From positions 1 to 57,004 of the IMG/VR virus record IMGVR_UViG_3300024999_000122: DNA of 57,004 nt; one strand, written 5' to 3'. Below, in pieces: positions 1-57,004 of the stretch. The translations under genes were made by a program, and so were the position numbers. The notes below the pieces were generated by a model. It did not search any database and was not told where the DNA came from. It saw nothing but the letters and a program-made list of their open reading frames with translations. This DNA is from a virus. Position 1 is the first letter of the stretch. Every line of letters starts with the position of its first letter.

Positions 1-2
1 TC

Positions 3-893
3 TTGCTAGCCGTAACAATCGGGGGTGCGGCGTTTACAATGAGTAACGCAGTAATAAAGGCGCTGCCTATTGCGGCTGCCGCGGCTAAGCCTGCGGTACT
101 AATCGGGAGCGCGGCTATAAATAACGCCGATGCCAGCGGGGCGCACGCGAACACTGTGTTAACTATCACGGTTAACGGTAAGGCGTATACAGCGGCTAAC
201 GCTACACTGGCGGCCCTGGCAGCCGACAGCACAGACGCCGTAGTAGCGGCCGCGTTATCTACAGCGGCTAACGCTGACGGTACCACAGTGGCCGACGTCG
301 CCGAAGTAACGGTAGTAGCTAGTGTTATCCATATTTCTACCCGTAAAGTAGGAATTGACCAGTCAATAGCTATCGCAGGGACCTGGGGCGCCGCTGGCGA
401 CGAGGCCCTTTTAGAGGGTATTTTCGGTATTTCCTTCCCCGCAGCTGCCACGTACGGCGCTGCTAGTGCTGCCGAAACTATAGCCGCTGCCTTCTCTAAC
501 CTGGCTGTAGCTAGTGGATTGACCGTAGGGGACCTGGCCGTAGTCAGTGTTACCGCAGCTGGAAAACTGCGGGTAGTTACTAAGGACTTCGGTACCTTGC
601 AGACTATAGCTATTACGGGAACCTGGGGAACGGCTGGCGACGAAGCCACAGTAGAAGGTATTCTAGGCGTAGCCTTACCAGCCAGCGCCGTAGGTACTGG
701 AGCCTTCCCAGTAGGAAAGTCTAACCCCGTTATTCTGGACGAAAGCGTTAAGTTCGTGGTAAAAGACGACGGTACTAACCCAGACGTAACGGCTGGAGAA
801 GTCCTGGTACACGGCGCAGTATATAACGGTATGCTTACAGGCGCTACGGCGGCCTTTAGAGCAGCGCTGGCGGGCTTTATTCGCTTCGTATAA
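3..893 (+). CDS. Head decoration protein, 3' part (gene wraps around the window ends)
   Basis: C-terminal part of a protein whose start is at 56602; joined across the 126-bp overlap it is 388 residues. The family (lambda gpD-like or HDPD-type) binds the outside of the expanded capsid shell. That role is inferred from an Ala/Gly/Thr/Val-rich beta-type composition and the position directly upstream of the major capsid gene. It is built of repeats: HANTVL occurs in both end pieces, and two units ending in TWGxAGDEAxxEGIxG (near residues 125-140 and 205-220 of this piece) are clearly related. It is much longer than the roughly 110-residue lambda gpD, so the repeats may form extra surface domains. 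The first codon here is a partial-gene artefact. Confidence 0.7.
   Translation: MLAVTIGGAAFTMSNAVIKALPIAAAAAKPAVLIGSAAINNADASGAHANTVLTITVNGKAYTAANATLAALAADSTDAVVAAALSTAANADGTTVADVAEVTVVASVIHISTRKVGIDQSIAIAGTWGAAGDEALLEGIFGISFPAAATYGAASAAETIAAAFSNLAVASGLTVGDLAVVSVTAAGKLRVVTKDFGTLQTIAITGTWGTAGDEATVEGILGVALPASAVGTGAFPVGKSNPVILDESVKFVVKDDGTNPDVTAGEVLVHGAVYNGMLTGATAAFRAALAGFIRFV
4..129. repeat. Terminal direct repeat, left copy
   Basis: These 126 bases are identical to 56879-57004; only the first three bases of the window differ from the bases preceding the right copy. The decoration-protein gene is open across the join. This is what a circular or circularly permuted genome gives when linearised by an assembler, and the length is close to a common assembly k-mer. 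A true short terminal repeat is possible but less likely, because the repeat lies inside a gene. Confidence 0.9.
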
Positions 894-930
894 TCTATAA
901 ATTTAAAGACGAAAGGACGGTACAAACGAA

Positions 931-1941
931 ATGGCAGGACTAGCAAATTTAAGCGATTTTTTCGCTAACCCATTATTCACGGACGTAATCAAAGAAGTAC
1001 CTGTAGAAACGTCGTATATTGGACAGCGCTTCTTACCGCTGGCTGATACCTACGATATTGATTTTAACGAGACAGTCATAACCAGACAGGCCGACATGGC
1101 TAACCTGGTAGACAGTGGGGCAGAATTGCCACTAACTGACCGCGACCCAGTAAGACGGGTCAGCGGGGAAATTACAGACATGGGCCAGAGTTACATTTTA
1201 TCTAAAAAAGAACTGGCCGCCATGATGGACAAGGGCAACGAAGGAAAGCGTAAACTGGCCGTAAAAGAAGTCTTAAACAAAACGGCCCAGGTAAAGCGTA
1301 ACATTGATGCCCGTATTGAGTGGATGCGCTGGCAGGCCCTTGGAAATGGCGTACTGGCCTATAATAAGGGCGGTATTATCCTGGGTACAGACTTCGGGGT
1401 ACCGTCTGATAATAAAGTATCGGCCCTTACACGGTGGGACGACACAAGCCCTACTATTCTGGCTGATTACGAAGCCTGGGTACAGACCTATATAGACCTT
1501 AATGGTATGGCACCAGACACGTTCGTAACCAGTATTAAGGCTATCCGTGTCGTTATGAATAACGCGGATATTCGAAAGGCCGTTACTGGTTATTCGGACA
1601 AATTTCTTACACTGGCCGAACTTAATAGCTTCCTTACGGGCCGTCAAATGCCGACCATGGAAGCCTTCGACAGTTCGGTAACTTACCGCGACGTCGATAA
1701 CGGCGGGACACGTGTAACCCAGCGCCTACTTTCAGACAAAAAGGGTATCTTCTTGAAAGAGGGCGGCGCTATTGGGTCCCAACTCATAGGGCCTACTTAC
1801 GAGAACGACATGAACCCTGGCGTATTCTCTTATACCTTCACTATGCAGCGGCCCGTTAGGGAAGTAGTCGAGGTAGTAGCGGCATCGTTCCCTAAGATTT
1901 TAGAGCCTAATCTCATTAAGCAGGCCACTATTTTACTATAG
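931..1941 (+). CDS. Major capsid protein (lambda gpE-like)
   Basis: A 336-residue protein resembling the phage_cap_E family, whose members form the icosahedral shell. Typical features are the N-terminal segment on a beta-hairpin followed by SYILSKKEL and a central charged helix. It is preceded by GAAAGGACGG and follows the decoration protein, giving the usual scaffold-decoration-capsid order. A perfect hairpin 10 bases past the stop probably reduces read-through, so the gene is expected to be the most strongly expressed here. Confidence 0.8.
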   Translation: MAGLANLSDFFANPLFTDVIKEVPVETSYIGQRFLPLADTYDIDFNETVITRQADMANLVDSGAELPLTDRDPVRRVSGEITDMGQSYILSKKELAAMMDKGNEGKRKLAVKEVLNKTAQVKRNIDARIEWMRWQALGNGVLAYNKGGIILGTDFGVPSDNKVSALTRWDDTSPTILADYEAWVQTYIDLNGMAPDTFVTSIKAIRVVMNNADIRKAVTGYSDKFLTLAELNSFLTGRQMPTMEAFDSSVTYRDVDNGGTRVTQRLLSDKKGIFLKEGGAIGSQLIGPTYENDMNPGVFSYTFTMQRPVREVVEVVAASFPKILEPNLIKQATILL

Positions 1942-1950
1942 TACCCAGGA

Positions 1951-1973
1951 ACGGGGCGTAATATACGCCCCGT
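1951..1973 (+). terminator. Hairpin directly after the capsid gene
   Basis: ACGGGGCGTA (1951-1960) pairs perfectly with TACGCCCCGT (1964-1973) around a 3-nt ATA loop. There is no clean T-run (it is followed by ATGCTATTTAAA), so it may be a partial terminator, an mRNA 3' end stabiliser or an attenuator that sets the capsid/connector ratio. Confidence 0.55.
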
Positions 1974-2009
1974 ATGCTATTTAAAATTAAGAACAAGGGG
2001 CGATAATAC

Positions 2010-2390
2010 TTGATAAAGGTACTGCTATTAATTCCAGGCACATTTAACGGGTCAATTATAGCCGCTGGGGAAGAAATCGAGTTACAAGACCGTAGTGCTA
2101 AATCATTGGTAAGTGAAGGCGGCGCTAAATATTCAAACGTGGAGAGCGCGACGCTAGGTGTAAGCCACGAAGGAGAAAAAGACTGGCAAGTACAAGCCGA
2201 AGGCAAAACAAAGGTCGCACAGAGCGAATTAGTGAAGGTTAAAAAGGCCTTACGGGATAAACTTACACATATGGACATGGCCAAAGAGGCTAAAGCCATG
2301 GGGGTAGAGTTTTCCTACGACGCCACGGAAGACGAGTTTATTAACGCAGTAGTAGCGTCTGGTAAGGCCGAAGCCCTACTACAGCTTTAG
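2010..2390 (+). CDS. Hypothetical structural protein between capsid and connector
   Basis: A 126-residue protein from a TTG start behind AAGGGG. The N-terminus reads as a short beta domain (ITAAGEEIEL-like, residues 10-25), then a Lys/Glu-rich middle, and an end resembling a small helical SAP/Rho-N-like fold (MDMAKEAKAMGVEFSYDATEDEFI). Genes in this slot often encode small head-completion or DNA-end-binding proteins. I do not recognise the family, and function is only positional. Confidence 0.6.
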   Translation: MIKVLLLIPGTFNGSIIAAGEEIELQDRSAKSLVSEGGAKYSNVESATLGVSHEGEKDWQVQAEGKTKVAQSELVKVKKALRDKLTHMDMAKEAKAMGVEFSYDATEDEFINAVVASGKAEALLQL

Positions 2391-2401
2391 GGGGTAGCAT
2401 T

Positions 2402-2779
2402 ATGGCCTTCTTGACCGAATCAGAACTAACGGGTATCTTTTACCCTAAAGCCGTGAACGTGGACCCAGCAGACCTACGCACGTACTTACTACGGGCTAAC
2501 TCCTTCGCTAAAGGAGAAATAGGCGGGGAACCTCCAGTAGTAGACGATGACTTAAAAGTAGCTGTAGCTATGGCCTTCGAGATCATGGCTCAGGGAGAAA
2601 CGTCCCAAGTAGACGAAATCACGGGAAATATTACGGAAGCAGCCCCGCCAGGCCAGTACATCAGGAAAAGCGAGTACAAGGACCCGTTAGACGTCGTTAG
2701 GGGTATGCTTAGGCCTTATAGGCTAGCCTTCGAAAAGGTTAACACGGCCCAAAGTGATAGGGGCGTAGCTTTTCTGTGA
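2402..2779 (+). CDS. Head-tail connector protein (gp15/YqbG-like)
   Basis: A 125-residue helical protein. Its position after the capsid, ahead of an HK97 gp10-like gene, and its length fit the connector ring proteins that sit below the portal. It contains VDEITGNITEA followed by GQY and YKDPL. The same two short motifs occur in reverse order in the small gene at 55405. The stop codon TGA overlaps the GTG start of the next gene, so translation is coupled. Confidence 0.6.
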   Translation: MAFLTESELTGIFYPKAVNVDPADLRTYLLRANSFAKGEIGGEPPVVDDDLKVAVAMAFEIMAQGETSQVDEITGNITEAAPPGQYIRKSEYKDPLDVVRGMLRPYRLAFEKVNTAQSDRGVAFL

Positions 2780-3273
2780 GCATGGATGGCCTAAACATTG
2801 AAAACCTGGATCACTGGCTAGACTGGCTTAAGGGGCTAGAAAAGGAAAGTACGGACCGTTTTAAGTCCCGCGTCCTACGTAGCGCCGGGCTTAAGATATT
2901 AGAACACGCTGACGACCTAACGCCGCGACGTACTGGTCGCCTACAGAACAGTCTAGGTATGGGTGCCCAGGATAACTACTTTAGGCTAAAGATCGGTGGC
3001 ACTAGCTTAGTAGCTGTAGGTACGGCCGTAGAGTACGCGGCTGCCGTCGAAAATGGATTTAGTCAAGAGGACAGACGCGGCGACTTTATCCCTGGGTACT
3101 GGCGTAGCGGGACCTTCCACTATGACCCCACGGCCAGGACTGGTATGGTGTTAACTGGTAAGGTAATAGAGGGGGCACATATGTTTAGGGGCGCTATGGA
3201 CCGTCTTAAAAGCGGGGACCTGGGCACGATAGTGGAATTTGAATTTAGGCGGTTATACGCTGAATTGTTTTAG
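2776..3273 (+). CDS. HK97 gp10-like neck/tail-completion protein
   Basis: 165 residues from a GTG start overlapping the previous stop (GTGA); an internal ATG at 2782 is an alternative. The N-terminal helix followed by DDLTPRRTGRLQNSL is the signature of HK97-gp10 family proteins, which join the connector to the tail. The segment YAAAVENGF fits the conserved surroundings of that family. Confidence 0.75.
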   Translation: MSMDGLNIENLDHWLDWLKGLEKESTDRFKSRVLRSAGLKILEHADDLTPRRTGRLQNSLGMGAQDNYFRLKIGGTSLVAVGTAVEYAAAVENGFSQEDRRGDFIPGYWRSGTFHYDPTARTGMVLTGKVIEGAHMFRGAMDRLKSGDLGTIVEFEFRRLYAELF

Positions 3274-3282
3274 GGGGTAGCT

Positions 3283-3747
3283 ATGGACTACTTGGAAGAG
3301 TTAGAAGCTATACAGACATGGATTAAGGCGGCTGCTAACTTGAATTCGTACCGTCTTAAAGAAGCGAAGCCAAAAGTATCCAGGCCCGTAATATTATGGG
3401 AAAACCCCAGCAGGCAACCCCCGCGAAACCTAAGCCAGTACCAGTATGTGGTTAATGTCAGACAGTACGGGCGCTTATTTGTTAGCAGCCTGGACGAATC
3501 ACTAAGCGCCCAGGAAACGCTTACTAAGGATTTGGCCAATAAATACGGGGTACTGCCTATAAAGGTAGACGGAGTACAGGTAGGGCTACTTAAAGAAGCA
3601 CAGATCGAGTTTACAAACAGCGAAAGCCTGGACGTACCTTTTAGCGTGAGCTACGAAGTAACGTACGGCAGAACAAGGCCAGTAGTTCCGCCACCAGCTA
3701 CCGTAGTTACTACCAGGTATAAAATAGACTTCGACGACACGAATTAG
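3283..3747 (+). CDS. Probable tail terminator/completion protein
   Basis: 154 residues, ATG start with GGGGGT upstream. It lies directly between the gp10-like protein and the tail sheath, the place of the tail-terminator or XkdJ-like gene. Predicted alternating alpha/beta pattern and a Pro-rich C-terminus (PVVPPPATVV). No catalytic motif is visible; the function rests on synteny. Confidence 0.5.
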   Translation: MDYLEELEAIQTWIKAAANLNSYRLKEAKPKVSRPVILWENPSRQPPRNLSQYQYVVNVRQYGRLFVSSLDESLSAQETLTKDLANKYGVLPIKVDGVQVGLLKEAQIEFTNSESLDVPFSVSYEVTYGRTRPVVPPPATVVTTRYKIDFDDTN

Positions 3748-3767
3748 TAAGGGGGTAAGGCTTAATT

Positions 3768-5165
3768 ATGGCAGGAATATACCTAGAGGGAACGAGCAAA
3801 GTATTAAGCGGGGTCTATACCCTTATACAGGCGGCCGTTACACGGGTTACGATGGGTGCCAGGGGCATAGTAGCGTACCCGTTTACGTCGGACTGGGGGC
3901 CTATTAATAGCCTGGAAACGGTTATAATGGCCAGCGAGTTTAAGGCAATGTATAACGGGGCTGCTACAGCGTTAACCGCCGCCAAAGTCTACAAGCACGC
4001 TTTTAGCGGGAAGCCCCAGCGGGTCCTAAGCTACCGTATGGCTACAGGATTAGCAGCCAAAGGGACGGCGGTACTAGACGACGTGGAAAGCGCCCCGTCT
4101 TTAACCCTGGCGACGTTATACGAATCGGCCAGGGCCTTTACAGCTGTAGTTAAGGCCGGAACCAGCGGCGGCGTAATTGTAGAAATACTAGAGGGAGCCG
4201 TGAAACTTGTAAGCGTTGAAGGGGCTACGGTGGCAGATCTGGCGGCTAAGTTAAACGTCACGGATTACGTAAGGGCTACGGCGGGTACAACTTTACCAGC
4301 CGTTACAGCGGGGGTAGCCTTCGCTGGGGGTAACAACGGGTCTGTAGCGACGACCACGGAGTACGAAGCCTTTTTAGACGAACTAGAAGCGGACGGCACG
4401 CCTTCGGCCTTTAGCCTGGACGCAGTAAGCGACGACACGATACTAGCCACGGTTAGAACGTGGGTTACACGTGTTAGGGAAGAAGGCATTTACATTACCT
4501 TCGTACAGGGAGGCCCGACTGGCTGGGATGTCACTATAGCCGACGCTAATACCAAGTCGAAGTCCGTAAACTACAAGGGCATTATTAACGTAGGTAACGG
4601 GGTAGACGGATATACGGCCGCAGAGATGGCTATATTTATAGCCGCCCGCGTCGCCAGTGTCGCCCTTAATATGACACTGACTGACGAAATAGCCCCGTAC
4701 GTCGCCGTTAACAAAAAACTTAAGCCAGGCGAGCGAGTGGTAGCTAAGGAAAGCGGTACCCTGGTATTTGTCCAGGACGGTAGCGTAGTGCTTATTGACG
4801 AGGGAATTAACACGTTAACCGTGCCGCCAGCTGGCGAGGTAGTCGAATTCGGTAAGATCAGAATTAATAACGCCCTGGACTATATAGCCAAAGACCTGGA
4901 GAAGTTCGGCGACGAGTACAAGCGTACCCGTAGTAATACCCAGGAAGCCCGCGAAACATACGCGGCAGCGGTAGAAACCAGCTACCTTAAGCCCCTGGAA
5001 ACTTTAGAAGTTATCCAGGACGGCTATTTCTACCGACCAGACCCAGACTACCACGGTAAAGATGCAGTATTCACGCCCAAGATTGACGAAGCCTATTTCT
5101 ACGGCGACATTACGCCAGTAGACAGTATGGAACGTCTGTATCAAAAAATCGGCGTACACTTTTAG
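3768..5165 (+). CDS. xkdK: Contractile tail sheath protein
   Basis: 465 residues, close to PBSX XkdK. The N-terminus (IYLEGTSKVLSGVYTLIQA) and the C-terminal segment with LEVIQDGYFYRPDP match sheath subunits, which polymerise around the tail tube and contract. The long central insertion (about residues 110-240, Ala/Val/Thr-rich, including FAGGNNG) is the protruding domain expected in this family. The tube gene follows after 18 bases. This gene establishes the phage as a myovirus. Confidence 0.9.
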   Translation: MAGIYLEGTSKVLSGVYTLIQAAVTRVTMGARGIVAYPFTSDWGPINSLETVIMASEFKAMYNGAATALTAAKVYKHAFSGKPQRVLSYRMATGLAAKGTAVLDDVESAPSLTLATLYESARAFTAVVKAGTSGGVIVEILEGAVKLVSVEGATVADLAAKLNVTDYVRATAGTTLPAVTAGVAFAGGNNGSVATTTEYEAFLDELEADGTPSAFSLDAVSDDTILATVRTWVTRVREEGIYITFVQGGPTGWDVTIADANTKSKSVNYKGIINVGNGVDGYTAAEMAIFIAARVASVALNMTLTDEIAPYVAVNKKLKPGERVVAKESGTLVFVQDGSVVLIDEGINTLTVPPAGEVVEFGKIRINNALDYIAKDLEKFGDEYKRTRSNTQEARETYAAAVETSYLKPLETLEVIQDGYFYRPDPDYHGKDAVFTPKIDEAYFYGDITPVDSMERLYQKIGVHF

Positions 5166-5183
5166 GAAGGGGGTATAGGTTAA

Positions 5184-5603
5184 ATGTCCTTTGAAGCAAA
5201 CGAAGCCATTAACGGGCTATACGGCAAGGCTTACGACGAAAGCGGAAAAGAAATACAAGGTACCCAGGAATTCGAAGCGTCTGTAGAATTCGAGAAAGAG
5301 GACATTAAACAGGCTGGCGTCTTTATGACAGGCCATAAGGTAATGGGTGGCAGCGGTAAGGGAAGTATGAAAATACTTAAACTGGACAGCCGCCTACAAA
5401 AGAAAGTCCTAGAAAATCCTACTGTAAAGTTTAACTACATCGGCAAGCTAGCGGACCCGACAGCCAGGGGAGAAGAATCCGTGCTACTAATCGGGGTAAG
5501 CTTCGACGGGGCGCCTTTAATGGGCTACAGTATGGGGGCTTTAGTCGAGGTAGACCTGGACTTTACCTTTGACAGTTACCGTTATTTACAGTCGATAGAC
5601 TAA
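5184..5603 (+). CDS. xkdM: Tail tube protein
   Basis: 139 residues, the usual size of the XkdM/Phage_tail_tube family that forms the inner tube. Motifs include NGLYGKAYDESGKEIQ at the N-terminus and GHKVMGGSGKGSMK at about residues 49-62, typical of XkdM. It has a strong GAAGGGGG binding site and is followed by a terminator-like hairpin. Confidence 0.88.
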   Translation: MSFEANEAINGLYGKAYDESGKEIQGTQEFEASVEFEKEDIKQAGVFMTGHKVMGGSGKGSMKILKLDSRLQKKVLENPTVKFNYIGKLADPTARGEESVLLIGVSFDGAPLMGYSMGALVEVDLDFTFDSYRYLQSID

Positions 5604-5610
5604 GTTACAC

Positions 5611-5640
5611 GGGGTAGGCAGTAAGCCTGCCCCTTATTTT
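5611..5640 (+). terminator. Partial rho-independent terminator after the tube gene
   Basis: GGGGTAGGC (5611-5619) pairs with GCCTGCCCC (5625-5633), one G-T wobble, loop of 5 nt, followed by TTATTTT. Placed between the very abundant tube protein and the scarce tail chaperones, it most likely lowers downstream transcription rather than ending the operon. Confidence 0.7.
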
Positions 5641-5667
5641 ATGAGTATGAAGGGCGGTAAAATAACC

Positions 5668-6099
5668 ATGGCTTACGTTACACTGGAAAACATTTTAGGA
5701 AAAGATCAGGCCGAACTTACAGCACTTAAGCAGGGGGAGTATGAAACCGAAAAACTGGGTCTTTTACCTTACACGGCAGTAGACCACGCAGAATACAAGG
5801 CGGCTAAGAATAGCTGTATGAGGATGGTACCCGACAAGAGCGGTGGCCGTGTCCCAGAACTTGACGACGACCGTTTAATGTTGGAAATTATTGTAACGTC
5901 TGTAGACAAAGACCAACGTAGTAATTTTACGTTTGCCAGTAAGGCGCTTTTGGAAAAGCTGGGGGTAGTCAAGGCCACGGACGTAGTAGCCAAGTTATTA
6001 AGCCCCGGGGAAGTTTATAACCTGGCTATCAAAATTCAAGACCTTAGTGGCTTCGGTTTGAAGGCAGAACTGGAGATTAAAGAAGCCGTAAAAAACTAA
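5668..6099 (+). CDS. Tail assembly chaperone, short product (gpG-like)
   Basis: 143 residues from the ATG at 5668, chosen because AAGGGCGG (5650-5657) lies 10 bases upstream. ATGs at 5641 and 5647 have no binding site and overlap the terminator hairpin. It resembles XkdN-type chaperones, which coat the tape measure during tail assembly. The last codons are GTA AAA AAC TAA and contain a perfect slippery heptamer. A -1 shift there makes the longer product. Confidence 0.82.
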   Translation: MAYVTLENILGKDQAELTALKQGEYETEKLGLLPYTAVDHAEYKAAKNSCMRMVPDKSGGRVPELDDDRLMLEIIVTSVDKDQRSNFTFASKALLEKLGVVKATDVVAKLLSPGEVYNLAIKIQDLSGFGLKAELEIKEAVKN

Positions 6100-6266
6100 T
6101 AAAACGGGACGGAGAAGCTAGCCTTATAGCCCATATCTGGAACGAGTACCACAGGCTACCGGGCGAAATATATAACCTTCCCGTAGGTGAAAGAGAATTT
6201 ATCTACCAAGCTACCAGGTTAAAAATAAAAGCAGAAGAACAGGCGCGTAAGAAGGGGGGTAAATAG
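5668..6266 (+). CDS. Tail assembly chaperone, -1 frameshift product (gpGT-like)
   Basis: At A-AAA-AAC (6090-6096) a -1 slip bypasses the TAA at 6097 and continues in an open frame of 56 codons (LIKRDGEASLIAHIWNEYHR..., ending ARKKGGK) to TAG at 6264-6266, immediately before the tape measure ATG at 6267. The T extension has no start codon of its own and would be missed by ordinary gene calling. The G/GT arrangement between tube and tape measure is conserved in long-tailed phages and keeps a fixed ratio of the two products. Confidence 0.88.
6090..6096 (+). promoter_or_regulatory. Programmed -1 frameshift site AAAAAAC
   Basis: The heptamer is in the canonical X XXY YYZ phase with respect to the upstream frame and sits directly before the stop codon. 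GC-rich sequence downstream (6104-6170) could form a stimulatory structure. Confidence 0.88.
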
Positions 6267-8174
6267 ATGGCTGGCGAATTCGTCATGGGCGCTACTCTAC
6301 AATTACGTGACCTTTTCAGTAGACAGGTACAGAGAGCTACACAGGCTACGCAAATGTTCAGCGGTACAACACAAACGGCCGACCGTGCTACAGGGCGCTG
6401 GCGAGATAGCCAGGGGCGGTTAAACAATACACTGGGTCAGTTTGACCGGGCGGCACATAACAGCACGCGGGCTACACGGGGTTACGCCCAGGCTTCCAGC
6501 GGTTTAGCGGGGAGTTTAGGAGCGGTGAAAGGTGCCATACTGGCCGTAGTTGGCGCGGCGGCCTTGAAGGCCAGTTTTAGCTGGCTTGTAAAGTCTAACG
6601 CGGACATGGAAACGTATAAGAACACGCTGGCCGTCGTCCTTAAGTCCGAAGAAAAGGCTGTAGAAACGCTGGCCTGGGCGCAGAAGTTCGCGGCTAATAC
6701 ACCCTTCGAAATACCGCAAATTGTCGAAGCTACTACCCGTATGGCGTCGTACGGATTAAACGCCCAGAAAACGCTGGGCATAGTTGGGGACATGGCTTCC
6801 GTAATGGGCAAAGACCTTATGCAGGCTGTAGAAGCTGTAGCCGACGCCCAGACAGGGGAACTGGAACGGCTTAAGGAATTTGGGATAACTAAGAAACAGA
6901 TCGAAGACCAGGCTAAACTTATGAAGGTTACCGTAACGAATAACCAGGGGCAAATTACCGACCAAAAGGCCTTTAACGCTGTACTGTTTAAGCTTATGGA
7001 AGACCGCTACAAGGGCGGTATGGCCATGCAAAGTAAAACATTCTGGGGTATGTTAAGTAACGCTAAAGACTTTGTGGGCAGTATTGGAAAAACATTAGGC
7101 GCGCCCATGTTCGACGGTATGAAGGACGGCCTGAGGAATTTACTAGATTGGATGAATTTCGTACAAGAAAATGGTACCGTAGATCGGTGGGCTAACCATG
7201 TAGCATACGTATTAAAGCAAGTAGCAGCATACTTTGGCATGTTTAAGAGCTTCGCGGCACGTCATATAAACTACGTAATTTATAGGGCGAGAGCCTTGTA
7301 CACGGAAAACAAGCCGTTTTTCGATAGGTTGAGAGTTATCCTAGGGAACGTATTTACGGAACTACAGACTAAAGGAACCCCTGTAATGCAGTGGCTAAAC
7401 GTGCAACTGCCCAAGATTATAAACTTCCTGTTCAATATAGCCCAAAAAGTAATAGACGTGGCCAACTATATACAGACTAACTGGTCATGGATAGAACCGC
7501 TTGTACAGGGTATAGCCCTAGCGTTAGGTGTTTATCTAACCTACCTAGGCTTAGTTAAGGCTATGACTAAAACAGCCGCGGTTATGCAATGGCTGTGGAA
7601 CGCAGCTATGACAGCGAATCCTATAGGGCTTATTATCGTAGTGATAGGTCTGTTAGTCGGTGGCCTAATCCTGCTTTATAGGCACTGGGACATGGTAAAG
7701 CAGGGGGCGTCAGACATGTGGATAGGTATTTTAAACTTCTTTAAGTCTGGCGTAAACCAGGCTTTAGGGCTTATCAACAAGTTAAGCGACGGTATAAAAA
7801 AAGTAACGGGTAAGGACTTCGGGCACGTTGAACTTTTGCAAATGGAGCAAACGTCAGTGGAAAAAAGGAGTTCTTTTGACGCGGTAAGAGGTATAGACGG
7901 GAAGCATAAGAACGGCCTAAGCTATGTCCCCTTCGACGGCTACAGATCGGAGTTACACAAGGGGGAAGCCGTACTTACAGCTTCGGAGAACAGAGCGTAT
8001 CGAAAAGGTGGCGGCGGTAATTCGTTCGGGGCGCTTATCGGTCAGCTGGTTATTAACGGAACTGACAAGGACCCCGGTCAAATAGCCGACGAAGTAATAG
8101 ACGAACTTCACAAGAGATTTACAGACGCCGACGACGTAAACGGGCCGGGAATGGGGGCGTTGCTGAGTGCCTAA
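6267..8174 (+). CDS. Tail tape measure protein
   Basis: 635 residues. A basic, Gln/Thr/Arg-rich N-terminus leads to a hydrophobic helix (GAVKGAILAVVGAAALKASF, about residues 85-104) and a conserved tape-measure block (NTPFEIPQIVEATTRMASYG). A strongly hydrophobic double segment (around residues 400-475, VQGIALALGVYLTYLGLV and NPIGLIIVVIGLLVGG) is typical of tape measures that insert into the host membrane. It sets tail length. The length corresponds to a moderately short tail. Its stop overlaps the next gene. Confidence 0.88.
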   Translation: MAGEFVMGATLQLRDLFSRQVQRATQATQMFSGTTQTADRATGRWRDSQGRLNNTLGQFDRAAHNSTRATRGYAQASSGLAGSLGAVKGAILAVVGAAALKASFSWLVKSNADMETYKNTLAVVLKSEEKAVETLAWAQKFAANTPFEIPQIVEATTRMASYGLNAQKTLGIVGDMASVMGKDLMQAVEAVADAQTGELERLKEFGITKKQIEDQAKLMKVTVTNNQGQITDQKAFNAVLFKLMEDRYKGGMAMQSKTFWGMLSNAKDFVGSIGKTLGAPMFDGMKDGLRNLLDWMNFVQENGTVDRWANHVAYVLKQVAAYFGMFKSFAARHINYVIYRARALYTENKPFFDRLRVILGNVFTELQTKGTPVMQWLNVQLPKIINFLFNIAQKVIDVANYIQTNWSWIEPLVQGIALALGVYLTYLGLVKAMTKTAAVMQWLWNAAMTANPIGLIIVVIGLLVGGLILLYRHWDMVKQGASDMWIGILNFFKSGVNQALGLINKLSDGIKKVTGKDFGHVELLQMEQTSVEKRSSFDAVRGIDGKHKNGLSYVPFDGYRSELHKGEAVLTASENRAYRKGGGGNSFGALIGQLVINGTDKDPGQIADEVIDELHKRFTDADDVNGPGMGALLSA

Positions 8175-8838
8175 CGGTATAAAAGTAGAGTTGACTATAC
8201 GGGACAACAAGACAGGTAAATACCTTAAAATACCAGTTACACCGCCTACGATAAAGTACAACGACGGCGAAGCGCTGGTAAACAGTGTCAATATTCTTAA
8301 TCTGGGCACGGTTGACTTTGCTAATGGGGTAGACCTGGACAGTATGGGCTGGGATAGCTTTTTTCCAGCTAGGTACGACGCTGGGTATTGCAGTACGAGC
8401 GACCTATTAACGCCTACCGAGTACCGCGACCAGTTCGTAGCCTGGAAGAATGAACATATCAGCTTACAGGTAATATGCCCAGCAGCGGGTATAAATAAGC
8501 AAATGTATGTAAGACAGTTCCAGGGAGAACTTAAAGGCTTCGAAGGCGACATTTACTACACGGTAAACTTTACGGAGGATCGTAAGCTATTACCCAGACA
8601 AATAGACGTAGCGGTAACGGGCACGACGATACAGGCGGTTACCACAGTAACCCCCGAATCAAGGCCCGAAGTCGCGCAGGAAGCTACCCCGGCCACGTAT
8701 ACCGTAGTAGCAGGGGACAGCCTAAGCTTAATAGGCAAAAAGTTAGGTATAGCTTGGGTCGATATTTACAACAGAAACAAAGGAATCATAGGGCCAGACC
8801 CTAACAAAATTTACCCAGGCCAGGTATTCAGCGTATGA
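8167..8838 (+). CDS. xkdP: LysM-containing tail/baseplate protein
   Basis: 223 residues, GTG start inside the end of the tape measure gene. The C-terminal 45 residues form a LysM domain (YTVVAGDSLSLIGKKLG ... NKIYPGQVFSV). The family (XkdP, gp53-like) attaches the baseplate hub to the tail and binds peptidoglycan. The gene order matches PBSX. The stop overlaps the next start by four bases. Confidence 0.85.
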   Translation: MPNGIKVELTIRDNKTGKYLKIPVTPPTIKYNDGEALVNSVNILNLGTVDFANGVDLDSMGWDSFFPARYDAGYCSTSDLLTPTEYRDQFVAWKNEHISLQVICPAAGINKQMYVRQFQGELKGFEGDIYYTVNFTEDRKLLPRQIDVAVTGTTIQAVTTVTPESRPEVAQEATPATYTVVAGDSLSLIGKKLGIAWVDIYNRNKGIIGPDPNKIYPGQVFSV

Positions 8839-9926
8839 CTTTAGACATACGGCTAAACGACCAGAGCCTAAGAGAAATACTAAGCGGGCCGCCTAAGATC
8901 ACGGACCAACTAGACGCAGTATGCCGAACGCTGGAGGTTACCGTAAAAAACGTGGACGGCCTAGAAAACTACTTAGGGCAGCCTATAGAATTATGGTATG
9001 CAGGAAAACGCTGGTTTATGGGCTTTTTAATGCGCCGCCGTATAGGGTCCGACGGGGCTATAACCTATGTAGCGTATGATCCGCTGTATTTCTTGAAACG
9101 TAACCCAGACGACTGGTATTTTGTGAATTCCACAGCTACCCAGGCATTTACGGAACTGGCTAGTAAGTCTGGCGTAAGGGTAGCTAGCCTGGCTAACACG
9201 GGGTCTGTATTCCCTGCCCTTTACTACCACGGTGCCGAAGCTAGTAAGGTAGGCATAGACCTATTAGCCAGGACTATAAAAAGCGGGGGTAACAAGTATT
9301 GGTTTAGGTACCAACCAGACGACGGAAACGACGGCCTGGTACTGTTCGAAAAGATCGTACCGCCGAAAATATGGGTATTCCAGGTAGGCGTAAACTTGAC
9401 AGCCGCCAGCAAGGAAGAAAGCTTGGAAGAAACGGCGACAGTAGTAAAACTGGTAAACCGTGAAACTGGGAAGGTAGTAACTAAAATCGACGACGAATCA
9501 TTTAAGAAATACGGGCAGCTTGTACACTTTGAAGAAGTAGACAAGGACCAGGCTGATACGATGGAAGCCAGAGCACAGCAGCTACTTACGGAACTGAACA
9601 CGGTAGGCGTTACAATGAGCGCCGAAGGCATTAACCCAGACCAGGTAATACCGCAGCTGTATAGCGGTGACGCTATTTACGTTGAAGAACCAGTAACGGG
9701 GCTAGTGGGCGGGTACTATATTCGCAATGTTACGCACAGCTTCGAGAGTGACAGCCTGGTAACTTTGTCCTTCGACATTACGACCGCCCCAGACGTCCCA
9801 GACCTTACCTACGAGGACGCGGACAAGAAGCCCGAAAGCAAAAAAGACAGCAAGGGCGACGGTAAAGGAGTCCAGCAAGTATACAGCGACGAAATGAACG
9901 GGCTAATAGATCAGTACGGGTTATAA
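8835..9926 (+). CDS. xkdQ: Baseplate hub protein
   Basis: 363 residues, XkdQ/gpD-like. Proteins of this group form the ring at the end of the tail tube. The central region carries SKEESLEETATVVKLV and the C-terminal part GGYYIRNVTHSF, both characteristic hub segments. The last 40 residues are charged and rich in Lys/Asp/Ser. Start ATGA overlaps the LysM gene. Confidence 0.8.
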   Translation: MTLDIRLNDQSLREILSGPPKITDQLDAVCRTLEVTVKNVDGLENYLGQPIELWYAGKRWFMGFLMRRRIGSDGAITYVAYDPLYFLKRNPDDWYFVNSTATQAFTELASKSGVRVASLANTGSVFPALYYHGAEASKVGIDLLARTIKSGGNKYWFRYQPDDGNDGLVLFEKIVPPKIWVFQVGVNLTAASKEESLEETATVVKLVNRETGKVVTKIDDESFKKYGQLVHFEEVDKDQADTMEARAQQLLTELNTVGVTMSAEGINPDQVIPQLYSGDAIYVEEPVTGLVGGYYIRNVTHSFESDSLVTLSFDITTAPDVPDLTYEDADKKPESKKDSKGDGKGVQQVYSDEMNGLIDQYGL

Positions 9927-9937
9927 GGGGGCTAACC

Positions 9938-10456
9938 ATGGCAGGAGCGCTAGACCTACTAAACTTAATAAAGGGGCAGCAAACAGCCCCAGGGCTACGT
10001 ATTGCCAAGGTAAGCAGCACGGAGCCAGACAAAATTACAATAACCTTTGAAGGCGAAAAGCTGGCCCTGGGGTTAGAAATATTTGAGGTACCCGTAGGCC
10101 TCTACCCGCTAAAAAAGGACGACAGACTTTTAGCCTTCCCGTTAATTGGTGAGCAAGCAGGCCAGCGCTGGGGGATTATCGAGAAGATTAACGGCGGTAT
10201 AACCATGGCCACTATGCAGAGTGCTACAAGCCTGCAAGTAGACGGTATGGATAAAGTATATTCAGACGACTTGATTATACCGCCGTACTTCGTGGTAAGT
10301 GATACCAGCAGCGTATATAGTGACAGTTACACGGGAAAAACCAGCGACGACTATCTAAAGAAAGCCGCCATAAGCCCTCTAAAGGCTGGCGACCGCGTAA
10401 GCATAGCGCCGACCTGGGACGCTAAAATAAAATACGTCGTACTGCAAAGGTACTAA
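9938..10456 (+). CDS. xkdR: Baseplate protein, XkdR/DUF2577-like
   Basis: 172 residues beginning LDLLNLIKGQ. It has a beta-rich body with VGLYPLKKDDRLLAFPL (OB-fold-like) as expected for the DUF2577 family found between hub and gp25-like genes. The C-terminal half has a second beta block ending IKYVVLQRY. Assignment is based on these features and on gene order. Confidence 0.65.
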   Translation: MAGALDLLNLIKGQQTAPGLRIAKVSSTEPDKITITFEGEKLALGLEIFEVPVGLYPLKKDDRLLAFPLIGEQAGQRWGIIEKINGGITMATMQSATSLQVDGMDKVYSDDLIIPPYFVVSDTSSVYSDSYTGKTSDDYLKKAAISPLKAGDRVSIAPTWDAKIKYVVLQRY

Positions 10457-10468
10457 GGAGGGGGTAAG

Positions 10469-10882
10469 GTGGCAGACAATAGAAAGACGCCCGTATTCGA
10501 CTTTAAGGCTGGAGAATTCACGGTAAACTACGACCGTGTAATTACGGCCACGGGAGGGGCAGCGGTTAAAGAGATCGTACAGAAGGCCCAGACTACGCCA
10601 CGGGGTAGGTACTTGATATATGCTAACCAGCTGGCCCGCTTAAACCATAAGTACGGAAGCGACGTACTGGACATAGCTACCAGGCGAGACATTAGCGAGG
10701 AATTACGCCTTAGTGAGCTACAGCGGGCGCTTAAGGAAGCGGTAAGGTACGATGCCTGGGTAAAGGAAGTCTATAACGTCGTCGTTACACGGGCCGAGAG
10801 CGGACAAATAACGGCCACGTATACCGTACGGACTATTTACGACACAGAGGTAGAAATAGAGGGGGTAATAGTAAATGGCTAG
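10469..10882 (+). CDS. xkdS: Baseplate wedge protein, XkdS/DUF2634 (gp25-like)
   Basis: 137 residues, GTG start behind AAGGAGGGGG. YLIYANQLARLNHKYGSDVLDI is the family hallmark of DUF2634. In the wedge complex it contacts sheath and baseplate J protein, whose gene overlaps it by eight bases. Confidence 0.8.
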   Translation: MADNRKTPVFDFKAGEFTVNYDRVITATGGAAVKEIVQKAQTTPRGRYLIYANQLARLNHKYGSDVLDIATRRDISEELRLSELQRALKEAVRYDAWVKEVYNVVVTRAESGQITATYTVRTIYDTEVEIEGVIVNG

Positions 10883-11978
10883 ACCTGTTTTTACCTCTGT
10901 ATTTGAAGAAGAGGAAAACGTAATACTGGCCAGAATGTTAGGCCGAGTAAGCGACGAATGGCGTAAGGAACCAGGCGACTATATCCACGACACTATAGCG
11001 GCCGCGCCGTTAGAAATTAAGCAGCTGGAGATTAACCAGGACTACGTACTTAAGAGCGGATTCGCCCAGTACGCGGAAGACGTAGACCTAGACGCCGCTT
11101 TAAACGCCAGAGGATTAACCAGGGACGTAGCTACCCCGAATAAGAGAACCTTACAGGTAAACGCTGACGCTGGGGTAGTCGTTCCAGCTGGGAAAAGGGC
11201 AAGCGTCGTTATCCTGGACAGTAACGGAAACCCGTTAGATTACACGGTAGACAGTACCGTAACATTCGCCGTAGCTGGGAATATGGACGTAGCCATAACG
11301 TGCAGCCAGGCGGGGACAATAGGGAACATTTCGACGGGCAGCCAGTTTATTATTATGCCGCCGATTCCTGGCGTACGGAGTATAACGGACTTAGGGCCTA
11401 TCGTACTAGGCGTAGCTAAAGAAACGGACCTAGCGGCCTGGGAACGCTACGACTTTACGGTAAAAAACCCAGACACGGGAGGCAATAAAAACGACTACGT
11501 ACGCTGGGCTACAGATATAGACGACGTAGGTAAAGCTAAATGTATACCGCGCTGGGCCGGGGTTAACACGGTAAAGGTTATCATTGTAGGTATTGATTTT
11601 ACGCCCGCGCTTCCAGCCTTAGTAGACGAAGTACAGGTTTACCTGGATCCAGGAAGCGCTGGCCTGGGGGAAGGTAAAGCACCGTGCGGGGCTGCGGTAA
11701 CCGTGGTAGCTGCTGACGGCTTGCCTATAAACATCACGGCTACGGTTACCTACGCAGGGGACCCCGTAACGACTAAGGAAGCCTTCGAAGTTTCGGTAGC
11801 TGCCCATTTAGCTAGTCTGGTATTCGTGGCAGAATCTAAAGTCGTCTGGGCCAGGATAGGGGCTATCCTTATCACGACGCCAGGGGTAAGTAACTACGCT
11901 GGTCTAACGGTTAACGGCGATGTAGTAGACATTACCGTAGGCGACGCAGCCCCGACCGTGGGGACGGTGACTGTTTAA
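10875..11978 (+). CDS. xkdT: Baseplate J-like protein
   Basis: 367 residues, the size of XkdT. Contains the Baseplate_J signatures KRTLQVNADAGVVVPAGKR-like region near residue 85-105, an SQAGTIGNISTG loop near 145, and DNGGNKNDYVRWA-like text near residue 200. It forms the wedge scaffold of the contractile baseplate. The stop TAA is directly followed by the ATG of the next gene. Confidence 0.87.
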   Translation: MARPVFTSVFEEEENVILARMLGRVSDEWRKEPGDYIHDTIAAAPLEIKQLEINQDYVLKSGFAQYAEDVDLDAALNARGLTRDVATPNKRTLQVNADAGVVVPAGKRASVVILDSNGNPLDYTVDSTVTFAVAGNMDVAITCSQAGTIGNISTGSQFIIMPPIPGVRSITDLGPIVLGVAKETDLAAWERYDFTVKNPDTGGNKNDYVRWATDIDDVGKAKCIPRWAGVNTVKVIIVGIDFTPALPALVDEVQVYLDPGSAGLGEGKAPCGAAVTVVAADGLPINITATVTYAGDPVTTKEAFEVSVAAHLASLVFVAESKVVWARIGAILITTPGVSNYAGLTVNGDVVDITVGDAAPTVGTVTV

Positions 11979-12542
11979 ATGTCTGAACTATCCGAACGAA
12001 TGATAAACAGCGCCCCAGACTACTACCAGAATTCTGCAATTTACACGGGGATACAGGAATCCATAGCCGCAGAATTCGAGACAGTAGGCGTTAATAACTA
12101 CGATATTCACGCCCAACACGACCCCAGTACAGCTACCTGGGGCTTACGGTACTGGGAGGAAACTTTAGGCATAGCCACGGTGTTAACGGACAGCTACCCT
12201 ATACGCCGAAGCCGTGTACTAGCTAAATGGCGAAGTATCGGGAACTTTAGCGCAGCCTTAATTGAAAGCCTGGGGGAAGCGTTCACGAATGGCGACGTAG
12301 CGGTAGTTATGGACGTACCGACTAGCACGGTTAAAATTACGTTTATCGGTAAACGGGGCATACCGCCGAACCTGGACGACCTTAAGGCCAGTATAGACAA
12401 CGTAATGCACGCACATTTAGACACGGCTTACTTTTTTACGTACCTTATCTACAGTGAGCTAGCAGCGTGGGGCGGTACCTATGCCGAATTAGCGGCACTA
12501 GGAATGACGTACGCCGAACTGATTACCTGGAAGCCAGTATAA
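11979..12542 (+). CDS. xkdU: Baseplate/tail protein, XkdU (YmfQ/DUF2313)-like
   Basis: 187 residues. The YYQNSAIY segment, WGLRYWEETLGI and RRSRVLAKWRSIGNFSAALIESL match the DUF2313 family, which connects baseplate to tail fibres. The end has a duplicated motif, AAWGGTYAELAALGMTYAELITW. Confidence 0.8.
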   Translation: MSELSERMINSAPDYYQNSAIYTGIQESIAAEFETVGVNNYDIHAQHDPSTATWGLRYWEETLGIATVLTDSYPIRRSRVLAKWRSIGNFSAALIESLGEAFTNGDVAVVMDVPTSTVKITFIGKRGIPPNLDDLKASIDNVMHAHLDTAYFFTYLIYSELAAWGGTYAELAALGMTYAELITWKPV

Positions 12543-12558
12543 GGAAGGGGGTTACTAG

Positions 12559-13443
12559 ATGCCTGGGAGTACAACGGTATATAATTTACCTTATCCATTA
12601 GAGAATGAGACAGCCGACCCGCGACTAGACCTACTGGCCTTGGCCGAAGCTACTGAAACGGCGCTAGGGGCTGTAGAAGACGCAATACCAGCAATGCCAG
12701 ACGTTCCCGTATTAAGCGTGAACGGTGAAACGGGAGCTGTGACACTAAGTGCCGCTGATGTCGGAGCCGAAACTCCAACCGGAGCACAGGCCAAAGCGGA
12801 CACGGCAGAAACCAATGCTAAGACATATGCAGACACTAAGGATGCTGAACATTTGGCGGAAGAAGCGACACAAGCACACTTGGCCCAAAACATTGGATTA
12901 GAAGATGTAGATGGTTTACTTGATGCCGAAGATGTTGAAGGAGCTATAGCTGAACTTGCAGCAACTGGATATAAGATAGTAATACCTGAGACTGCTACCA
13001 CAGAAGAAGTTGCGTTTATTGAATTAGCAATACCAACTGGATATCGAAAATTAAAACTATTTTTGAGGAATTTAAAATCAGTAGACACATCTTCCCACAA
13101 TGCTTATATAGGGTTCAATGGGGACGTAGGTAGTAATTATAGTTATGAGTACAGTTATGATACATCTGGCGGGGGCTCGTCTGGCTCCACAACAGGGATA
13201 TTGCTGGCGCGTCAAGTATCAAATATTAATCATAGAAGTGTATTTATAGATATTGAAAACGATCCAGCACTTGATAAGGATGTATACGGATTTTTTAACG
13301 GAAGAAGGGATAGTGTTAGTGAGCGCGGTCACTTAAATGGTGCTTGGGGGAATACGTCAGATGAAATATCCTCAATTAAAATATCCATCAATGGTGCAAC
13401 CATTTCCAGCGGCGCAAAAGTTGAAGTTTGGGGGTTGAAGTGA
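12559..13443 (+). CDS. Tail fibre / receptor-binding protein
   Basis: 294 residues. N-terminal 60 residues (TTVYNLPYPLENETADPRLDL) fit a baseplate-attachment domain, followed by VNGETGAVTLSAADVGAETP, a repeat unit common in phage fibres, then an Ala/Glu/Lys-rich shaft. The C-terminal half is a beta-rich, Ser/Gly/Asn-rich head that probably contacts the receptor. From about 12.78 kb the codon choice becomes clearly more AT-rich than in the rest of the genome, so the shaft and head were probably acquired by exchange. Confidence 0.75.
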   Translation: MPGSTTVYNLPYPLENETADPRLDLLALAEATETALGAVEDAIPAMPDVPVLSVNGETGAVTLSAADVGAETPTGAQAKADTAETNAKTYADTKDAEHLAEEATQAHLAQNIGLEDVDGLLDAEDVEGAIAELAATGYKIVIPETATTEEVAFIELAIPTGYRKLKLFLRNLKSVDTSSHNAYIGFNGDVGSNYSYEYSYDTSGGGSSGSTTGILLARQVSNINHRSVFIDIENDPALDKDVYGFFNGRRDSVSERGHLNGAWGNTSDEISSIKISINGATISSGAKVEVWGLK

Positions 13444-13688
13444 TGCAGAAACTTGTCATTACTACTAATGGTGGGATTGTGATCGATTTAACTCCCAAAG
13501 AAATTGCACAAATGGAATTAGAAGCAAGTTTGCCGCCAGTTATTCCACCTAAAACGGAATTAGAATTATTGCAAGAAGAAAACGCATCCCTAAAGGGCAG
13601 AGTTATTAGAGCTGAGCAAATATTAACAACTAACACCATTGTCCAACAAGAGTTATTGGAATTATTAATTGATATGGAGGTAATTTAA
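13443..13688 (+). CDS. Small fibre-associated coiled-coil protein
   Basis: 81 residues from the ATG at 13443 (TGATG overlap with the fibre stop). Short beta start (KLVITTNGGIVIDLTPKEI), a Pro-rich linker, then a predicted coiled coil (LELLQEENASLKGRVIRAEQIL). Small proteins of this design often follow tail fibre genes as chaperones or trimerisation aids. AT-rich composition like the fibre gene end. Confidence 0.6.
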   Translation: MQKLVITTNGGIVIDLTPKEIAQMELEASLPPVIPPKTELELLQEENASLKGRVIRAEQILTTNTIVQQELLELLIDMEVI

Positions 13689-13690
13689 AA

Positions 13691-13966
13691 ATGGCAGTAA
13701 ACACACTTTTGGTAAAATCCTATGCGACTAATGTATATCTTACAGGGACGAACTCTTTATCTAATATTGCAGCTACACGACCAGAGTATGTTCAACCAGT
13801 TATGCAACGTGCAGCCGATGCGTTTTACATTGATGACATTGATTACGCTTTATCACAAGGATGGATTACACCACAGGAACACGCCGACACACTGGCATTA
13901 AAAGGACCGGAAGATCCTCAGTATCGTCCGGAATTACTTGTGGCACAGGAAGAAGTTATGTCGTAG
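13691..13966 (+). CDS. Hypothetical protein of the tail-fibre cassette
   Basis: 91 residues with GGAGG upstream. The N-terminus is Asn/Thr/Leu-rich; the C-terminal half (IDYALSQGWITPQEHADTLAL) resembles the small XkdX-like proteins downstream of fibre genes. I cannot assign a function. It shares the AT-rich codon use of its neighbours. Confidence 0.6.
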   Translation: MAVNTLLVKSYATNVYLTGTNSLSNIAATRPEYVQPVMQRAADAFYIDDIDYALSQGWITPQEHADTLALKGPEDPQYRPELLVAQEEVMS

Positions 13967-14002
13967 TAGACGCATTATGTGACGTAAGGGTAAACGAAAT
14001 AG

Positions 14003-14030
14003 GAATAAAGAACTATTTACTTCTTTATTC
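14003..14030. promoter_or_regulatory. Inverted repeat upstream of the recombinase
   Basis: GAATAAAGAA (14003-14012) and TTCTTTATTC (14021-14030) are perfect 10-bp arms around 8 nt. It may be a recombinase arm site, an operator (its AAAGAA/TTCTTT arms resemble the repeat at 17647-17668) or a weak terminator of the fibre cassette; no T-run follows. Confidence 0.5.
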
Positions 14031-14038
14031 GTCAATGT

Positions 14039-14088
14039 TAGCATAATTCTAATTCCGAAATAAAAAGAGGGGGATTAGAATTATGCTA
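14039..14088 (+). promoter_or_regulatory. Long hairpin sequestering RBS and start of the recombinase
   Basis: Arms of 15 perfect base pairs (14039-14053 with 14074-14088), extended to 18 in RNA by U54-G73, C55-G72 and C56-G71. The 14-nt loop (14057-14070) contains only the start of the GAGGGGG binding site; the rest of that site and the ATG at 14083 lie in the stem. In the mRNA the ribosome entry would be blocked unless the hairpin is opened, which predicts strong translational control. In DNA the palindrome might also be a recombinase-binding core. Confidence 0.75.
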
Positions 14089-15081
14089 TCTACTGCCACG
14101 GGAGACATTTTAAGTAACCAGGTTATGGGGTTAGTGTACTCGTTATATCCTAACATTGACGCTGAATTACTCCAGCTGGGGTTGAGTAGGTTAATTTCCC
14201 AGTATGACGTTAGACCTTCTAAACTGGGGGAAGGTAACCCAGACCTTCATCAGAAAATAACACTGTTCCTGGAAGGTAAAAGGCTGGAGGGTTTAAGCCC
14301 CGTAACCCTAGCTAGTTATCTTATAGAATTGCGTACGTTCTCCAGGTATATCCAGAAGCCAGCGGCAGACATAACGACTACTGATATTAGGTATTTCTTA
14401 AGCCAGTGGGAAAGTCTAAAAACTAGCTCATTATCTAAAAAACTCTCAGTTCTTAAAAGTTTTTTCAGCTGGCTAAATACTGAAGAAATAGTAACCAAAG
14501 ACCCGACACGAAGGATTAAGCCGCCGAAAAAAGAAAAACGCTTACCTAAGAGCCTGTCAGTCGAGGAATTGGAACTACTGAGGGAGGCGTGCAGGACCAG
14601 AAGGGAACGTGCAGTAGTCGAAGTACTGTATTCTACGGGCTGCCGACTATCCGAGGTATTAAACTTAAACAAGGAGGACATAAATTACCAGTCAATGTCT
14701 ACACGGGTAATAGGCAAGGGGAACAAAGAAAGGGAGGTATTTTTCTCTCATAAGGCCCTGTTCCACTTGAAAAAGTATTTTATCCAACGTAAGGACATGA
14801 GCCAGGCGTTATTTTCAACAGAACGCCAGCCCTACGAGCGGCTATCTTCCAGGGGCCTACAAAGGGAGATAAAAGTAATTGCCGCCCGTGCTGGGTTAAC
14901 TAAAAGCGTATACCCTCACATTTTTAGGCATACATTCGCCACAGACTTACTTAATAACGGCGCTGAACTATCGACCGTACAGGCCCTATTAGGGCATGAA
15001 GACCCGGCGACGACGCTAATTTATTGTTCAGTTACCGACGATAAGAAGCGCCAAGCACATAAGCAATATCACGCACAATAG
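14083..15081 (+). CDS. Tyrosine recombinase (XerC/D-like integrase)
   Basis: 332 residues. An N-terminal SAM-like DNA-binding domain (LEGLSPVTLASYLIELRTFSRYI, about 75-105) is followed by the catalytic domain with Arg in STGCRLSEVLNL (near 187), HIFRHTFATDL (H-x-x-R near 280) and the nucleophile in TTLIYCSV (near 313). These enzymes integrate, excise or resolve circular DNA. No serine recombinase or excisionase lies next to it; a MerR/Xis-like HTH gene lies at 34617. It sits alone between the tail fibre and lysis genes, with its own hairpin leader and terminator. Confidence 0.9.
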   Translation: MLSTATGDILSNQVMGLVYSLYPNIDAELLQLGLSRLISQYDVRPSKLGEGNPDLHQKITLFLEGKRLEGLSPVTLASYLIELRTFSRYIQKPAADITTTDIRYFLSQWESLKTSSLSKKLSVLKSFFSWLNTEEIVTKDPTRRIKPPKKEKRLPKSLSVEELELLREACRTRRERAVVEVLYSTGCRLSEVLNLNKEDINYQSMSTRVIGKGNKEREVFFSHKALFHLKKYFIQRKDMSQALFSTERQPYERLSSRGLQREIKVIAARAGLTKSVYPHIFRHTFATDLLNNGAELSTVQALLGHEDPATTLIYCSVTDDKKRQAHKQYHAQ

Positions 15082-15086
15082 GTACG

Positions 15087-15119
15087 TAAAAGACCAGGCC
15101 CACAAAGCCGGGTCTTTTA
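15087..15119 (+). terminator. Rho-independent terminator after the recombinase
   Basis: TAAAAGACC (15087-15095) pairs with GGTCTTTTA (15111-15119). A smaller GGC/GCC pairing extends inside. The A/T flanks make it potentially bidirectional. Confidence 0.8.
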
Positions 15120-15177
15120 TTGTGAGCCAGTCCCGCGCCTAACGGGATGAAAGCCGAAAGACGAAGGGGGCGTAAAG

Positions 15178-15561
15178 GTGGCAGGGACAGAGGCAGTAAG
15201 CCTGCAAGTATGCGAGGTAGTAAGGGAAAATACCCAGGCCCAAATAAACGTAAACGTAAAGCGCCTAGACGCCCACAGCCTGGAGATAAAAGAACTGACC
15301 AGGATAGGCGACAGGTTGACCCAGCTTATTGAAATGCAATGTAAGCAGCTTGAAGATAAGACCAAGCAGCTGGAAGAACATAGCCACAGACTTGAAGAAC
15401 TAGAAATCGAAAAGCAGAAGCCCGCCCCTAAAGCTGCCTGGTACGAAACAAGTACGGGCAGCTTCGTAGTTAAGACAGGTATGGTAATTCTGGTCATGGT
15501 AGTAGCAGCAGCCATTGGCCAAAATTATAAGGACGTCCTAGCCACCGTATTCAGTAAGTAA
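15178..15561 (+). CDS. XhlA-like membrane-anchored lysis accessory protein
   Basis: 127 residues from GTG behind AAGGGGG. Residues 15-80 are a long coiled coil (KELTRIGDRLTQLIEMQCKQL and on), and a single C-terminal transmembrane helix (FVVKTGMVILVMVVAAAIG) leaves a short tail. This is the XhlA/hemolysin arrangement that accompanies holin and amidase in PBSX. Confidence 0.75.
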   Translation: MAGTEAVSLQVCEVVRENTQAQINVNVKRLDAHSLEIKELTRIGDRLTQLIEMQCKQLEDKTKQLEEHSHRLEELEIEKQKPAPKAAWYETSTGSFVVKTGMVILVMVVAAAIGQNYKDVLATVFSK

Positions 15562-15574
15562 AGGAGGGAATACC

Positions 15575-16366
15575 TTGTATCCAGTAACCGCAAACTATCT
15601 AGCCGTAAACCGTTCCAAGATACCATTAAACCCAGAAGGCGCTATATGTCATTCTACGGCGACGCCGGGAGCCACAGACGAGAATGAATTCACGTTCTAT
15701 AACGGGGCCTACCGCGGGGCTTCGGCTCACGCCTTCATTGACTGGGACAGTATTACCGAAACGATACCCCGGAACGAACGAGCAGGGCACGCAGGGCCTA
15801 CAGCTAACCGTAGGTTTGTAGGCGTTGAGTTATGCGAACCACGCGACGACGACCCAGACCGTTTTAGGAAGTTCACGGAAGTATGGAAACGCGGCGTATG
15901 GTATTTCGCGGACATGTTCATACAGGAAGGCTGGAGCATTGGTGCTCTGCATTCTCACAAATGGGTAAGTGAAACGTACCACGAAACAGACCATACGGAC
16001 CCCTACGAATACTTCCAAAGGTACGGTAAGACGTTCGGCGACTTTAACGACGACGTAGCGGCAGAAATGGAGCGGCTTAAAAACGGGGAGGTAGACGACG
16101 TGTTAGAAGAAGCTATTTTGAAATTCACAAGTGAAGACGAATGGGCGGCCAAAGACGTGGACGCTAAGCGTGGAGGTATCGCAAACTTTACACGTCAGGG
16201 CACCGACAGATCAGTAATACCAGCGGCAGCTTTAAGTGCTAAGAAATTGTATATCATAGGTGGCCCAGACGTACCGACGCACCCGAACCGTATTTACATG
16301 TCTGGTAACGACAAATACGACACGGCCGCAGAAGTGGGGAGGGCCTTGAAAGACGGGCGGGTATAA
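15575..16366 (+). CDS. Endolysin: N-acetylmuramoyl-L-alanine amidase
   Basis: 263 residues, TTG start with a strong AAGGAGGG seven bases upstream. Amidase_2 domain (about 1-160): zinc ligands expected at His26 (AICHSTATPG) and in the TDHTDP segment; RNRRFVGVELCE-like core in between. It cleaves the bond between muramic acid and L-Ala. The C-terminus (LYIIGGPDVPT ... IYMSGNDKYDTAAEV) resembles one cell-wall-binding repeat type 2 unit, which anchors enzymes to Firmicutes secondary wall polymers. There is no signal peptide, so export needs the holin. Confidence 0.88.
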   Translation: MYPVTANYLAVNRSKIPLNPEGAICHSTATPGATDENEFTFYNGAYRGASAHAFIDWDSITETIPRNERAGHAGPTANRRFVGVELCEPRDDDPDRFRKFTEVWKRGVWYFADMFIQEGWSIGALHSHKWVSETYHETDHTDPYEYFQRYGKTFGDFNDDVAAEMERLKNGEVDDVLEEAILKFTSEDEWAAKDVDAKRGGIANFTRQGTDRSVIPAAALSAKKLYIIGGPDVPTHPNRIYMSGNDKYDTAAEVGRALKDGRV

Positions 16367-16368
16367 AC

Positions 16369-16557
16369 ATGGACGAACAAACGAAAGACGAAGAAATAGC
16401 GCGCCTTAAGGCTAAAGTAGCCCAGCTGGAAAAAGACCTAGATACTGCTCGCTGCCAGGTTATTGTAGCCGAGCGAATAACCCAGAAAACAAAGGGCCTT
16501 ATGGCCGAATACGAAGGATTCTTTAAGACCATGAAAAAACTACAAGGGGGTGTTTAA
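16369..16557 (+). CDS. Small coiled-coil protein of the lysis cassette
   Basis: 62 residues, almost entirely heptad-patterned (DEEIARLKAKVAQLEKDL). It starts three bases after the amidase stop and its stop overlaps the region of the holin start. No membrane segment is seen. Role unknown; it may bind the holin or XhlA. Confidence 0.6.
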   Translation: MDEQTKDEEIARLKAKVAQLEKDLDTARCQVIVAERITQKTKGLMAEYEGFFKTMKKLQGGV

Positions 16558-16558
16558 T

Positions 16559-16948
16559 TTGACTATTTTATTGTTTATACTAGCCTGGCTTAAAATTTAC
16601 TGGCTGGACGTCTTAGTAGCCGCGGTATTCGGGGCTGTAGTTATCTGGCTGCTACGGCGCGGTAAAGTGGACACAGTGAAACAGATCATGCTTTACCTGG
16701 TAATGAGGGCCGAACGTAAACTAGGCAGCGGGACAGGGCCTTTAAAGTACGCATCAGTTATTGCAGGAATATACGAATATATACCCGTTATACTTCGTCT
16801 GATATTCACTAAAGACGAGTTAAGCCAGTATTTAGAAGAAGCCGTAAACAAACTGGAAACAATTTTAAAGGAGCCAGGCACTAACCTACTGACCTACGAA
16901 CAGGAAGCCCCGGCCACACAAGCAAAGAACATACCGAAAGACGAATAA
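16559..16948 (+). CDS. Probable holin (LLH-like)
   Basis: 129 residues from the TTG at 16559, preferred to GTG 16550 because AAGGGGG ends eight bases before it. Two close hydrophobic segments lie at the N-terminus (ILLFILAWLKIYWLDVLVAAVFGAVVIWLL, residues about 3-32), followed by an amphipathic charged region and an acidic C-terminus. This is the plan of phage holins that permeabilise the membrane for the amidase. Confidence 0.65.
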   Translation: MTILLFILAWLKIYWLDVLVAAVFGAVVIWLLRRGKVDTVKQIMLYLVMRAERKLGSGTGPLKYASVIAGIYEYIPVILRLIFTKDELSQYLEEAVNKLETILKEPGTNLLTYEQEAPATQAKNIPKDE

Positions 16949-16950
16949 CG

Positions 16951-16992
16951 AAAAGAAGACCCTGGGCGTAAAAGCCTGGGGTCTTCTTTTTT
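16951..16992 (+). terminator. Strong terminator at the end of the late operon
   Basis: AAAAGAAGACCC pairs with GGGTCTTCTTTT around a CCTGGGC-like inner stem, followed by six T. It closes the lysis cassette. Confidence 0.88.
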
Positions 16993-17038
16993 GGTTATAA
17001 ATGTAATATACTAACAAAAAAGAACAGGGGGCGACGAC

Positions 17039-17416
17039 GTGGCTAATAAATTAAAGCTGGAACTGGTAACGGGCTACGGTAGTATTACAGGTAAGACCGT
17101 AACACTGAGCAGGGGGAAGAAGACGAAAAGCCTTAAATTTGTAACGGGTATGTTTAACGAAATCCAGGACTACGAAGTAACGGGCCTGGAATGGCAGCAG
17201 AAAGACGAAAGAAGCTTAGGCAAGGGCCTGGGCGGCGGTATTATAGGCGGGTTACTGGCCGGTCCTTTTGGCCTGGCTGCGGGGGCTGCGTTAGGCGGGC
17301 GTAAGAAAGATAAGTCCACAGCTGTAATACGGGTGGACGCCAACGGCCAGGAAGCAGCTATTTACGTGCAATGCGACGCCAGGGAGTACGAAGAACTTAC
17401 CAGGCTGCTAATGTAA
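17039..17416 (+). CDS. Hypothetical protein with glycine zipper
   Basis: 125 residues, GTG start with AGGGGGC upstream. The middle (GKGLGGGIIGGLLAGPFGLAAGAALGG-type) is a glycine-zipper helix pair able to enter membranes; both flanks are soluble, beta-type and charged. It lies alone between two terminator-like elements, as phage morons expressed in the prophage state often do. I cannot assign a function; superinfection control is one guess. Confidence 0.6.
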   Translation: MANKLKLELVTGYGSITGKTVTLSRGKKTKSLKFVTGMFNEIQDYEVTGLEWQQKDERSLGKGLGGGIIGGLLAGPFGLAAGAALGGRKKDKSTAVIRVDANGQEAAIYVQCDAREYEELTRLLM

Positions 17417-17460
17417 AAGACTTCCAGCTTTAGAACGACGGGGAGAGGGTCTTACATACA

Positions 17461-17625
17461 TACTATGTATATATACATATAACTAATACTATTATATATA
17501 ATATATATATATTATAGTAGTATATATAATATATAAGGTATGTAATTACTTAGGGGGGTATACTTTTTTAATTTTGGTTTTTAGAAATCAAAGTTAGGGG
17601 GGACTACCCCCCTTCTTATTTTGCG
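17461..17625 (+). repeat. AT-rich boundary element, copy A
   Basis: The 303-base gap between the late region and the early genes holds a long TA-rich tract, a 34-bp core at 17513-17546 that is identical to 48300-48333, a G6 run (17553-17558) followed by TATACTTTTTT, and a hairpin GGGGGG-ACTA-CCCCCC (17597-17612) followed by TTCTTATTTT. The second copy at 48.24 kb has the same parts at the same spacing. Possible roles are a terminator/attenuator, a replication origin or a regulator binding region. Confidence 0.8.
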
Positions 17626-17646
17626 TTCTTATATATTAATTTTCAG

Positions 17647-17668
17647 TAAAGAAGTATTGACTTCTTTA
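17647..17668. promoter_or_regulatory. Palindromic operator over the early promoter
   Basis: TAAAGAAGT (17647-17655) and ACTTCTTTA (17660-17668) are perfect inverted arms around 4 nt and cover the -35 box of the promoter at 17657. TTGACTTCTTTA recurs at 24360-24371 and a related inverted repeat lies at 14003-14030, so a dimeric regulator may act at several places. Confidence 0.65.
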
Positions 17669-17685
17669 TATCATTTTAGTAATAT
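17657..17685 (+). promoter_or_regulatory. Sigma-A promoter of the early operon
   Basis: TTGACT (17657-17662), 17-bp spacer, TAATAT (17680-17685). The first early gene begins 34 bases after the -10 box. The -35 box is inside a perfect inverted repeat, which suggests repression. Confidence 0.82.
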
Positions 17686-17719
17686 AGGGGTATAGAAATT
17701 TACTTAAGGGGGCTTTTAC

Positions 17720-18685
17720 ATGAGAATGACAAGTAAAGCGCGGTTATGCGAGCGGGCTAACAAGATTATCGACGACTTTCAGGTAGTAACTGAACGGCTT
17801 TTTACCCTTCGCGACCAGGGTAAAATTACAGGCGGCTGCCTAATGGTTTACAACTGGAACAACACTTATTACGAAATGCTAAGCAAGGTTGTGTACCCGA
17901 CTTCAAAAGGTTACAAAAATACCACTGAATCAGAAATAGGGGTATTAGTTAAGCTTTACGAAGCTGAACGCGTAAAGGCCCTGGCCTTTGTCGAAGAACA
18001 AGAAGCCGCTACCATGGAAACGTGCCAAAAGGCCCAGGTAGAAGCTGAGCTAGCCGCCACTACCGCCGTAGAAGGTGCGGAAGTTATGACATTCTGCGAA
18101 ATGCACAAGGCTAGCGGCGGCTGTGAAGAGTGCCCTAACCGCTACGTATGCGAGGACAGCCCACTAAAGACCGTGCCCCAGAAGCCCGAAGCAGACGCGG
18201 CCGCCGAAGCCGAAAAGAACAAGGCTAAGAACTTTCTTGTAGGTTACTACGTCGTCAAAGAAGACGAGGTATTTACAGACAACGGTTACGCGTGCGCGGC
18301 CTGGTTTAAGAAAATCCTAGTTAAAGCTGGAAGATACGCCGTAATGGCCGGCCAGTATAGCTACCACGAACGCGACAAGTATTACATGGATAAGCTGGCC
18401 GACCGTTCCCTAAGCGTTAAGCTGCCTGGTACCGTCGTAGCTGCTGACTTCCAGGGGCGCTACTTCGGGAAACCTATAGGCGGTAGCGACGACGCCAGTA
18501 AAAAGTACCTGGGGGAAACGTCTAGCATATGCCTAAGCCCGTACGCCCACGCTACAGCCCTGGCCATACTGGAAGGGACCAGCAGCATAGAACTACTTCC
18601 AGAATTCGAAGCCAGAGAAATACCGTTCGAGTACGAAGGTAAGCCGAACAAGACCTACGGGATATTTAGAAAGGCAGGCGTTTAA
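17720..18685 (+). CDS. First early protein, unknown function
   Basis: 321 residues with AAGGGGGC upstream. Three parts are visible: a helical N-terminal domain (1-110), an Ala/Glu-rich linker containing a cysteine cluster (FCEMHKASGGCEECPNRYVC, about 135-154) that could bind zinc, and a C-terminal domain (175-320) with several Tyr/Phe. No catalytic motif is evident. As the first gene behind a strong, operator-covered promoter it could be a host take-over protein. Confidence 0.7.
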   Translation: MRMTSKARLCERANKIIDDFQVVTERLFTLRDQGKITGGCLMVYNWNNTYYEMLSKVVYPTSKGYKNTTESEIGVLVKLYEAERVKALAFVEEQEAATMETCQKAQVEAELAATTAVEGAEVMTFCEMHKASGGCEECPNRYVCEDSPLKTVPQKPEADAAAEAEKNKAKNFLVGYYVVKEDEVFTDNGYACAAWFKKILVKAGRYAVMAGQYSYHERDKYYMDKLADRSLSVKLPGTVVAADFQGRYFGKPIGGSDDASKKYLGETSSICLSPYAHATALAILEGTSSIELLPEFEAREIPFEYEGKPNKTYGIFRKAGV

Positions 18686-18686
18686 C

Positions 18687-18875
18687 ATGATTAAGCCTGC
18701 AAGCATTAAAAACGGGGAGCTAGTTACCGAGAAGTACAAGGAACGGGTAAGGCCTTTTAGGAAGCTGGTAGAATGGAACTACCGAGACGTAAACGGCAAT
18801 CTACACGCTGGAGTAGCGCCGTCGCTGGAAGTTGCGGAAGAAAGGGCCGCTAAGCACGGGTACGTTAAGCCATGA
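18687..18875 (+). CDS. Small hypothetical protein
   Basis: 62 residues, starting just after the previous stop. Contains VEWNYRDVNGNLHAGVAPSLEVAEERAAKHG, a compact beta-alpha pattern. The stop overlaps the next start (ATGA). Family unknown. Confidence 0.6.
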   Translation: MIKPASIKNGELVTEKYKERVRPFRKLVEWNYRDVNGNLHAGVAPSLEVAEERAAKHGYVKP

Positions 18876-19222
18876 AGAAACGTAAGCCGCCTAAGAACAT
18901 GGTTTACTACTCCAGTCAACTTACCCCAGGAGGAACCCAGGTACTACCCGTTAAACCGTTATGGCTTATAGATTTCCCGGAATCCCCAAAGTATAGGTTT
19001 TTCCTTTATCACAGTGAAACCCAGCACGCCTACTTTGTCCTGGAAGTAACTACGGGTATGGGCGTGTCAAGTAATAAACCCGCTACCCAGAAGGACGCCC
19101 TGGAAAAGGCGGCTGCTAACCTAAAGCTATACGCCGCCGACTTCGACAAGATCGTAGCTGACTTTATCAAAAAGCACGGGGCCGCCCCTAGTCCCCATAA
19201 GGAGGAACCAGAACAATGTTAG
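18872..19222 (+). CDS. Hypothetical protein
   Basis: 116 residues, basic N-terminus (KKRKPPKN), beta-rich middle with aromatic residues, helical C-terminal part. Overlaps both neighbours (ATGA at the start, seven bases at the end), so it is translated as part of a coupled set. No recognised family. Confidence 0.6.
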   Translation: MKKRKPPKNMVYYSSQLTPGGTQVLPVKPLWLIDFPESPKYRFFLYHSETQHAYFVLEVTTGMGVSSNKPATQKDALEKAAANLKLYAADFDKIVADFIKKHGAAPSPHKEEPEQC

Positions 19223-19533
19223 ACGACCAACTACTAAGGGAGTTTGTGGACCTGGTAAAGGTAGCGGGCAGGGGTACCTTACACCCTGCCCAGGCAGCCA
19301 CGGCAGAAAAACTAGAGCAGGAAATACTTAGGCGTATGGCCTACAAAGTAGAACCCCACGAAGTAAGCCTACGTGTGTACCATATGCGGCACGCTGAACG
19401 ACGTATAGGGGAAATAAGCCTGAGTATAGCTGGCCTGGACAAGAGAATAGCCAAGGAGTACGACGACCTGGTACATGAGATACGACGGCTAGAACACGAA
19501 ATGACCAAGATACTAGAAGGAGGTAAAAGGTAA
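19216..19533 (+). CDS. Coiled-coil hypothetical protein
   Basis: 105 residues, mostly helical. C-terminal 40 residues are highly charged and heptad-like (DKRIAKEYDDLVHEIRRLEHEM). GAGG upstream lies within the previous gene. It overlaps the following ribbon-helix-helix-like gene by one base (TAATG). Function unknown. Confidence 0.6.
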   Translation: MLDDQLLREFVDLVKVAGRGTLHPAQAATAEKLEQEILRRMAYKVEPHEVSLRVYHMRHAERRIGEISLSIAGLDKRIAKEYDDLVHEIRRLEHEMTKILEGGKR

Positions 19534-19802
19534 TGGCAAAGGGTAAACCAACAAACGGTGCCCCACTTGTAAACCTTAATAGCAAGGTAACCCCAGAAAC
19601 GAAGGCCCTTATAGACGCGCTTATAGGGATAGGCAGCCCTGGTATAGGCAGCGTTCGGGAATTAATCGAAGAAGCCTTAAAGCTGCTGGAGAAGGAACGG
19701 CCCGACGACATGGCCACGGCCCGTAAATTCATGGAACTTTTAGGGTCTACGCAGGATCGGCGGAAGTACAAAGACGGCACCGCTAAAAATATTTTGCAAT
19801 AA
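19533..19802 (+). CDS. Ribbon-helix-helix-like DNA-binding protein
   Basis: 89 residues. The beta strand VNLNSKVTPETKALIDALI followed by SVRELIEEALKLLEKE has the strand-helix-helix plan of Arc/MetJ-type repressors and of relaxosome accessory proteins. It lies upstream of a terminator and of the conjugation-like genes. The assignment is structural inference only. Confidence 0.5.
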   Translation: MAKGKPTNGAPLVNLNSKVTPETKALIDALIGIGSPGIGSVRELIEEALKLLEKERPDDMATARKFMELLGSTQDRRKYKDGTAKNILQ

Positions 19803-19839
19803 AGCGGCAGACGTGCATATTTTAGGGTACCCAGATCAT

Positions 19840-19851
19840 ACGCTATAGCGT
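19840..19851. repeat. 12-bp perfect palindrome in an intergenic gap
   Basis: ACGCTATAGCGT lies between the gene ending at 19802 and the terminator at 19898. It is a possible operator for the ribbon-helix-helix-like protein encoded just before it. Confidence 0.35.
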
Positions 19852-19897
19852 GAGCGCAGCTAAGCGGTAGCGACCATAAGCAAAGTATACCCAGGGC

Positions 19898-19936
19898 AAA
19901 AAGCCAGGCGAAGTTAAATACTTCCCTGGCTTTTTT
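19898..19936 (+). terminator. Rho-independent terminator before the conjugation-like cassette
   Basis: AAAAAGCCAGG (19898-19908) pairs with CCTGGCTTTTT (19925-19935) and a further T follows. It separates the first early cluster from the downstream module, which therefore probably has its own promoter in 19940-20000, although no good match was found. Confidence 0.85.
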
Positions 19937-20005
19937 GTCGTTTAAGCATAAAACGGACCCCCAACGCCATAAGATGTAATACGACTAAAGGCAGGAGGGG
20001 GTAAG

Positions 20006-20209
20006 GTGGAACGTAAGGTAGTTTATGACGTATCTTTTAAGTTACGACCAGGGCGCGACGACGATATAGCGCAGGCACTAGCCCGAATACCTACATACTT
20101 CGACCGTAGCGACGTACTGAGGGACGCCCTAAGACAATACTACAACCTAGAGGGAACCAGGCCAGAACTTCGGGTTAGCGTGTTATCCAGTATACCAGAG
20201 CGCCTATAA
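20006..20209 (+). CDS. Ribbon-helix-helix-like protein ahead of the conjugation-like cassette
   Basis: 67 residues, GTG start behind AGGAGGGGG. VVYDVSFKLRPGRDDDIAQAL followed by DRSDVLRDALRQYYN has the strand-helix-helix pattern of plasmid regulators found beside transfer genes. Could regulate the cassette or mark a transfer origin. Inference from pattern and position. Confidence 0.5.
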   Translation: MERKVVYDVSFKLRPGRDDDIAQALARIPTYFDRSDVLRDALRQYYNLEGTRPELRVSVLSSIPERL

Positions 20210-20241
20210 ATGGCGTCGCTACGACCACTAAACCCAGCAGC

Positions 20242-20316
20242 CTAGAAGTTAAAAACCGCAGGGGCACCGTAAGCCATCAACGCAATTCCTACCGCTATCT
20301 TTATCAGAGCAGCCAT
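20242..20316 (-). CDS. Candidate 24-residue hydrophobic peptide on the minus strand
   Basis: In the gap 20210-20415 the minus strand reads MAALIKIAVGIALMAYGAPA and four more residues to a stop, with AGAAAGGA 10 bases before the ATG. It would form one membrane helix. It is the only candidate gene on this strand. No clear promoter was found, so it may be chance; alternatives are a toxin-like or leader peptide. Confidence 0.35.
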   Translation of the reverse strand: MAALIKIAVGIALMAYGAPAVFNF

Positions 20317-20415
20317 TAGCTACACGTCCTTTCTGTTTAGGTTACGAACTTAGTATTAGCTAAAGCCTAGAAGTTTATACACGGGGTTAGAATTTTATTT
20401 AAAGGGGGTCGTACA

Positions 20416-20871
20416 ATGTTAGTAAAAATTAATGGGATTACACGGACCTACGCCCCGCCCGTAGCCGTGGAGGTTATCGAAGTGCAGGACCTTTCTCTTA
20501 CTACCCTGGGACGTATAAAGCGCCACGTAAGACAGAACTACCGCGCTTATTTAACGGCGGGCTACACATTCGCGCTAATAGCTCACCCTAGCATAGCCTT
20601 AGCAGCTGGAAGCAGCGGTGGCATACGTCTAATACTACTAATGCAGAAAGCTAGTTTCTGGGTAGGAATGGGCGTAACCATATGGGGCATAGTAGAAGCC
20701 CAGCTAGATTACCCAGGCTGGAAAAGTCGTGTACTTAAGGGCGTACTGGGGTATATCGGTATTTTATTGGTGCCCCTGGTATTCCTGGAGCTACAGAACA
20801 GCCTACAGGTAGACGTATGGGGCCAGATCGAAGAAGCCACTAAGAAACCGTTGCCCCTCCAGCCCCAGTAA
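20416..20871 (+). CDS. Membrane protein, VirB2/TrbC pilin-like
   Basis: 151 residues with AAGGGGG upstream. A basic N-terminal part (1-50) leads to a hydrophobic segment ending IALA-AGSS (signal-peptidase-like site near residue 75), then two transmembrane helices (near 80-103 and 112-130) separated by a short charged loop with PGWKSR. Two helices after a cleavable segment is the plan of VirB2/TrbC subunits. It is followed by an M23 peptidase and a VirD4-like ATPase. The family assignment is tentative because these proteins are poorly conserved. Confidence 0.5.
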   Translation: MLVKINGITRTYAPPVAVEVIEVQDLSLTTLGRIKRHVRQNYRAYLTAGYTFALIAHPSIALAAGSSGGIRLILLMQKASFWVGMGVTIWGIVEAQLDYPGWKSRVLKGVLGYIGILLVPLVFLELQNSLQVDVWGQIEEATKKPLPLQPQ

Positions 20872-20882
20872 GGGGCGCTACG

Positions 20883-21599
20883 ATGGTAAAGGTTACGTCT
20901 GAATTCGGGGCCATTGACAACATGCACAGTAAACCCCATAGCGGCACAGACATAGCCGTACCGAGTGGTACGCCGATAACTAGCATAGGGTACGGGGTAG
21001 TCGAAAGTACGCCAGACTTTGGGGATGAGAACATAGGTAAGGGCGTCATAGTCAAACAGGCCGACGCTACCGTAACGTATGGGCACTTTTCGGAGGTTAA
21101 AGTAGTCAAGGGGCAGCCAGTAGCCAAGGGTACAGTTCTGGGGTTATCGGGTAGCACGGGCCACAGCAGCGGGCCACATTTACATTTACAAGTAACCCAG
21201 GGCGGGAAGCTGGTAAACCCCGAAAAGTATACCCAGCTAACAGCTGCCGTAGCAGGCCCAGGAGCGCCGCAGCTGCCGAAGCCTGCCGAAGGTATAGACC
21301 TTATGGGGGCGGTAAGCCTGGGCCTGCTGGTAGTCTTAGTATTAGCGTTCGTAGGGGGTAAGCGTATGGTCTTTACGCCTATATCGGTAATAGTAATGGT
21401 AGTAGCCCTGGTATTCTTCGGCCCGTCGCTGTGGCAGGCCACGGGCGCACTGTTTAAGGCGGGCTATTTAGATGTCCCTATGATACTGGCTACGATAGGC
21501 GCCATATGGTTATGGCAATTCGGAGCCAAATTTCCGAAGCGTTTACTGTTCTGGGGCTGGTTAATATTTTGGGCATTAAGGGGGTTGGTATTCGCATGA
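20883..21599 (+). CDS. M23 peptidase domain with C-terminal membrane helices
   Basis: 238 residues. Residues 1-115 form a LytM/M23 domain: zinc ligands in HSGTD (near 20-24) and GPHLHLQV (near 96-102), with YGHFS between. These enzymes cut peptide cross-links in peptidoglycan. No signal peptide precedes the domain; instead three or four hydrophobic helices follow (about 140-165, 168-188, 200-220, 222-236). The enzyme would have to face outward with the N-terminus out. The stop overlaps the ATPase start (ATGA). Wall-opening peptidases are standard parts of Gram-positive conjugation systems. Confidence 0.8.
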   Translation: MVKVTSEFGAIDNMHSKPHSGTDIAVPSGTPITSIGYGVVESTPDFGDENIGKGVIVKQADATVTYGHFSEVKVVKGQPVAKGTVLGLSGSTGHSSGPHLHLQVTQGGKLVNPEKYTQLTAAVAGPGAPQLPKPAEGIDLMGAVSLGLLVVLVLAFVGGKRMVFTPISVIVMVVALVFFGPSLWQATGALFKAGYLDVPMILATIGAIWLWQFGAKFPKRLLFWGWLIFWALRGLVFA

Positions 21600-24352
21600 T
21601 CGTAAGAATTAACGGACGGGAAGCCTGGGTAATAGTCACGGAGAAAGTAGCAGAGATTAAAACCGACGTACAGCCACAAAAAGGGCCTTCTAAGCCTTTA
21701 AACCTTAAGACGGCAGTAGAACGTATCAAAGTGGCCGTAAAAGATCAGAAACTAATAGCCTGGCGTCCAGACGACTACGTTACGTATGAACTTACCCCGA
21801 CGTCTAGCGTTAAAAATACCCAGGCTTATGTACTGGCCAAAGTAGTAGCCAGCTTCTACCGCCAGACCGAGGAACTACGGACCTGGGACTTTAGCAGGAA
21901 AACAGCGCTTTTTACCCTTGGTAAGCAATACAGAATTAACTTTAGGGTAGTATTCACGAAGGATACCATACGTTTTTACTTACTCGTACCACGGGCCAGG
22001 GCTGCCGAGATCATGCGTAAGGCCGAAAGCGTCTACCATGAGAACATAACCGTACAGGAGGTAACCGAACCGCTGCCACAGATTGACGTTACACGGGCTT
22101 ACGGGTCCGAACTGACCTACCGAAAGCACGACATATTTAGCCTGGACACGGACAGAGGAAACAGCTACCCGCTGCCCAGCCTATTAACAGCCGTAAGGAC
22201 ATTAGAGGGCGACGACCTGGCCGTATTTGACACGATGCTAGAGCCTACCGACCGTAAGGCCTGGGAGCAGGCAGCGGCCAAGGCCCATAAACAGCTGGAG
22301 AATGGCCAGATACCCAGGCACGGGCTTAAGTTACTACAGAAGGTAGACGAAGTATTTAACGCTTTACGTTGGCAGTTGCTAGAACTGGCAGCGTTTACCC
22401 CACAGCATAAACGGCAGCTTAAGCAGCGCAAGAAGGAGGAAAACAGGTACCAAGAAGTAAAAAGGATAATGGACAATATGACCACTTCCACGAAGCGAAA
22501 AGCCGCTGACGACGTATTAAACACGTGGGTACGGATAGCAGCCCACAGTGATAGTCCAGAACGGGCAAAAAGCGCGGTGAAAACTCTAGCGAACGCCTGG
22601 AAGGACTTAAGTGCTGATAACCAGGTAGACGTCGTGGCTATAACGCCGAAATGGACTGCGTTCTTTATCGAGAGCATAAACAAGCGTAGGGCCTTTAGTA
22701 TTCGTATGCGCCCCTTAAAACTATCTACCGAAGAAGCGGGAAAGTTTATGCAGCTGCCAGGCGACTACCTCATAAACGAATTCCCACAAATACAGTCTAG
22801 GAAGTTTAAAGACGTAAGCGTACCGAAGGAACTAACCCAGGACGACGTAAAAGGCATACGGGTAGGCGTCGTTACTGAACGAGGTACCCGCCAGCTGGTA
22901 AAAATGCCCCTGGAAGCCTACGAAGGGGTAAAGCTTAAAGAAGTCTACGACGCGGTATGTACTGGGACGTTTGGCCAGGGCAAGCAGGGTACTGGTAAAA
23001 CGGAAGGCTTCGGGACCGTCACGGCCTACGACATGATCGTAAACGGCTTTAGTGTCTTGGCCATAGCTACCGACGACGGCGAAGGCCTGCGGAACCTTAT
23101 AAACTCGTTACCCGAAGATTACCCAGACGACAAAATACACGCCCTAAACTTCGACAATAAAGCCTGGCCTATAGCGTGTAACTGGTCAGACATTTACGGC
23201 CGTACCTTTGCCCAAGGCGACGCAGAACTACAAGCGCTGGAAATATCCGAGCGTATAACCGACCGCTTTATACAATTCGTAAACAGCTTAAGTAATACGG
23301 GCGACTTTACCGACCGTATGGCCCAGTACGTCGTTAGCTGTATGCGTGCTATAACCAAAGTAGCAGACTGGTCATTCCTGGACCTAGAACTAGCCCTAAC
23401 ATCCCCAGCGTACCGCGCCGAACTACTCCAGCTGGAGGCGGTTAAGGAAATGCCCGAAGTGGCCCATGATTTACAGACGTTACAGGGTAGGGCAGAAGCA
23501 GGCAAAGACGGCGAAATAGTAAACCCTATCTTAAGCAGGGTAAAGGCCCTGGCTGGTACCCAGTTTATGGCTAACCTGTTTTACCAGGACCCGAAGCGAA
23601 ACGACGACGGCAGCCCCACGTTAGACCTACGGCGTATAATGGATAACCCAGAAGGCAGCTATGGCCACGTCGTCGCAATTTACGCAAGCGGGGACGCGTG
23701 GAACGATAACCAGGCTACAATACTGGGCTTTATGTTAGACAAGATCAATTTTAACGCGTTTAGCCGCGTGGACGTTTCGCAAGATCAGAGAAGGCCAGCC
23801 CTGGTATGGATAGACGAACCCCATAAGGTAATTAAGTCCATGGAAGATAAACTAGCAGGTACCGCCGTGGAATTCCGTAAGTATCGAATAAAGAACCTTT
23901 TCACGGGCCACAGTATCGACCAAATGGGGAAAGCCGCGAACAGTTTGCTAGACGGCGGTGCCCAGGTAATAAGTTACAAGACAGAGCGCCTAAGCGAGTT
24001 TACACGCTTCGCCCATAAGTTCGCCCCGTACGACGACGCGGCAGCCCTATACGAAGCCCTACCCGAAAAGTGGCGGGCTATATGCAGCCTACGTCTACCG
24101 AGCGGTAAAACGTGCCCCGCGTTCCTGGCTGATATGACACCGCCACCTGGTAAGATCAAAGACAGGGCCGAAGCCTGGCAACGATGCGCCGAAAAGTACG
24201 GCAGGCCATGGAAGGAGGTACGGGACGCGATACAGGGTAAACGTGCTAAGTACCAGGCCCTTAACTACGAATGGACAGCCGACAGGAAGGCCGAAGCCCT
24301 GGCAGCGAAAGCCGAAGAAAAGGGATTACTTAAACAGGCTAAAGCCAAGTAA
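21596..24352 (+). CDS. VirD4/TraG-type (HerA-FtsK superfamily) transfer ATPase
   Basis: 918 residues from the ATG at 21596, which overlaps the peptidase stop; longer upstream extensions lack a binding site. The N-terminal third contains segments seen in conjugative ATP-binding proteins (YVLAKVVASFYRQTEEL, FTKDTIRFYLLVPRARA). Walker A GKQGTGKT is at about 462-469 and Walker B LVWIDEPH near 735-742; FTGHSIDQMGK follows as a sensor-like element. Such ATPases pump DNA or protein through a membrane channel. There is no VirB4 or relaxase recognisable in the window, so a complete conjugation system is not demonstrated. Confidence 0.75.
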   Translation: MIVRINGREAWVIVTEKVAEIKTDVQPQKGPSKPLNLKTAVERIKVAVKDQKLIAWRPDDYVTYELTPTSSVKNTQAYVLAKVVASFYRQTEELRTWDFSRKTALFTLGKQYRINFRVVFTKDTIRFYLLVPRARAAEIMRKAESVYHENITVQEVTEPLPQIDVTRAYGSELTYRKHDIFSLDTDRGNSYPLPSLLTAVRTLEGDDLAVFDTMLEPTDRKAWEQAAAKAHKQLENGQIPRHGLKLLQKVDEVFNALRWQLLELAAFTPQHKRQLKQRKKEENRYQEVKRIMDNMTTSTKRKAADDVLNTWVRIAAHSDSPERAKSAVKTLANAWKDLSADNQVDVVAITPKWTAFFIESINKRRAFSIRMRPLKLSTEEAGKFMQLPGDYLINEFPQIQSRKFKDVSVPKELTQDDVKGIRVGVVTERGTRQLVKMPLEAYEGVKLKEVYDAVCTGTFGQGKQGTGKTEGFGTVTAYDMIVNGFSVLAIATDDGEGLRNLINSLPEDYPDDKIHALNFDNKAWPIACNWSDIYGRTFAQGDAELQALEISERITDRFIQFVNSLSNTGDFTDRMAQYVVSCMRAITKVADWSFLDLELALTSPAYRAELLQLEAVKEMPEVAHDLQTLQGRAEAGKDGEIVNPILSRVKALAGTQFMANLFYQDPKRNDDGSPTLDLRRIMDNPEGSYGHVVAIYASGDAWNDNQATILGFMLDKINFNAFSRVDVSQDQRRPALVWIDEPHKVIKSMEDKLAGTAVEFRKYRIKNLFTGHSIDQMGKAANSLLDGGAQVISYKTERLSEFTRFAHKFAPYDDAAALYEALPEKWRAICSLRLPSGKTCPAFLADMTPPPGKIKDRAEAWQRCAEKYGRPWKEVRDAIQGKRAKYQALNYEWTADRKAEALAAKAEEKGLLKQAKAK

Positions 24353-24420
24353 ATAGTTCTTGACTTCTTTACTAATAGGCGTCAAACTAGGACTATAAGA
24401 AATTTAAGGGGGTATAACCT

Positions 24421-24666
24421 ATGCGCGTATTGATTTTAAAGGGTTGTTACAAGGGGCGCCAAGCGGAAGTAATCGATGAAGGTACTTTTAACGTATTCGG
24501 TAGACAGATCACGGGTATCAAGGTAGACGCGGGATTAGCAGGGCCTTTAGTTTTACAGAAAGACGACTACGAGGAAACAGTGCCCGTAGAAGTAGACCCT
24601 AGATTAGTTGAGTTGTGTATTCCATGGGATAAAGAAGAGGGGGAATATAACGCGTTGCATATGTGA
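24421..24666 (+). CDS. Small KOW-like hypothetical protein
   Basis: 81 residues, AAGGGGG seven bases upstream. The start, VLILKGCYKGRQAEVIDE, has the hydrophobic-Gly-x-x-Gly pattern of KOW motifs that bind RNA or ribosomal proteins. TTGACTTCTTTA at 24360-24371, shared with the early operator, lies ahead of it, although no -10 box is correctly spaced. Followed by two hairpins. Confidence 0.5.
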   Translation: MRVLILKGCYKGRQAEVIDEGTFNVFGRQITGIKVDAGLAGPLVLQKDDYEETVPVEVDPRLVELCIPWDKEEGEYNALHM

Positions 24667-24703
24667 ATGTAGTAACCTAGTAGTAAAATAAGTCGAAACA
24701 AGT

Positions 24704-24728
24704 AAAGGACCCCCAGCGGGTCCTTTTT
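24704..24728 (+). terminator. Rho-independent terminator
   Basis: AAAGGACCC (24704-24712), loop CCAGC, GGGTCCTTT (24718-24726) and further T residues. It closes the transcription unit containing the conjugation-like cassette. Confidence 0.88.
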
Positions 24729-24748
24729 TATATTTGAACGCAAAAAGG

Positions 24749-24767
24749 ACCCAGGGGGCGCCTGGGT
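24749..24767 (+). terminator. Second hairpin downstream of the terminator
   Basis: ACCCAGG (24749-24755) pairs with CCTGGGT (24761-24767); it is preceded by AAAAAGG. It resembles the stem of the terminator at 48940. No T-run follows, so it may act for transcription on the other strand or be a relic. The remaining 140 bases up to the promoter at 24908 show nothing recognisable. Confidence 0.45.
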
Positions 24768-24907
24768 ACCAAGTAAATAGGGTATATCGTAATACCACGC
24801 CGAAAGACGAATAACCGCGTAGCATCTTTAGTTTAAGGGGATACGTCGCGAATGTAAACATACAAATAATGGAAATAAAAGAAACGCGGCGTAAGGTGAA
24901 AAAGTTA

Positions 24908-24936
24908 TTGACTAATGGAAAATAAGCCCCTATAAT
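24908..24936 (+). promoter_or_regulatory. Consensus sigma-A promoter of the recombination operon
   Basis: TTGACT (24908-24913), 17-bp spacer, perfect TATAAT (24931-24936). It drives the small gene at 24992 and the split SbcC/SbcD operon. Confidence 0.9.
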
Positions 24937-24950
24937 AGAAAATAGCCGCG
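24917..24950 (+). promoter_or_regulatory. Pair of operator-like direct repeats
   Basis: GGAAAATAAGCCCC (24917-24930) and AGAAAATAGCCGCG (24937-24950), 20 nt start to start. The first lies in the promoter spacer, the second just after the -10 box. The same pair with the same 20-nt spacing is found at the promoter at 34536. Confidence 0.7.
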
Positions 24951-24991
24951 AATACACGCGAGTAAGCGAAAAAAGAAAGGGGGCGGCGAGA

Positions 24992-25117
24992 ATGAAAGCG
25001 GGCATGTTAGTGATAAGGGGCAAGTCTAACGACGTGACTAAACAGCTTAAGGAAATGAAGCCCGAAGACTTCGAAGCGTTAAAGCGCCAGGTACTTACCA
25101 GAAAGGGGCTACAGTAA
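24992..25117 (+). CDS. Small protein ahead of the split SbcC
   Basis: 41 residues, ATG behind AAAGGGGGCGG. Reads MKAGMLVIRGKSNDV, then a charged helix ending TRKGLQ. Its TAA overlaps the ATG of the SbcC gene (TAATG), so it probably serves translational coupling. Family unknown. Confidence 0.65.
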   Translation: MKAGMLVIRGKSNDVTKQLKEMKPEDFEALKRQVLTRKGLQ

Positions 25118-26694
25118 TGGCCAAGATCGAATACGTTAAAGCCTGGGGCTTATGGTCGCACTTCGAAAGCTACTTTATGCTAAGCCCAAGCCTGACCGTA
25201 GTAACTGGACCCAACGGCAGCGGTAAAAGTAGCCTACTAAGAATCATTAAATGGGTAGCCCTGGGCGAACCAAGCGGGGAAAATTTCATTTTTAAGGTAG
25301 AGGACGAAGACACGAAGGAGGTACTAAAACAGTCCGAAGAAGGACGCGCAGAGATAGGCCTAGACAATGGGGTAGTCATTACCAAGACCAGGCGTAAAGG
25401 TAAGACGACGCACACTATTAGCACGATAGCGGAACCGTTCGAAAAGGCAGAGGTACCCCAGGAGATTAAGGACGCGCTGGGTATCACTAAATACAAGTTC
25501 GGGGACTTCGAAACTTATCTAAACTTCGCCTTCCAGCTGGAAGCGCCGTTTTTACTTTCAGAAAGCCCCAGCGTAGGCGCTAAGGTACTGGGAAAACTAG
25601 CTGGAACCGAAGCGGTGGACCTGGCTATAGGCGAAGCTACCAAGAGGACAAGCAGGACCCAGAAGCTTATTTCTACGGCTAAAAAGGACGTCGTACGGAT
25701 TAACGGCGACTTACTAGAATACCAGGACCTAGACGACCTACAGCAGCAGCTTAAGGCCTGCGAATTCCTTGTAGAAGAACTGGACAATAACGCCAGCAAG
25801 CGCCAGACGTTAGCCGAACTTACGAACCTACTGATACGTTCCAGGGATAGCCTGGAAACCTTGGAAACCGAGCTAGTGAAACTGGCTATAGTCCCAGACC
25901 TGGCGCTAGACCTAAAGAACATTGACCAGGCCCAGCAACGGTACGACGACCTACTAAGTCTATATGGGCAGCTTGACAGCAGCATACAGACCATAGACGA
26001 CCTTGCCGCCCAGCTGGTTAACTTTGAAGGGCTAAACGTCGCCGCGTTACTAATGGACAGCCTAGACGCCATTGAACGACGCCTAAGCACTATTCAAAGT
26101 TTATCCACGGAATTAATAAGTTACACGCAGGCCATTAAGGAAGCCGAGGACTTCCTGGAAACGACGAAGGGCCTGGACGTTGCCGCCTTACTCGTAGACA
26201 GTGCAGAAACTACCGACAGACGCCTAACCACTATTACCAAGTTATCCACTGACCTACTAAGTTATAAGCAGGCCATTAAGGAAGCCGACGACTTTTTACA
26301 GACTACCAAAGACCTGGACGTAGCAGCCGACAACCTGGGACACGTTGAAAAGCACGCCGCACGTATGGACAAGCTGCGGAACCTTTACGGAGAACATACC
26401 ATAGCCAGCAGCCAGGTAACGCGGCTTACGAAGGACATTACGGGCCTGGAAGGGGTAAAGGAAGCCGCCGACCTAGTTACGGCAGCAGGGCTAAGCATAG
26501 GACGCCTGGACACGCTTAGGCAGCTGGGGAGGGAATACACGGTAAAGGCTGACACGGTAATTAGTTCGGTAGCCGAGCTAGGGGCAGCCGTAAAAGCGCA
26601 AGGGTACGCCGAAGACGAACTAAGTAAAGCCTGGGAAGCGGCGGGGGGTAAATGCCCGCTATGTGACCAGGCAGTAGATACTCATAGCCATTAA
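25117..26694 (+). CDS. sbcC: SbcC/Rad50-like ATPase, N-terminal half with zinc hook
   Basis: 525 residues. Residues 1-130 are the N-terminal ATPase lobe with Walker A GPNGSGKSS (near 32-40) and a Q-loop FQLEAPFLLS. A long coiled coil follows, with a 47-residue tandem duplication (from LNVAALLMDS and LDVAALLVDS). The protein ends at the zinc hook, KCPLCDQ, six residues before the stop. In ordinary SbcC/gp46 the chain would return through a second coiled coil to Walker B; here that part is a separate gene at 28486. With SbcD (29402) it would process DNA ends for recombination. Confidence 0.85.
   Translation: MAKIEYVKAWGLWSHFESYFMLSPSLTVVTGPNGSGKSSLLRIIKWVALGEPSGENFIFKVEDEDTKEVLKQSEEGRAEIGLDNGVVITKTRRKGKTTHTISTIAEPFEKAEVPQEIKDALGITKYKFGDFETYLNFAFQLEAPFLLSESPSVGAKVLGKLAGTEAVDLAIGEATKRTSRTQKLISTAKKDVVRINGDLLEYQDLDDLQQQLKACEFLVEELDNNASKRQTLAELTNLLIRSRDSLETLETELVKLAIVPDLALDLKNIDQAQQRYDDLLSLYGQLDSSIQTIDDLAAQLVNFEGLNVAALLMDSLDAIERRLSTIQSLSTELISYTQAIKEAEDFLETTKGLDVAALLVDSAETTDRRLTTITKLSTDLLSYKQAIKEADDFLQTTKDLDVAADNLGHVEKHAARMDKLRNLYGEHTIASSQVTRLTKDITGLEGVKEAADLVTAAGLSIGRLDTLRQLGREYTVKADTVISSVAELGAAVKAQGYAEDELSKAWEAAGGKCPLCDQAVDTHSH
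26024..26320 (+). repeat. Tandem 141-bp duplication inside SbcC coiled coil
   Basis: Two 47-codon units share the pattern V-A-A-L-L-x-D-S, R-R-L-x-T-I, L-S-T-x-L, Y-x-Q-A-I-K-E-A and D-F-L-x-T-T-K. The duplicated units lengthen the coiled coil without shifting the heptad register much. Confidence 0.75.
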
Positions 26695-26706
26695 GGAGGG
26701 TACAAC

Positions 26707-27438
26707 GTGGAAAATGACTACAAAGTAAATGGGGAGGTAGCCGTAATTATCTTACGGCACAAAAAGAAAGACTGGCGGGAAGACGTGGTACTAATAGACG
26801 CCGTCGAACTTCCTAAGCTGCTGGAGTTTAAAGGCCGTTTCCACCCCTACGTACACCCAAGAACTGGTAAACTTTACGCCAGGGGCTACTATAAAGACCC
26901 CGTAACCAAGAAGATAAGCCAGCCATTGTTACACAGACTTATCATGGAACCGACACGTGGCCAAAATACCATGCACATTAACGAAGACACGCTTTTATGT
27001 ACCAGGTTTAATATGCGAAACGTGATTATAGGCACTAGCCAGCAGGACCTAATGGATCTTATACAGGCTGAACAGGAATCATTAAGGGTGCTGGAAGAAA
27101 CGGCGTCGCCTACAGCTGGAGAAGTAGAAAACGAAACCTTCTTAGTACACGAAACGACGACGGCTGGCGTATGGCTGCCAGACCTGGCCAATTTAAGCGA
27201 AGGCGGCCTAAAGATAGCCCTGGACGAACTTAAAGCAGCGGGGAAAATCGAGAAGGGTGTAAGCTTCCATAAGCAAAAAAGACGCTGGGAGGTAAGCGCG
27301 TTCCATGAGGGGGTAAGGCATAGGCTAGGGTACTGGCCGCCCGTAGACCTAGAGCGGGCTAATAAGGCGGTAAAACTATTTAGGGACGTAGGCCCCGTGG
27401 ACTACTTCGCTGGGGTAGGGAAAGGCGGTACTTTTTAA
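26707..27438 (+). CDS. HNH/AP2-like DNA-binding protein (possible homing endonuclease)
   Basis: 243 residues, GTG start behind AAGGAGGG. Middle part has an HNH-like order: LLHRLIMEP (about 75-83), MHINEDTLL (about 90) and FNMRNVIIGT. The usual Asp before the second His is replaced by Met, so catalysis may be lost. The C-terminus (RWEVSAFHEGVRHRLGYWP) is AP2-like, as in many phage homing enzymes. It sits between the two halves of SbcC, the place expected for an invader that split the gene. Confidence 0.7.
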   Translation: MENDYKVNGEVAVIILRHKKKDWREDVVLIDAVELPKLLEFKGRFHPYVHPRTGKLYARGYYKDPVTKKISQPLLHRLIMEPTRGQNTMHINEDTLLCTRFNMRNVIIGTSQQDLMDLIQAEQESLRVLEETASPTAGEVENETFLVHETTTAGVWLPDLANLSEGGLKIALDELKAAGKIEKGVSFHKQKRRWEVSAFHEGVRHRLGYWPPVDLERANKAVKLFRDVGPVDYFAGVGKGGTF

Positions 27439-27722
27439 TGAACGACGTAGAACTAGACAAGCTACGGGCCACGGTAGACACGGCCGAAAAACTTAAACGC
27501 CAAATTAAGACGTTGGATGACTTTATAGCTAGTTCGAACAACGCGGTAGGATACCTTAACGTAACCATGAACCACAAGAACCAGAACGAAATACAGCTTA
27601 TTAGTAACTTCGAGACACGTGTAATATTCGACTGGTTTAAAGATCATTTACGGGAAGCCGCCGAGCTACTTAAGTCTGACCTGGAAGGAAAATACAAGGA
27701 ATTGGAAGTGACTAAGAAATGA
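27438..27722 (+). CDS. Hypothetical protein between the SbcC halves
   Basis: 94 residues, helical; TAATG overlap with the previous gene. N-terminal coiled coil (LRATVDTAEKLKRQIKTLDDF) and a C-terminal charged helix. Could be a remnant of the coiled coil removed from SbcC, but no hook or ATPase motif is present. Confidence 0.55.
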   Translation: MNDVELDKLRATVDTAEKLKRQIKTLDDFIASSNNAVGYLNVTMNHKNQNEIQLISNFETRVIFDWFKDHLREAAELLKSDLEGKYKELEVTKK

Positions 27723-27958
27723 ATAGTCGCCAGCGTGCTAAACAGGCAGCCAGGAAGGTTAACCCAGTGCAGGAAGCCTGGAACGTAGTAGCTGACCATT
27801 TACTAAGTGTAGAAGCCGTAGCTCCTTGCTTTTTTATTGGTGAGGAGGGTTGGAGCAAAACGCGTAAGTGTCTAAGTTTAACTAGCATAAGAGGCTTTAA
27901 ACTGGTAAGTAAACCGTTAGGGGAGGTAACTAAGAAGTGGCTAAAGACCAGGAAATGA
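27719..27958 (+). CDS. Hypothetical basic protein
   Basis: 79 residues, pI clearly basic (many Lys/Arg at both ends), overlapping both neighbours. Contains FFIGEEGWSKTRKCL. No family recognised. Confidence 0.5.
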   Translation: MNSRQRAKQAARKVNPVQEAWNVVADHLLSVEAVAPCFFIGEEGWSKTRKCLSLTSIRGFKLVSKPLGEVTKKWLKTRK

Positions 27959-28215
27959 ACCTAGCCCTAGAAGTGGGACGTAGGTCACTAGAAAAAACCA
28001 AGAACTATTTAAGCCTTCAAAAGCATATTGCCGACCATTACCTAGACCACGCGGAAACGTGCGTTAACTGTTCTAAAAAGCCGGAAGCCGTAAACGCCAT
28101 TAGAAAGCTACGTAACACGGCCAGCGCAGCCGAAGAAGCCCTTAACACGTTTACCAGTGTTGAAGCTGACACGCTTAAGGAACTTAAAGAAGTGGCAAAG
28201 AACCAAGCGCACTAA
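27937..28215 (+). CDS. Helical protein with a single CxxC
   Basis: 92 residues from GTG at 27937 with GGGGAGG upstream; the ATG at 27955 (overlapping the previous stop) is an alternative start. Predicted helical hairpin with CVNC near residue 42 between the two helices. A helix-CxxC-helix plan is reminiscent of a miniature zinc hook, which would fit its place between the SbcC halves, but this is speculative. Confidence 0.55.
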   Translation: MAKDQEMNLALEVGRRSLEKTKNYLSLQKHIADHYLDHAETCVNCSKKPEAVNAIRKLRNTASAAEEALNTFTSVEADTLKELKEVAKNQAH

Positions 28216-28239
28216 ATTAAATAGGGGGTAATAAACACG

Positions 28240-28473
28240 ATGGATGTTAAAAACCGTATCGAAGTAGCTAAAGTTAACCTTAAGAAGGCCGAGCAGGCTA
28301 AGACCATCAAAGAAACCCAAAAGAAGGCAGCTGAACAGCAGCGCGACGAAGTGATAGTAAAGCTAGCCCAGGAGGGCGTAACCCCAGAAACGGTAGCCGA
28401 GGAAATAGCCAAGCTGGATTCCGAAATACAGGCCAGCCTAACCAAGGTAGAAGGCCTTATACCGAGACTATAA
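28240..28473 (+). CDS. Small coiled-coil protein
   Basis: 77 residues with GGGGG upstream. Very Lys/Glu/Gln/Ala-rich heptads (VNLKKAEQAKTIKETQKKAAE) then a loop GVTPETVAEEI and a second helix. It may be the detached returning coiled coil of SbcC. The next gene encodes the C-terminal lobe. Confidence 0.6.
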   Translation: MDVKNRIEVAKVNLKKAEQAKTIKETQKKAAEQQRDEVIVKLAQEGVTPETVAEEIAKLDSEIQASLTKVEGLIPRL

Positions 28474-28485
28474 GGGGGCGGTTAC

Positions 28486-29226
28486 GTGTCATTAGCAGAA
28501 TTACTAGCCAGAAAGCCCGTCAGACCTTCCACGTTGACGCCTGACGAGTTAAAAGTAGCTAACCCTACTTACGGGTCCTACCAGCTTAATAAGGTTAAAC
28601 TGGACCTTAAAACGGCCGCGCAGAAGCTAGCCGTAAGGGAGGGTAAACGGGACCTACTTTTAGAGCAGCGCGCCACGGCAGAAGCTAGCCAGCAGACAGC
28701 AGAAAACCAACTATCTATACTGGATAAAGTGTTAATCCTGCTACAGAAGGCTAGCGACTTCGCCAGGCAACAGACCAAGGGACGCATGGAAGAACTGGTA
28801 AGCCAGGCCCTAAATATCGTGTACGGGGGTAACCATAAATTTATCATTGACCTAGTAGTACGTTCGAACCGACCAGAAGCAGACTTTTATTTAAACGAGA
28901 ACGGCGTAGTAACCAAGCTGGAGAAGCCCGACTACGATAACGGCGGCGGCAAGATTGACGTAATATGTCTAACGCTTCGCCTGGCCATTGACGAACTGGT
29001 AAACGACGACGGCCCGTTACTGCTGGACGAAATCGGGAAGCACGTAGACGGGGAAGCAGCCATAAACCTGGCGTATTTCCTTAAGCAGTACGCCGAAAAG
29101 TTCGGTCGCCAGATCATTCTTATTACTCATAACACGACCTTGGAAACCATAGGCGACGTAAGCTACAGGGTAACTAAGGACCCCGTAACCCAGGAAGCCA
29201 GGGTAAAAGGAGGGGCTAGGGAATGA
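28486..29226 (+). CDS. sbcC: SbcC/Rad50-like ATPase, C-terminal half
   Basis: 246 residues, GTG start behind AAGGGGGCGG. After a coiled coil (30-110) comes the C-terminal ATPase lobe: a signature-like NGGGKIDVICLTLRLAI (about 150-166), Walker B PLLLDEIGKHVDG (about 177-189) and the H-loop IILITHN (about 213). This lobe must pair with the Walker A half at 25117 to make active sites. The stop overlaps the next gene. Confidence 0.82.
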   Translation: MSLAELLARKPVRPSTLTPDELKVANPTYGSYQLNKVKLDLKTAAQKLAVREGKRDLLLEQRATAEASQQTAENQLSILDKVLILLQKASDFARQQTKGRMEELVSQALNIVYGGNHKFIIDLVVRSNRPEADFYLNENGVVTKLEKPDYDNGGGKIDVICLTLRLAIDELVNDDGPLLLDEIGKHVDGEAAINLAYFLKQYAEKFGRQIILITHNTTLETIGDVSYRVTKDPVTQEARVKGGARE

Positions 29227-29405
29227 AAGTAAAACTAAGTGAATTCCCTAACCAACCTGGAGCCATGGCCTGCTGTAAAGAATGTCAAGGAAAAACGCGT
29301 AAGGATTGCCAGCCCGAACCAATGAACTGCCCAGACTTCTTTATACAGAATAAGACGTTTATGGACAGACGGCTTATGGATGCCGAAGAGGGGGTAAAAA
29401 CATGA
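29223..29405 (+). CDS. Small cysteine-rich protein between SbcC and SbcD
   Basis: 60 residues with CCKECQGKTRKDCQPEPMNC, a likely zinc-binding set. Start overlaps SbcC-C (ATGA) and stop overlaps SbcD (ATGA), so all three are translationally coupled. Function unknown. Confidence 0.6.
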   Translation: MKVKLSEFPNQPGAMACCKECQGKTRKDCQPEPMNCPDFFIQNKTFMDRRLMDAEEGVKT

Positions 29406-30406
29406 TACGTCTACTATTTACCGCGGATTGGCACTTACGGGGAGCGAACCCCAGGAACCGCACCGACGACTACAAGGAAGCAGTAAAGGCCAAGCTGCTA
29501 GAATGTTTCCAGCTAGCTAAAAAGTGGGAAGTAAATGCTATTCTGACACCTGGGGACATATGGGACAGCTTCGTAGTCAGTATAGGAACGCTGCTAGAGT
29601 ACGCGGACTTTATCAATGAACACAGCGGCGGCGTCCCAATACTTACGACCTTCGGCCAGCACGACGTACAGGGCTACAACGTCGCCAGCTTATACCGTAC
29701 TAGCCTGGCCCTGCTGGAAAGACTGGTACCGAATCTACGGATATACAAGAACCCCAGCGACCCCAACGACGTAGCCTATATATTTAACGACAACGGCTAC
29801 ACGGAAGCGGCTATAACCTTCACGCCATACAGTCGAAAGATGGACGTAAACGGCTACGGCTACAGCCCAGAAGTTAAGCTAGTAGAAGGAATTACGAGTA
29901 TCCAGGTATCCCACGGTACCCTATTAGATCACGAACCGCCGTTTGATAAGTTTACCCTGGTAGACGACGCAGTAACGACGGCCGACCTGGTACTAACGGG
30001 GGACTACCACCCTGGCTACGGACTTATTAAACGGGCCGACGGGAAGGTATTCTATAACCCAGGCAGCCTAACACGTCTTAAGGCGTCCGAAGCAGAGATA
30101 GCGCGAACCATAGCCGTAGGCCTGGTAACGGTAGATGGTAAGGACATCGACGTAAAGACCATACAGCTGGAGAGCGCGAAGCCTGGCGACGAAGTATTAG
30201 ACCGTAGCCGAATCGAAGCCGAAAAAGAACGGGCCTACGCTATGGACACGTTTAGCGCCCTTATGCAGACCAAGACCGAAGGGGCTGTACTTCTGGACAT
30301 TAACACCATCGTAGAAGCTATAGCCGCCCAGGAGGAAACAGCGCCACATATCGTTAAGGCAGCCCTGGAACTAATCGACGAGCAGCGGGCAAACGTGGTA
30401 GCGTAG
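29402..30406 (+). CDS. sbcD: SbcD/Mre11-like nuclease
   Basis: 334 residues. Metallophosphoesterase motifs in order: TADWHLRG (D-x-H, near 8-15), GDIWDS (near 51), GQHDVQGYN in place of GNHD (near 86), SHGTLLDHE (near 176) and GDYHPGYG (near 200). It is the nuclease partner of the two SbcC parts, acting on double-strand ends and hairpins during phage recombination and replication. Confidence 0.88.
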   Translation: MIRLLFTADWHLRGANPRNRTDDYKEAVKAKLLECFQLAKKWEVNAILTPGDIWDSFVVSIGTLLEYADFINEHSGGVPILTTFGQHDVQGYNVASLYRTSLALLERLVPNLRIYKNPSDPNDVAYIFNDNGYTEAAITFTPYSRKMDVNGYGYSPEVKLVEGITSIQVSHGTLLDHEPPFDKFTLVDDAVTTADLVLTGDYHPGYGLIKRADGKVFYNPGSLTRLKASEAEIARTIAVGLVTVDGKDIDVKTIQLESAKPGDEVLDRSRIEAEKERAYAMDTFSALMQTKTEGAVLLDINTIVEAIAAQEETAPHIVKAALELIDEQRANVVA

Positions 30407-30420
30407 GAGGGATTAAGCTT

Positions 30421-30639
30421 ATGAACTTAGGCGTATACCGCTGCGGAAACTGCGGCCACGAAGAACCTAAAACGGAAGACCTTAAGTTCTTAAAATTCCA
30501 ATGGATGGGACCATTAACCAGTAAAGTAAGTTGTAGGGCCTGCGGTAGTTATACCCTACAAAGGGCCTACGACGACACGTTTACCAGGGGAGAATTTCTT
30601 TTAGTGAAGACCAAAATTAAACATTACGGAAGGGGCTAA
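30421..30639 (+). CDS. Zinc-ribbon protein
   Basis: 72 residues, GGAGGG upstream. CGNCGHEE (near 9) and CRACGSY (near 38) form a two-knuckle zinc ribbon as in small transcription or translation factors. No further assignment possible. Confidence 0.65.
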   Translation: MNLGVYRCGNCGHEEPKTEDLKFLKFQWMGPLTSKVSCRACGSYTLQRAYDDTFTRGEFLLVKTKIKHYGRG

Positions 30640-30643
30640 AACC

Positions 30644-31210
30644 ATGGATTTTTTGACAGCAGGCGAGCAGCTTAAGGACTTAGTAGCTACCTACGGTATC
30701 GAGAACGTAAAGGGAGCGGTTAACGAGTTACTAGGCAAGGTGCCCAGAAGCCTGCCAGCCGAACACATAGCGGTACTAAGCCCACCAACAATCCAGGACA
30801 CACTACTCCAGCTGGAGAGTGCAGTAAGCGACGTACTGGCTGCTGGCGTAGAATTAGACGAAGCTTACGGGGAACGTGCCGCGTTAGGTAAGAAACGGGT
30901 ACAGCTTGAAACGGAAATAAAGTTAACCGAAGCAGAAGCCATAATGAAAATAAAGGGGGAAGCACGTAGCCAGTATGTAGAGATCGGGTCCGAAAAAGTG
31001 GCCTTGACTAATGACACGGTACGCGACGCTTACCGCAGAATGTCCAGTAAGCCCCAGCGTGAAGAACTAGCCACGGTAAACGCAGGCCTGTATTTTATCG
31101 ACGTAAACATTGAACGGGCCAAAGAGAAACGAAACACGGCTAAAGAAGCGAACGACAGTATACGGGCCAGGGCAAATATACAGGCCGCGCTTCTGAATTT
31201 CTTAGCGTAG
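30644..31210 (+). CDS. Hypothetical coiled-coil protein
   Basis: 188 residues. A helical N-terminus is followed by Glu/Lys/Arg-rich coiled coils (residues 75-120 and 145-180). Located between recombination genes. No catalytic motif seen. Confidence 0.6.
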   Translation: MDFLTAGEQLKDLVATYGIENVKGAVNELLGKVPRSLPAEHIAVLSPPTIQDTLLQLESAVSDVLAAGVELDEAYGERAALGKKRVQLETEIKLTEAEAIMKIKGEARSQYVEIGSEKVALTNDTVRDAYRRMSSKPQREELATVNAGLYFIDVNIERAKEKRNTAKEANDSIRARANIQAALLNFLA

Positions 31211-31222
31211 GAGGGGTTAAAC

Positions 31223-31543
31223 ATGCGTAACCAGTTCGACAGCTGTAGCTACGACGAGCTTACTAGCTGCCTTAAGGCCCGCGTAGAATGGATACGGGAA
31301 AGCCGCCTATTTCTGGCTGACCCGTATACCTTGAAGTATGAACACGTAAGGGCTAAGACAATTTTAAGTATGGCCATTAACGCCGACGAAATACGCTTAC
31401 TTCTTATCATTCGACGGGTCCTTAAACGCAGCAAGTATAGGAACTGGGACAGCACTAACAAGGACCTGGTTAACGGCTACGTACAGGCCTACATGAACGC
31501 TAAAGGTTATAAAGGTTGTATGAGTAGTCGAGCCGTTAGCTAG
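31223..31543 (+). CDS. Hypothetical protein
   Basis: 106 residues, GGAGGGG upstream. Helical and basic, with ARVEWIRESRLF and LLLIIRRVLKRSKYRNW. Family not recognised. Confidence 0.55.
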   Translation: MRNQFDSCSYDELTSCLKARVEWIRESRLFLADPYTLKYEHVRAKTILSMAINADEIRLLLIIRRVLKRSKYRNWDSTNKDLVNGYVQAYMNAKGYKGCMSSRAVS

Positions 31544-31564
31544 TAAAATAGGGAGGGGATAAAC

Positions 31565-32068
31565 TTGATTACAGATATGACCCGGATAAATTCCAGGACC
31601 CACGAAGGACGTCTAGCGCTGGCCCTACTGGCTGTAGTTACTACAACGTCGCACCAAAGCAAGACGCCAGACGACGTTATAGCGTCAGTACATCCCCTAA
31701 TTAGTCGTATGTTTCAAGGGGAACCAGAACCTACCGACGGAAGAGCGGACGCCGAAGTTTTAAAACGGGCTAAAAAGGCCCTACTAGTAACTCTAAGGGA
31801 AGAATCTACCCAGGCATCTGTAGAATATGCAGAACTTGTACTACGAGAAATCGACGCCGCATTAAAGGGGGCAACGGGAACGACTAAAGGGATACGTGCC
31901 GACATGGCTGCACTAAGCACGGTTGAACTGGCCCGAGAACTAAGCGGCAGGCCTGGGGTAGAAATTTTAAAGGTTATGCCTAGCGGCAGCCACGAAGTTA
32001 TGTACGTGTCTACCTTGTACAGGGAACCTTGTAAACCTATAACCGTGTTAGTGGTACCCGCAGAATGA
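31565..32068 (+). CDS. Hypothetical protein upstream of the RecU-like gene
   Basis: 167 residues from TTG behind GGGAGGGG. Helical throughout, with a beta-type C-terminal 40 residues. Overlaps the next gene by four bases (ATGA), so its product is made together with the nuclease. Confidence 0.55.
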   Translation: MITDMTRINSRTHEGRLALALLAVVTTTSHQSKTPDDVIASVHPLISRMFQGEPEPTDGRADAEVLKRAKKALLVTLREESTQASVEYAELVLREIDAALKGATGTTKGIRADMAALSTVELARELSGRPGVEILKVMPSGSHEVMYVSTLYREPCKPITVLVVPAE

Positions 32069-32598
32069 ACGACGCCCAAAGGGACCTACAACACGAACGA
32101 CAGCAGCGCGGCGACGACTTCCAAAATGAAATACGCAAAAGCTGGCGTCTAGTAAATAATTGCTGGCGTATGACCATCGAAAGCGGCAAAGGTACGGGAC
32201 GAGGCAGCGGTACACGTCCAGCCGACGCCATTACCCTACTAAAGGACGTAAACATACTAACGGAACTTAAACGTACAGCTGGAAACGAATTTAAACTAAG
32301 TATGTTAAGGCCTGGGCAGCTTAAGGGGCTTATGGACTTCGATGCCGTGATACCTAGAAACTTCGGCCTGGTATTCATAAGCTTCTTAAACGAAGCCAAG
32401 GGCATAGACGAAGCGTACAGTTTTAGGATTAAAGACGGCCTGGACTTTATGAGGAAGGCGGGACGCTGGCATATCAAGCGGGAAGAAATACCAGACATGT
32501 ACAGCGTATTCGGCTTACCGCTGCCACGGTTACCAGGGGACGACGAACGGCTATACGATTTAGAGGGGGTTAATTACTATTATTCAAATTACGCTTAG
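32065..32598 (+). CDS. RecU-like PD-(D/E)xK nuclease, probable Holliday junction resolvase
   Basis: 177 residues. The core LLKDVNILTELKRTAGNEF (about 56-74) supplies D and E-x-K, and PGQLKGLMDF follows like the Q-x-x-x-L element of RecU. RecU-family enzymes cleave four-way junctions. Location between SbcCD and a helicase supports a recombination role. The end overlaps the unusual start of the helicase. Confidence 0.65.
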   Translation: MNDAQRDLQHERQQRGDDFQNEIRKSWRLVNNCWRMTIESGKGTGRGSGTRPADAITLLKDVNILTELKRTAGNEFKLSMLRPGQLKGLMDFDAVIPRNFGLVFISFLNEAKGIDEAYSFRIKDGLDFMRKAGRWHIKREEIPDMYSVFGLPLPRLPGDDERLYDLEGVNYYYSNYA

Positions 32599-34276
32599 TA
32601 ATAACATTCGGCTACGAGGACTTACCACGCCGCTACGGGCTGCGATAACTACGGCCTTGACGATTGATAACCCCGAATTCGTGGACCGTAGGAAGAAGCG
32701 ACAGGCTACCTGGGGGATAGACGCTAAACTCCAGCTGTATATTTACGATGGTACCGACATGGTAGCGCCCAGGGGATTTATAGGGGAGTTACGGGACATT
32801 CTTACCGCCCAGGGATTAAGCCCAGACAAGGTAATAACGGTAGATCAAAACTTAGGCAAGGCCGCAGACTTCGGGCCGTGGAACCCAGCCTATAAACTAC
32901 GGGAAGATCAGAAGCCGTTAGTAGCGTCCCTGGTAGCGGATAACGGCATAGGCGTAGCCCCAGCTGGAAGCGGTAAGACAATTATGGGTATGCGGTACAT
33001 TTACGAGGTAGGCCGCCTTACGTTATGGCTAACCCATACGACAGACCTTATGTACCAGACCGAGGAACGGGCCGAAGCAGCGTTACAGGGGGTAGGAAAA
33101 GTAGGCCTACTGGGCGACAGTCTAAAGGAATGGGGTGACGGTAAACTAATCATAGCGACCGTACAGACGCTACAGGCTAATCCTAAGCTATTCGAAATAC
33201 TGGACCCTATTGTAGGCGTCGTCATAATCGACGAGGCCCACCACTTCCCAGCTGGCCAGTTTATCGACGTCGCCGCGAAGTTCAAGGCTGCTAGAATCAT
33301 AGGCCTAACGGCGACACCAGATAGGAAGGACAAGCTAGAACGGTTTATGTACATGGGCATAGGACCGAAGCGCCACGAAATAACCCGCGACGGGCTGTAC
33401 GAATCGGGTAAGCTGATAAAGCCAGACGTTAAATTTATCTTTACTAAGTTCAACTTCGAACAGGCCAGCATACGGGAGGGCACAAACGTAGACGCTGGCG
33501 GCGACGACTTCGACTACATCGAACTTATCCAGGCCTTAATACGTGACCAGGCCAGGGCTGAACTGGTAGCGGAAAACATTATACAGACGTTCCCAGGGGC
33601 AGGAAAAGCCGTCATAGTGCTGACCGAAAGCGTACGGTATTGCTACAAGCTTCGGGACGAATGTCTTAAGTATTTTAACAAGACCTACGCGGCTAACCCG
33701 CCGACAATGGCCGTTATACATGGGGGAATTAGCCGCTACGTATGGCGTAACATACGGGGCGGGCAACGTGCAGCCGAACGCATGGTAGTAAACGGTAAGG
33801 CCCTGGAATGTAAAAAGGCTGGAGCAAGAAGCTGGAAGGTAAAAGTAGAACAGTATACCGAACAAGAATTTAAGGACTGGCAAGTAACCCCAGGACAGCG
33901 TAAGGCAGCCCTGGAAGCCCTGGGAAACAAAAAGGTAGATATACTGTTTACTACCCAGCTGGCCAGGGAAGGCCTGGACTTCGCTCATTTAACCGTAGGG
34001 CATATGGCGACGCCGAAACGTGGCGACGCCCAGGGCAGAAAAGACGGGGCAGCAGTAGAACAGGAAATAGGACGTATCATGCGGCCAGACGCTTCTAACC
34101 CCGACAAAAAGGCAGCCTGGTACGATTACGTAGACTACGAGGTAGGCGTGCTACAGAGTCAGTATTACAGCCGCAGGAAAGTGTACGTACGCCTGGGCCT
34201 GGCTACACCGAAAAAGCCGCCTAAGGAAGCCGAACGGGATCTAATAGACAGCTTCTTAAGCGGGGACATGTACTAA
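32579..34276 (+). CDS. SF2 DNA helicase, apparent AUU start
   Basis: 565 residues if started at ATT 32579, nine bases after GAGGGGG. The first ATG/GTG/TTG is TTG 32657, but it has no binding site and would remove IQITLSNNIRLRGLTTPLRA, which reads like the normal N-terminus of phage helicases (followed by LTIDNPEF). Motifs: I APAGSGKT (near 125), II IIDEAHH (near 216), III LTATPDR, VI QEIGRIMRPD. It unwinds DNA or branched structures for replication or recombination. Confidence 0.85.
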   Translation: MIQITLSNNIRLRGLTTPLRAAITTALTIDNPEFVDRRKKRQATWGIDAKLQLYIYDGTDMVAPRGFIGELRDILTAQGLSPDKVITVDQNLGKAADFGPWNPAYKLREDQKPLVASLVADNGIGVAPAGSGKTIMGMRYIYEVGRLTLWLTHTTDLMYQTEERAEAALQGVGKVGLLGDSLKEWGDGKLIIATVQTLQANPKLFEILDPIVGVVIIDEAHHFPAGQFIDVAAKFKAARIIGLTATPDRKDKLERFMYMGIGPKRHEITRDGLYESGKLIKPDVKFIFTKFNFEQASIREGTNVDAGGDDFDYIELIQALIRDQARAELVAENIIQTFPGAGKAVIVLTESVRYCYKLRDECLKYFNKTYAANPPTMAVIHGGISRYVWRNIRGGQRAAERMVVNGKALECKKAGARSWKVKVEQYTEQEFKDWQVTPGQRKAALEALGNKKVDILFTTQLAREGLDFAHLTVGHMATPKRGDAQGRKDGAAVEQEIGRIMRPDASNPDKKAAWYDYVDYEVGVLQSQYYSRRKVYVRLGLATPKKPPKEAERDLIDSFLSGDMY

Positions 34277-34288
34277 AGGGGGTAAAGC

Positions 34289-34528
34289 ATGGCCCACGGA
34301 ATAAAGCCACTTACTTACGAAGGTAAGAAGTACGTAGTTAAAGGATCACGACAGACTACTAAAGGCCACCTGCTAGATTATACGTGTGACGCGTTTTTAG
34401 TAGCGAAGAAAGGACGACTGAAGGAGGTAAAAAGCGCGGCATTGTTAGACGCTTTAGCACGTTTAAAGCTTTTCGGGACGACGGCGCAGAATTCAGAGAA
34501 TCATAACGAAGCTACTGGTACGCGTTGA
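34289..34528 (+). CDS. Small hypothetical protein
   Basis: 79 residues, AGGGGG upstream, basic and beta-rich at the N-terminus (KYVVKGSRQTTKGHLLDY). Last gene before the promoter at 34536. No family recognised. Confidence 0.55.
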   Translation: MAHGIKPLTYEGKKYVVKGSRQTTKGHLLDYTCDAFLVAKKGRLKEVKSAALLDALARLKLFGTTAQNSENHNEATGTR

Positions 34529-34535
34529 CAATTTA

Positions 34536-34564
34536 TTGACGTATGCAGAATAGCAACGTATAAT
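34536..34564 (+). promoter_or_regulatory. Consensus sigma-A promoter of the replication operon
   Basis: TTGACG (34536-34541), 17-bp spacer, TATAAT (34559-34564). A second TTGACA at 34525 could serve an alternative start. It drives the HTH gene, the SSB-like gene and the primase-helicase. Confidence 0.88.
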
Positions 34565-34598
34565 AGAAAATAAGCGCGATTAGTGGAAAATAAGCGCA
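34565..34598 (+). promoter_or_regulatory. Pair of operator-like direct repeats
   Basis: AGAAAATAAGCGCG (34565-34578) and GGAAAATAAGCGCA (34585-34598), again 20 nt apart and starting directly behind the -10 box. They match the pair at 24917-24950, so both operons probably answer to the same protein. The HTH protein encoded at 34617 is a candidate. Confidence 0.72.
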
Positions 34599-34616
34599 GC
34601 AGAAAGGAGCGCCGCA

Positions 34617-34847
34617 ATGTCAGAACAGGACAAGCTTAAGTCTTTGGAAAAGGGGCTACAGAACTACCCGCCAGTATTAACGCCTGACCAGGTAGCGGAC
34701 ATACTGGGGGTAAGCCGTAGAACAGTGGACGACTACATTAAGGCCGACGTAATTAAAGCCTTCCCGCTGGACCCTTCCAAAGCACGTAAACAGTACCGAG
34801 TAACCAAGGCCGAACTAATGGCCTATGTCACGAACAAAGGGAACTAA
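34617..34847 (+). CDS. MerR/excisionase-type HTH protein
   Basis: 76 residues, GAAAGGAGC upstream. LTPDQVADILGVSRRTVDDYI (about 21-41) is the winged helix-turn-helix of the HTH_17/excisionase group, followed by QYRVTKAELMAYV. Directly behind an operator-bearing promoter: possible autoregulator and recombination directionality factor for the recombinase at 14083. Confidence 0.78.
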   Translation: MSEQDKLKSLEKGLQNYPPVLTPDQVADILGVSRRTVDDYIKADVIKAFPLDPSKARKQYRVTKAELMAYVTNKGN

Positions 34848-34874
34848 GTAAAAGAACGAGAGGGGAAAAAGTTA

Positions 34875-35690
34875 ATGAGTACGAAAGACGCTAACAAAAC
34901 AGAGGTAACCGAAACAGTCCAGGAAAACACAGGAGCAGCCCAGGAAACCCCAGCCACAGAAACCGTCGCCACTGAAAACCTACCAGTAGTTACTACCGAA
35001 GGCGCTGTAGTAAAGTCAACAGTCGGGACAGCCTACATTACCAAGCTTTTAACCGCTATTAAAGAAGAATTCGTAGAGGCTAACGCAGACCTAGACATGG
35101 ACTTCGTGTTTATGGGTACCTGGCTTACCATAGACAAAAAAGGGAACTTCGTAGAGAAAGACGACGAAACTGTAAAGTATGGCGACAGTATCGACGTAGT
35201 GTTTGGCCAAGGAGAAAAGCGCTGGTCTGTATGGGGACTTAAAGACAGCCCAGAAGACGGCACCCTTATTGTGGCCTGCAAGGAAAAGCCCGAAGCAGAA
35301 GCACAAATGACCGCATGGCTGGAGGCTAACCCCGAAGCCCAGAGCCGTTACACGCTTGACAGCCTAGAACTTCGTTACATGGCCTTCGTCGTACCTGTAA
35401 GCACGCTAAACCCTGAAGACTTCCCAAAGGTTTACCTAATGAGTTTTAGCCCGACCGCTACCCTGGACTACGGTAAGTATGCCATGGCGGTATTCGGTGG
35501 ACGCTATAAGCTTATGGGAGTTAAGGCCCGTACAGGAATTAACAAGGTAGTAACCAGGCTTACGACCGCTGAGAAAACAGGTAAAAAATTCGATTGGATA
35601 GGCATAGACTTTACAGCTGTAGGCATGTTCAGCCCAGCCGACTACGGAATAGTCGAGACAGAAGAACCAACGGCAGCAGCCGCCGAATAA
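34875..35690 (+). CDS. Putative phage single-stranded DNA-binding protein
   Basis: 271 residues. A Thr/Glu-rich tail (1-45), a beta-rich middle domain (50-170) with several Trp and Phe (FVFMGTWLTI, RWSVWGLKD), and an acidic C-terminus (VETEEPTAAAAE). An aromatic beta domain plus acidic tail and its position directly before primase-helicase fit a single-strand-binding protein. I see no diagnostic SSB motif, so this is inference. Confidence 0.45.
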   Translation: MSTKDANKTEVTETVQENTGAAQETPATETVATENLPVVTTEGAVVKSTVGTAYITKLLTAIKEEFVEANADLDMDFVFMGTWLTIDKKGNFVEKDDETVKYGDSIDVVFGQGEKRWSVWGLKDSPEDGTLIVACKEKPEAEAQMTAWLEANPEAQSRYTLDSLELRYMAFVVPVSTLNPEDFPKVYLMSFSPTATLDYGKYAMAVFGGRYKLMGVKARTGINKVVTRLTTAEKTGKKFDWIGIDFTAVGMFSPADYGIVETEEPTAAAAE

Positions 35691-35713
35691 ACACATAAGG
35701 GGGCTGCCGTATA

Positions 35714-38700
35714 ATGGCTGGAAAAGATACAAGTCTACAAGACTACAAATACGTAGACGTATGGTACAGCGACGAAAAAGGTAAAAGTAGCCCCTGGCAG
35801 CGTATAGAAATGGGCGGTGTCCCTAAATTCCAGCAGGAAGAAGCGTTCAACTTTAATTGTTTCGCTACCGTGCAGCGCTTCGCTAGTAAGACGAAGGTAA
35901 AGGGGGAGGCCTTTATAGCCCCCCTTTTCTTCGACCTAGATTATGAAGCAGACCCGGGCCTAGCTAAGGACGAATCAGTAAGAATAGTTGACTTCTTCAT
36001 AACGGAATTAGACGTAAAGCCCACAGACATATGGGTATATTTTAGCGGTAGTAAGGGCTTCCATATACTCGTAAGCGGCCAGGCTATTGGTATCGAACCT
36101 AGTCATACCCTACACAAGGTATTCAATCATATAGCGGGGTACCTTAAATACAGGCTGGGTAACGTCGTCGTAAAAGAAGACGAAACAGGCAAAGAACAGG
36201 ACGTAGTGGAACCGCTTAAAAGCATTGACCCAGTAGTATACACGTCGTACAGAATGTTAAGGCTGCCAAACAGTGTACACGCTAAGACGCGCCTGTTTAA
36301 GGTAGAACTGACCATAGACGAACTAAGGACCCTAAGCATGGACGAAATACGGGATAAGGCTCGTATGCCACGGAGAAGCGACGAAGGGCTATTTACCGCC
36401 GAAGAACGCCAGACAGCGTTAGGGTTACGGAAAACTACGGCCGCCTTCTTCGCTGACAAGCGCCAGGAATATGAACAGGCCGCGGCGACGTCCAGCCAGA
36501 AGTACGAAAAAGAAGAATTCGTATTTGTAAAGGATAAGCCGCCCGTATGCGTTAAGGACATTTTAAAAGGAGGCTGGAAGAAGAACGGGGACCGTAACCA
36601 GGCCACTGTACAGATAGCCTGCTATTTTAAGGCCGCAGGGCATACCAGGGAAGACGCGCTAAACACACTGGAAGCCTGGGTAAAGGACCATACCAGCGCT
36701 TCTGGGGGCTACCAGCTAAGCCAAAGGGTAGCTAATACCCGTAGCGTCGTCGAAGCTGTGTTTAGCAAAGAGAACGAATATAAGTTTGGTTGTGCTTTTA
36801 TTCGCAGCTTGCACGGGGCCAAGACACCAGGAAGCAAAGACTACGACCGTGTACCGTGTGCAGGGGACTTATGTGAAGTTCTTAAACGAAACGTAGACCC
36901 AGACGAAGAAGCCGTAAGCCTTCATTTAGCGGCCACGGGCGCGGCAGAATTCACGGGTAAACTGATACGTACCAGGGTAATGGTAGCAGGCAAGAAGCAT
37001 ACCCCTTATATCGTTCCTAAGAAGATCGAGTACAACTGCTGGGGACGGGAAAAATGTAAACGGTATGGCTGCCCACTGTATAACTTACCGAATAGCACAG
37101 CCTACAAGGATCTAAGCGTACAGAACCGCGAATTAATCCAAATGACAGCCACGGGCGACGACAACATAAAGGGTATTATCAAGGAACTAAGCGGTATACC
37201 AAACTGTACGAAATTTGACACGGAAATTGTAGAAACTACGAACGTCGAAGAACTTCTAGTAATTCCAATGGCTGACACGGAAACCGTAAGGCCGGACGAC
37301 GAAAAACACGAAGGAAAGTACGTTCTACGTCGTGTCTACTCAGTGGGAGCCTTGAAAATATCGGAAAACAAATACTATGAGATCGAAGGTTATGTTTACC
37401 CGCATCCTAAGAACCAAGAAAGTACCGTTATCGTTAAGTCCGCTACGCCCTTACAGGACGTCGTAGACAGCTTCATACTTACAGACGAGGTAAAGGCCGA
37501 CCTGGCGGTATTCCAGCCAGCGGACTATACAGCCGAAGCCATAGCCGAGAAACTAGGTAGCGTACTGAATGACCTAACCTACAACGTGACGCACATAGTA
37601 GAACGTGACGAAGTTTTACTAGGCGTGTTACTTACTTACCACAGCGTTTTACGTTTCCATGTTCCATGGGACGTGGACGCCATACGGGGCTGGCTAGAAC
37701 TTAAGGTAGTGGGCGACACGGGGACAGGTAAAAGCGCCCTTATCGAAAAGATACAGCGTTACGCAGGCCTGGGGGCCAGGGTAAACGCTGAAAGTACGAG
37801 TAGGACAGGCCTAACTTACAAAATGGAACAGTCCGGCAGCGGAGGCGCCTGGTACATTGTCTGGGGAGCCTGGCCGCTATCAGACAAAGAGCTGATATGG
37901 ATTGACGAAGACACGGGAATCGAGAAGGAAGCCTATGGAGAAATGACCCTAGCCCGGAGCGACGGACGATTAGAAGTAAAAAGGGCTGTAACCGCAGAAA
38001 CGCCCTGCCGAGTACGGGCGATAATGAGCGGTAACGCGCCAAAGGGAAAACGTCTAGCGGAATATACCCAGGGCGTCGAAAGCATGAAAGACATTTTTAA
38101 CAATGAGGATATAAGGCGTTTCGACTTCGGGGTATTTATGCGGGCCACGGACGTAGACGCAGCCCTTTATAATCAAAAGTTGCCGATATTCCCCAGCACT
38201 ATTAGCACAGAAACCTTTACACGGAACATTCTTTTTGCCTGGTCACGGGAACCAGAAGCCGTAAGCTTCGCAGGGGGAACCATCGAACGCATACTAGAAG
38301 CCGCGACAGAGTTAAGTAAGATTTACGGTAATGCTACTGACGTGCCCCTAGTTAGCCCTTCTGACCAAAGGAACAAGCTGGCACGGTTAACGGTAGCCCT
38401 AGCGGCCCTGACTAATAGCGTGGATGAAAGCGGCGAACGTATTGTAGTATGGCCAGGGCACGTAGACTTTATACTTACGTACCTTAAAGGCATCTATAAC
38501 GCCCCAGGATGCGGCCTAAACTACTACGCCAGGCTATCAGTCAAGGAAGAGGAATTAAGCGAAGACAGGTACGTAAAACTGACCACAGAGCTAAGGAAAC
38601 TGGACACGCTTAAGGGCCAGAATAAGTACCTAGAATTCATTACGTTATTCGCCCAGCAGAAGTATTTAAGACTGGGGGACGTCGAAGCCATGCTAAGCAT

Positions 38701-38857
38701 AGACAAGGAAGAAGCTAAGGCCGTGGTAAACCTTCTGGCCAAGTTACGAATGGTTATTATGACGTCTGGCGGGTACCGAAAAACGCCACGCTTCAACAGC
38801 TATATTGCTAAGTGCTTCGAACTTGGCCTATTCGATAACCTGGACAATGACATTTAA
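35714..38857 (+). CDS. Archaeo-eukaryotic primase fused to MCM-like AAA+ helicase
   Basis: 1047 residues. Primase domain (about 1-230): FFDLDYEAD (metal-binding Asp pair near 73) and FSGSKGFHI (near 110), the AEP signature. Middle: cysteine-rich segments (CAGDLC near 384, CWGREKCKRYGC near 441) that may bind zinc or iron-sulfur. Helicase: Walker A GDTGTGKSA (near 667), Walker B LIWIDED (near 727) and IMSGNAPKGKR (sensor-1 like, near 775). The latter group reads like MCM rather than DnaB. A similar fusion is known from Bacillus cereus elements (BcMCM). It would prime and unwind at the phage fork. Confidence 0.8.
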   Translation: MAGKDTSLQDYKYVDVWYSDEKGKSSPWQRIEMGGVPKFQQEEAFNFNCFATVQRFASKTKVKGEAFIAPLFFDLDYEADPGLAKDESVRIVDFFITELDVKPTDIWVYFSGSKGFHILVSGQAIGIEPSHTLHKVFNHIAGYLKYRLGNVVVKEDETGKEQDVVEPLKSIDPVVYTSYRMLRLPNSVHAKTRLFKVELTIDELRTLSMDEIRDKARMPRRSDEGLFTAEERQTALGLRKTTAAFFADKRQEYEQAAATSSQKYEKEEFVFVKDKPPVCVKDILKGGWKKNGDRNQATVQIACYFKAAGHTREDALNTLEAWVKDHTSASGGYQLSQRVANTRSVVEAVFSKENEYKFGCAFIRSLHGAKTPGSKDYDRVPCAGDLCEVLKRNVDPDEEAVSLHLAATGAAEFTGKLIRTRVMVAGKKHTPYIVPKKIEYNCWGREKCKRYGCPLYNLPNSTAYKDLSVQNRELIQMTATGDDNIKGIIKELSGIPNCTKFDTEIVETTNVEELLVIPMADTETVRPDDEKHEGKYVLRRVYSVGALKISENKYYEIEGYVYPHPKNQESTVIVKSATPLQDVVDSFILTDEVKADLAVFQPADYTAEAIAEKLGSVLNDLTYNVTHIVERDEVLLGVLLTYHSVLRFHVPWDVDAIRGWLELKVVGDTGTGKSALIEKIQRYAGLGARVNAESTSRTGLTYKMEQSGSGGAWYIVWGAWPLSDKELIWIDEDTGIEKEAYGEMTLARSDGRLEVKRAVTAETPCRVRAIMSGNAPKGKRLAEYTQGVESMKDIFNNEDIRRFDFGVFMRATDVDAALYNQKLPIFPSTISTETFTRNILFAWSREPEAVSFAGGTIERILEAATELSKIYGNATDVPLVSPSDQRNKLARLTVALAALTNSVDESGERIVVWPGHVDFILTYLKGIYNAPGCGLNYYARLSVKEEELSEDRYVKLTTELRKLDTLKGQNKYLEFITLFAQQKYLRLGDVEAMLSIDKEEAKAVVNLLAKLRMVIMTSGGYRKTPRFNSYIAKCFELGLFDNLDNDI

Positions 38858-38869
38858 GGAGGTGGAAAC

Positions 38870-40267
38870 ATGCCAAAGGTCATAGATATGTTTTGTGGTG
38901 GGGGCGGTATGGGGCTAGCCTTCCAGCTGGAGGGTTACGAAATACCTTTAGCCTTCGACTTCGATAAGTTTTGTGTAGAAACGTACAGGGCTAATGTAGG
39001 TGACCACGTTAAACAGATCGACATTACAAAGCTTACAGCTATGGAATTACCTTACGCTGACGTGTGGACGTTCGGATTTCCCTGCCAAGACCTTAGTATA
39101 GCTGGTAAACAGGCTGGGCTATTCGAAGGCAAGCGTAGCGGTTTATTCTTCGAAGTAATGCGTTTATTAGACGAATCGACAGGCCGCCCTAAAATGCTAC
39201 TAGCGGAAAACGTAAAGGGGTTAAAGCCTTATTTGCCTGTTCTAGAACAAGAGTTTAAGGCTCGGGGCTACAGGATGTATGTAAATGTTTTTAACTCTAA
39301 ATACTGGGACGTACCACAGAACAGGGAACGGTATTACGTCGTCGGTGTACGGGACGACGTAGCAGGTGACTTCGTCTATCCTACAGAACAGCATGAATCC
39401 GTACCTAAGCTTTCTACCGTGTTAGAAACAGATGTAGCCGAAAAGTATTATATCAGTGACGAAAAGGCTGAGAAGATCCTAGAGCAGGCGCTTCTTAAGC
39501 TGGACAAGTTAGGTACGGTACATTCTACGATTACGCCAGATCGTGTAGACAAAAAGCAGAACGGGCGACGGGCTAAAGCGGACGACGAAGAAATGTATAC
39601 ACTCACGGCGCAGGATTTACATGGCGTGATACTGCGTTGGCGGAACTCTACAGACGGCCTGGTACCCAGTGACACGGCCCCGACGCTAAAGGCTAACGCT
39701 CATAAAGCTGGAGAACGTAACACGCCTTTTGTTATCGAAGAACCCCGGATAAACGTAGTAGGTATATTAGACCAACCGGGGCACGAACACCGAAAACGAG
39801 TACACGACCCCGAAGGATTAAGCCCGACCGTAACAGCCGTAGCAGGCGGGGATCAACAGGTTAAGATACTGGAGCCGTTGTTAGTACCAGTAGGCGACAC
39901 GGCCGCCAGCGCCCTTATGCACAGTCGAGGATTAGAAACACGTAAGGATAGCGTATGTCATTGTGTAAAAGGCGCGGAGGGGGGCAGTAGTAAAGGTCAC
40001 TTAGTAGAACGAACAGTGACAGGCTACCGTGTCCGCAGGCTAACGCCAACGGAATATGGACGACTTCAGGGCTTCCCTATGGATACCTGGAAGCAAGTAG
40101 TAAGTAACAGCCAGGCCTATAAGCAATTCGGGAACGCGGTAACCGTTACAGTAGCCCGTGCTATGGCTAAGACTATAAAGGAATTTTTAGGGGAGGGGTT
40201 ACGCGGTGAAACTAGGCAGCATGTTCCCGCCATCGAAGACATTAGCGGGGTCAATCCCCAGCCCTAA
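38870..40267 (+). CDS. DNA (cytosine-5) methyltransferase
   Basis: 465 residues, AAGGAGG upstream. Motif I MFCGGGGMGLAFQLEG (near 6-21), motif IV FGFPCQDLSIAG with the catalytic Cys near 75, motif VI LLAENVKGL, motif VIII PQNRERYYVVG, and IX-X RRLTPTEYGRLQGFP and QFGNAVTV. The target recognition region (about 205-370) is long. No cognate endonuclease is nearby, so it is probably an orphan that protects phage DNA from host restriction. Confidence 0.92.
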   Translation: MPKVIDMFCGGGGMGLAFQLEGYEIPLAFDFDKFCVETYRANVGDHVKQIDITKLTAMELPYADVWTFGFPCQDLSIAGKQAGLFEGKRSGLFFEVMRLLDESTGRPKMLLAENVKGLKPYLPVLEQEFKARGYRMYVNVFNSKYWDVPQNRERYYVVGVRDDVAGDFVYPTEQHESVPKLSTVLETDVAEKYYISDEKAEKILEQALLKLDKLGTVHSTITPDRVDKKQNGRRAKADDEEMYTLTAQDLHGVILRWRNSTDGLVPSDTAPTLKANAHKAGERNTPFVIEEPRINVVGILDQPGHEHRKRVHDPEGLSPTVTAVAGGDQQVKILEPLLVPVGDTAASALMHSRGLETRKDSVCHCVKGAEGGSSKGHLVERTVTGYRVRRLTPTEYGRLQGFPMDTWKQVVSNSQAYKQFGNAVTVTVARAMAKTIKEFLGEGLRGETRQHVPAIEDISGVNPQP

Positions 40268-42779
40268 AGCCGTCGCCGATTCGACCAGTGCCGCCGTAAG
40301 ACATTGTTTAAGGGACGTACTAAAGGCCAAGAAGCCAGGAGAATTTAAGGTAGACTGGCCGAAGTTTAAGCCCCAGGAACCGAAAGACTACCAGGTAATA
40401 ACTACGGTAAAACAGCTGGAAGATTACCTAGTACGCTGTGAATTTACAGGCCTGGGCGGCTTCGACTATGAGACAGCCGCGAACCAGCAGGAGCGGGAAC
40501 GCTTCGCTAAGTTCGCGGCCGAGATCGAAACCAGGAGGGCAGCAGCCAAGGGCCAGGCAGGCGACGACGTTAAACTACTGGATAAGCTTATAAAGGCTAT
40601 AGACACGGACTACGAAAAGGAGCGTACAGACCATTTAAGTACGCCCCTTGACCCGTGGAAGGCTGACCTATGCAGTATGAGCCTGGCAGCTGGTCCGAAC
40701 GAAGCACGGGCCGTATTCGTAAGCCACAAGAAAGGTAATAACCTATTTGAACCTTCTTTAGGCCGCGACGAAGCCCGCCAGCTGCTTATGGACACGTTAG
40801 AACGTCTGTTCTTTACGAATTCTAAAATTATGAAGATAGCCGTAAACCTGGCCTTCGAAGCGAAGCTTACAGCTAAGTATGGGAAGTACGTCTTAATGCC
40901 CGTAGCGGACCCGTTCGTAGCCTGGGTAAGACTTACGCAGCTGCTAACGCCACACAAGATCAAGAACCCGAAGAAGCCTACCAGCGGCAAGGGCCTTAAG
41001 CCTATGACGTTCGAGGTATTCGGGGTACGTATGAACGACTTTAAAGACGTACTAGCGAAGCACGGGGCCGACTTCTACGACGAAGTAGACAGCGACAGCC
41101 AGGACGCCCTAGTATACTGCTGCGAAGACAGCGACTACGCCATACAGCATTACCTTTACTGGGACTACGTGGCCAAGCAAATACCGAACGAAAACGACCT
41201 ATATAAAACGTACTCGGACTGGCTGCATAACATCGAAATGCCCTTTAGCCGTGTAATAGGCCTTATGGAATTCTGGGGTATGTACTGGGATAAGGACCTA
41301 AGCGAAGTTAAGCGCCAGGACGCCGCTACGATGCAGGCCAAGGCAGCTGACGAAATCAAACGTATCACGAAGGAAGCCCTGGGCCTGGACGTAAACCCGG
41401 GTAAGTCTGGGAAAACTGGCGAAGTAAAAAGCGTACTATTCGACGTGATGAAGGTACCAGCAGCGGCCTGGTCTGACACGACGAAAGACCCCAGCCTTGA
41501 CGCTAACGCCATCATGGATATGACCTTTATGCTGGAAAACAAGCTACTAGACCCAGACGAAGAAAAGTATTTAAGTGCCACGCTGCCCGAAGACTGGGAA
41601 ACCATAAACACGGAAACAGACCCCAGGCTAGACAAGGCTACCAGGATGCGAGTACGTATCGAGCAGCGGGAGCCGCACCCACACAGGGACGCCGCCATAG
41701 CCCTACTGGCCGAACTTAAGAAAATCCAGAAGTATAACACGTTACTAAGTAGCCATATCGTAGGCCGTGAAAAGTACCTAAACGAAGTTACTAACCGAAT
41801 TCACGCAAACTACACGCCCTGGACAGAAACCAGCCGCCTTAATTCCATGAAACCGAACGGCCAGAACGTGCCTAAAATGGATAACGACGAATTCGAAATA
41901 CGTAACTTTTACCGGGCACCAGGCGGTAAAATGTTGTTCCTTATTGACTACGCGGGCTTCGAACTTCGTCTAATATGCTGGAAGTCTGGCGACGAAGTTA
42001 TGATGGACATTTTCTGGAATAACGGGGATATGCACAGGAAGACAGCGGCGACGTTAACAGGGAAAGCCGAAGCAGACGTAACGAAGCACGAACGGGGCGA
42101 CGCGAAGCCTGGGAACTTCGGGATAACTTACGGAGGTACAGAACACGCCCTACAGAAGACCTTTAAGAAGTACGGAATACGTAAGAGCCTGGCAGAGTGC
42201 GCGCTAATCGTAACGGCGGTAAAGACGACGTACAAACGAATACCCGAATACCAGCAGAACGCTATAATCATATCCCGTGACACGGGCTACGCTGAATGTA
42301 TCTACGGCTATAAGCGCCTTTTACCTAACATCAATAGCAGCAACAACACGGCCAGGGGAGAAGACGAGCGCCGCGCAGGAAATACTCCTATTCAAGGTAC
42401 CGCCGCCGAGATTATGAAACGCTCACAGACGACGGTATACGAGAAGATCGGACTAGACACAGCGGCTAAGAACCTGGGCGTAAAGGTAGAGGTATGGGAC
42501 GGCTTTATACCAGAACTTAAAGCCCTGCTGGAGGAACCACCTGTAATGTGCCACGGTATTACGGACATGATAGCCCAAATACACGACGAAATTATATTCC
42601 AGTTCGACGACGACGTAGAAGTAGCCAAGGCAGCGGGGTACTGGGTTAAGAAGGTTATGGAAGTACCGCCTATGCCAGGCTTCCCGCTACCGATACAAGC
42701 AGACGCCAGCGGGGCCTACGCCTGGGGCAGTAAAGTAGATTTCGACAAATGGGTAGAACAGAAGGAGGGGGCGGGGTAA
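40206..42779 (+). CDS. Family A DNA polymerase with 3'-5' exonuclease domain
   Basis: 857 residues from GTG 40206, with GGGGAGGGG upstream. It overlaps the methyltransferase by 62 bases, which adds a Ser/Pro-rich N-terminus. Exonuclease motif I FDYETA is near residue 87; DSDYAIQHY near 305 corresponds to motif III. Polymerase motif A LIDYAGFELR (near 580), motif B KPGNFGITYGG (near 637), NTPIQGTAAE, and motif C IHDEIIF (near 793). A 45-residue insertion separates the O-helix region from motif C. It is the phage replicase. The TAA overlaps the MazG start. Confidence 0.9.
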   Translation: MKLGSMFPPSKTLAGSIPSPKAVADSTSAAVRHCLRDVLKAKKPGEFKVDWPKFKPQEPKDYQVITTVKQLEDYLVRCEFTGLGGFDYETAANQQERERFAKFAAEIETRRAAAKGQAGDDVKLLDKLIKAIDTDYEKERTDHLSTPLDPWKADLCSMSLAAGPNEARAVFVSHKKGNNLFEPSLGRDEARQLLMDTLERLFFTNSKIMKIAVNLAFEAKLTAKYGKYVLMPVADPFVAWVRLTQLLTPHKIKNPKKPTSGKGLKPMTFEVFGVRMNDFKDVLAKHGADFYDEVDSDSQDALVYCCEDSDYAIQHYLYWDYVAKQIPNENDLYKTYSDWLHNIEMPFSRVIGLMEFWGMYWDKDLSEVKRQDAATMQAKAADEIKRITKEALGLDVNPGKSGKTGEVKSVLFDVMKVPAAAWSDTTKDPSLDANAIMDMTFMLENKLLDPDEEKYLSATLPEDWETINTETDPRLDKATRMRVRIEQREPHPHRDAAIALLAELKKIQKYNTLLSSHIVGREKYLNEVTNRIHANYTPWTETSRLNSMKPNGQNVPKMDNDEFEIRNFYRAPGGKMLFLIDYAGFELRLICWKSGDEVMMDIFWNNGDMHRKTAATLTGKAEADVTKHERGDAKPGNFGITYGGTEHALQKTFKKYGIRKSLAECALIVTAVKTTYKRIPEYQQNAIIISRDTGYAECIYGYKRLLPNINSSNNTARGEDERRAGNTPIQGTAAEIMKRSQTTVYEKIGLDTAAKNLGVKVEVWDGFIPELKALLEEPPVMCHGITDMIAQIHDEIIFQFDDDVEVAKAAGYWVKKVMEVPPMPGFPLPIQADASGAYAWGSKVDFDKWVEQKEGAG

Positions 42780-43141
42780 TGGTAGGCTACAAAGTAGGCG
42801 AATGGTCTGTAGATTTTATCGACGACATTATAGCCCAGTACGAAAAGGACGTAATGAGGACCGAGAACCCAAACCTAAAAAACCCGCTGGTATACGGGAC
42901 CATAAAGCTAGCCGAAGAAGCAGGGGAAGCCTGCGGAATTATCGCCAAGCATATAGGACAGGGCCACGACCTAGACATAGACGACCTGGAAGAAGAACTA
43001 GGCGACGCGCTATATTTCCTAGTCTACACGGCCCTAAAGGCTGGAAGCAGCCTAAAAGACGTTATACGTGTAAACATGGCTAAACGATGGAAAAGGTACC
43101 CTGACGGCTTCGAAAGCGCTAGGAGTATAGACAGGGTTTAG
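42779..43141 (+). CDS. mazG: MazG-like nucleotide pyrophosphohydrolase
   Basis: 120 residues from the ATG at 42779 (TAATG). KLAEEAGEACGII (near 42-54) and DLEEELGDALYFLVYTAL (near 70-87) carry the E-x-x-E...E-x-x-D metal ligands of the all-alpha NTP-PPase fold. Phage MazG is thought to clean nucleotide pools or lower host (p)ppGpp. Confidence 0.88.
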   Translation: MVGYKVGEWSVDFIDDIIAQYEKDVMRTENPNLKNPLVYGTIKLAEEAGEACGIIAKHIGQGHDLDIDDLEEELGDALYFLVYTALKAGSSLKDVIRVNMAKRWKRYPDGFESARSIDRV

Positions 43142-43160
43142 CCGTAAAGGGGGCGCAAAG

Positions 43161-43625
43161 GTGGGGAAAACGTATTTAAACCGTGACGAAAAGAAAACCG
43201 TCCTAGTAGTGGCATCGTTTACTGACTATCTCCAGCAGCTAGCTAGTAACACGACGAACACGGCACGAAGGAAATGTTTAAGAACGGCCCGTACGTGGGC
43301 GCTTAAGGCCATGGACACGTACTTTGAGGGGGTAGACCAGGTACAAGTACAGGCGGTACTTAAGAACGCTGACCAGATGGAGGTAGTAGCACGGTACAAG
43401 GACCAGGCCATACGAGAGTATAAGGCCATGCTAGAACTAGACAGCACTACCCCAATGGTAACCGAGGACTTACTAGACCTAGCAGAAGTAGCGGTAGAGT
43501 TATGCGTAACATGTCATAAAGAAGCGTCTGGAGTGTCATTGTGTGCGTTACGTACGATGCTACTTAAGTACAACATACCTATGGCTAACCATGAACCAGG
43601 GCAAGGCTGCCCATACAAAGCTTAG
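43161..43625 (+). CDS. Hypothetical helical protein
   Basis: 154 residues, GTG start behind AAGGGGGC. Helical, with the C-terminal 50 residues containing three Cys (ELCVTCHKEASGVSLC) and a further C near the end. Between two nucleotide-metabolism genes. Function unknown. Confidence 0.6.
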   Translation: MGKTYLNRDEKKTVLVVASFTDYLQQLASNTTNTARRKCLRTARTWALKAMDTYFEGVDQVQVQAVLKNADQMEVVARYKDQAIREYKAMLELDSTTPMVTEDLLDLAEVAVELCVTCHKEASGVSLCALRTMLLKYNIPMANHEPGQGCPYKA

Positions 43626-43636
43626 GAGGTAACACA

Positions 43637-44254
43637 GTGGAAGACTTAGTAAGCAGAACTAAACTACGCAGGGCCTACGGACGTATAAGGGCTATTCTGG
43701 ATCAGGAGGGCGTGGAACTTAAAACATTCCACACCCTACCAGACATTTACCTTACCGTTATAGCTGGGGTAAGTATTAGCCTAAACGAACTAGCCCTACT
43801 TCAACCGTACGACGATAACGAGCCACCAAGGGACTGGGACGATTTTCTAGCGGCCGCTACCGACATGTTCGTAAAGAAGAACACGGACTACGGTAACTCA
43901 TTTATGAAAGCCTTAATAGGCGCCAGAGACCCCCAGTATTTCTGGGCCTGGGAAGCGACTAAGAAACTGAACCGTCTTAGGACCTGGCTGAAACGTGGGG
44001 AGCTAAAGGTATTCGGGGAGAAAGTGAAAGACGACGTACTAGACCTTTTTGTATACACTGTGCAATTTTTTATTTTCATACGTTACGAATTCGACCCCTT
44101 CTCCCATTTAAACGAACGCGGATTCTACGCCCGTGCAGCCCATAGGACTATTCTGGAATGGCTAGATGTATACGCTAACCTGGGCGTAATTAAGCCAGAC
44201 GAAGAAGGCGAGCTAATCGAATTACTGCTTACGTACATGGGGCGCGGTAAATAA
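43637..44254 (+). CDS. DUF1599-like (nucleotide-modification-associated) protein
   Basis: 205 residues, GTG start with TAGGAGG upstream. The block VKKNTDYGNSFMKAL followed by WAWEATKKLNRLRTWLK and DDVLDLFVYTVQFF (about 80-150) matches the all-helical DUF1599 family found beside nucleotide-modification and MazG-type genes in phages. Exact reaction unknown. Confidence 0.7.
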   Translation: MEDLVSRTKLRRAYGRIRAILDQEGVELKTFHTLPDIYLTVIAGVSISLNELALLQPYDDNEPPRDWDDFLAAATDMFVKKNTDYGNSFMKALIGARDPQYFWAWEATKKLNRLRTWLKRGELKVFGEKVKDDVLDLFVYTVQFFIFIRYEFDPFSHLNERGFYARAAHRTILEWLDVYANLGVIKPDEEGELIELLLTYMGRGK

Positions 44255-44925
44255 TGAACGGCACCGTAGCCAGGACGACGCTAATTATTCTGGCGACGGG
44301 AATCTTACTAGGGGGTGCATGTCATGGGACAGAGAGGGAAAATGCAGCAACGAAACAAGACGAAAGCCTATGTACAACACGAAACGGGGGCATACGATTT
44401 AGTGGAACAAATGAAGGACATAGCCCAGGAGTTGGAAGAAGAACGGGAGAAGTACCGCCGGGCTACGTTTATCTCGAACAGCCACAAAGCACGGGGCGAC
44501 AGCCTCCAGCTGGAAAAGGAAATGTACGCGCAGCTATGGAGAAACCAGCGACGACGAGCCAGACTATTAGCAGGGGCGACGTTCCTGCTGCTGGTAACGA
44601 ACATAGCGACAGCCTGGGGGTTTTTAAGGTAAGTGCCTACACAGCAGGGCACGAAAGCACGGGGAAACGACCAGGCGACAAGGGCTACGGGATAACGTCC
44701 ACGGGTACCAGGGTAAGAGAGAATTACACGATAGCGGCAGACTGGAAGGTACTGCCGCCTGGTACTAAATTAAGCATCGAAGGCCTGCCCTACGTTTACG
44801 TCGTCGAGGACAGTGGAAACTTTACGGGCAGTCAGCTAGACCTTTATATACCAAAGCTAGACGACGCCCTAGCCTGGGGCGTGCAGGAACGGGGCGTAAC
44901 GGTACTAGAATGGGGGAGGAACTAA
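44254..44925 (+). CDS. Secreted 3D-domain protein, overprinted by another gene
   Basis: 223 residues. N-terminus TTLIILATGILLGGAC looks like a signal or lipoprotein peptide. Residues about 25-120 are Gly/Ser/Pro/Arg-rich linker encoded over the other frame used by the gene at 44324. The C-terminus (from VFKVSAY, about 123-222) is a 3D domain: EDSGNFTGSQLDLYIP carries the Asp triad of YabE/MltA-related wall lytic proteins. Alternatively the 3D domain is reached by a -1 frameshift from the overlapping gene. Probably acts in the cell wall. Confidence 0.65.
   Translation: MNGTVARTTLIILATGILLGGACHGTERENAATKQDESLCTTRNGGIRFSGTNEGHSPGVGRRTGEVPPGYVYLEQPQSTGRQPPAGKGNVRAAMEKPATTSQTISRGDVPAAGNEHSDSLGVFKVSAYTAGHESTGKRPGDKGYGITSTGTRVRENYTIAADWKVLPPGTKLSIEGLPYVYVVEDSGNFTGSQLDLYIPKLDDALAWGVQERGVTVLEWGRN
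44324..44632 (+). CDS. Membrane-anchored coiled-coil protein nested in the 3D-domain gene
   Basis: 102 residues from ATG 44324 with AGGGGGT eight bases upstream (GTG 44315 is too close). A long charged coiled coil (EQMKDIAQELEEEREKYRR and on) ends in a transmembrane helix (LLAGATFLLLVTNIATAWG) preceded by Arg/Arg, giving a cytoplasmic N-terminus. It ends at GGGGGTTTTTAAGG (44616-44629); shifting -1 there joins it exactly to the start of the 3D domain. Confidence 0.75.
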   Translation: MGQRGKMQQRNKTKAYVQHETGAYDLVEQMKDIAQELEEEREKYRRATFISNSHKARGDSLQLEKEMYAQLWRNQRRRARLLAGATFLLLVTNIATAWGFLR

Positions 44926-44929
44926 AGCT

Positions 44930-45226
44930 ATGAGTAACGTGTTAATGAAATGTGGGCATTCGGCCAATGGGTATAAGCAGACCGAAAGCGGGCCTGTACC
45001 AGTTTGCGTAATATGCGCGGGGATAACCAAAGACGCCGAAATAGTAGAGGATAACGTACCAGACCTAACTGGACGAAAGGCACGCTGTAATCACTTCGGC
45101 CAGGAAGCTAGACATGGTAAAACGTGTACAGGGGAGGCTAATTCTAAAATAGACCTGGTATTTTTTGAGCATAAACCAGACAGAACGTACGACGTGTTTT
45201 ACTGCGGCTGCTGGGGATGGGATTAA
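44930..45226 (+). CDS. Cysteine/histidine-rich hypothetical protein
   Basis: 98 residues. CGHSANG, CVICAG, RCNHFG and YCGCWGW suggest two zinc sites. Start follows the previous stop by four bases. Function unknown. Confidence 0.6.
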   Translation: MSNVLMKCGHSANGYKQTESGPVPVCVICAGITKDAEIVEDNVPDLTGRKARCNHFGQEARHGKTCTGEANSKIDLVFFEHKPDRTYDVFYCGCWGWD

Positions 45227-45245
45227 ACGAAGGGGGTAAGGTTTA

Positions 45246-45629
45246 GTGAATCCAATATTAATGGCCACCGCTAACATGGTGCTTAAGGGACCCGCAGGCA
45301 GCGGCATAATGGACTTACCTGTAACTAAGATAGTCTACGGCGACGGACAGATAGGACTAGAAAGCTGCTGGCAATTAGACCCCGAAGAACTGGAAGAAGT
45401 AAAGCGCACGGGTAACATTTACTTTGTAGCTATGGGCCAGACGCACCCGCCTGTATGCCTAAGCCCGTATAGCAGCTTAAGCGGGAAGGTAGACGGGCAG
45501 TACGACACAGGGATAAACCTGCTAACTTTATGTAAGAAGAATCCAGGCCCAGAGTGCGAGACATGCACAGTATACGCGTGCCCTAGCTATAACTGGTATA
45601 AGGGAGGTAAAGCCAGTGAAACAGATTAA
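45246..45629 (+). CDS. Hypothetical protein with C-terminal cysteines
   Basis: 127 residues, GTG start behind AAGGGGG. Beta-rich body, then CKKNPGPECETCTVYAC near residues 92-110. Overlaps the next gene by 14 bases. Family unknown. Confidence 0.55.
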   Translation: MNPILMATANMVLKGPAGSGIMDLPVTKIVYGDGQIGLESCWQLDPEELEEVKRTGNIYFVAMGQTHPPVCLSPYSSLSGKVDGQYDTGINLLTLCKKNPGPECETCTVYACPSYNWYKGGKASETD

Positions 45630-46251
45630 AGCCGAAATACTGACCGACGCGGGAAGCTACACGGTAGACGTAAGAACGCCCGAAGGCGGTGAATTCTCCA
45701 GCCTTATGAAGGCCTGGGAGTTCGTGGACGACACCATAATGAACGCTATGCCGTTTGAAGGCGACCAGCTTTTAGTAATAGGGTCAGGGGCCAGCCTTAA
45801 ACATATTCGGGTATTTTATGCTAACGACGACGTAAAACAAGGGGGTCACGACGTAGAAGACGACGCCCAGACGCCCTACGGATTCTTCAAGATCACAGCT
45901 AAAGTTAACTGTCTAGGTACCGACATAGAAGTAGGTATACAGGCCTTCAACGACGCCCAGTTAAACCGTATTACTTACTTACCGATGGACATAGGAGGGC
46001 GGCCCGTACAGGACGTCGTAGCGGCCCCTATTCTAAAAGACCTTGTAGAAAGCTGGCGACGTAAAGAAGGAGATACCCCAGATCAGTACGTCGTATTAGT
46101 GCCGCAGCTGCTTAGCTACGGAGAAGCGGCCCTTTACATTAGTGACTATATCGAGGAGACAGAGAAGGAAAAGACCATTAAGGACTGGACCGACGCAGGG
46201 GTAAATACAGCGAAGGCATGGACTGAGTACCGACTGGAGGGTAAAGAGTAA
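45616..46251 (+). CDS. Hypothetical protein
   Basis: 211 residues, GTG start with AAGGGAGG. Mixed alpha/beta, acidic. No motif recognised. TAATG overlap to the next gene. Confidence 0.55.
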   Translation: MKQIKAEILTDAGSYTVDVRTPEGGEFSSLMKAWEFVDDTIMNAMPFEGDQLLVIGSGASLKHIRVFYANDDVKQGGHDVEDDAQTPYGFFKITAKVNCLGTDIEVGIQAFNDAQLNRITYLPMDIGGRPVQDVVAAPILKDLVESWRRKEGDTPDQYVVLVPQLLSYGEAALYISDYIEETEKEKTIKDWTDAGVNTAKAWTEYRLEGKE

Positions 46252-46484
46252 TGGGAAAAGGACGACGTTTAAGAGCCTTAAGGGCGGTAAGAGCGAAGGC
46301 AGCCAGGGAAGCGTATATAGCCGCCCAGGAAGAAGCAGAAAGAGCGCGTAACGTAGCTGAGCAAGCACGTCAGGCCGAGAGCTTAAACATGGAACAGACT
46401 AAACGTATGCTGCTCAGTACCCAGGTTTACAGGGCTGCTAGGCTTATCGGGCGACCAGGTAACCAAGAAATAGGGAGGGGATAG
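46251..46484 (+). CDS. Small basic helical protein
   Basis: 77 residues, one long Ala/Arg/Glu/Gln-rich helix (RLRALRAVRAKAAREAYIAAQ) that could form a coiled coil or bind nucleic acid. Function unknown. Confidence 0.55.
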   Translation: MGKGRRLRALRAVRAKAAREAYIAAQEEAERARNVAEQARQAESLNMEQTKRMLLSTQVYRAARLIGRPGNQEIGRG

Positions 46485-46489
46485 ACCTA

Positions 46490-47092
46490 ATGAGCCTACC
46501 AGGTACGACGTTCATAGCTGGGCTACCGTTCCAGCTGGAGAAGAAAGACGACCGTCTAGCCGCGAAGGATTTAGTATGTATGTCACGTATGGACAGCCTG
46601 ACCCTAAGCGTACAGAGTGACCTAATCCCAGCGCGCCAGGCTTCGTATTACTTTAACGAGGTAGCCCGGCAACTGCTTTACTTCATGGGCTGGAACGAAG
46701 CAAAGACCGACGAATTTAAGGATAACTTTGGAAACGTCTTATACTTACTTGTAAAGGATAACAACTTTTCCTGGCTACATGATAATAACGCGCTTCCCGA
46801 ATTAATCAATATCAGTGGGCTGCCTTACGTCGTCGAACATAGCCAGGACGAGTACCTAGACGACAGAGGGCTACTGGGTGAATGCTCCTACACGAATCTG
46901 AGAATAAGAGTCAAAGGAGAAGCCCCACTTTATGTGCGCCTCTGGGTCCTGGTCCACGAAATGACTCACGCCATACTGTACGAAGCCAATTACACGGGCG
47001 ACCATAACGACGAGACTATTGTAGCCCCACTGGGTACGCTACTGTTTAACCTTCTACGGGAGAACGATTTTAAGGGGGTATTCGAGAAATGA
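46490..47092 (+). CDS. Putative zinc metallopeptidase (HExxH)
   Basis: 200 residues. LVHEMTHAILYEAN (near 160-173) has the HExxH zinc motif, and HNDETIVAPLG about 10 residues later offers a third ligand Glu. The first two thirds resemble no family I know. ImmA/IrrE-type peptidases that inactivate repressors or stress regulators have this size and motif layout, so an anti-repressor role is possible. Overlaps the next gene (ATGA). Confidence 0.65.
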   Translation: MSLPGTTFIAGLPFQLEKKDDRLAAKDLVCMSRMDSLTLSVQSDLIPARQASYYFNEVARQLLYFMGWNEAKTDEFKDNFGNVLYLLVKDNNFSWLHDNNALPELINISGLPYVVEHSQDEYLDDRGLLGECSYTNLRIRVKGEAPLYVRLWVLVHEMTHAILYEANYTGDHNDETIVAPLGTLLFNLLRENDFKGVFEK

Positions 47093-47397
47093 GCAAAGAC
47101 AAAGTAGCCCGCTGGTTAGACTTACAGGATAAGGCCAGTAGCGGCGTCGAACTGACGAAGGAGGAACTAAACGAAGCAGAAGAACTGACCGCCGCCTTAA
47201 CCCTGCCAGGCCAGGAGTTTGGGGCACCAATGGCCACAGAAAACCAAAAGACGTATATTAACGTGTTACTAGAGAGTTTAGGCGACGACCTGGAGGACTA
47301 CAGCGACACGGGCCTAGACGAACTTACCCTAGAAGACGCCAGCCTACTTATTGACGAACTTAAGGAAAAGGTAACCGAATACGGGTTATGGGACTAA
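47089..47397 (+). CDS. Small acidic helical protein
   Basis: 102 residues, strongly acidic. ATENQKTYINVLLESLGDD and LTLEDASLLIDELKEKV resemble the short domain that occurs in proteins annotated as phage DUF3072-like. The role is unknown. Confidence 0.5.
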   Translation: MSKDKVARWLDLQDKASSGVELTKEELNEAEELTAALTLPGQEFGAPMATENQKTYINVLLESLGDDLEDYSDTGLDELTLEDASLLIDELKEKVTEYGLWD

Positions 47398-47410
47398 GGA
47401 GGGGTAAGAC

Positions 47411-47734
47411 GTGACATGCCATATTATCAAGGACGCAAGCGGTAACACGGTAGCCATAGCCTGTACACGTGGACTACTTACGGAACCGAAGGACGAACTA
47501 AGGAAGGCCATGAAATGCCGATACTGGGAGCAATGCGAAACGTGTAAGCAGCTGCAAGATTGCCAGGAAAAGCTTAAGCGCCAGATCGCGAACCAGTCCC
47601 CGTGTCCACGGTGCGGCGTAAACCACGACTGTATGAATTACGAATTACTATTTGTGGATACGAGCCACGAAGACTACCCCAGCTGGTACCGTTGCCCGTC
47701 ATGCGGGGGTAAGTTTCACAGTATGGAGGTCTAG
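47411..47734 (+). CDS. Zinc-finger hypothetical protein
   Basis: 107 residues, GTG start with AGGAGGGG. CEQCETCKQLQDC in the middle and CPRCGVNHDC plus CPSCGGKF at the end give two zinc ribbons. Possibly nucleic-acid binding. Confidence 0.6.
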   Translation: MTCHIIKDASGNTVAIACTRGLLTEPKDELRKAMKCRYWEQCETCKQLQDCQEKLKRQIANQSPCPRCGVNHDCMNYELLFVDTSHEDYPSWYRCPSCGGKFHSMEV

Positions 47735-47737
47735 GTC

Positions 47738-47821
47738 ATGGATAGAGAGCCGCGCTGGTACGGAATAAAAAGCAGAAATACCACGTATTACGTTTTACTA
47801 AGGTTAAGGCGTCGCCTATGA
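47738..47821 (+). CDS. Very small basic protein
   Basis: 27 residues, MDREPRWYGIKSRNTTYYVL followed by an Arg-rich end. GGAGGTC lies upstream and the stop overlaps the next ATG (ATGA). May be only a translation-coupling leader. Confidence 0.45.
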   Translation: MDREPRWYGIKSRNTTYYVLLRLRRRL

Positions 47822-48129
47822 TCAAGAGGCTAATTTTAGCAGGCCTGGGAAGGGATACCGCCGAAGAAGTAGTAAGGCTGGCCAGAGTTATGGCCAGCCA
47901 CGGCTACGGGCTAATGGAAGCGGCCGACGCCCTTACGAAAGCGTTACAGGTGCCAGGGGAAAGGATGAAGGAACTTGAGCAGTATATTAGCAGCCTTTAC
48001 GGCGACTGGGATAAGCCCCCAGAGAGCCGAAGACCTAGCGTACCAAGCCGAGCAGCTTGTAGAGCGGTACGGCATAAGTGTAGAGCAGGCCATAGACAGC
48101 GTACTAAAGAAGTGCTACGAATACCGTAA
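47818..48129 (+). CDS. Helical protein, first of a duplicated pair
   Basis: 103 residues. Residues 1-62 form a three-helix unit (AGLGRDTAEEVVRLARVM ... YGLMEAADALTKAL). The rest reads as Arg/Ser-rich noise over the coding frame of the next gene, so the natural product may end near CCCCC at 48015 by shifting +1 into that frame. Confidence 0.5.
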   Translation: MIKRLILAGLGRDTAEEVVRLARVMASHGYGLMEAADALTKALQVPGERMKELEQYISSLYGDWDKPPESRRPSVPSRAACRAVRHKCRAGHRQRTKEVLRIP

Positions 48130-48238
48130 AAGGGACAACGTGGCAGGGGGAACTGGGCAAGAAATCGAAAAGCTGGAGAAGGGCATAGACCCCCTAGACA
48201 GTATCCTAATTACTTCCAGCTTGAAAACCTTTAAATAA
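47975..48238 (+). CDS. Helical protein, second of a duplicated pair
   Basis: 87 residues from a TTG without a good binding site. ATGISPQRAEDLAYQAEQLV and YGISVEQAIDSVLKK repeat the pattern of the upstream gene (AGL...AEE...YG...AAD...K). Either a separate gene starting at a weak TTG inside its neighbour or the 3' half of one 47818-48238 gene joined by +1 frameshift. Confidence 0.5.
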   Translation: MSSILAAFTATGISPQRAEDLAYQAEQLVERYGISVEQAIDSVLKKCYEYRKRDNVAGGTGQEIEKLEKGIDPLDSILITSSLKTFK

Positions 48239-48240
48239 AG

Positions 48241-48402
48241 ACCCTATATATAACTATATATATATATAACTTATAACTTAATATATATATTATATATAAT
48301 ATAGTAGTATATATAATATATAAGGTATGTAATACTTTAGGGGGGTTACTTTTTTATTTTTGATTTTTAAAATTTTATTTATAGGGGGGACTACCCCCCC
48401 TT
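48241..48402 (+). repeat. AT-rich boundary element, copy B
   Basis: A TA-rich tract, a 34-bp core (48300-48333) identical to copy A, a G6 run (48340-48345) followed by TTACTTTTTT, and the hairpin GGGGGG-ACTA-CCCCCC (48384-48399) with one additional C. The two G-runs are 44 nt apart, exactly as in copy A. It separates the end of the early operon from the late regulator gene. Confidence 0.8.
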
Positions 48403-48451
48403 AATTTTAAAACATTATATATTATCGTGATTCTGACACGGGGGGCACAAA

Positions 48452-48844
48452 ATGGGGGTAAGAATCGAGGGTTTAGTCAGTAAGAAGGTAGTCCTGGGAT
48501 GGCTGGAGAATTACGACAGCCTGGTAAGCGGGGACCGTCCCTTTGACGCTATGCCCAGTAATTCGGGGGCTAAGGTATTCGACGGGGTAAGTGGTGGGCA
48601 AATGAATAAGATCATGCTGGAGGCTGCTATAAGGGATTTACCGCCAGTATTACATGTTTGTTTGGTTTACCGCTGGGTAGAGCGTAGACCGTTATGGGAG
48701 GCGTTACGAAGGACGGGAATACCCAAGAGTACGTATTATAGGCGCTGTGCTAAGGCCGTGGAGTTTATTTATTACCACGTGAACGGTATAGCGGCTGGAA
48801 TTAAGGACCTTTTAACGCAAATAGGGAGTAATAGCCGCAGATAG
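48452..48844 (+). CDS. ArpU/Q-like late transcription regulator
   Basis: 130 residues. A helical body (LEAAIRDLPPVLHVCLVYRWV) precedes a helix-turn-helix like sigma-70 region 4 (LWEALRRTGIPKSTYYRRCAKAVEFI, about 88-113). This layout is typical of ArpU-type regulators and Q-type antiterminators that switch on phage late genes. It stands directly before a promoter-hairpin-terminator leader and the terminase operon. An antitermination mechanism is inference. Confidence 0.7.
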   Translation: MGVRIEGLVSKKVVLGWLENYDSLVSGDRPFDAMPSNSGAKVFDGVSGGQMNKIMLEAAIRDLPPVLHVCLVYRWVERRPLWEALRRTGIPKSTYYRRCAKAVEFIYYHVNGIAAGIKDLLTQIGSNSRR

Positions 48845-48864
48845 ACGAAATTAAGGGTAAAGGC

Positions 48865-48893
48865 TTGTATCACGTGGGAAGAACTGGTACAAT
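48865..48893 (+). promoter_or_regulatory. Late promoter candidate
   Basis: TTGTAT (48865-48870), 17-bp spacer, TACAAT (48888-48893). The start site would be near 48900, directly ahead of a perfect hairpin and a strong terminator, so the default product is a roughly 85-nt RNA. Confidence 0.78.
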
Positions 48894-48907
48894 TACGTCA
48901 ATATCGG

Positions 48908-48926
48908 GGTAGTATGGAATACTACC
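48908..48926 (+). promoter_or_regulatory. Perfect hairpin at the 5' end of the late transcript
   Basis: GGTAGTAT (48908-48915), loop GGA, ATACTACC (48919-48926). In RNA it would form at once after initiation; it could be an antitermination (put- or qut-like) element or the binding site of the regulator encoded upstream. Confidence 0.65.
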
Positions 48927-48939
48927 TAAAAACTTACAT

Positions 48940-48984
48940 AAAAGGACCCAGGAAACGCTCATTTAGGCGGCCCTGGGTCCTTTT
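48940..48984 (+). terminator. Terminator in the late leader
   Basis: AAAAGGACCCAGG (48940-48952) pairs with CCTGGGTCCTTTT (48972-48984), 13 bp, 19-nt loop. The symmetrical A and T tracts make it functional in both directions. It lies between the promoter and the terminase genes, so late expression needs read-through. Confidence 0.88.
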
Positions 48985-49053
48985 CGCGGAACGGGGAGCA
49001 TACTAAAACGGGTCACGTCGCCCGTATTCAGAAAGGGGGTAGAAGTGTAGAAT

Positions 49054-49803
49054 ATGGCAACTAAAAAAGAACTTATCAAGCTGCCCGAAGGCTACGACCC
49101 CTACGACGCGAAGCTTAAAAAGTTATTCCACGCTAAGGCCGACGACCTTACCTACATATACGAGAACGGGCCTAAGCGTTACCTGGCCTGCGGGGCTAAG
49201 CGAAAGGGTAAGATATGCAAGCAGCCAGCAGGACGGGGCACGGCACATTTAGGCTGGGGACGGTGCAAGAATCACGGGGGCGCTTCTACTGGGGTAAAGA
49301 AGGAGAGCCTAGCCGTAACGTCCCAAAACGCCAGGAAGCACGGCTTTTATGCGACAGCCCTGGCACCCGAAGAACGTAAGGCCTACGAAGAACTTATAGA
49401 GAGTAAAGCCCTGGGCCTAGAACACGAAATCTACGCACTTAAGGCCAAGATACTGGTTTACTTGACGAAGTGGCGTGCTACCTGGGAAGAGTGGAACGCT
49501 AAAGCAGGCCCAGACGAAGCGGATCGACAAACGCGGGTATGGTTTGCTACAGGAGAAAGTGGCCAGGGCGTAAGAAGCTACTATCATGCCGGGACAATCG
49601 AAGACAGGGCTGTAGATCGGGCCTTAAATACGCTGGGCCGCCTGGTAGAGAAACACGCCCGCCTAACCCTGGACAGCGGGGACAATTTACTTAATTCCAT
49701 TAACGCCGAACTTAAGGCCGCTTCGTTCGGACGTGTACAGGTAAGCTGGGGCGGTAAAGCCCAGGCGCGGGCAGACGAAGGAGGGCCTAAAAATGACGAA
49801 TAA
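49054..49803 (+). CDS. terS: Terminase small subunit
   Basis: 249 residues. YLACGAKRKGKICKQPAGRG and CKNHGGASTGVKKE contain the cysteine set and HGGxSTG motif seen in small terminases of Firmicutes phages, followed by ARKHGFYATAL. The rest is helical (oligomerisation). It recognises phage DNA for packaging. Next to terL after one small gene. Confidence 0.75.
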   Translation: MATKKELIKLPEGYDPYDAKLKKLFHAKADDLTYIYENGPKRYLACGAKRKGKICKQPAGRGTAHLGWGRCKNHGGASTGVKKESLAVTSQNARKHGFYATALAPEERKAYEELIESKALGLEHEIYALKAKILVYLTKWRATWEEWNAKAGPDEADRQTRVWFATGESGQGVRSYYHAGTIEDRAVDRALNTLGRLVEKHARLTLDSGDNLLNSINAELKAASFGRVQVSWGGKAQARADEGGPKNDE

Positions 49804-49978
49804 GGACCCTTGCCGTGGCTGTGTCTGTTTTACGTGCAGTAAAAGCGCGGTTAATGGGGCGGTTTACAGCTGCCCAGAAAAGAAGTGCGCCCGCTGCGAA
49901 GCCCAGAATACTAAGTTTAAGCTGGCCTACTGTGCGACGTATACGGAGCCAGAAGAACGGGAAGACTTTAGGTTATGA
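49793..49978 (+). CDS. Small cysteine-rich protein between the terminase genes
   Basis: 61 residues with nine Cys, including CRGCVCFTC and CARCEAQ, and a C-terminal CATYTEPEERED. Overlaps terS by 11 bases and terL by four. Probably a zinc-binding packaging accessory; not recognised. Confidence 0.6.
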   Translation: MTNKDPCRGCVCFTCSKSAVNGAVYSCPEKKCARCEAQNTKFKLAYCATYTEPEEREDFRL

Positions 49979-51660
49979 CCGATGGCAGCAGCGCGTATAA
50001 GTTAACCGAATTCGATTACCTGGACGACGTTGACCCAATAAGCGGCGCGCCGACCATAGTAGCGGTGCCTAAGACGGTAAGGGCTGCTACGGAAGGTATA
50101 CCCTACAACATAATAAACAACTTCGACGAGATATTTGAACGTGGTAACTTACGGGAAGCCTGGCGCTTACTTCGTAAGAATGACCCGTTCGGTTATCAGA
50201 TCGAAATAGCCGACGGTATCCTATACAGCGCGCTACAGGGCTTAGGCTGGTTTATTGTCGTTATGATGACGCGCCAGGCTGGGAAGAACGAAGTAAGCGC
50301 CTTCGTGCAGCAATATATTTTGTTATGGGGCTGGTATTACGGGCGGCCAGTAAGCGGGGTAAAGTTCGCCCCGGTTCATAAGCCCCAGGTACAGGCTAGC
50401 ATGGACAGGCTAGAAGGTGCTGACACGGAAGACAGCGGTGGTATGGCAGGGTCACTAATCACGAAGCACAGGTACAAGAAGTCAGACGGTTACAAGTACC
50501 ACATAGGCCCGCCACGTGATACGAATAAATGGGCCTTTTTGTCGATTAACCCTACTGCTAACGTCGCCAGTCAGACAGCGTTTACCCTGCTGGAGGGGGA
50601 CGAAGCCCAGGACATAGACGCGAATAAGTGGGAACGTGACGCGGCTCCAATGGGAAGCTTTAACAACGCGACCACGGTACTCTGGGGCGTAGCCTGGACT
50701 AAAGAAAGTTTTATTTACCAGGGTATGCAGCAGGCACTGGCCATGGAAGAACGGCTAGAACCCCAGCTAGGCTACAGGCCTAAACTTGTATACAAGATTA
50801 GCGCCGACGTAGTGAAGTGGGTAAACCCTAGCTATAAGAAGGCGTACGAGAACGCAGTAGCCAGGCTGGGGAAAGATCATATAGCCATACAGACCCAGTA
50901 CGACCTTAAATTTATCGACAGCATAGGCCGCTTTTATAGTATGGAGCAAATGGCCCGGATTTATGCAAACGATTTTAGGACGTATGTAGGCCCGAAACCT
51001 GGCGGCGTGTACATTTTTTCGTTAGACGTTGCAGGGCAAGAGGAAAACCCTACAGACGTGGACGAACTGACAGTAGGCGCGCATAAACGGGACGGCTTGG
51101 CACTGATAATAGGTGAGCTACTACACGACGGTACAGTAGTACCTGTGTGCTTCTACCAGTGGGTAGGCCAGGCACACAGTAAAGTACGGGGCTTAATACC
51201 TAAGATACTTAAACACTGGGGCACGGTAGGCGGGACGTGCGACGCTACAGGAATAGGCGAACCACTGGCCTATCACTTGATTGAGGTATTGCCTAACATG
51301 CAAATAGAAGCGTACAAGTTCAAGGCCCAGGGAGACGAGAATAAAAGTAAGCTGGGCTACCTAGCTTATGAGTACGTTAATAACGACCTTTTGAAAATAC
51401 CACGTAAGCCATTAAACGATGAGCAGCAGGGGGAACTATGGGAAGAAGTGCGGTACCAGCTAGCCACGCTGATACGGGAAGCGAAGAAGCAGCAAAGTAT
51501 TAACTGGTACGTTCCCCAGAACGCGAAGCCCAGGAAGCCAGGGCACCCGCCCCATGACGACCTGGCCACAGCTATATTCCTGCTGATACGGGCCGCCTTT
51601 AGTATTTTAGACCCACGGGCGCGCAGGGCTTCGGCGTTTGATCGTAAGGATGTTATTTAG
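49975..51660 (+). CDS. terL: Terminase large subunit
   Basis: 561 residues. ATPase part: TRQAGKNEV (Walker A variant, near 99-107) and LLEGDEAQD (Walker B, near 205-213). Nuclease part: FSLDVAGQEE (near 347) and GTCDATGIGEPLA (near 422) supply the metal-binding Asp residues, with DDLATAIFLLIRA near the end. It drives DNA into the prohead and cuts it. Start overlaps the previous stop (ATGA). Confidence 0.9.
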   Translation: MTDGSSAYKLTEFDYLDDVDPISGAPTIVAVPKTVRAATEGIPYNIINNFDEIFERGNLREAWRLLRKNDPFGYQIEIADGILYSALQGLGWFIVVMMTRQAGKNEVSAFVQQYILLWGWYYGRPVSGVKFAPVHKPQVQASMDRLEGADTEDSGGMAGSLITKHRYKKSDGYKYHIGPPRDTNKWAFLSINPTANVASQTAFTLLEGDEAQDIDANKWERDAAPMGSFNNATTVLWGVAWTKESFIYQGMQQALAMEERLEPQLGYRPKLVYKISADVVKWVNPSYKKAYENAVARLGKDHIAIQTQYDLKFIDSIGRFYSMEQMARIYANDFRTYVGPKPGGVYIFSLDVAGQEENPTDVDELTVGAHKRDGLALIIGELLHDGTVVPVCFYQWVGQAHSKVRGLIPKILKHWGTVGGTCDATGIGEPLAYHLIEVLPNMQIEAYKFKAQGDENKSKLGYLAYEYVNNDLLKIPRKPLNDEQQGELWEEVRYQLATLIREAKKQQSINWYVPQNAKPRKPGHPPHDDLATAIFLLIRAAFSILDPRARRASAFDRKDVI

Positions 51661-51696
51661 GTATACCGTGGTATACTAGTAAACTTTCTGTATACC
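51661..51696 (+). promoter_or_regulatory. Triple GTATACC element between terL and portal
   Basis: GTATACC (51661-51667) and GGTATAC (51670-51676) form an inverted repeat around 2 nt, and a third GTATACC lies at 51690-51696. It may be a hairpin limiting read-through from terL or an operator for a dimeric protein. Confidence 0.5.
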
Positions 51697-51717
51697 TGAA
51701 GGAAAGGGGGTAAGATA

Positions 51718-53298
51718 ATGGCAGTAACTAGCATGGTACCCGAACCACTGGCTACTTTGTCCGCAGCAGCGGCCCAGCAATGGGCGACGGCTAACGGGAC
51801 ATGGATAAAGTTAATCCTGGACGCACATAGCGCCTGGCTGACCGAAGCCGAAGTAGAGAAGCACCAGGCAGCTTATGACGGTTACCTAGAAAGCATAGAC
51901 CTACGGGACAAGAGCAGGGGCGACGACACAAATAATAAGTTATACGTTAACCTGGCTGGCCTGGTCATAGACACGGTAGTAGACTACATGGTAGCTAAGC
52001 CGCCTACGTGGACCGTGGAAAATGCAGACCTACCAGACGCAGAAACAAAGGAACCAGAAATAGTAACCGAATACCGTAAAAAGCTGCTTAAGCTACTGCG
52101 AACGGAACAAGGGCAGCGGGTAATGGCCGAGCAGCTACGCCAGGGAAGTATAGCAGGGTACAGCTGTATAATAGCCTGGGTAAACGAAAAGGGTAAAATC
52201 GACTACGAAGAGTTCCCCGTCCAGGAAGTTATACCCGTCTACGATACCAGGGGACGTCTTATTTTAGTTTTACGATACTACGAAATGGAAGTACCTAACG
52301 CCATGGGGTCCGTGGACACGTATAAACGGGTAGAAGTGTACGACGACCGTTACGTAACCTATTACCGAAGCGAGGACATAGGCGAAGGTTACATACTAGA
52401 CGACGTGGAAGACGGTACAGCGAACCCTATAGAGCATAAAGCGGGACGTATCCCAGTTAGCATATTCATAAACGGCACCCCAGCCAGGTACGCTAAGCGT
52501 TTAAAGAAGGCTGGTACGTCTGACTTGGGTAATGGTGTGTTCTCATTGCTGGAAGCGTACGCCGCGGGGGTAAGTGATAAGGCTAACCTAGCTGAGTACC
52601 TACAGGACCAGTACCTAGCGCTTACGGGCGTGGACGTGGACGAAAAAGAAGTCCTTAAGATGCGTAAAGCCAGGGCTATAGCGCTTAAGAATAAGGACAG
52701 TACCGCCGAATTTATAGCCCAGTCCCAGGAGGATAAAACGGTAGAAAATTATCTAGATCGGGTAGAAAACCTAATCTACGATATGACCTTGACGCCGAAG
52801 CTTAAGGATTTAAGTGGGGCGACGGCTACAGAAGTGCGAATGAAGTACGTAAACCTGGACATTAAGGCAAGCAAAAAGGAAACGTATTACACGGATTCTA
52901 CTAACCAGTTTGTAGCCGTGCTTACTGACCTTCTAAACGCTGAACTACTGAGCGCTAAGGGTATAGATAGCCCGTACGACATTCTGAGCGAACCAGGCGT
53001 ATACGAAAAACGCCAAGACCTTTATAACCCAGAATGGGTGCAGTTCACGTTTAATCGTAACTTACCGCAGAATCACAAGGAGATAGCTGACATAGTGGCA
53101 GAACTGGCGGGGATAGCCCCGGACAGCTACTTACTTGAATTACTTTGGTTTGTGGACGACCCAGTAGCAGCCCTAGCTGAGATGAAGAAGCAAAAGGCCG
53201 ACGAAGCTAAAGCCAACTTGGACGCTATGGGCTTCGGGGGGGAATTTGGTAACACGAGCAGCGCGGCAGGAGCGGCGGCAGGAAGTACGGGGGCTTAA
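51718..53298 (+). CDS. Portal protein (SPP1 gp6-like)
   Basis: 526 residues. Typical portal text: NNKLYVNLAGLVIDTVVDYMVAKPP (about 70-95), GKIDYEEFPVQEVIPVYD (about 157-174), and LSGATATEVRMKYVNLD (about 365-382) of the Phage_prot_Gp6 family. It forms the twelve-part DNA channel at one vertex. The Ala/Gly-rich last 20 residues are disordered. Confidence 0.88.
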   Translation: MAVTSMVPEPLATLSAAAAQQWATANGTWIKLILDAHSAWLTEAEVEKHQAAYDGYLESIDLRDKSRGDDTNNKLYVNLAGLVIDTVVDYMVAKPPTWTVENADLPDAETKEPEIVTEYRKKLLKLLRTEQGQRVMAEQLRQGSIAGYSCIIAWVNEKGKIDYEEFPVQEVIPVYDTRGRLILVLRYYEMEVPNAMGSVDTYKRVEVYDDRYVTYYRSEDIGEGYILDDVEDGTANPIEHKAGRIPVSIFINGTPARYAKRLKKAGTSDLGNGVFSLLEAYAAGVSDKANLAEYLQDQYLALTGVDVDEKEVLKMRKARAIALKNKDSTAEFIAQSQEDKTVENYLDRVENLIYDMTLTPKLKDLSGATATEVRMKYVNLDIKASKKETYYTDSTNQFVAVLTDLLNAELLSAKGIDSPYDILSEPGVYEKRQDLYNPEWVQFTFNRNLPQNHKEIADIVAELAGIAPDSYLLELLWFVDDPVAALAEMKKQKADEAKANLDAMGFGGEFGNTSSAAGAAAGSTGA

Positions 53299-53301
53299 GC
53301 C

Positions 53302-55392
53302 ATGGACGACGAACTACTAGCCCGTCGCCAGAAAGACCTTAACGGATTTATAGAGCGGTACGACGTCCGCCTAGAAAACATGTTAGGTAAACATATCGAC
53401 AACCTGGCCCCAGCCTGGCAGCACTTGACCAAGACTATGACAGACAGGCTTAAGGACCTGTACACCGAAATAGGGGCTACGCAGGACCCTAAGAAACTTA
53501 AGGCCCTGACTAATAAGGCCAAACGTGTAGAAGCCCTGGCGTCCCAGCTGGCCAACGACCTTAAAACTATGGAAGCCAAGCTACAGCCTTACTACACGGG
53601 CGCTTTATCTAGTATGTACGAGGACAGTTATTATATACATGCTTTTGGGCTGGAGCAGGCCGCAGGCGTCGCCGTTAGAACGCCCATGTTAACCCCTATG
53701 AACGTCTTAGGCGTGGTAAGTAACCCCTGGCTACCAGACGGGAATACCTACAGCGATAGGCTAAGGGCAAATACAGCGTTCCTAGCCCAGAAAATGCGGG
53801 GGGCGGTAGCCAATGCTGTAGCCCGTGGCCAAGGGATTAACGAAGCAGCCAGGAACTTAAGCGCCGTAGCAGGGGAAGGGTACTTTAATTCCGTTAGGCT
53901 TATGCGTACCGAGTTAAACAGGGCAGCGGGCCAGGGTAGTAGCTTTTTATTTATGCAAAACGCAGACATACTAGACAGTAAACGGTGGAACGCTACCTTA
54001 GACAGCAGAACGGCCCCGAAAGACGCGGACAACGACGGCCGTACCTTTGACCTGGACTACGATACCCCCGAAAACCCGGCAGTAGCAGGGAAAAGAATAC
54101 CTAATCACCCTAATTGTCGCTGTAAGTATAGCCCCGTGCTAAGTTCTACGGGGATAAGTGACAAAGAACGAATAGCCAGGACGGGCGACGGGCCAGACAG
54201 CTGGGGTACACGGACATACGTAAAGGCTAAAACGTACCGAGAATACGCTGACAAGGTAGGCCTGCCAAGTTTAGACGAAAGGCTAGAGAAGGATAACCTA
54301 AAAAGTTACTTACGGCCTGGCGAAACATTAGCCGACCTAGATAAACGGGTATTCAAGTGGAGAACCCCAGGCGGTACCATTGTCGTAGCTAAACCTTTGT
54401 GGGAAGCGGCCCAGGCTGCGGCTACAGTACCAGAAAATACAGTACCTACCGTGTCTAGTTGGGCCGACGCCGTTAGGGAACGTATAGCTTTAGGGGTGGA
54501 TACCGAAGCCGACGTAAGGGACGTAGGCAGCCTGGTACGTAAGAGGTTAGCTGAGCAGCTAGATACACTGGTAGCCGAACAAATGGCTTTAGACAGCGAG
54601 TGCGAGAGTATAATAAAACAGCTTAATGACGTTAACCCTAACGAATATGACGGGCCTATATATACCGAATTACAGGAGAGGTATACCGTAACAAGGGATA
54701 AATACCATGAGGTGGGTATTCGTATTCGTGGGAGTAGAGCCGACCGTGTACGCGACGTCTTAAAAGACATACGCCCAGTAGGCCCGAAAGATGCCAAAGA
54801 CTTACAGGAGTTTATTTCTGGCAGCAGCCTAGATACTAAGGAGGCCATAGAAACGGTACGGGGTTACTTACCCGCTGACTGGGTACAGGCGTCTAATAAG
54901 CGGCCTATGAAAGCCAAGAAGTCAAAACGTGGGTATTATCAAGAAGCCGTATTTAAGGACGAAGAGGCGCTTAAGGCGAGGGGTTACACGTTAGAACAAC
55001 TTAAACGGGCTAAGAAAATGAGCTACATGGAAGACACTATAAGCCTAAGCGGGGAAGCTGGCGACGGTATGCTACGGGTAGCCTTCCACGAAATGGGCCA
55101 TAGAATGGAAGACATGGTACCAGGCATTAAGAAGCTGGAGCATGAATTTTACAGAAGGCGTACAGCAGGGGAACGGTTAGAGTGGTTAGGACGTGGCTAC
55201 AAAGCATCAGAAACAGCGCGTAAAGACAAGTTCTTAAGTGCGTATATGGGTAAAGAATATACGGGCGGTAAAGAAACCAGCTTCTACGAACTCTTAAGCA
55301 TGGGCCTAGAAAGTGTTTACAGGGGTAGCTACGATTTAACCCAGGACGAAGACTTCGCCGACTTTATCTACGGGATACTGGCAGCGTTATAA
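53302..55392 (+). CDS. MuF-type minor head protein with C-terminal zincin domain
   Basis: 696 residues. N-terminal helical part (1-150) and MuF core: LMRTELNRAAGQG (near 195), WNATLDSRTAPKDA and HPNCRCKYSPVL (near 268). After a linker (about 290-555) follows a separate domain with the zinc-peptidase motif FHEMGHRMED (HExxH near 596) and a downstream Glu in SFYELLSMGLE as a possible third ligand. MuF proteins sit inside the head near the portal and are carried into the cell; the added domain fits the known class of polymorphic MuF effectors. Confidence 0.82.
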   Translation: MDDELLARRQKDLNGFIERYDVRLENMLGKHIDNLAPAWQHLTKTMTDRLKDLYTEIGATQDPKKLKALTNKAKRVEALASQLANDLKTMEAKLQPYYTGALSSMYEDSYYIHAFGLEQAAGVAVRTPMLTPMNVLGVVSNPWLPDGNTYSDRLRANTAFLAQKMRGAVANAVARGQGINEAARNLSAVAGEGYFNSVRLMRTELNRAAGQGSSFLFMQNADILDSKRWNATLDSRTAPKDADNDGRTFDLDYDTPENPAVAGKRIPNHPNCRCKYSPVLSSTGISDKERIARTGDGPDSWGTRTYVKAKTYREYADKVGLPSLDERLEKDNLKSYLRPGETLADLDKRVFKWRTPGGTIVVAKPLWEAAQAAATVPENTVPTVSSWADAVRERIALGVDTEADVRDVGSLVRKRLAEQLDTLVAEQMALDSECESIIKQLNDVNPNEYDGPIYTELQERYTVTRDKYHEVGIRIRGSRADRVRDVLKDIRPVGPKDAKDLQEFISGSSLDTKEAIETVRGYLPADWVQASNKRPMKAKKSKRGYYQEAVFKDEEALKARGYTLEQLKRAKKMSYMEDTISLSGEAGDGMLRVAFHEMGHRMEDMVPGIKKLEHEFYRRRTAGERLEWLGRGYKASETARKDKFLSAYMGKEYTGGKETSFYELLSMGLESVYRGSYDLTQDEDFADFIYGILAAL

Positions 55393-55404
55393 GGGGGTTT
55401 ACTC

Positions 55405-55680
55405 GTGTTTACGGTAAACGGAAAAATACTAAAAAAGCAGTACAGTGTAACTTATGACGCTGGCAAGATCACGGGCGACAGGATAGCCGTGGACATTGTT
55501 AATACAGAAGCCCGGACAATGCGCGGGCCAGTAGGACCCGTAGGGCAGTACGCAGAATCTGACTACCTAAAGGACCCATTGACGGCCCTTTTTCTGATTA
55601 CAGGGGTATTTACCACGGTAGACAGTGTAACGGGGGACGTACCAGAAGCCGAGGAACCGCCAGAGGGCGCTATAGTGTAG
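55405..55680 (+). CDS. Small head-region protein
   Basis: 91 residues, GTG start behind AAGGGGG. Contains GQYAESDYLKDPL followed by VDSVTGDVPEAEEPPEG. The same two motifs occur in opposite order in the connector protein at 2402. Position before the scaffold suggests a head role. The gap 55681-55793 to the next gene contains only a GGCCCCTGG-like stem and the binding site. Confidence 0.5.
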   Translation: MFTVNGKILKKQYSVTYDAGKITGDRIAVDIVNTEARTMRGPVGPVGQYAESDYLKDPLTALFLITGVFTTVDSVTGDVPEAEEPPEGAIV

Positions 55681-55793
55681 CAGCTTATGGCCCTAACTTA
55701 CCAGGGGCCGTTATAGTACCTGGAAAGGCGTAATAAAGCGCCCAGCGGCTTACAGCTGGCTAAGGTAATGGCCTTAAACGAAAGGGGTAAACC

Positions 55794-56576
55794 ATGAAGA
55801 GAATCAGAACGCTACAGGCAGAACTTAAAGCGGGTACAATTACGAAAGCCAAATACCTGGAGGAAATCGGGAAACTACTGGCTGACGACTTTATCGACCA
55901 GGCAGAACACGACGACGCGGCAGCCTTCAACCCCGAAGAAGATAAGCCGATATTTACCCAGGCCGACGTGGACAAAATGGTAGTGGTTAAAGCCGTTAAG
56001 CTGGTACGTAAGGCGCTTAAAGACGCTGGCCTAGAGGTGGAAGCAAGTAACCAGGAACTATTAGGCAAAGTAGCCGAATTAGTTAAAGCTGGTACGGCTT
56101 CGGACGGTAAAGCTACCGACACGGACCTAGCTAAACTTAAGGTGCTAGAAACCAAGACCCCAGGGCTGGAAGCTAGAGTAAAAAGTTTGACTATTGAAAA
56201 CGCCGTGCTTAAGGCTGGCGGAGGTAGTCTACGGCCCGTAAACCCTGCCCAAGTAGTGCGCGCTTTAGCCGATTACATGGACCTGGTAGACTTCGACGAT
56301 ACCGACGGTACAGTAGACGCTAAAAGTGTAGAACGTGCCCTAAGACGTATAGCGGAAGCCGAGCCTAACCTATTCGTAGCCGACGACGGTAGCGGGGTAG
56401 GTGCGGGAGCAGCAGGAGCGGCGGGAGCAGCAGGAGCAGGCGCACAGGGGAACGGATACAGGGGAAGAACCCCAGGCGGCCCAGGAGCGGCAGCAGGTGG
56501 CGGGGCTGGAGATAAAGACGCGGCCAAAAAGCTGGCCGAAGCCCGCGAAATGTTGGGCACAACCCCAAAAGCGTAA
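55794..56576 (+). CDS. Capsid scaffolding protein
   Basis: 260 residues. Helical, Lys/Glu/Leu-rich N-terminal half with NPEEDKPIFTQADVDKMV; a low-complexity Gly/Ala tract (about 195-245: GAGAAGAAGAAGAG and similar); and a charged C-terminal helix (KKLAEAREMLG) of the kind that binds capsid protein. Matches the phage minor structural protein GP20 (scaffold) type. The decoration protein follows. Confidence 0.78.
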   Translation: MKRIRTLQAELKAGTITKAKYLEEIGKLLADDFIDQAEHDDAAAFNPEEDKPIFTQADVDKMVVVKAVKLVRKALKDAGLEVEASNQELLGKVAELVKAGTASDGKATDTDLAKLKVLETKTPGLEARVKSLTIENAVLKAGGGSLRPVNPAQVVRALADYMDLVDFDDTDGTVDAKSVERALRRIAEAEPNLFVADDGSGVGAGAAGAAGAAGAGAQGNGYRGRTPGGPGAAAGGGAGDKDAAKKLAEAREMLGTTPKA

Positions 56577-56601
56577 ATAACGAAAGGAAGGTAAACACTA
56601 A

Positions 56602-57004
56602 ATGAATAACGACGTAACAATCAGAACCGCCAGCGCGGCGGCGTCCCAGGAAATTAAGGCCAGCGCACATTATGCATATATCACGAACGGGATTACCTTA
56701 GACGGCAGCAAGTTTGCGGCTGCTGAATTAGTGAATTCCGGTCAATGTCTGGTAAAAGACGACGCTACGGGTAAGTATGAAAAGTACGCAGACGGTACAG
56801 CGGGTACTGGCCCAGCCATATTATTGGGGGCTAACGCGATTACTCCAGCAGCAGTAGCAGGCCTTCACGCTAACACTGTGCTAGCCGTAACAATCGGGGG
56901 TGCGGCGTTTACAATGAGTAACGCAGTAATAAAGGCGCTGCCTATTGCGGCTGCCGCGGCTAAGCCTGCGGTACTAATCGGGAGCGCGGCTATAAATAAC
57001 GCCG
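56602..57004 (+). CDS. Head decoration protein, 5' part (continues at position 130)
   Basis: From ATG 56602 with GAAAGGAAGG upstream. First 134 codons of the 388-residue protein; opening NNDVTIRTASAAASQEIKAS and a beta-rich domain with LVKDDATGKYEKYADGTAG. The sequence reaches the window end inside the terminal repeat and continues without frame change at the left end. Confidence 0.72.
   Translation, partial: MNNDVTIRTASAAASQEIKASAHYAYITNGITLDGSKFAAAELVNSGQCLVKDDATGKYEKYADGTAGTGPAILLGANAITPAAVAGLHANTVLAVTIGGAAFTMSNAVIKALPIAAAAAKPAVLIGSAAINNA
56879..57004. repeat. Terminal direct repeat, right copy
   Basis: Identical to 4-129; see the left copy. It shows that both ends of the window are neighbours in the genome. 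Confidence 0.9.

Follow-up and report, generated by a model that had tools for sequence, protein, structure and literature searches.

Two copies of a rigid DNA element divide the genome of a Bacillus-type phage, and we consider that they are best explained as the paired replication origins of a PrimPol-MCM replicon, working like oriL and oriR of phage SPP1. On the sequence comparisons set out below, we put the probability of this reading at roughly 0.6. Each copy consists of a TA tract and an adjoining dyad, whose two half-sites (TATA box, 22 nt, G/C run) are a constant distance apart, and the pair is inherited with the PrimPol-MCM replication module and not with the structural genes. A broader proposal, to which we would give even odds, is that such elements are the origins of the PrimPol-MCM replisomes of bacterial viruses and represent a new architecture (rigid G/C-run dyad, TATA boxes and TA tract), occurring as pairs that roughly halve the circular genome, being inherited as a cassette into unrelated virions and recombining to flip the late half.

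Since 2005 phages have been known that encode an MCM helicase as a fusion with an archaeal-type primase (McGeoch and Bell, as cited in PMC5862659), and in the literature searched no replication start site was found described for them. The element pair provides strong candidates for these missing start sites; they are precise candidate origins in phages with cultured hosts, which makes the question directly testable. If the reading is correct, this would be a rare case in which an origin pair travels together with its replisome, as a single cassette, from one virion type to an unrelated one, and it would provide a natural MCM origin in a bacterium that can be compared with archaeal G-string origins.

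In the window, that is the whole stretch of 57,004 nt that was analysed, copy A (17468-17612) and copy B (48255-48399) are 78 % identical over 145 nt and lie 30,787 nt apart (Table 1). The preliminary description of this DNA had reported a shared identity of 34 bp, two G6 runs spaced 44 nt apart, a G6-ACTA-C6 hairpin and a location at the late/early and early/late boundaries. These observations hold: the longest exact match between the copies is 34 nt, the G-runs start 44 nt apart in both (17553/17597 and 48340/48384), both contain the hairpin, and the flanking genes place copy A after the lysis/late end (orf 17039-17416) and ahead of the early operon, and copy B between the end of the early operon and the regulator and terminase genes. 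The spacing is indeed rigid as had been claimed, but it is not the distance between the two G-runs that is conserved; it is that from G-run 1 to the C-run (about 47 nt) and from the C-run to TTATATAT (22 nt). The pattern GGGGGT-N43-50-ACCCCC-N15-18-TTATATAT matches the window four times, on either strand of each copy, where shuffles give an expectation of 0.00. The contig itself ends in an exact direct repeat of 126 nt (window 4-129 and 56879-57004), which suggests that the genome is complete and was assembled as a circle of about 56.88 kb.

Table 1. Positions in the window of the two element copies, the early promoter and the genes of the replication module
Feature	Position	Strand	Remarks
Copy A TA-rich tract, candidate unwinding element	17461..17528	+	within <=20% GC valley 17437-17598
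Copy A left box ATATATAA	17529..17536	+	22 nt before last G of G-run 1
Copy A G-run 1, conserved dyad arm	17553..17558	+	G4-G8 in all relatives
Copy A T-rich spacer, fixed length, 48 nt	17559..17606	+	46-48 nt in most relatives
Copy A second G-run and C-run, GGGGGGACTACCCCCC, terminator-like hairpin	17597..17612	+	second G-run lineage-specific
Copy A C-run, conserved dyad arm	17607..17612	+	
Copy A right box TTATATAT	17629..17636	+	starts 22 nt after first C
Sigma-A-like early promoter TTGACT-17-TAATAT	17657..17685	+	outside element, downstream of copy A
Ribbon-helix-helix-like 89-aa protein, candidate binder or copy-control protein	19533..19802	+	downstream of copy A; low-confidence model
SbcC-like ATPase of module	25117..26694	+	
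SbcD-like nuclease of module	29402..30406	+	
UvsW/XPB-like SF2 helicase of module	32657..34276	+	
271-aa protein (phrog_17870), candidate accessory protein or initiator	34875..35690	+	beside PrimPol-MCM in 25/25 loci found
PrimPol-MCM (primase small subunit and MCM helicase), module marker	35714..38857	+	Pfam DNA_primase_S and MCM; MCM structure match
Family A DNA polymerase (polA) of module	40206..42779	+	
Copy B TA-rich tract	48245..48315	+	within <=20% GC valley 48195-48390
Copy B left box ATATATAA	48316..48323	+	
Copy B G-run 1	48340..48345	+	
Copy B spacer, fixed length, 48 nt	48346..48393	+	includes second G-run 48384-48389
Copy B C-run	48394..48400	+	
Copy B right box TTATATAT	48415..48422	+	
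Regulator gene, sigma-region-4-like HTH fold	48452..48844	+	directly after copy B

About 30 related loci were gathered by terminase and regulator searches, and every near-complete relative checked (about 20 genomes) has two copies and no more, one at the late/early and one at the early/late boundary, as in the window. Copy A directly follows the homolog of orf 17039, or lies at the same late/early boundary where this homolog was not found, while copy B directly precedes the homolog of the regulator gene at 48452. The conserved layout comprises a TA-rich tract, which adjoins every copy (10-32 % GC), and the dyad ATATATAA, 22 nt, GGGG(GG)TA, about 47 nt, TACCCC(CC), 22 nt, TTATATAT. Between the last G and the first C there are 47 nt in most copies (46-48; about 34 copies), with extremes of 42 and 52 nt in two divergent contigs, and the first C stands 22 nt ahead of TTATATAT in nearly all of them. 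The window, G001, G003, G010 and the phBC6A51-like group have the mirror spacing on the left, where ATATATAA ends at a distance of 22 nt from the last G. In the G004/G011/G018 clade the left box is displaced by two, and in the G017/L181 clade a TG/CA-repeat box takes its place. Read on the strand where the TA tract comes first, the spacer is T-rich, T exceeding A in 32 of 34 copies. The earlier argument from conserved spacing with diverged flanks to a function is strongly supported. The outcome named in advance as its refutation, G/C runs that vary freely among relatives, was looked for and did not occur.

A 47-nt gap that stays fixed between 22-nt arms is the constraint to be expected from a protein complex on DNA, an interpretation we favour since an RNA hairpin would tolerate changes in the length of its loop. 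The orientation of copy A relative to the genes is constant in all relatives. Copy B is direct in the window, G001, G002, G020, L172 and L178, and inverted in vB_BboS-125 (G003), G004, G009-G011, G017-G019, L180-L182 and L193. The second G-run is missing from most relatives, a similar addition occurring only in the G009/G010 clade. An RNA switch based on the alternative pairing of one C-run with either G-run, as once proposed, does not agree with these two observations, the rarity of the second G-run and the inversion of copy B relative to its genes in most relatives.

Several other descriptions of the element were tried and dropped. In the window the TA tracts are no more self-complementary than shuffles (z = 0.78 and -0.02), and over 34 copies their palindromes are modest on average (mean z -1.47; 13 of 34 below -2), so that cruciform formation is not argued here. 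Exact searches of the viral contigs with the hairpin GGGGGGACTACCCCCC retrieved unrelated sequences only, which shows that conservation does not reside in the hairpin, the loose motif AAGGTAT-N-TAGGGGG proved too common to be useful, and a distant DNA search of phage records gave chance matches only.

The link between the element and the replisome emerges from searches made in both directions. When the rigid pattern was run against 2.9 million viral contigs, 50 stretches matched, and most full-length contigs with the pattern have exactly two copies, 29-33 kb apart. PrimPol-MCM is encoded in all 19 of the element-bearing contigs of at least 45 kb (36 contigs bear the element altogether). Among 25 viral contigs found by means of PrimPol-MCM, 24 contain the element, three of these being detected only with a GGGG/CCCC version of the pattern; the sole contig without it is a 25.7-kb fragment, and G009, which comes from the same IMG genome, has both copies.

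These contigs belong to three groups with different virions. The first, Elmenteitavirus-like phages, includes the window, which is related to Bacillus phage vB_BboS-125 (terminase 70 %, PrimPol-MCM 68 %), an Elmenteitavirus from Lake Elmenteita, Kenya. The second consists of phBC6A51-like prophages of B. cereus that have no recognisable terminase relationship to the window; their small terminase matches over all 155 residues PDB 2ao9, a phBC6A51 protein (PMC5135824). They share with the window sbcC, sbcD, the UvsW-like helicase, PrimPol-MCM, polA and the regulator, whereas the structural genes are unrelated. The third is represented by the B. velezensis phage-plasmid p3 (NZ_CP079100, 70.5 kb), which has a P27-type terminase and yet other structural genes, and carries the same replication genes. 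It has three valleys of at most 20 % GC, and two of them correspond to copies A and B, which again occupy the late/early and early/late boundaries. Among the three groups PrimPol-MCM is 62-78 % identical. As a control, BSTP5, a phage with a distant MCM-like protein, was found to lack the element in the 50 of its 55 kb that were read.

Bacterial genomes help to separate the members of the module. Out of 400 Paenibacillaceae genomes five contain the regulator and three of these five PrimPol-MCM; the element occurs in exactly these three, each time as two copies about 29-30 kb apart, and is absent from both genomes that have the regulator without PrimPol-MCM (G304 and G309, where the gene order is different). 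The latter two disfavour the regulator as the reason for the element. Co-inheritance still leaves room for other proteins of the module, namely the 271-aa neighbour of PrimPol-MCM or the ribbon-helix-helix-like protein, homologs of which are encoded near copy A in most genomes of all three groups.

Some further features of the module genes may be recorded here. The SbcC-like gene of the window contains an internal tandem duplication of 141 nt (26029-26310) whose halves are 72 % identical. Between PrimPol-MCM and polA the window has, judging from the translation, a cytosine-methyltransferase-like gene (38870-40267), and p3 has an annotated one at 56935-58380. A sigma-70-family factor gene is located between PrimPol-MCM and polA in p3 (NZ_CP079100 51727-52407).

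Paired origins fit these data best because they account for two copies per genome, the TA tract, the rigid dyad and co-inheritance with a replisome across three virion types and an autonomous plasmid. A pair of replication origins was among the earlier proposals and is now the one that the copy number, the dyad and the PrimPol-MCM linkage support most. The dyad would be occupied by a single initiator complex extending over about five helical turns, the candidate initiators being PrimPol-MCM, its 271-aa neighbour and the ribbon-helix-helix-like protein; melting of the TA tract and loading of the MCM helicase would follow. One copy may start theta replication, as has been proposed for SPP1 oriL/oriR, and the other would serve as a second origin or as a fork block that leads to recombination-dependent replication by the SbcCD, UvsW and PolA proteins of the module. 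Occasional recombination between A and B would homogenise the TA tracts and could invert the late half of the genome, while the G6-ACTA-C6 hairpin of the window phage is probably a lineage-specific, terminator-like addition. Several points count against origins. No initiator has been tied to the site, and co-inheritance does not single out which protein of the module would read it; the half-site has the shape of a promoter (C-run, 17 nt, TATATA), and the regulator beside copy B folds like sigma region 4; in some clades the left box is displaced or modified. GC skew, which had been put forward as a check for an origin, reveals no strand switch at copy A or copy B when measured at fourfold sites.

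A close parallel is SPP1, for which two AT-rich origins are described and theta replication is proposed to give way to concatemer synthesis (PMC6316719, PMC3485210). Likenesses include two separated copies of a shared origin sequence per genome, an AT-rich region at each site, which in SPP1 serves for unwinding and accompanies an array of protein-binding repeats, the location of one origin in a non-coding stretch of the late region, and the existence of an inversion variant of SPP1 (PMC6316719, PMC3485210). However, in SPP1 the sites are direct repeats to which gp38 binds, and the helicase they serve is of the DnaB type, whereas the phages studied here have a rigid inverted G/C-run dyad and a PrimPol-MCM replisome, and no gp38-like protein was identified.

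The G-runs recall the origins used by MCM in haloarchaea, where G-strings are essential and are read by Orc1/Cdc6 (PMC3936714, PMC4010727), and where a G-rich inverted repeat beside an AT-rich region boosts firing of oriC1 (PMC3936714). Common to oriC1, with its ORB elements, and to the phage element are an MCM-type replisome and inverted G-strings close to an AT-rich region (PMC3936714). Unlike in oriC1, the TA tract lies beside the dyad and not inside it, and the window encodes no Orc1/Cdc6 homolog (no Cdc6_C match); we therefore regard the G-strings as a likeness and not as a sign of membership of the ORB class. CTTCCAG near the TA tracts was also considered as ORB-like and set aside, the motif (counted as TTCCAG/CTTCCAG) being common in these genomes and weakly enriched upstream. 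The element is thus not filed as either an SPP1 or an ORB origin, and is probably a new kind of paired origin.

A further comparison is with the phBC6A51 prophage of B. cereus, which we take to be the source of the characterised MCM-like helicase. The phBC6A51-like prophages found here carry both PrimPol-MCM and the element pair, and our literature search found no origin described for phBC6A51. In the SaPI and SCCmec elements the origins have short repeats flanking an AT-rich region, and a fused archaeal-type primase is not known from them. They resemble the phages here in having an MCM-like helicase on a mobile element of Firmicutes, and that helicase may be its own initiator, according to work cited in PMC5862659.

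The main rival to paired origins, owing to the promoter-like spacing of the half-sites, is a two-way promoter/operator in which these are read by host RNA polymerase together with a phage factor, for instance the sigma-region-4-like regulator, to time early and late transcription. The 17 nt between C-run and TATATA would suit such a role. The regulator (phrog_23784, with a weak match to the phrog_36 transcriptional regulator) adjoins copy B in all three phage groups, its fold matches the -35-recognition domains of sigma region 4, and a half-site points at its gene in both orientations of copy B. However, G304 and G309 have the regulator without the element, a constant gap of 47 nt is not required by a pair of divergent promoters, copy B of G017 has no TATA box facing the regulator, and copy A is followed by a separate sigma-A-like promoter. 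We consider this reading unlikely.

That the element should be the transcription terminator at the end of each operon is less probable still. In the window a hairpin followed by T-rich DNA is found in both copies at the ends of operons, with terminator-like hits well above those in shuffles (6 against 0.1 in copy A, 3 against 0.3 in copy B), and the termination function suggested previously may apply in this lineage. It cannot be the function shared by all copies, since copy B is inverted in most relatives and then offers no T-tract in the direction of the genes; the close hairpin is also absent from most of them, where a stem would have to close a loop of about 47 nt. Moreover, termination leaves the fixed gap, the TATA boxes and the PrimPol-MCM link unexplained.

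Recombination between the copies is a different matter from a site dedicated to recombination or inversion, by which the late half would be flipped relative to the early half or modules would be exchanged, and the latter is very improbable. Whole structural modules have been swapped between the copies, and within a genome the TA tracts evolve in concert: for 11 of 16 genomes, the nearest to copy A among all copies B is its own, while the spacers are position-specific in several clades. In contig L193 a reversed start of the early operon is joined to the regulator through a copy with an A-type spacer (positions 1-1464 contain this spacer, a promoter of the early type and early genes directed away from the regulator). 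This junction is what an inversion between A and B would make, and L193 is a candidate inversion isomer. As a single metagenome contig of 5.2 kb it could be a misassembly, a simple k-mer misjoin being less likely because the longest A/B identities in relatives are 11-45 nt. A strand-balance scan for inversion isomers was noisy and left L193 as the sole candidate; L255 and L274 were discarded, having a standard early start that reads away from copy A. Against a dedicated site, L193 is alone among about 60 loci in having the alternative junction, half the genome would be lost by recombination in the several phages with directly oriented copies, and no recombinase is conserved with the element, the Xer gene of the window having no homolog in most relatives. 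If L193 is correctly assembled, the recombination envisaged in the preliminary description has occurred between A and B at least once, probably as a by-product.

A partition (centromere) site of a phage-plasmid is the least probable reading. In its favour are the extrachromosomal state of some relatives (p3), the ribbon-helix-helix-like gene near copy A and a ParM-like gene in vB_BboS-125. However, among the genomes compared the ParM-like gene was seen in vB_BboS-125 only, the element also occurs in phages where no partition motor was recognised, and a ParMRC or TubZRC centromere was rejected for want of a conserved motor gene beside the element.

The late region of the window also contains a tyrosine recombinase gene (14083-15081) beside an amidase gene; it is absent from most relatives, with weak homologs in G436 and G438. 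Downstream of copy A, relatives have an AT-rich sequence resembling an early promoter by eye. A 24-nt AGTAAAGAAGTATTGACTTCTTTA-like repeat occurs in the window at 14004-14027, 17645-17668 and 24348-24371, one occurrence overlapping the -35 region of the early promoter and the two others lying elsewhere. The three look like a set of putative repressor operators, and similar TTTACTTCTTTACTT sequences are found downstream of copy A in relatives.
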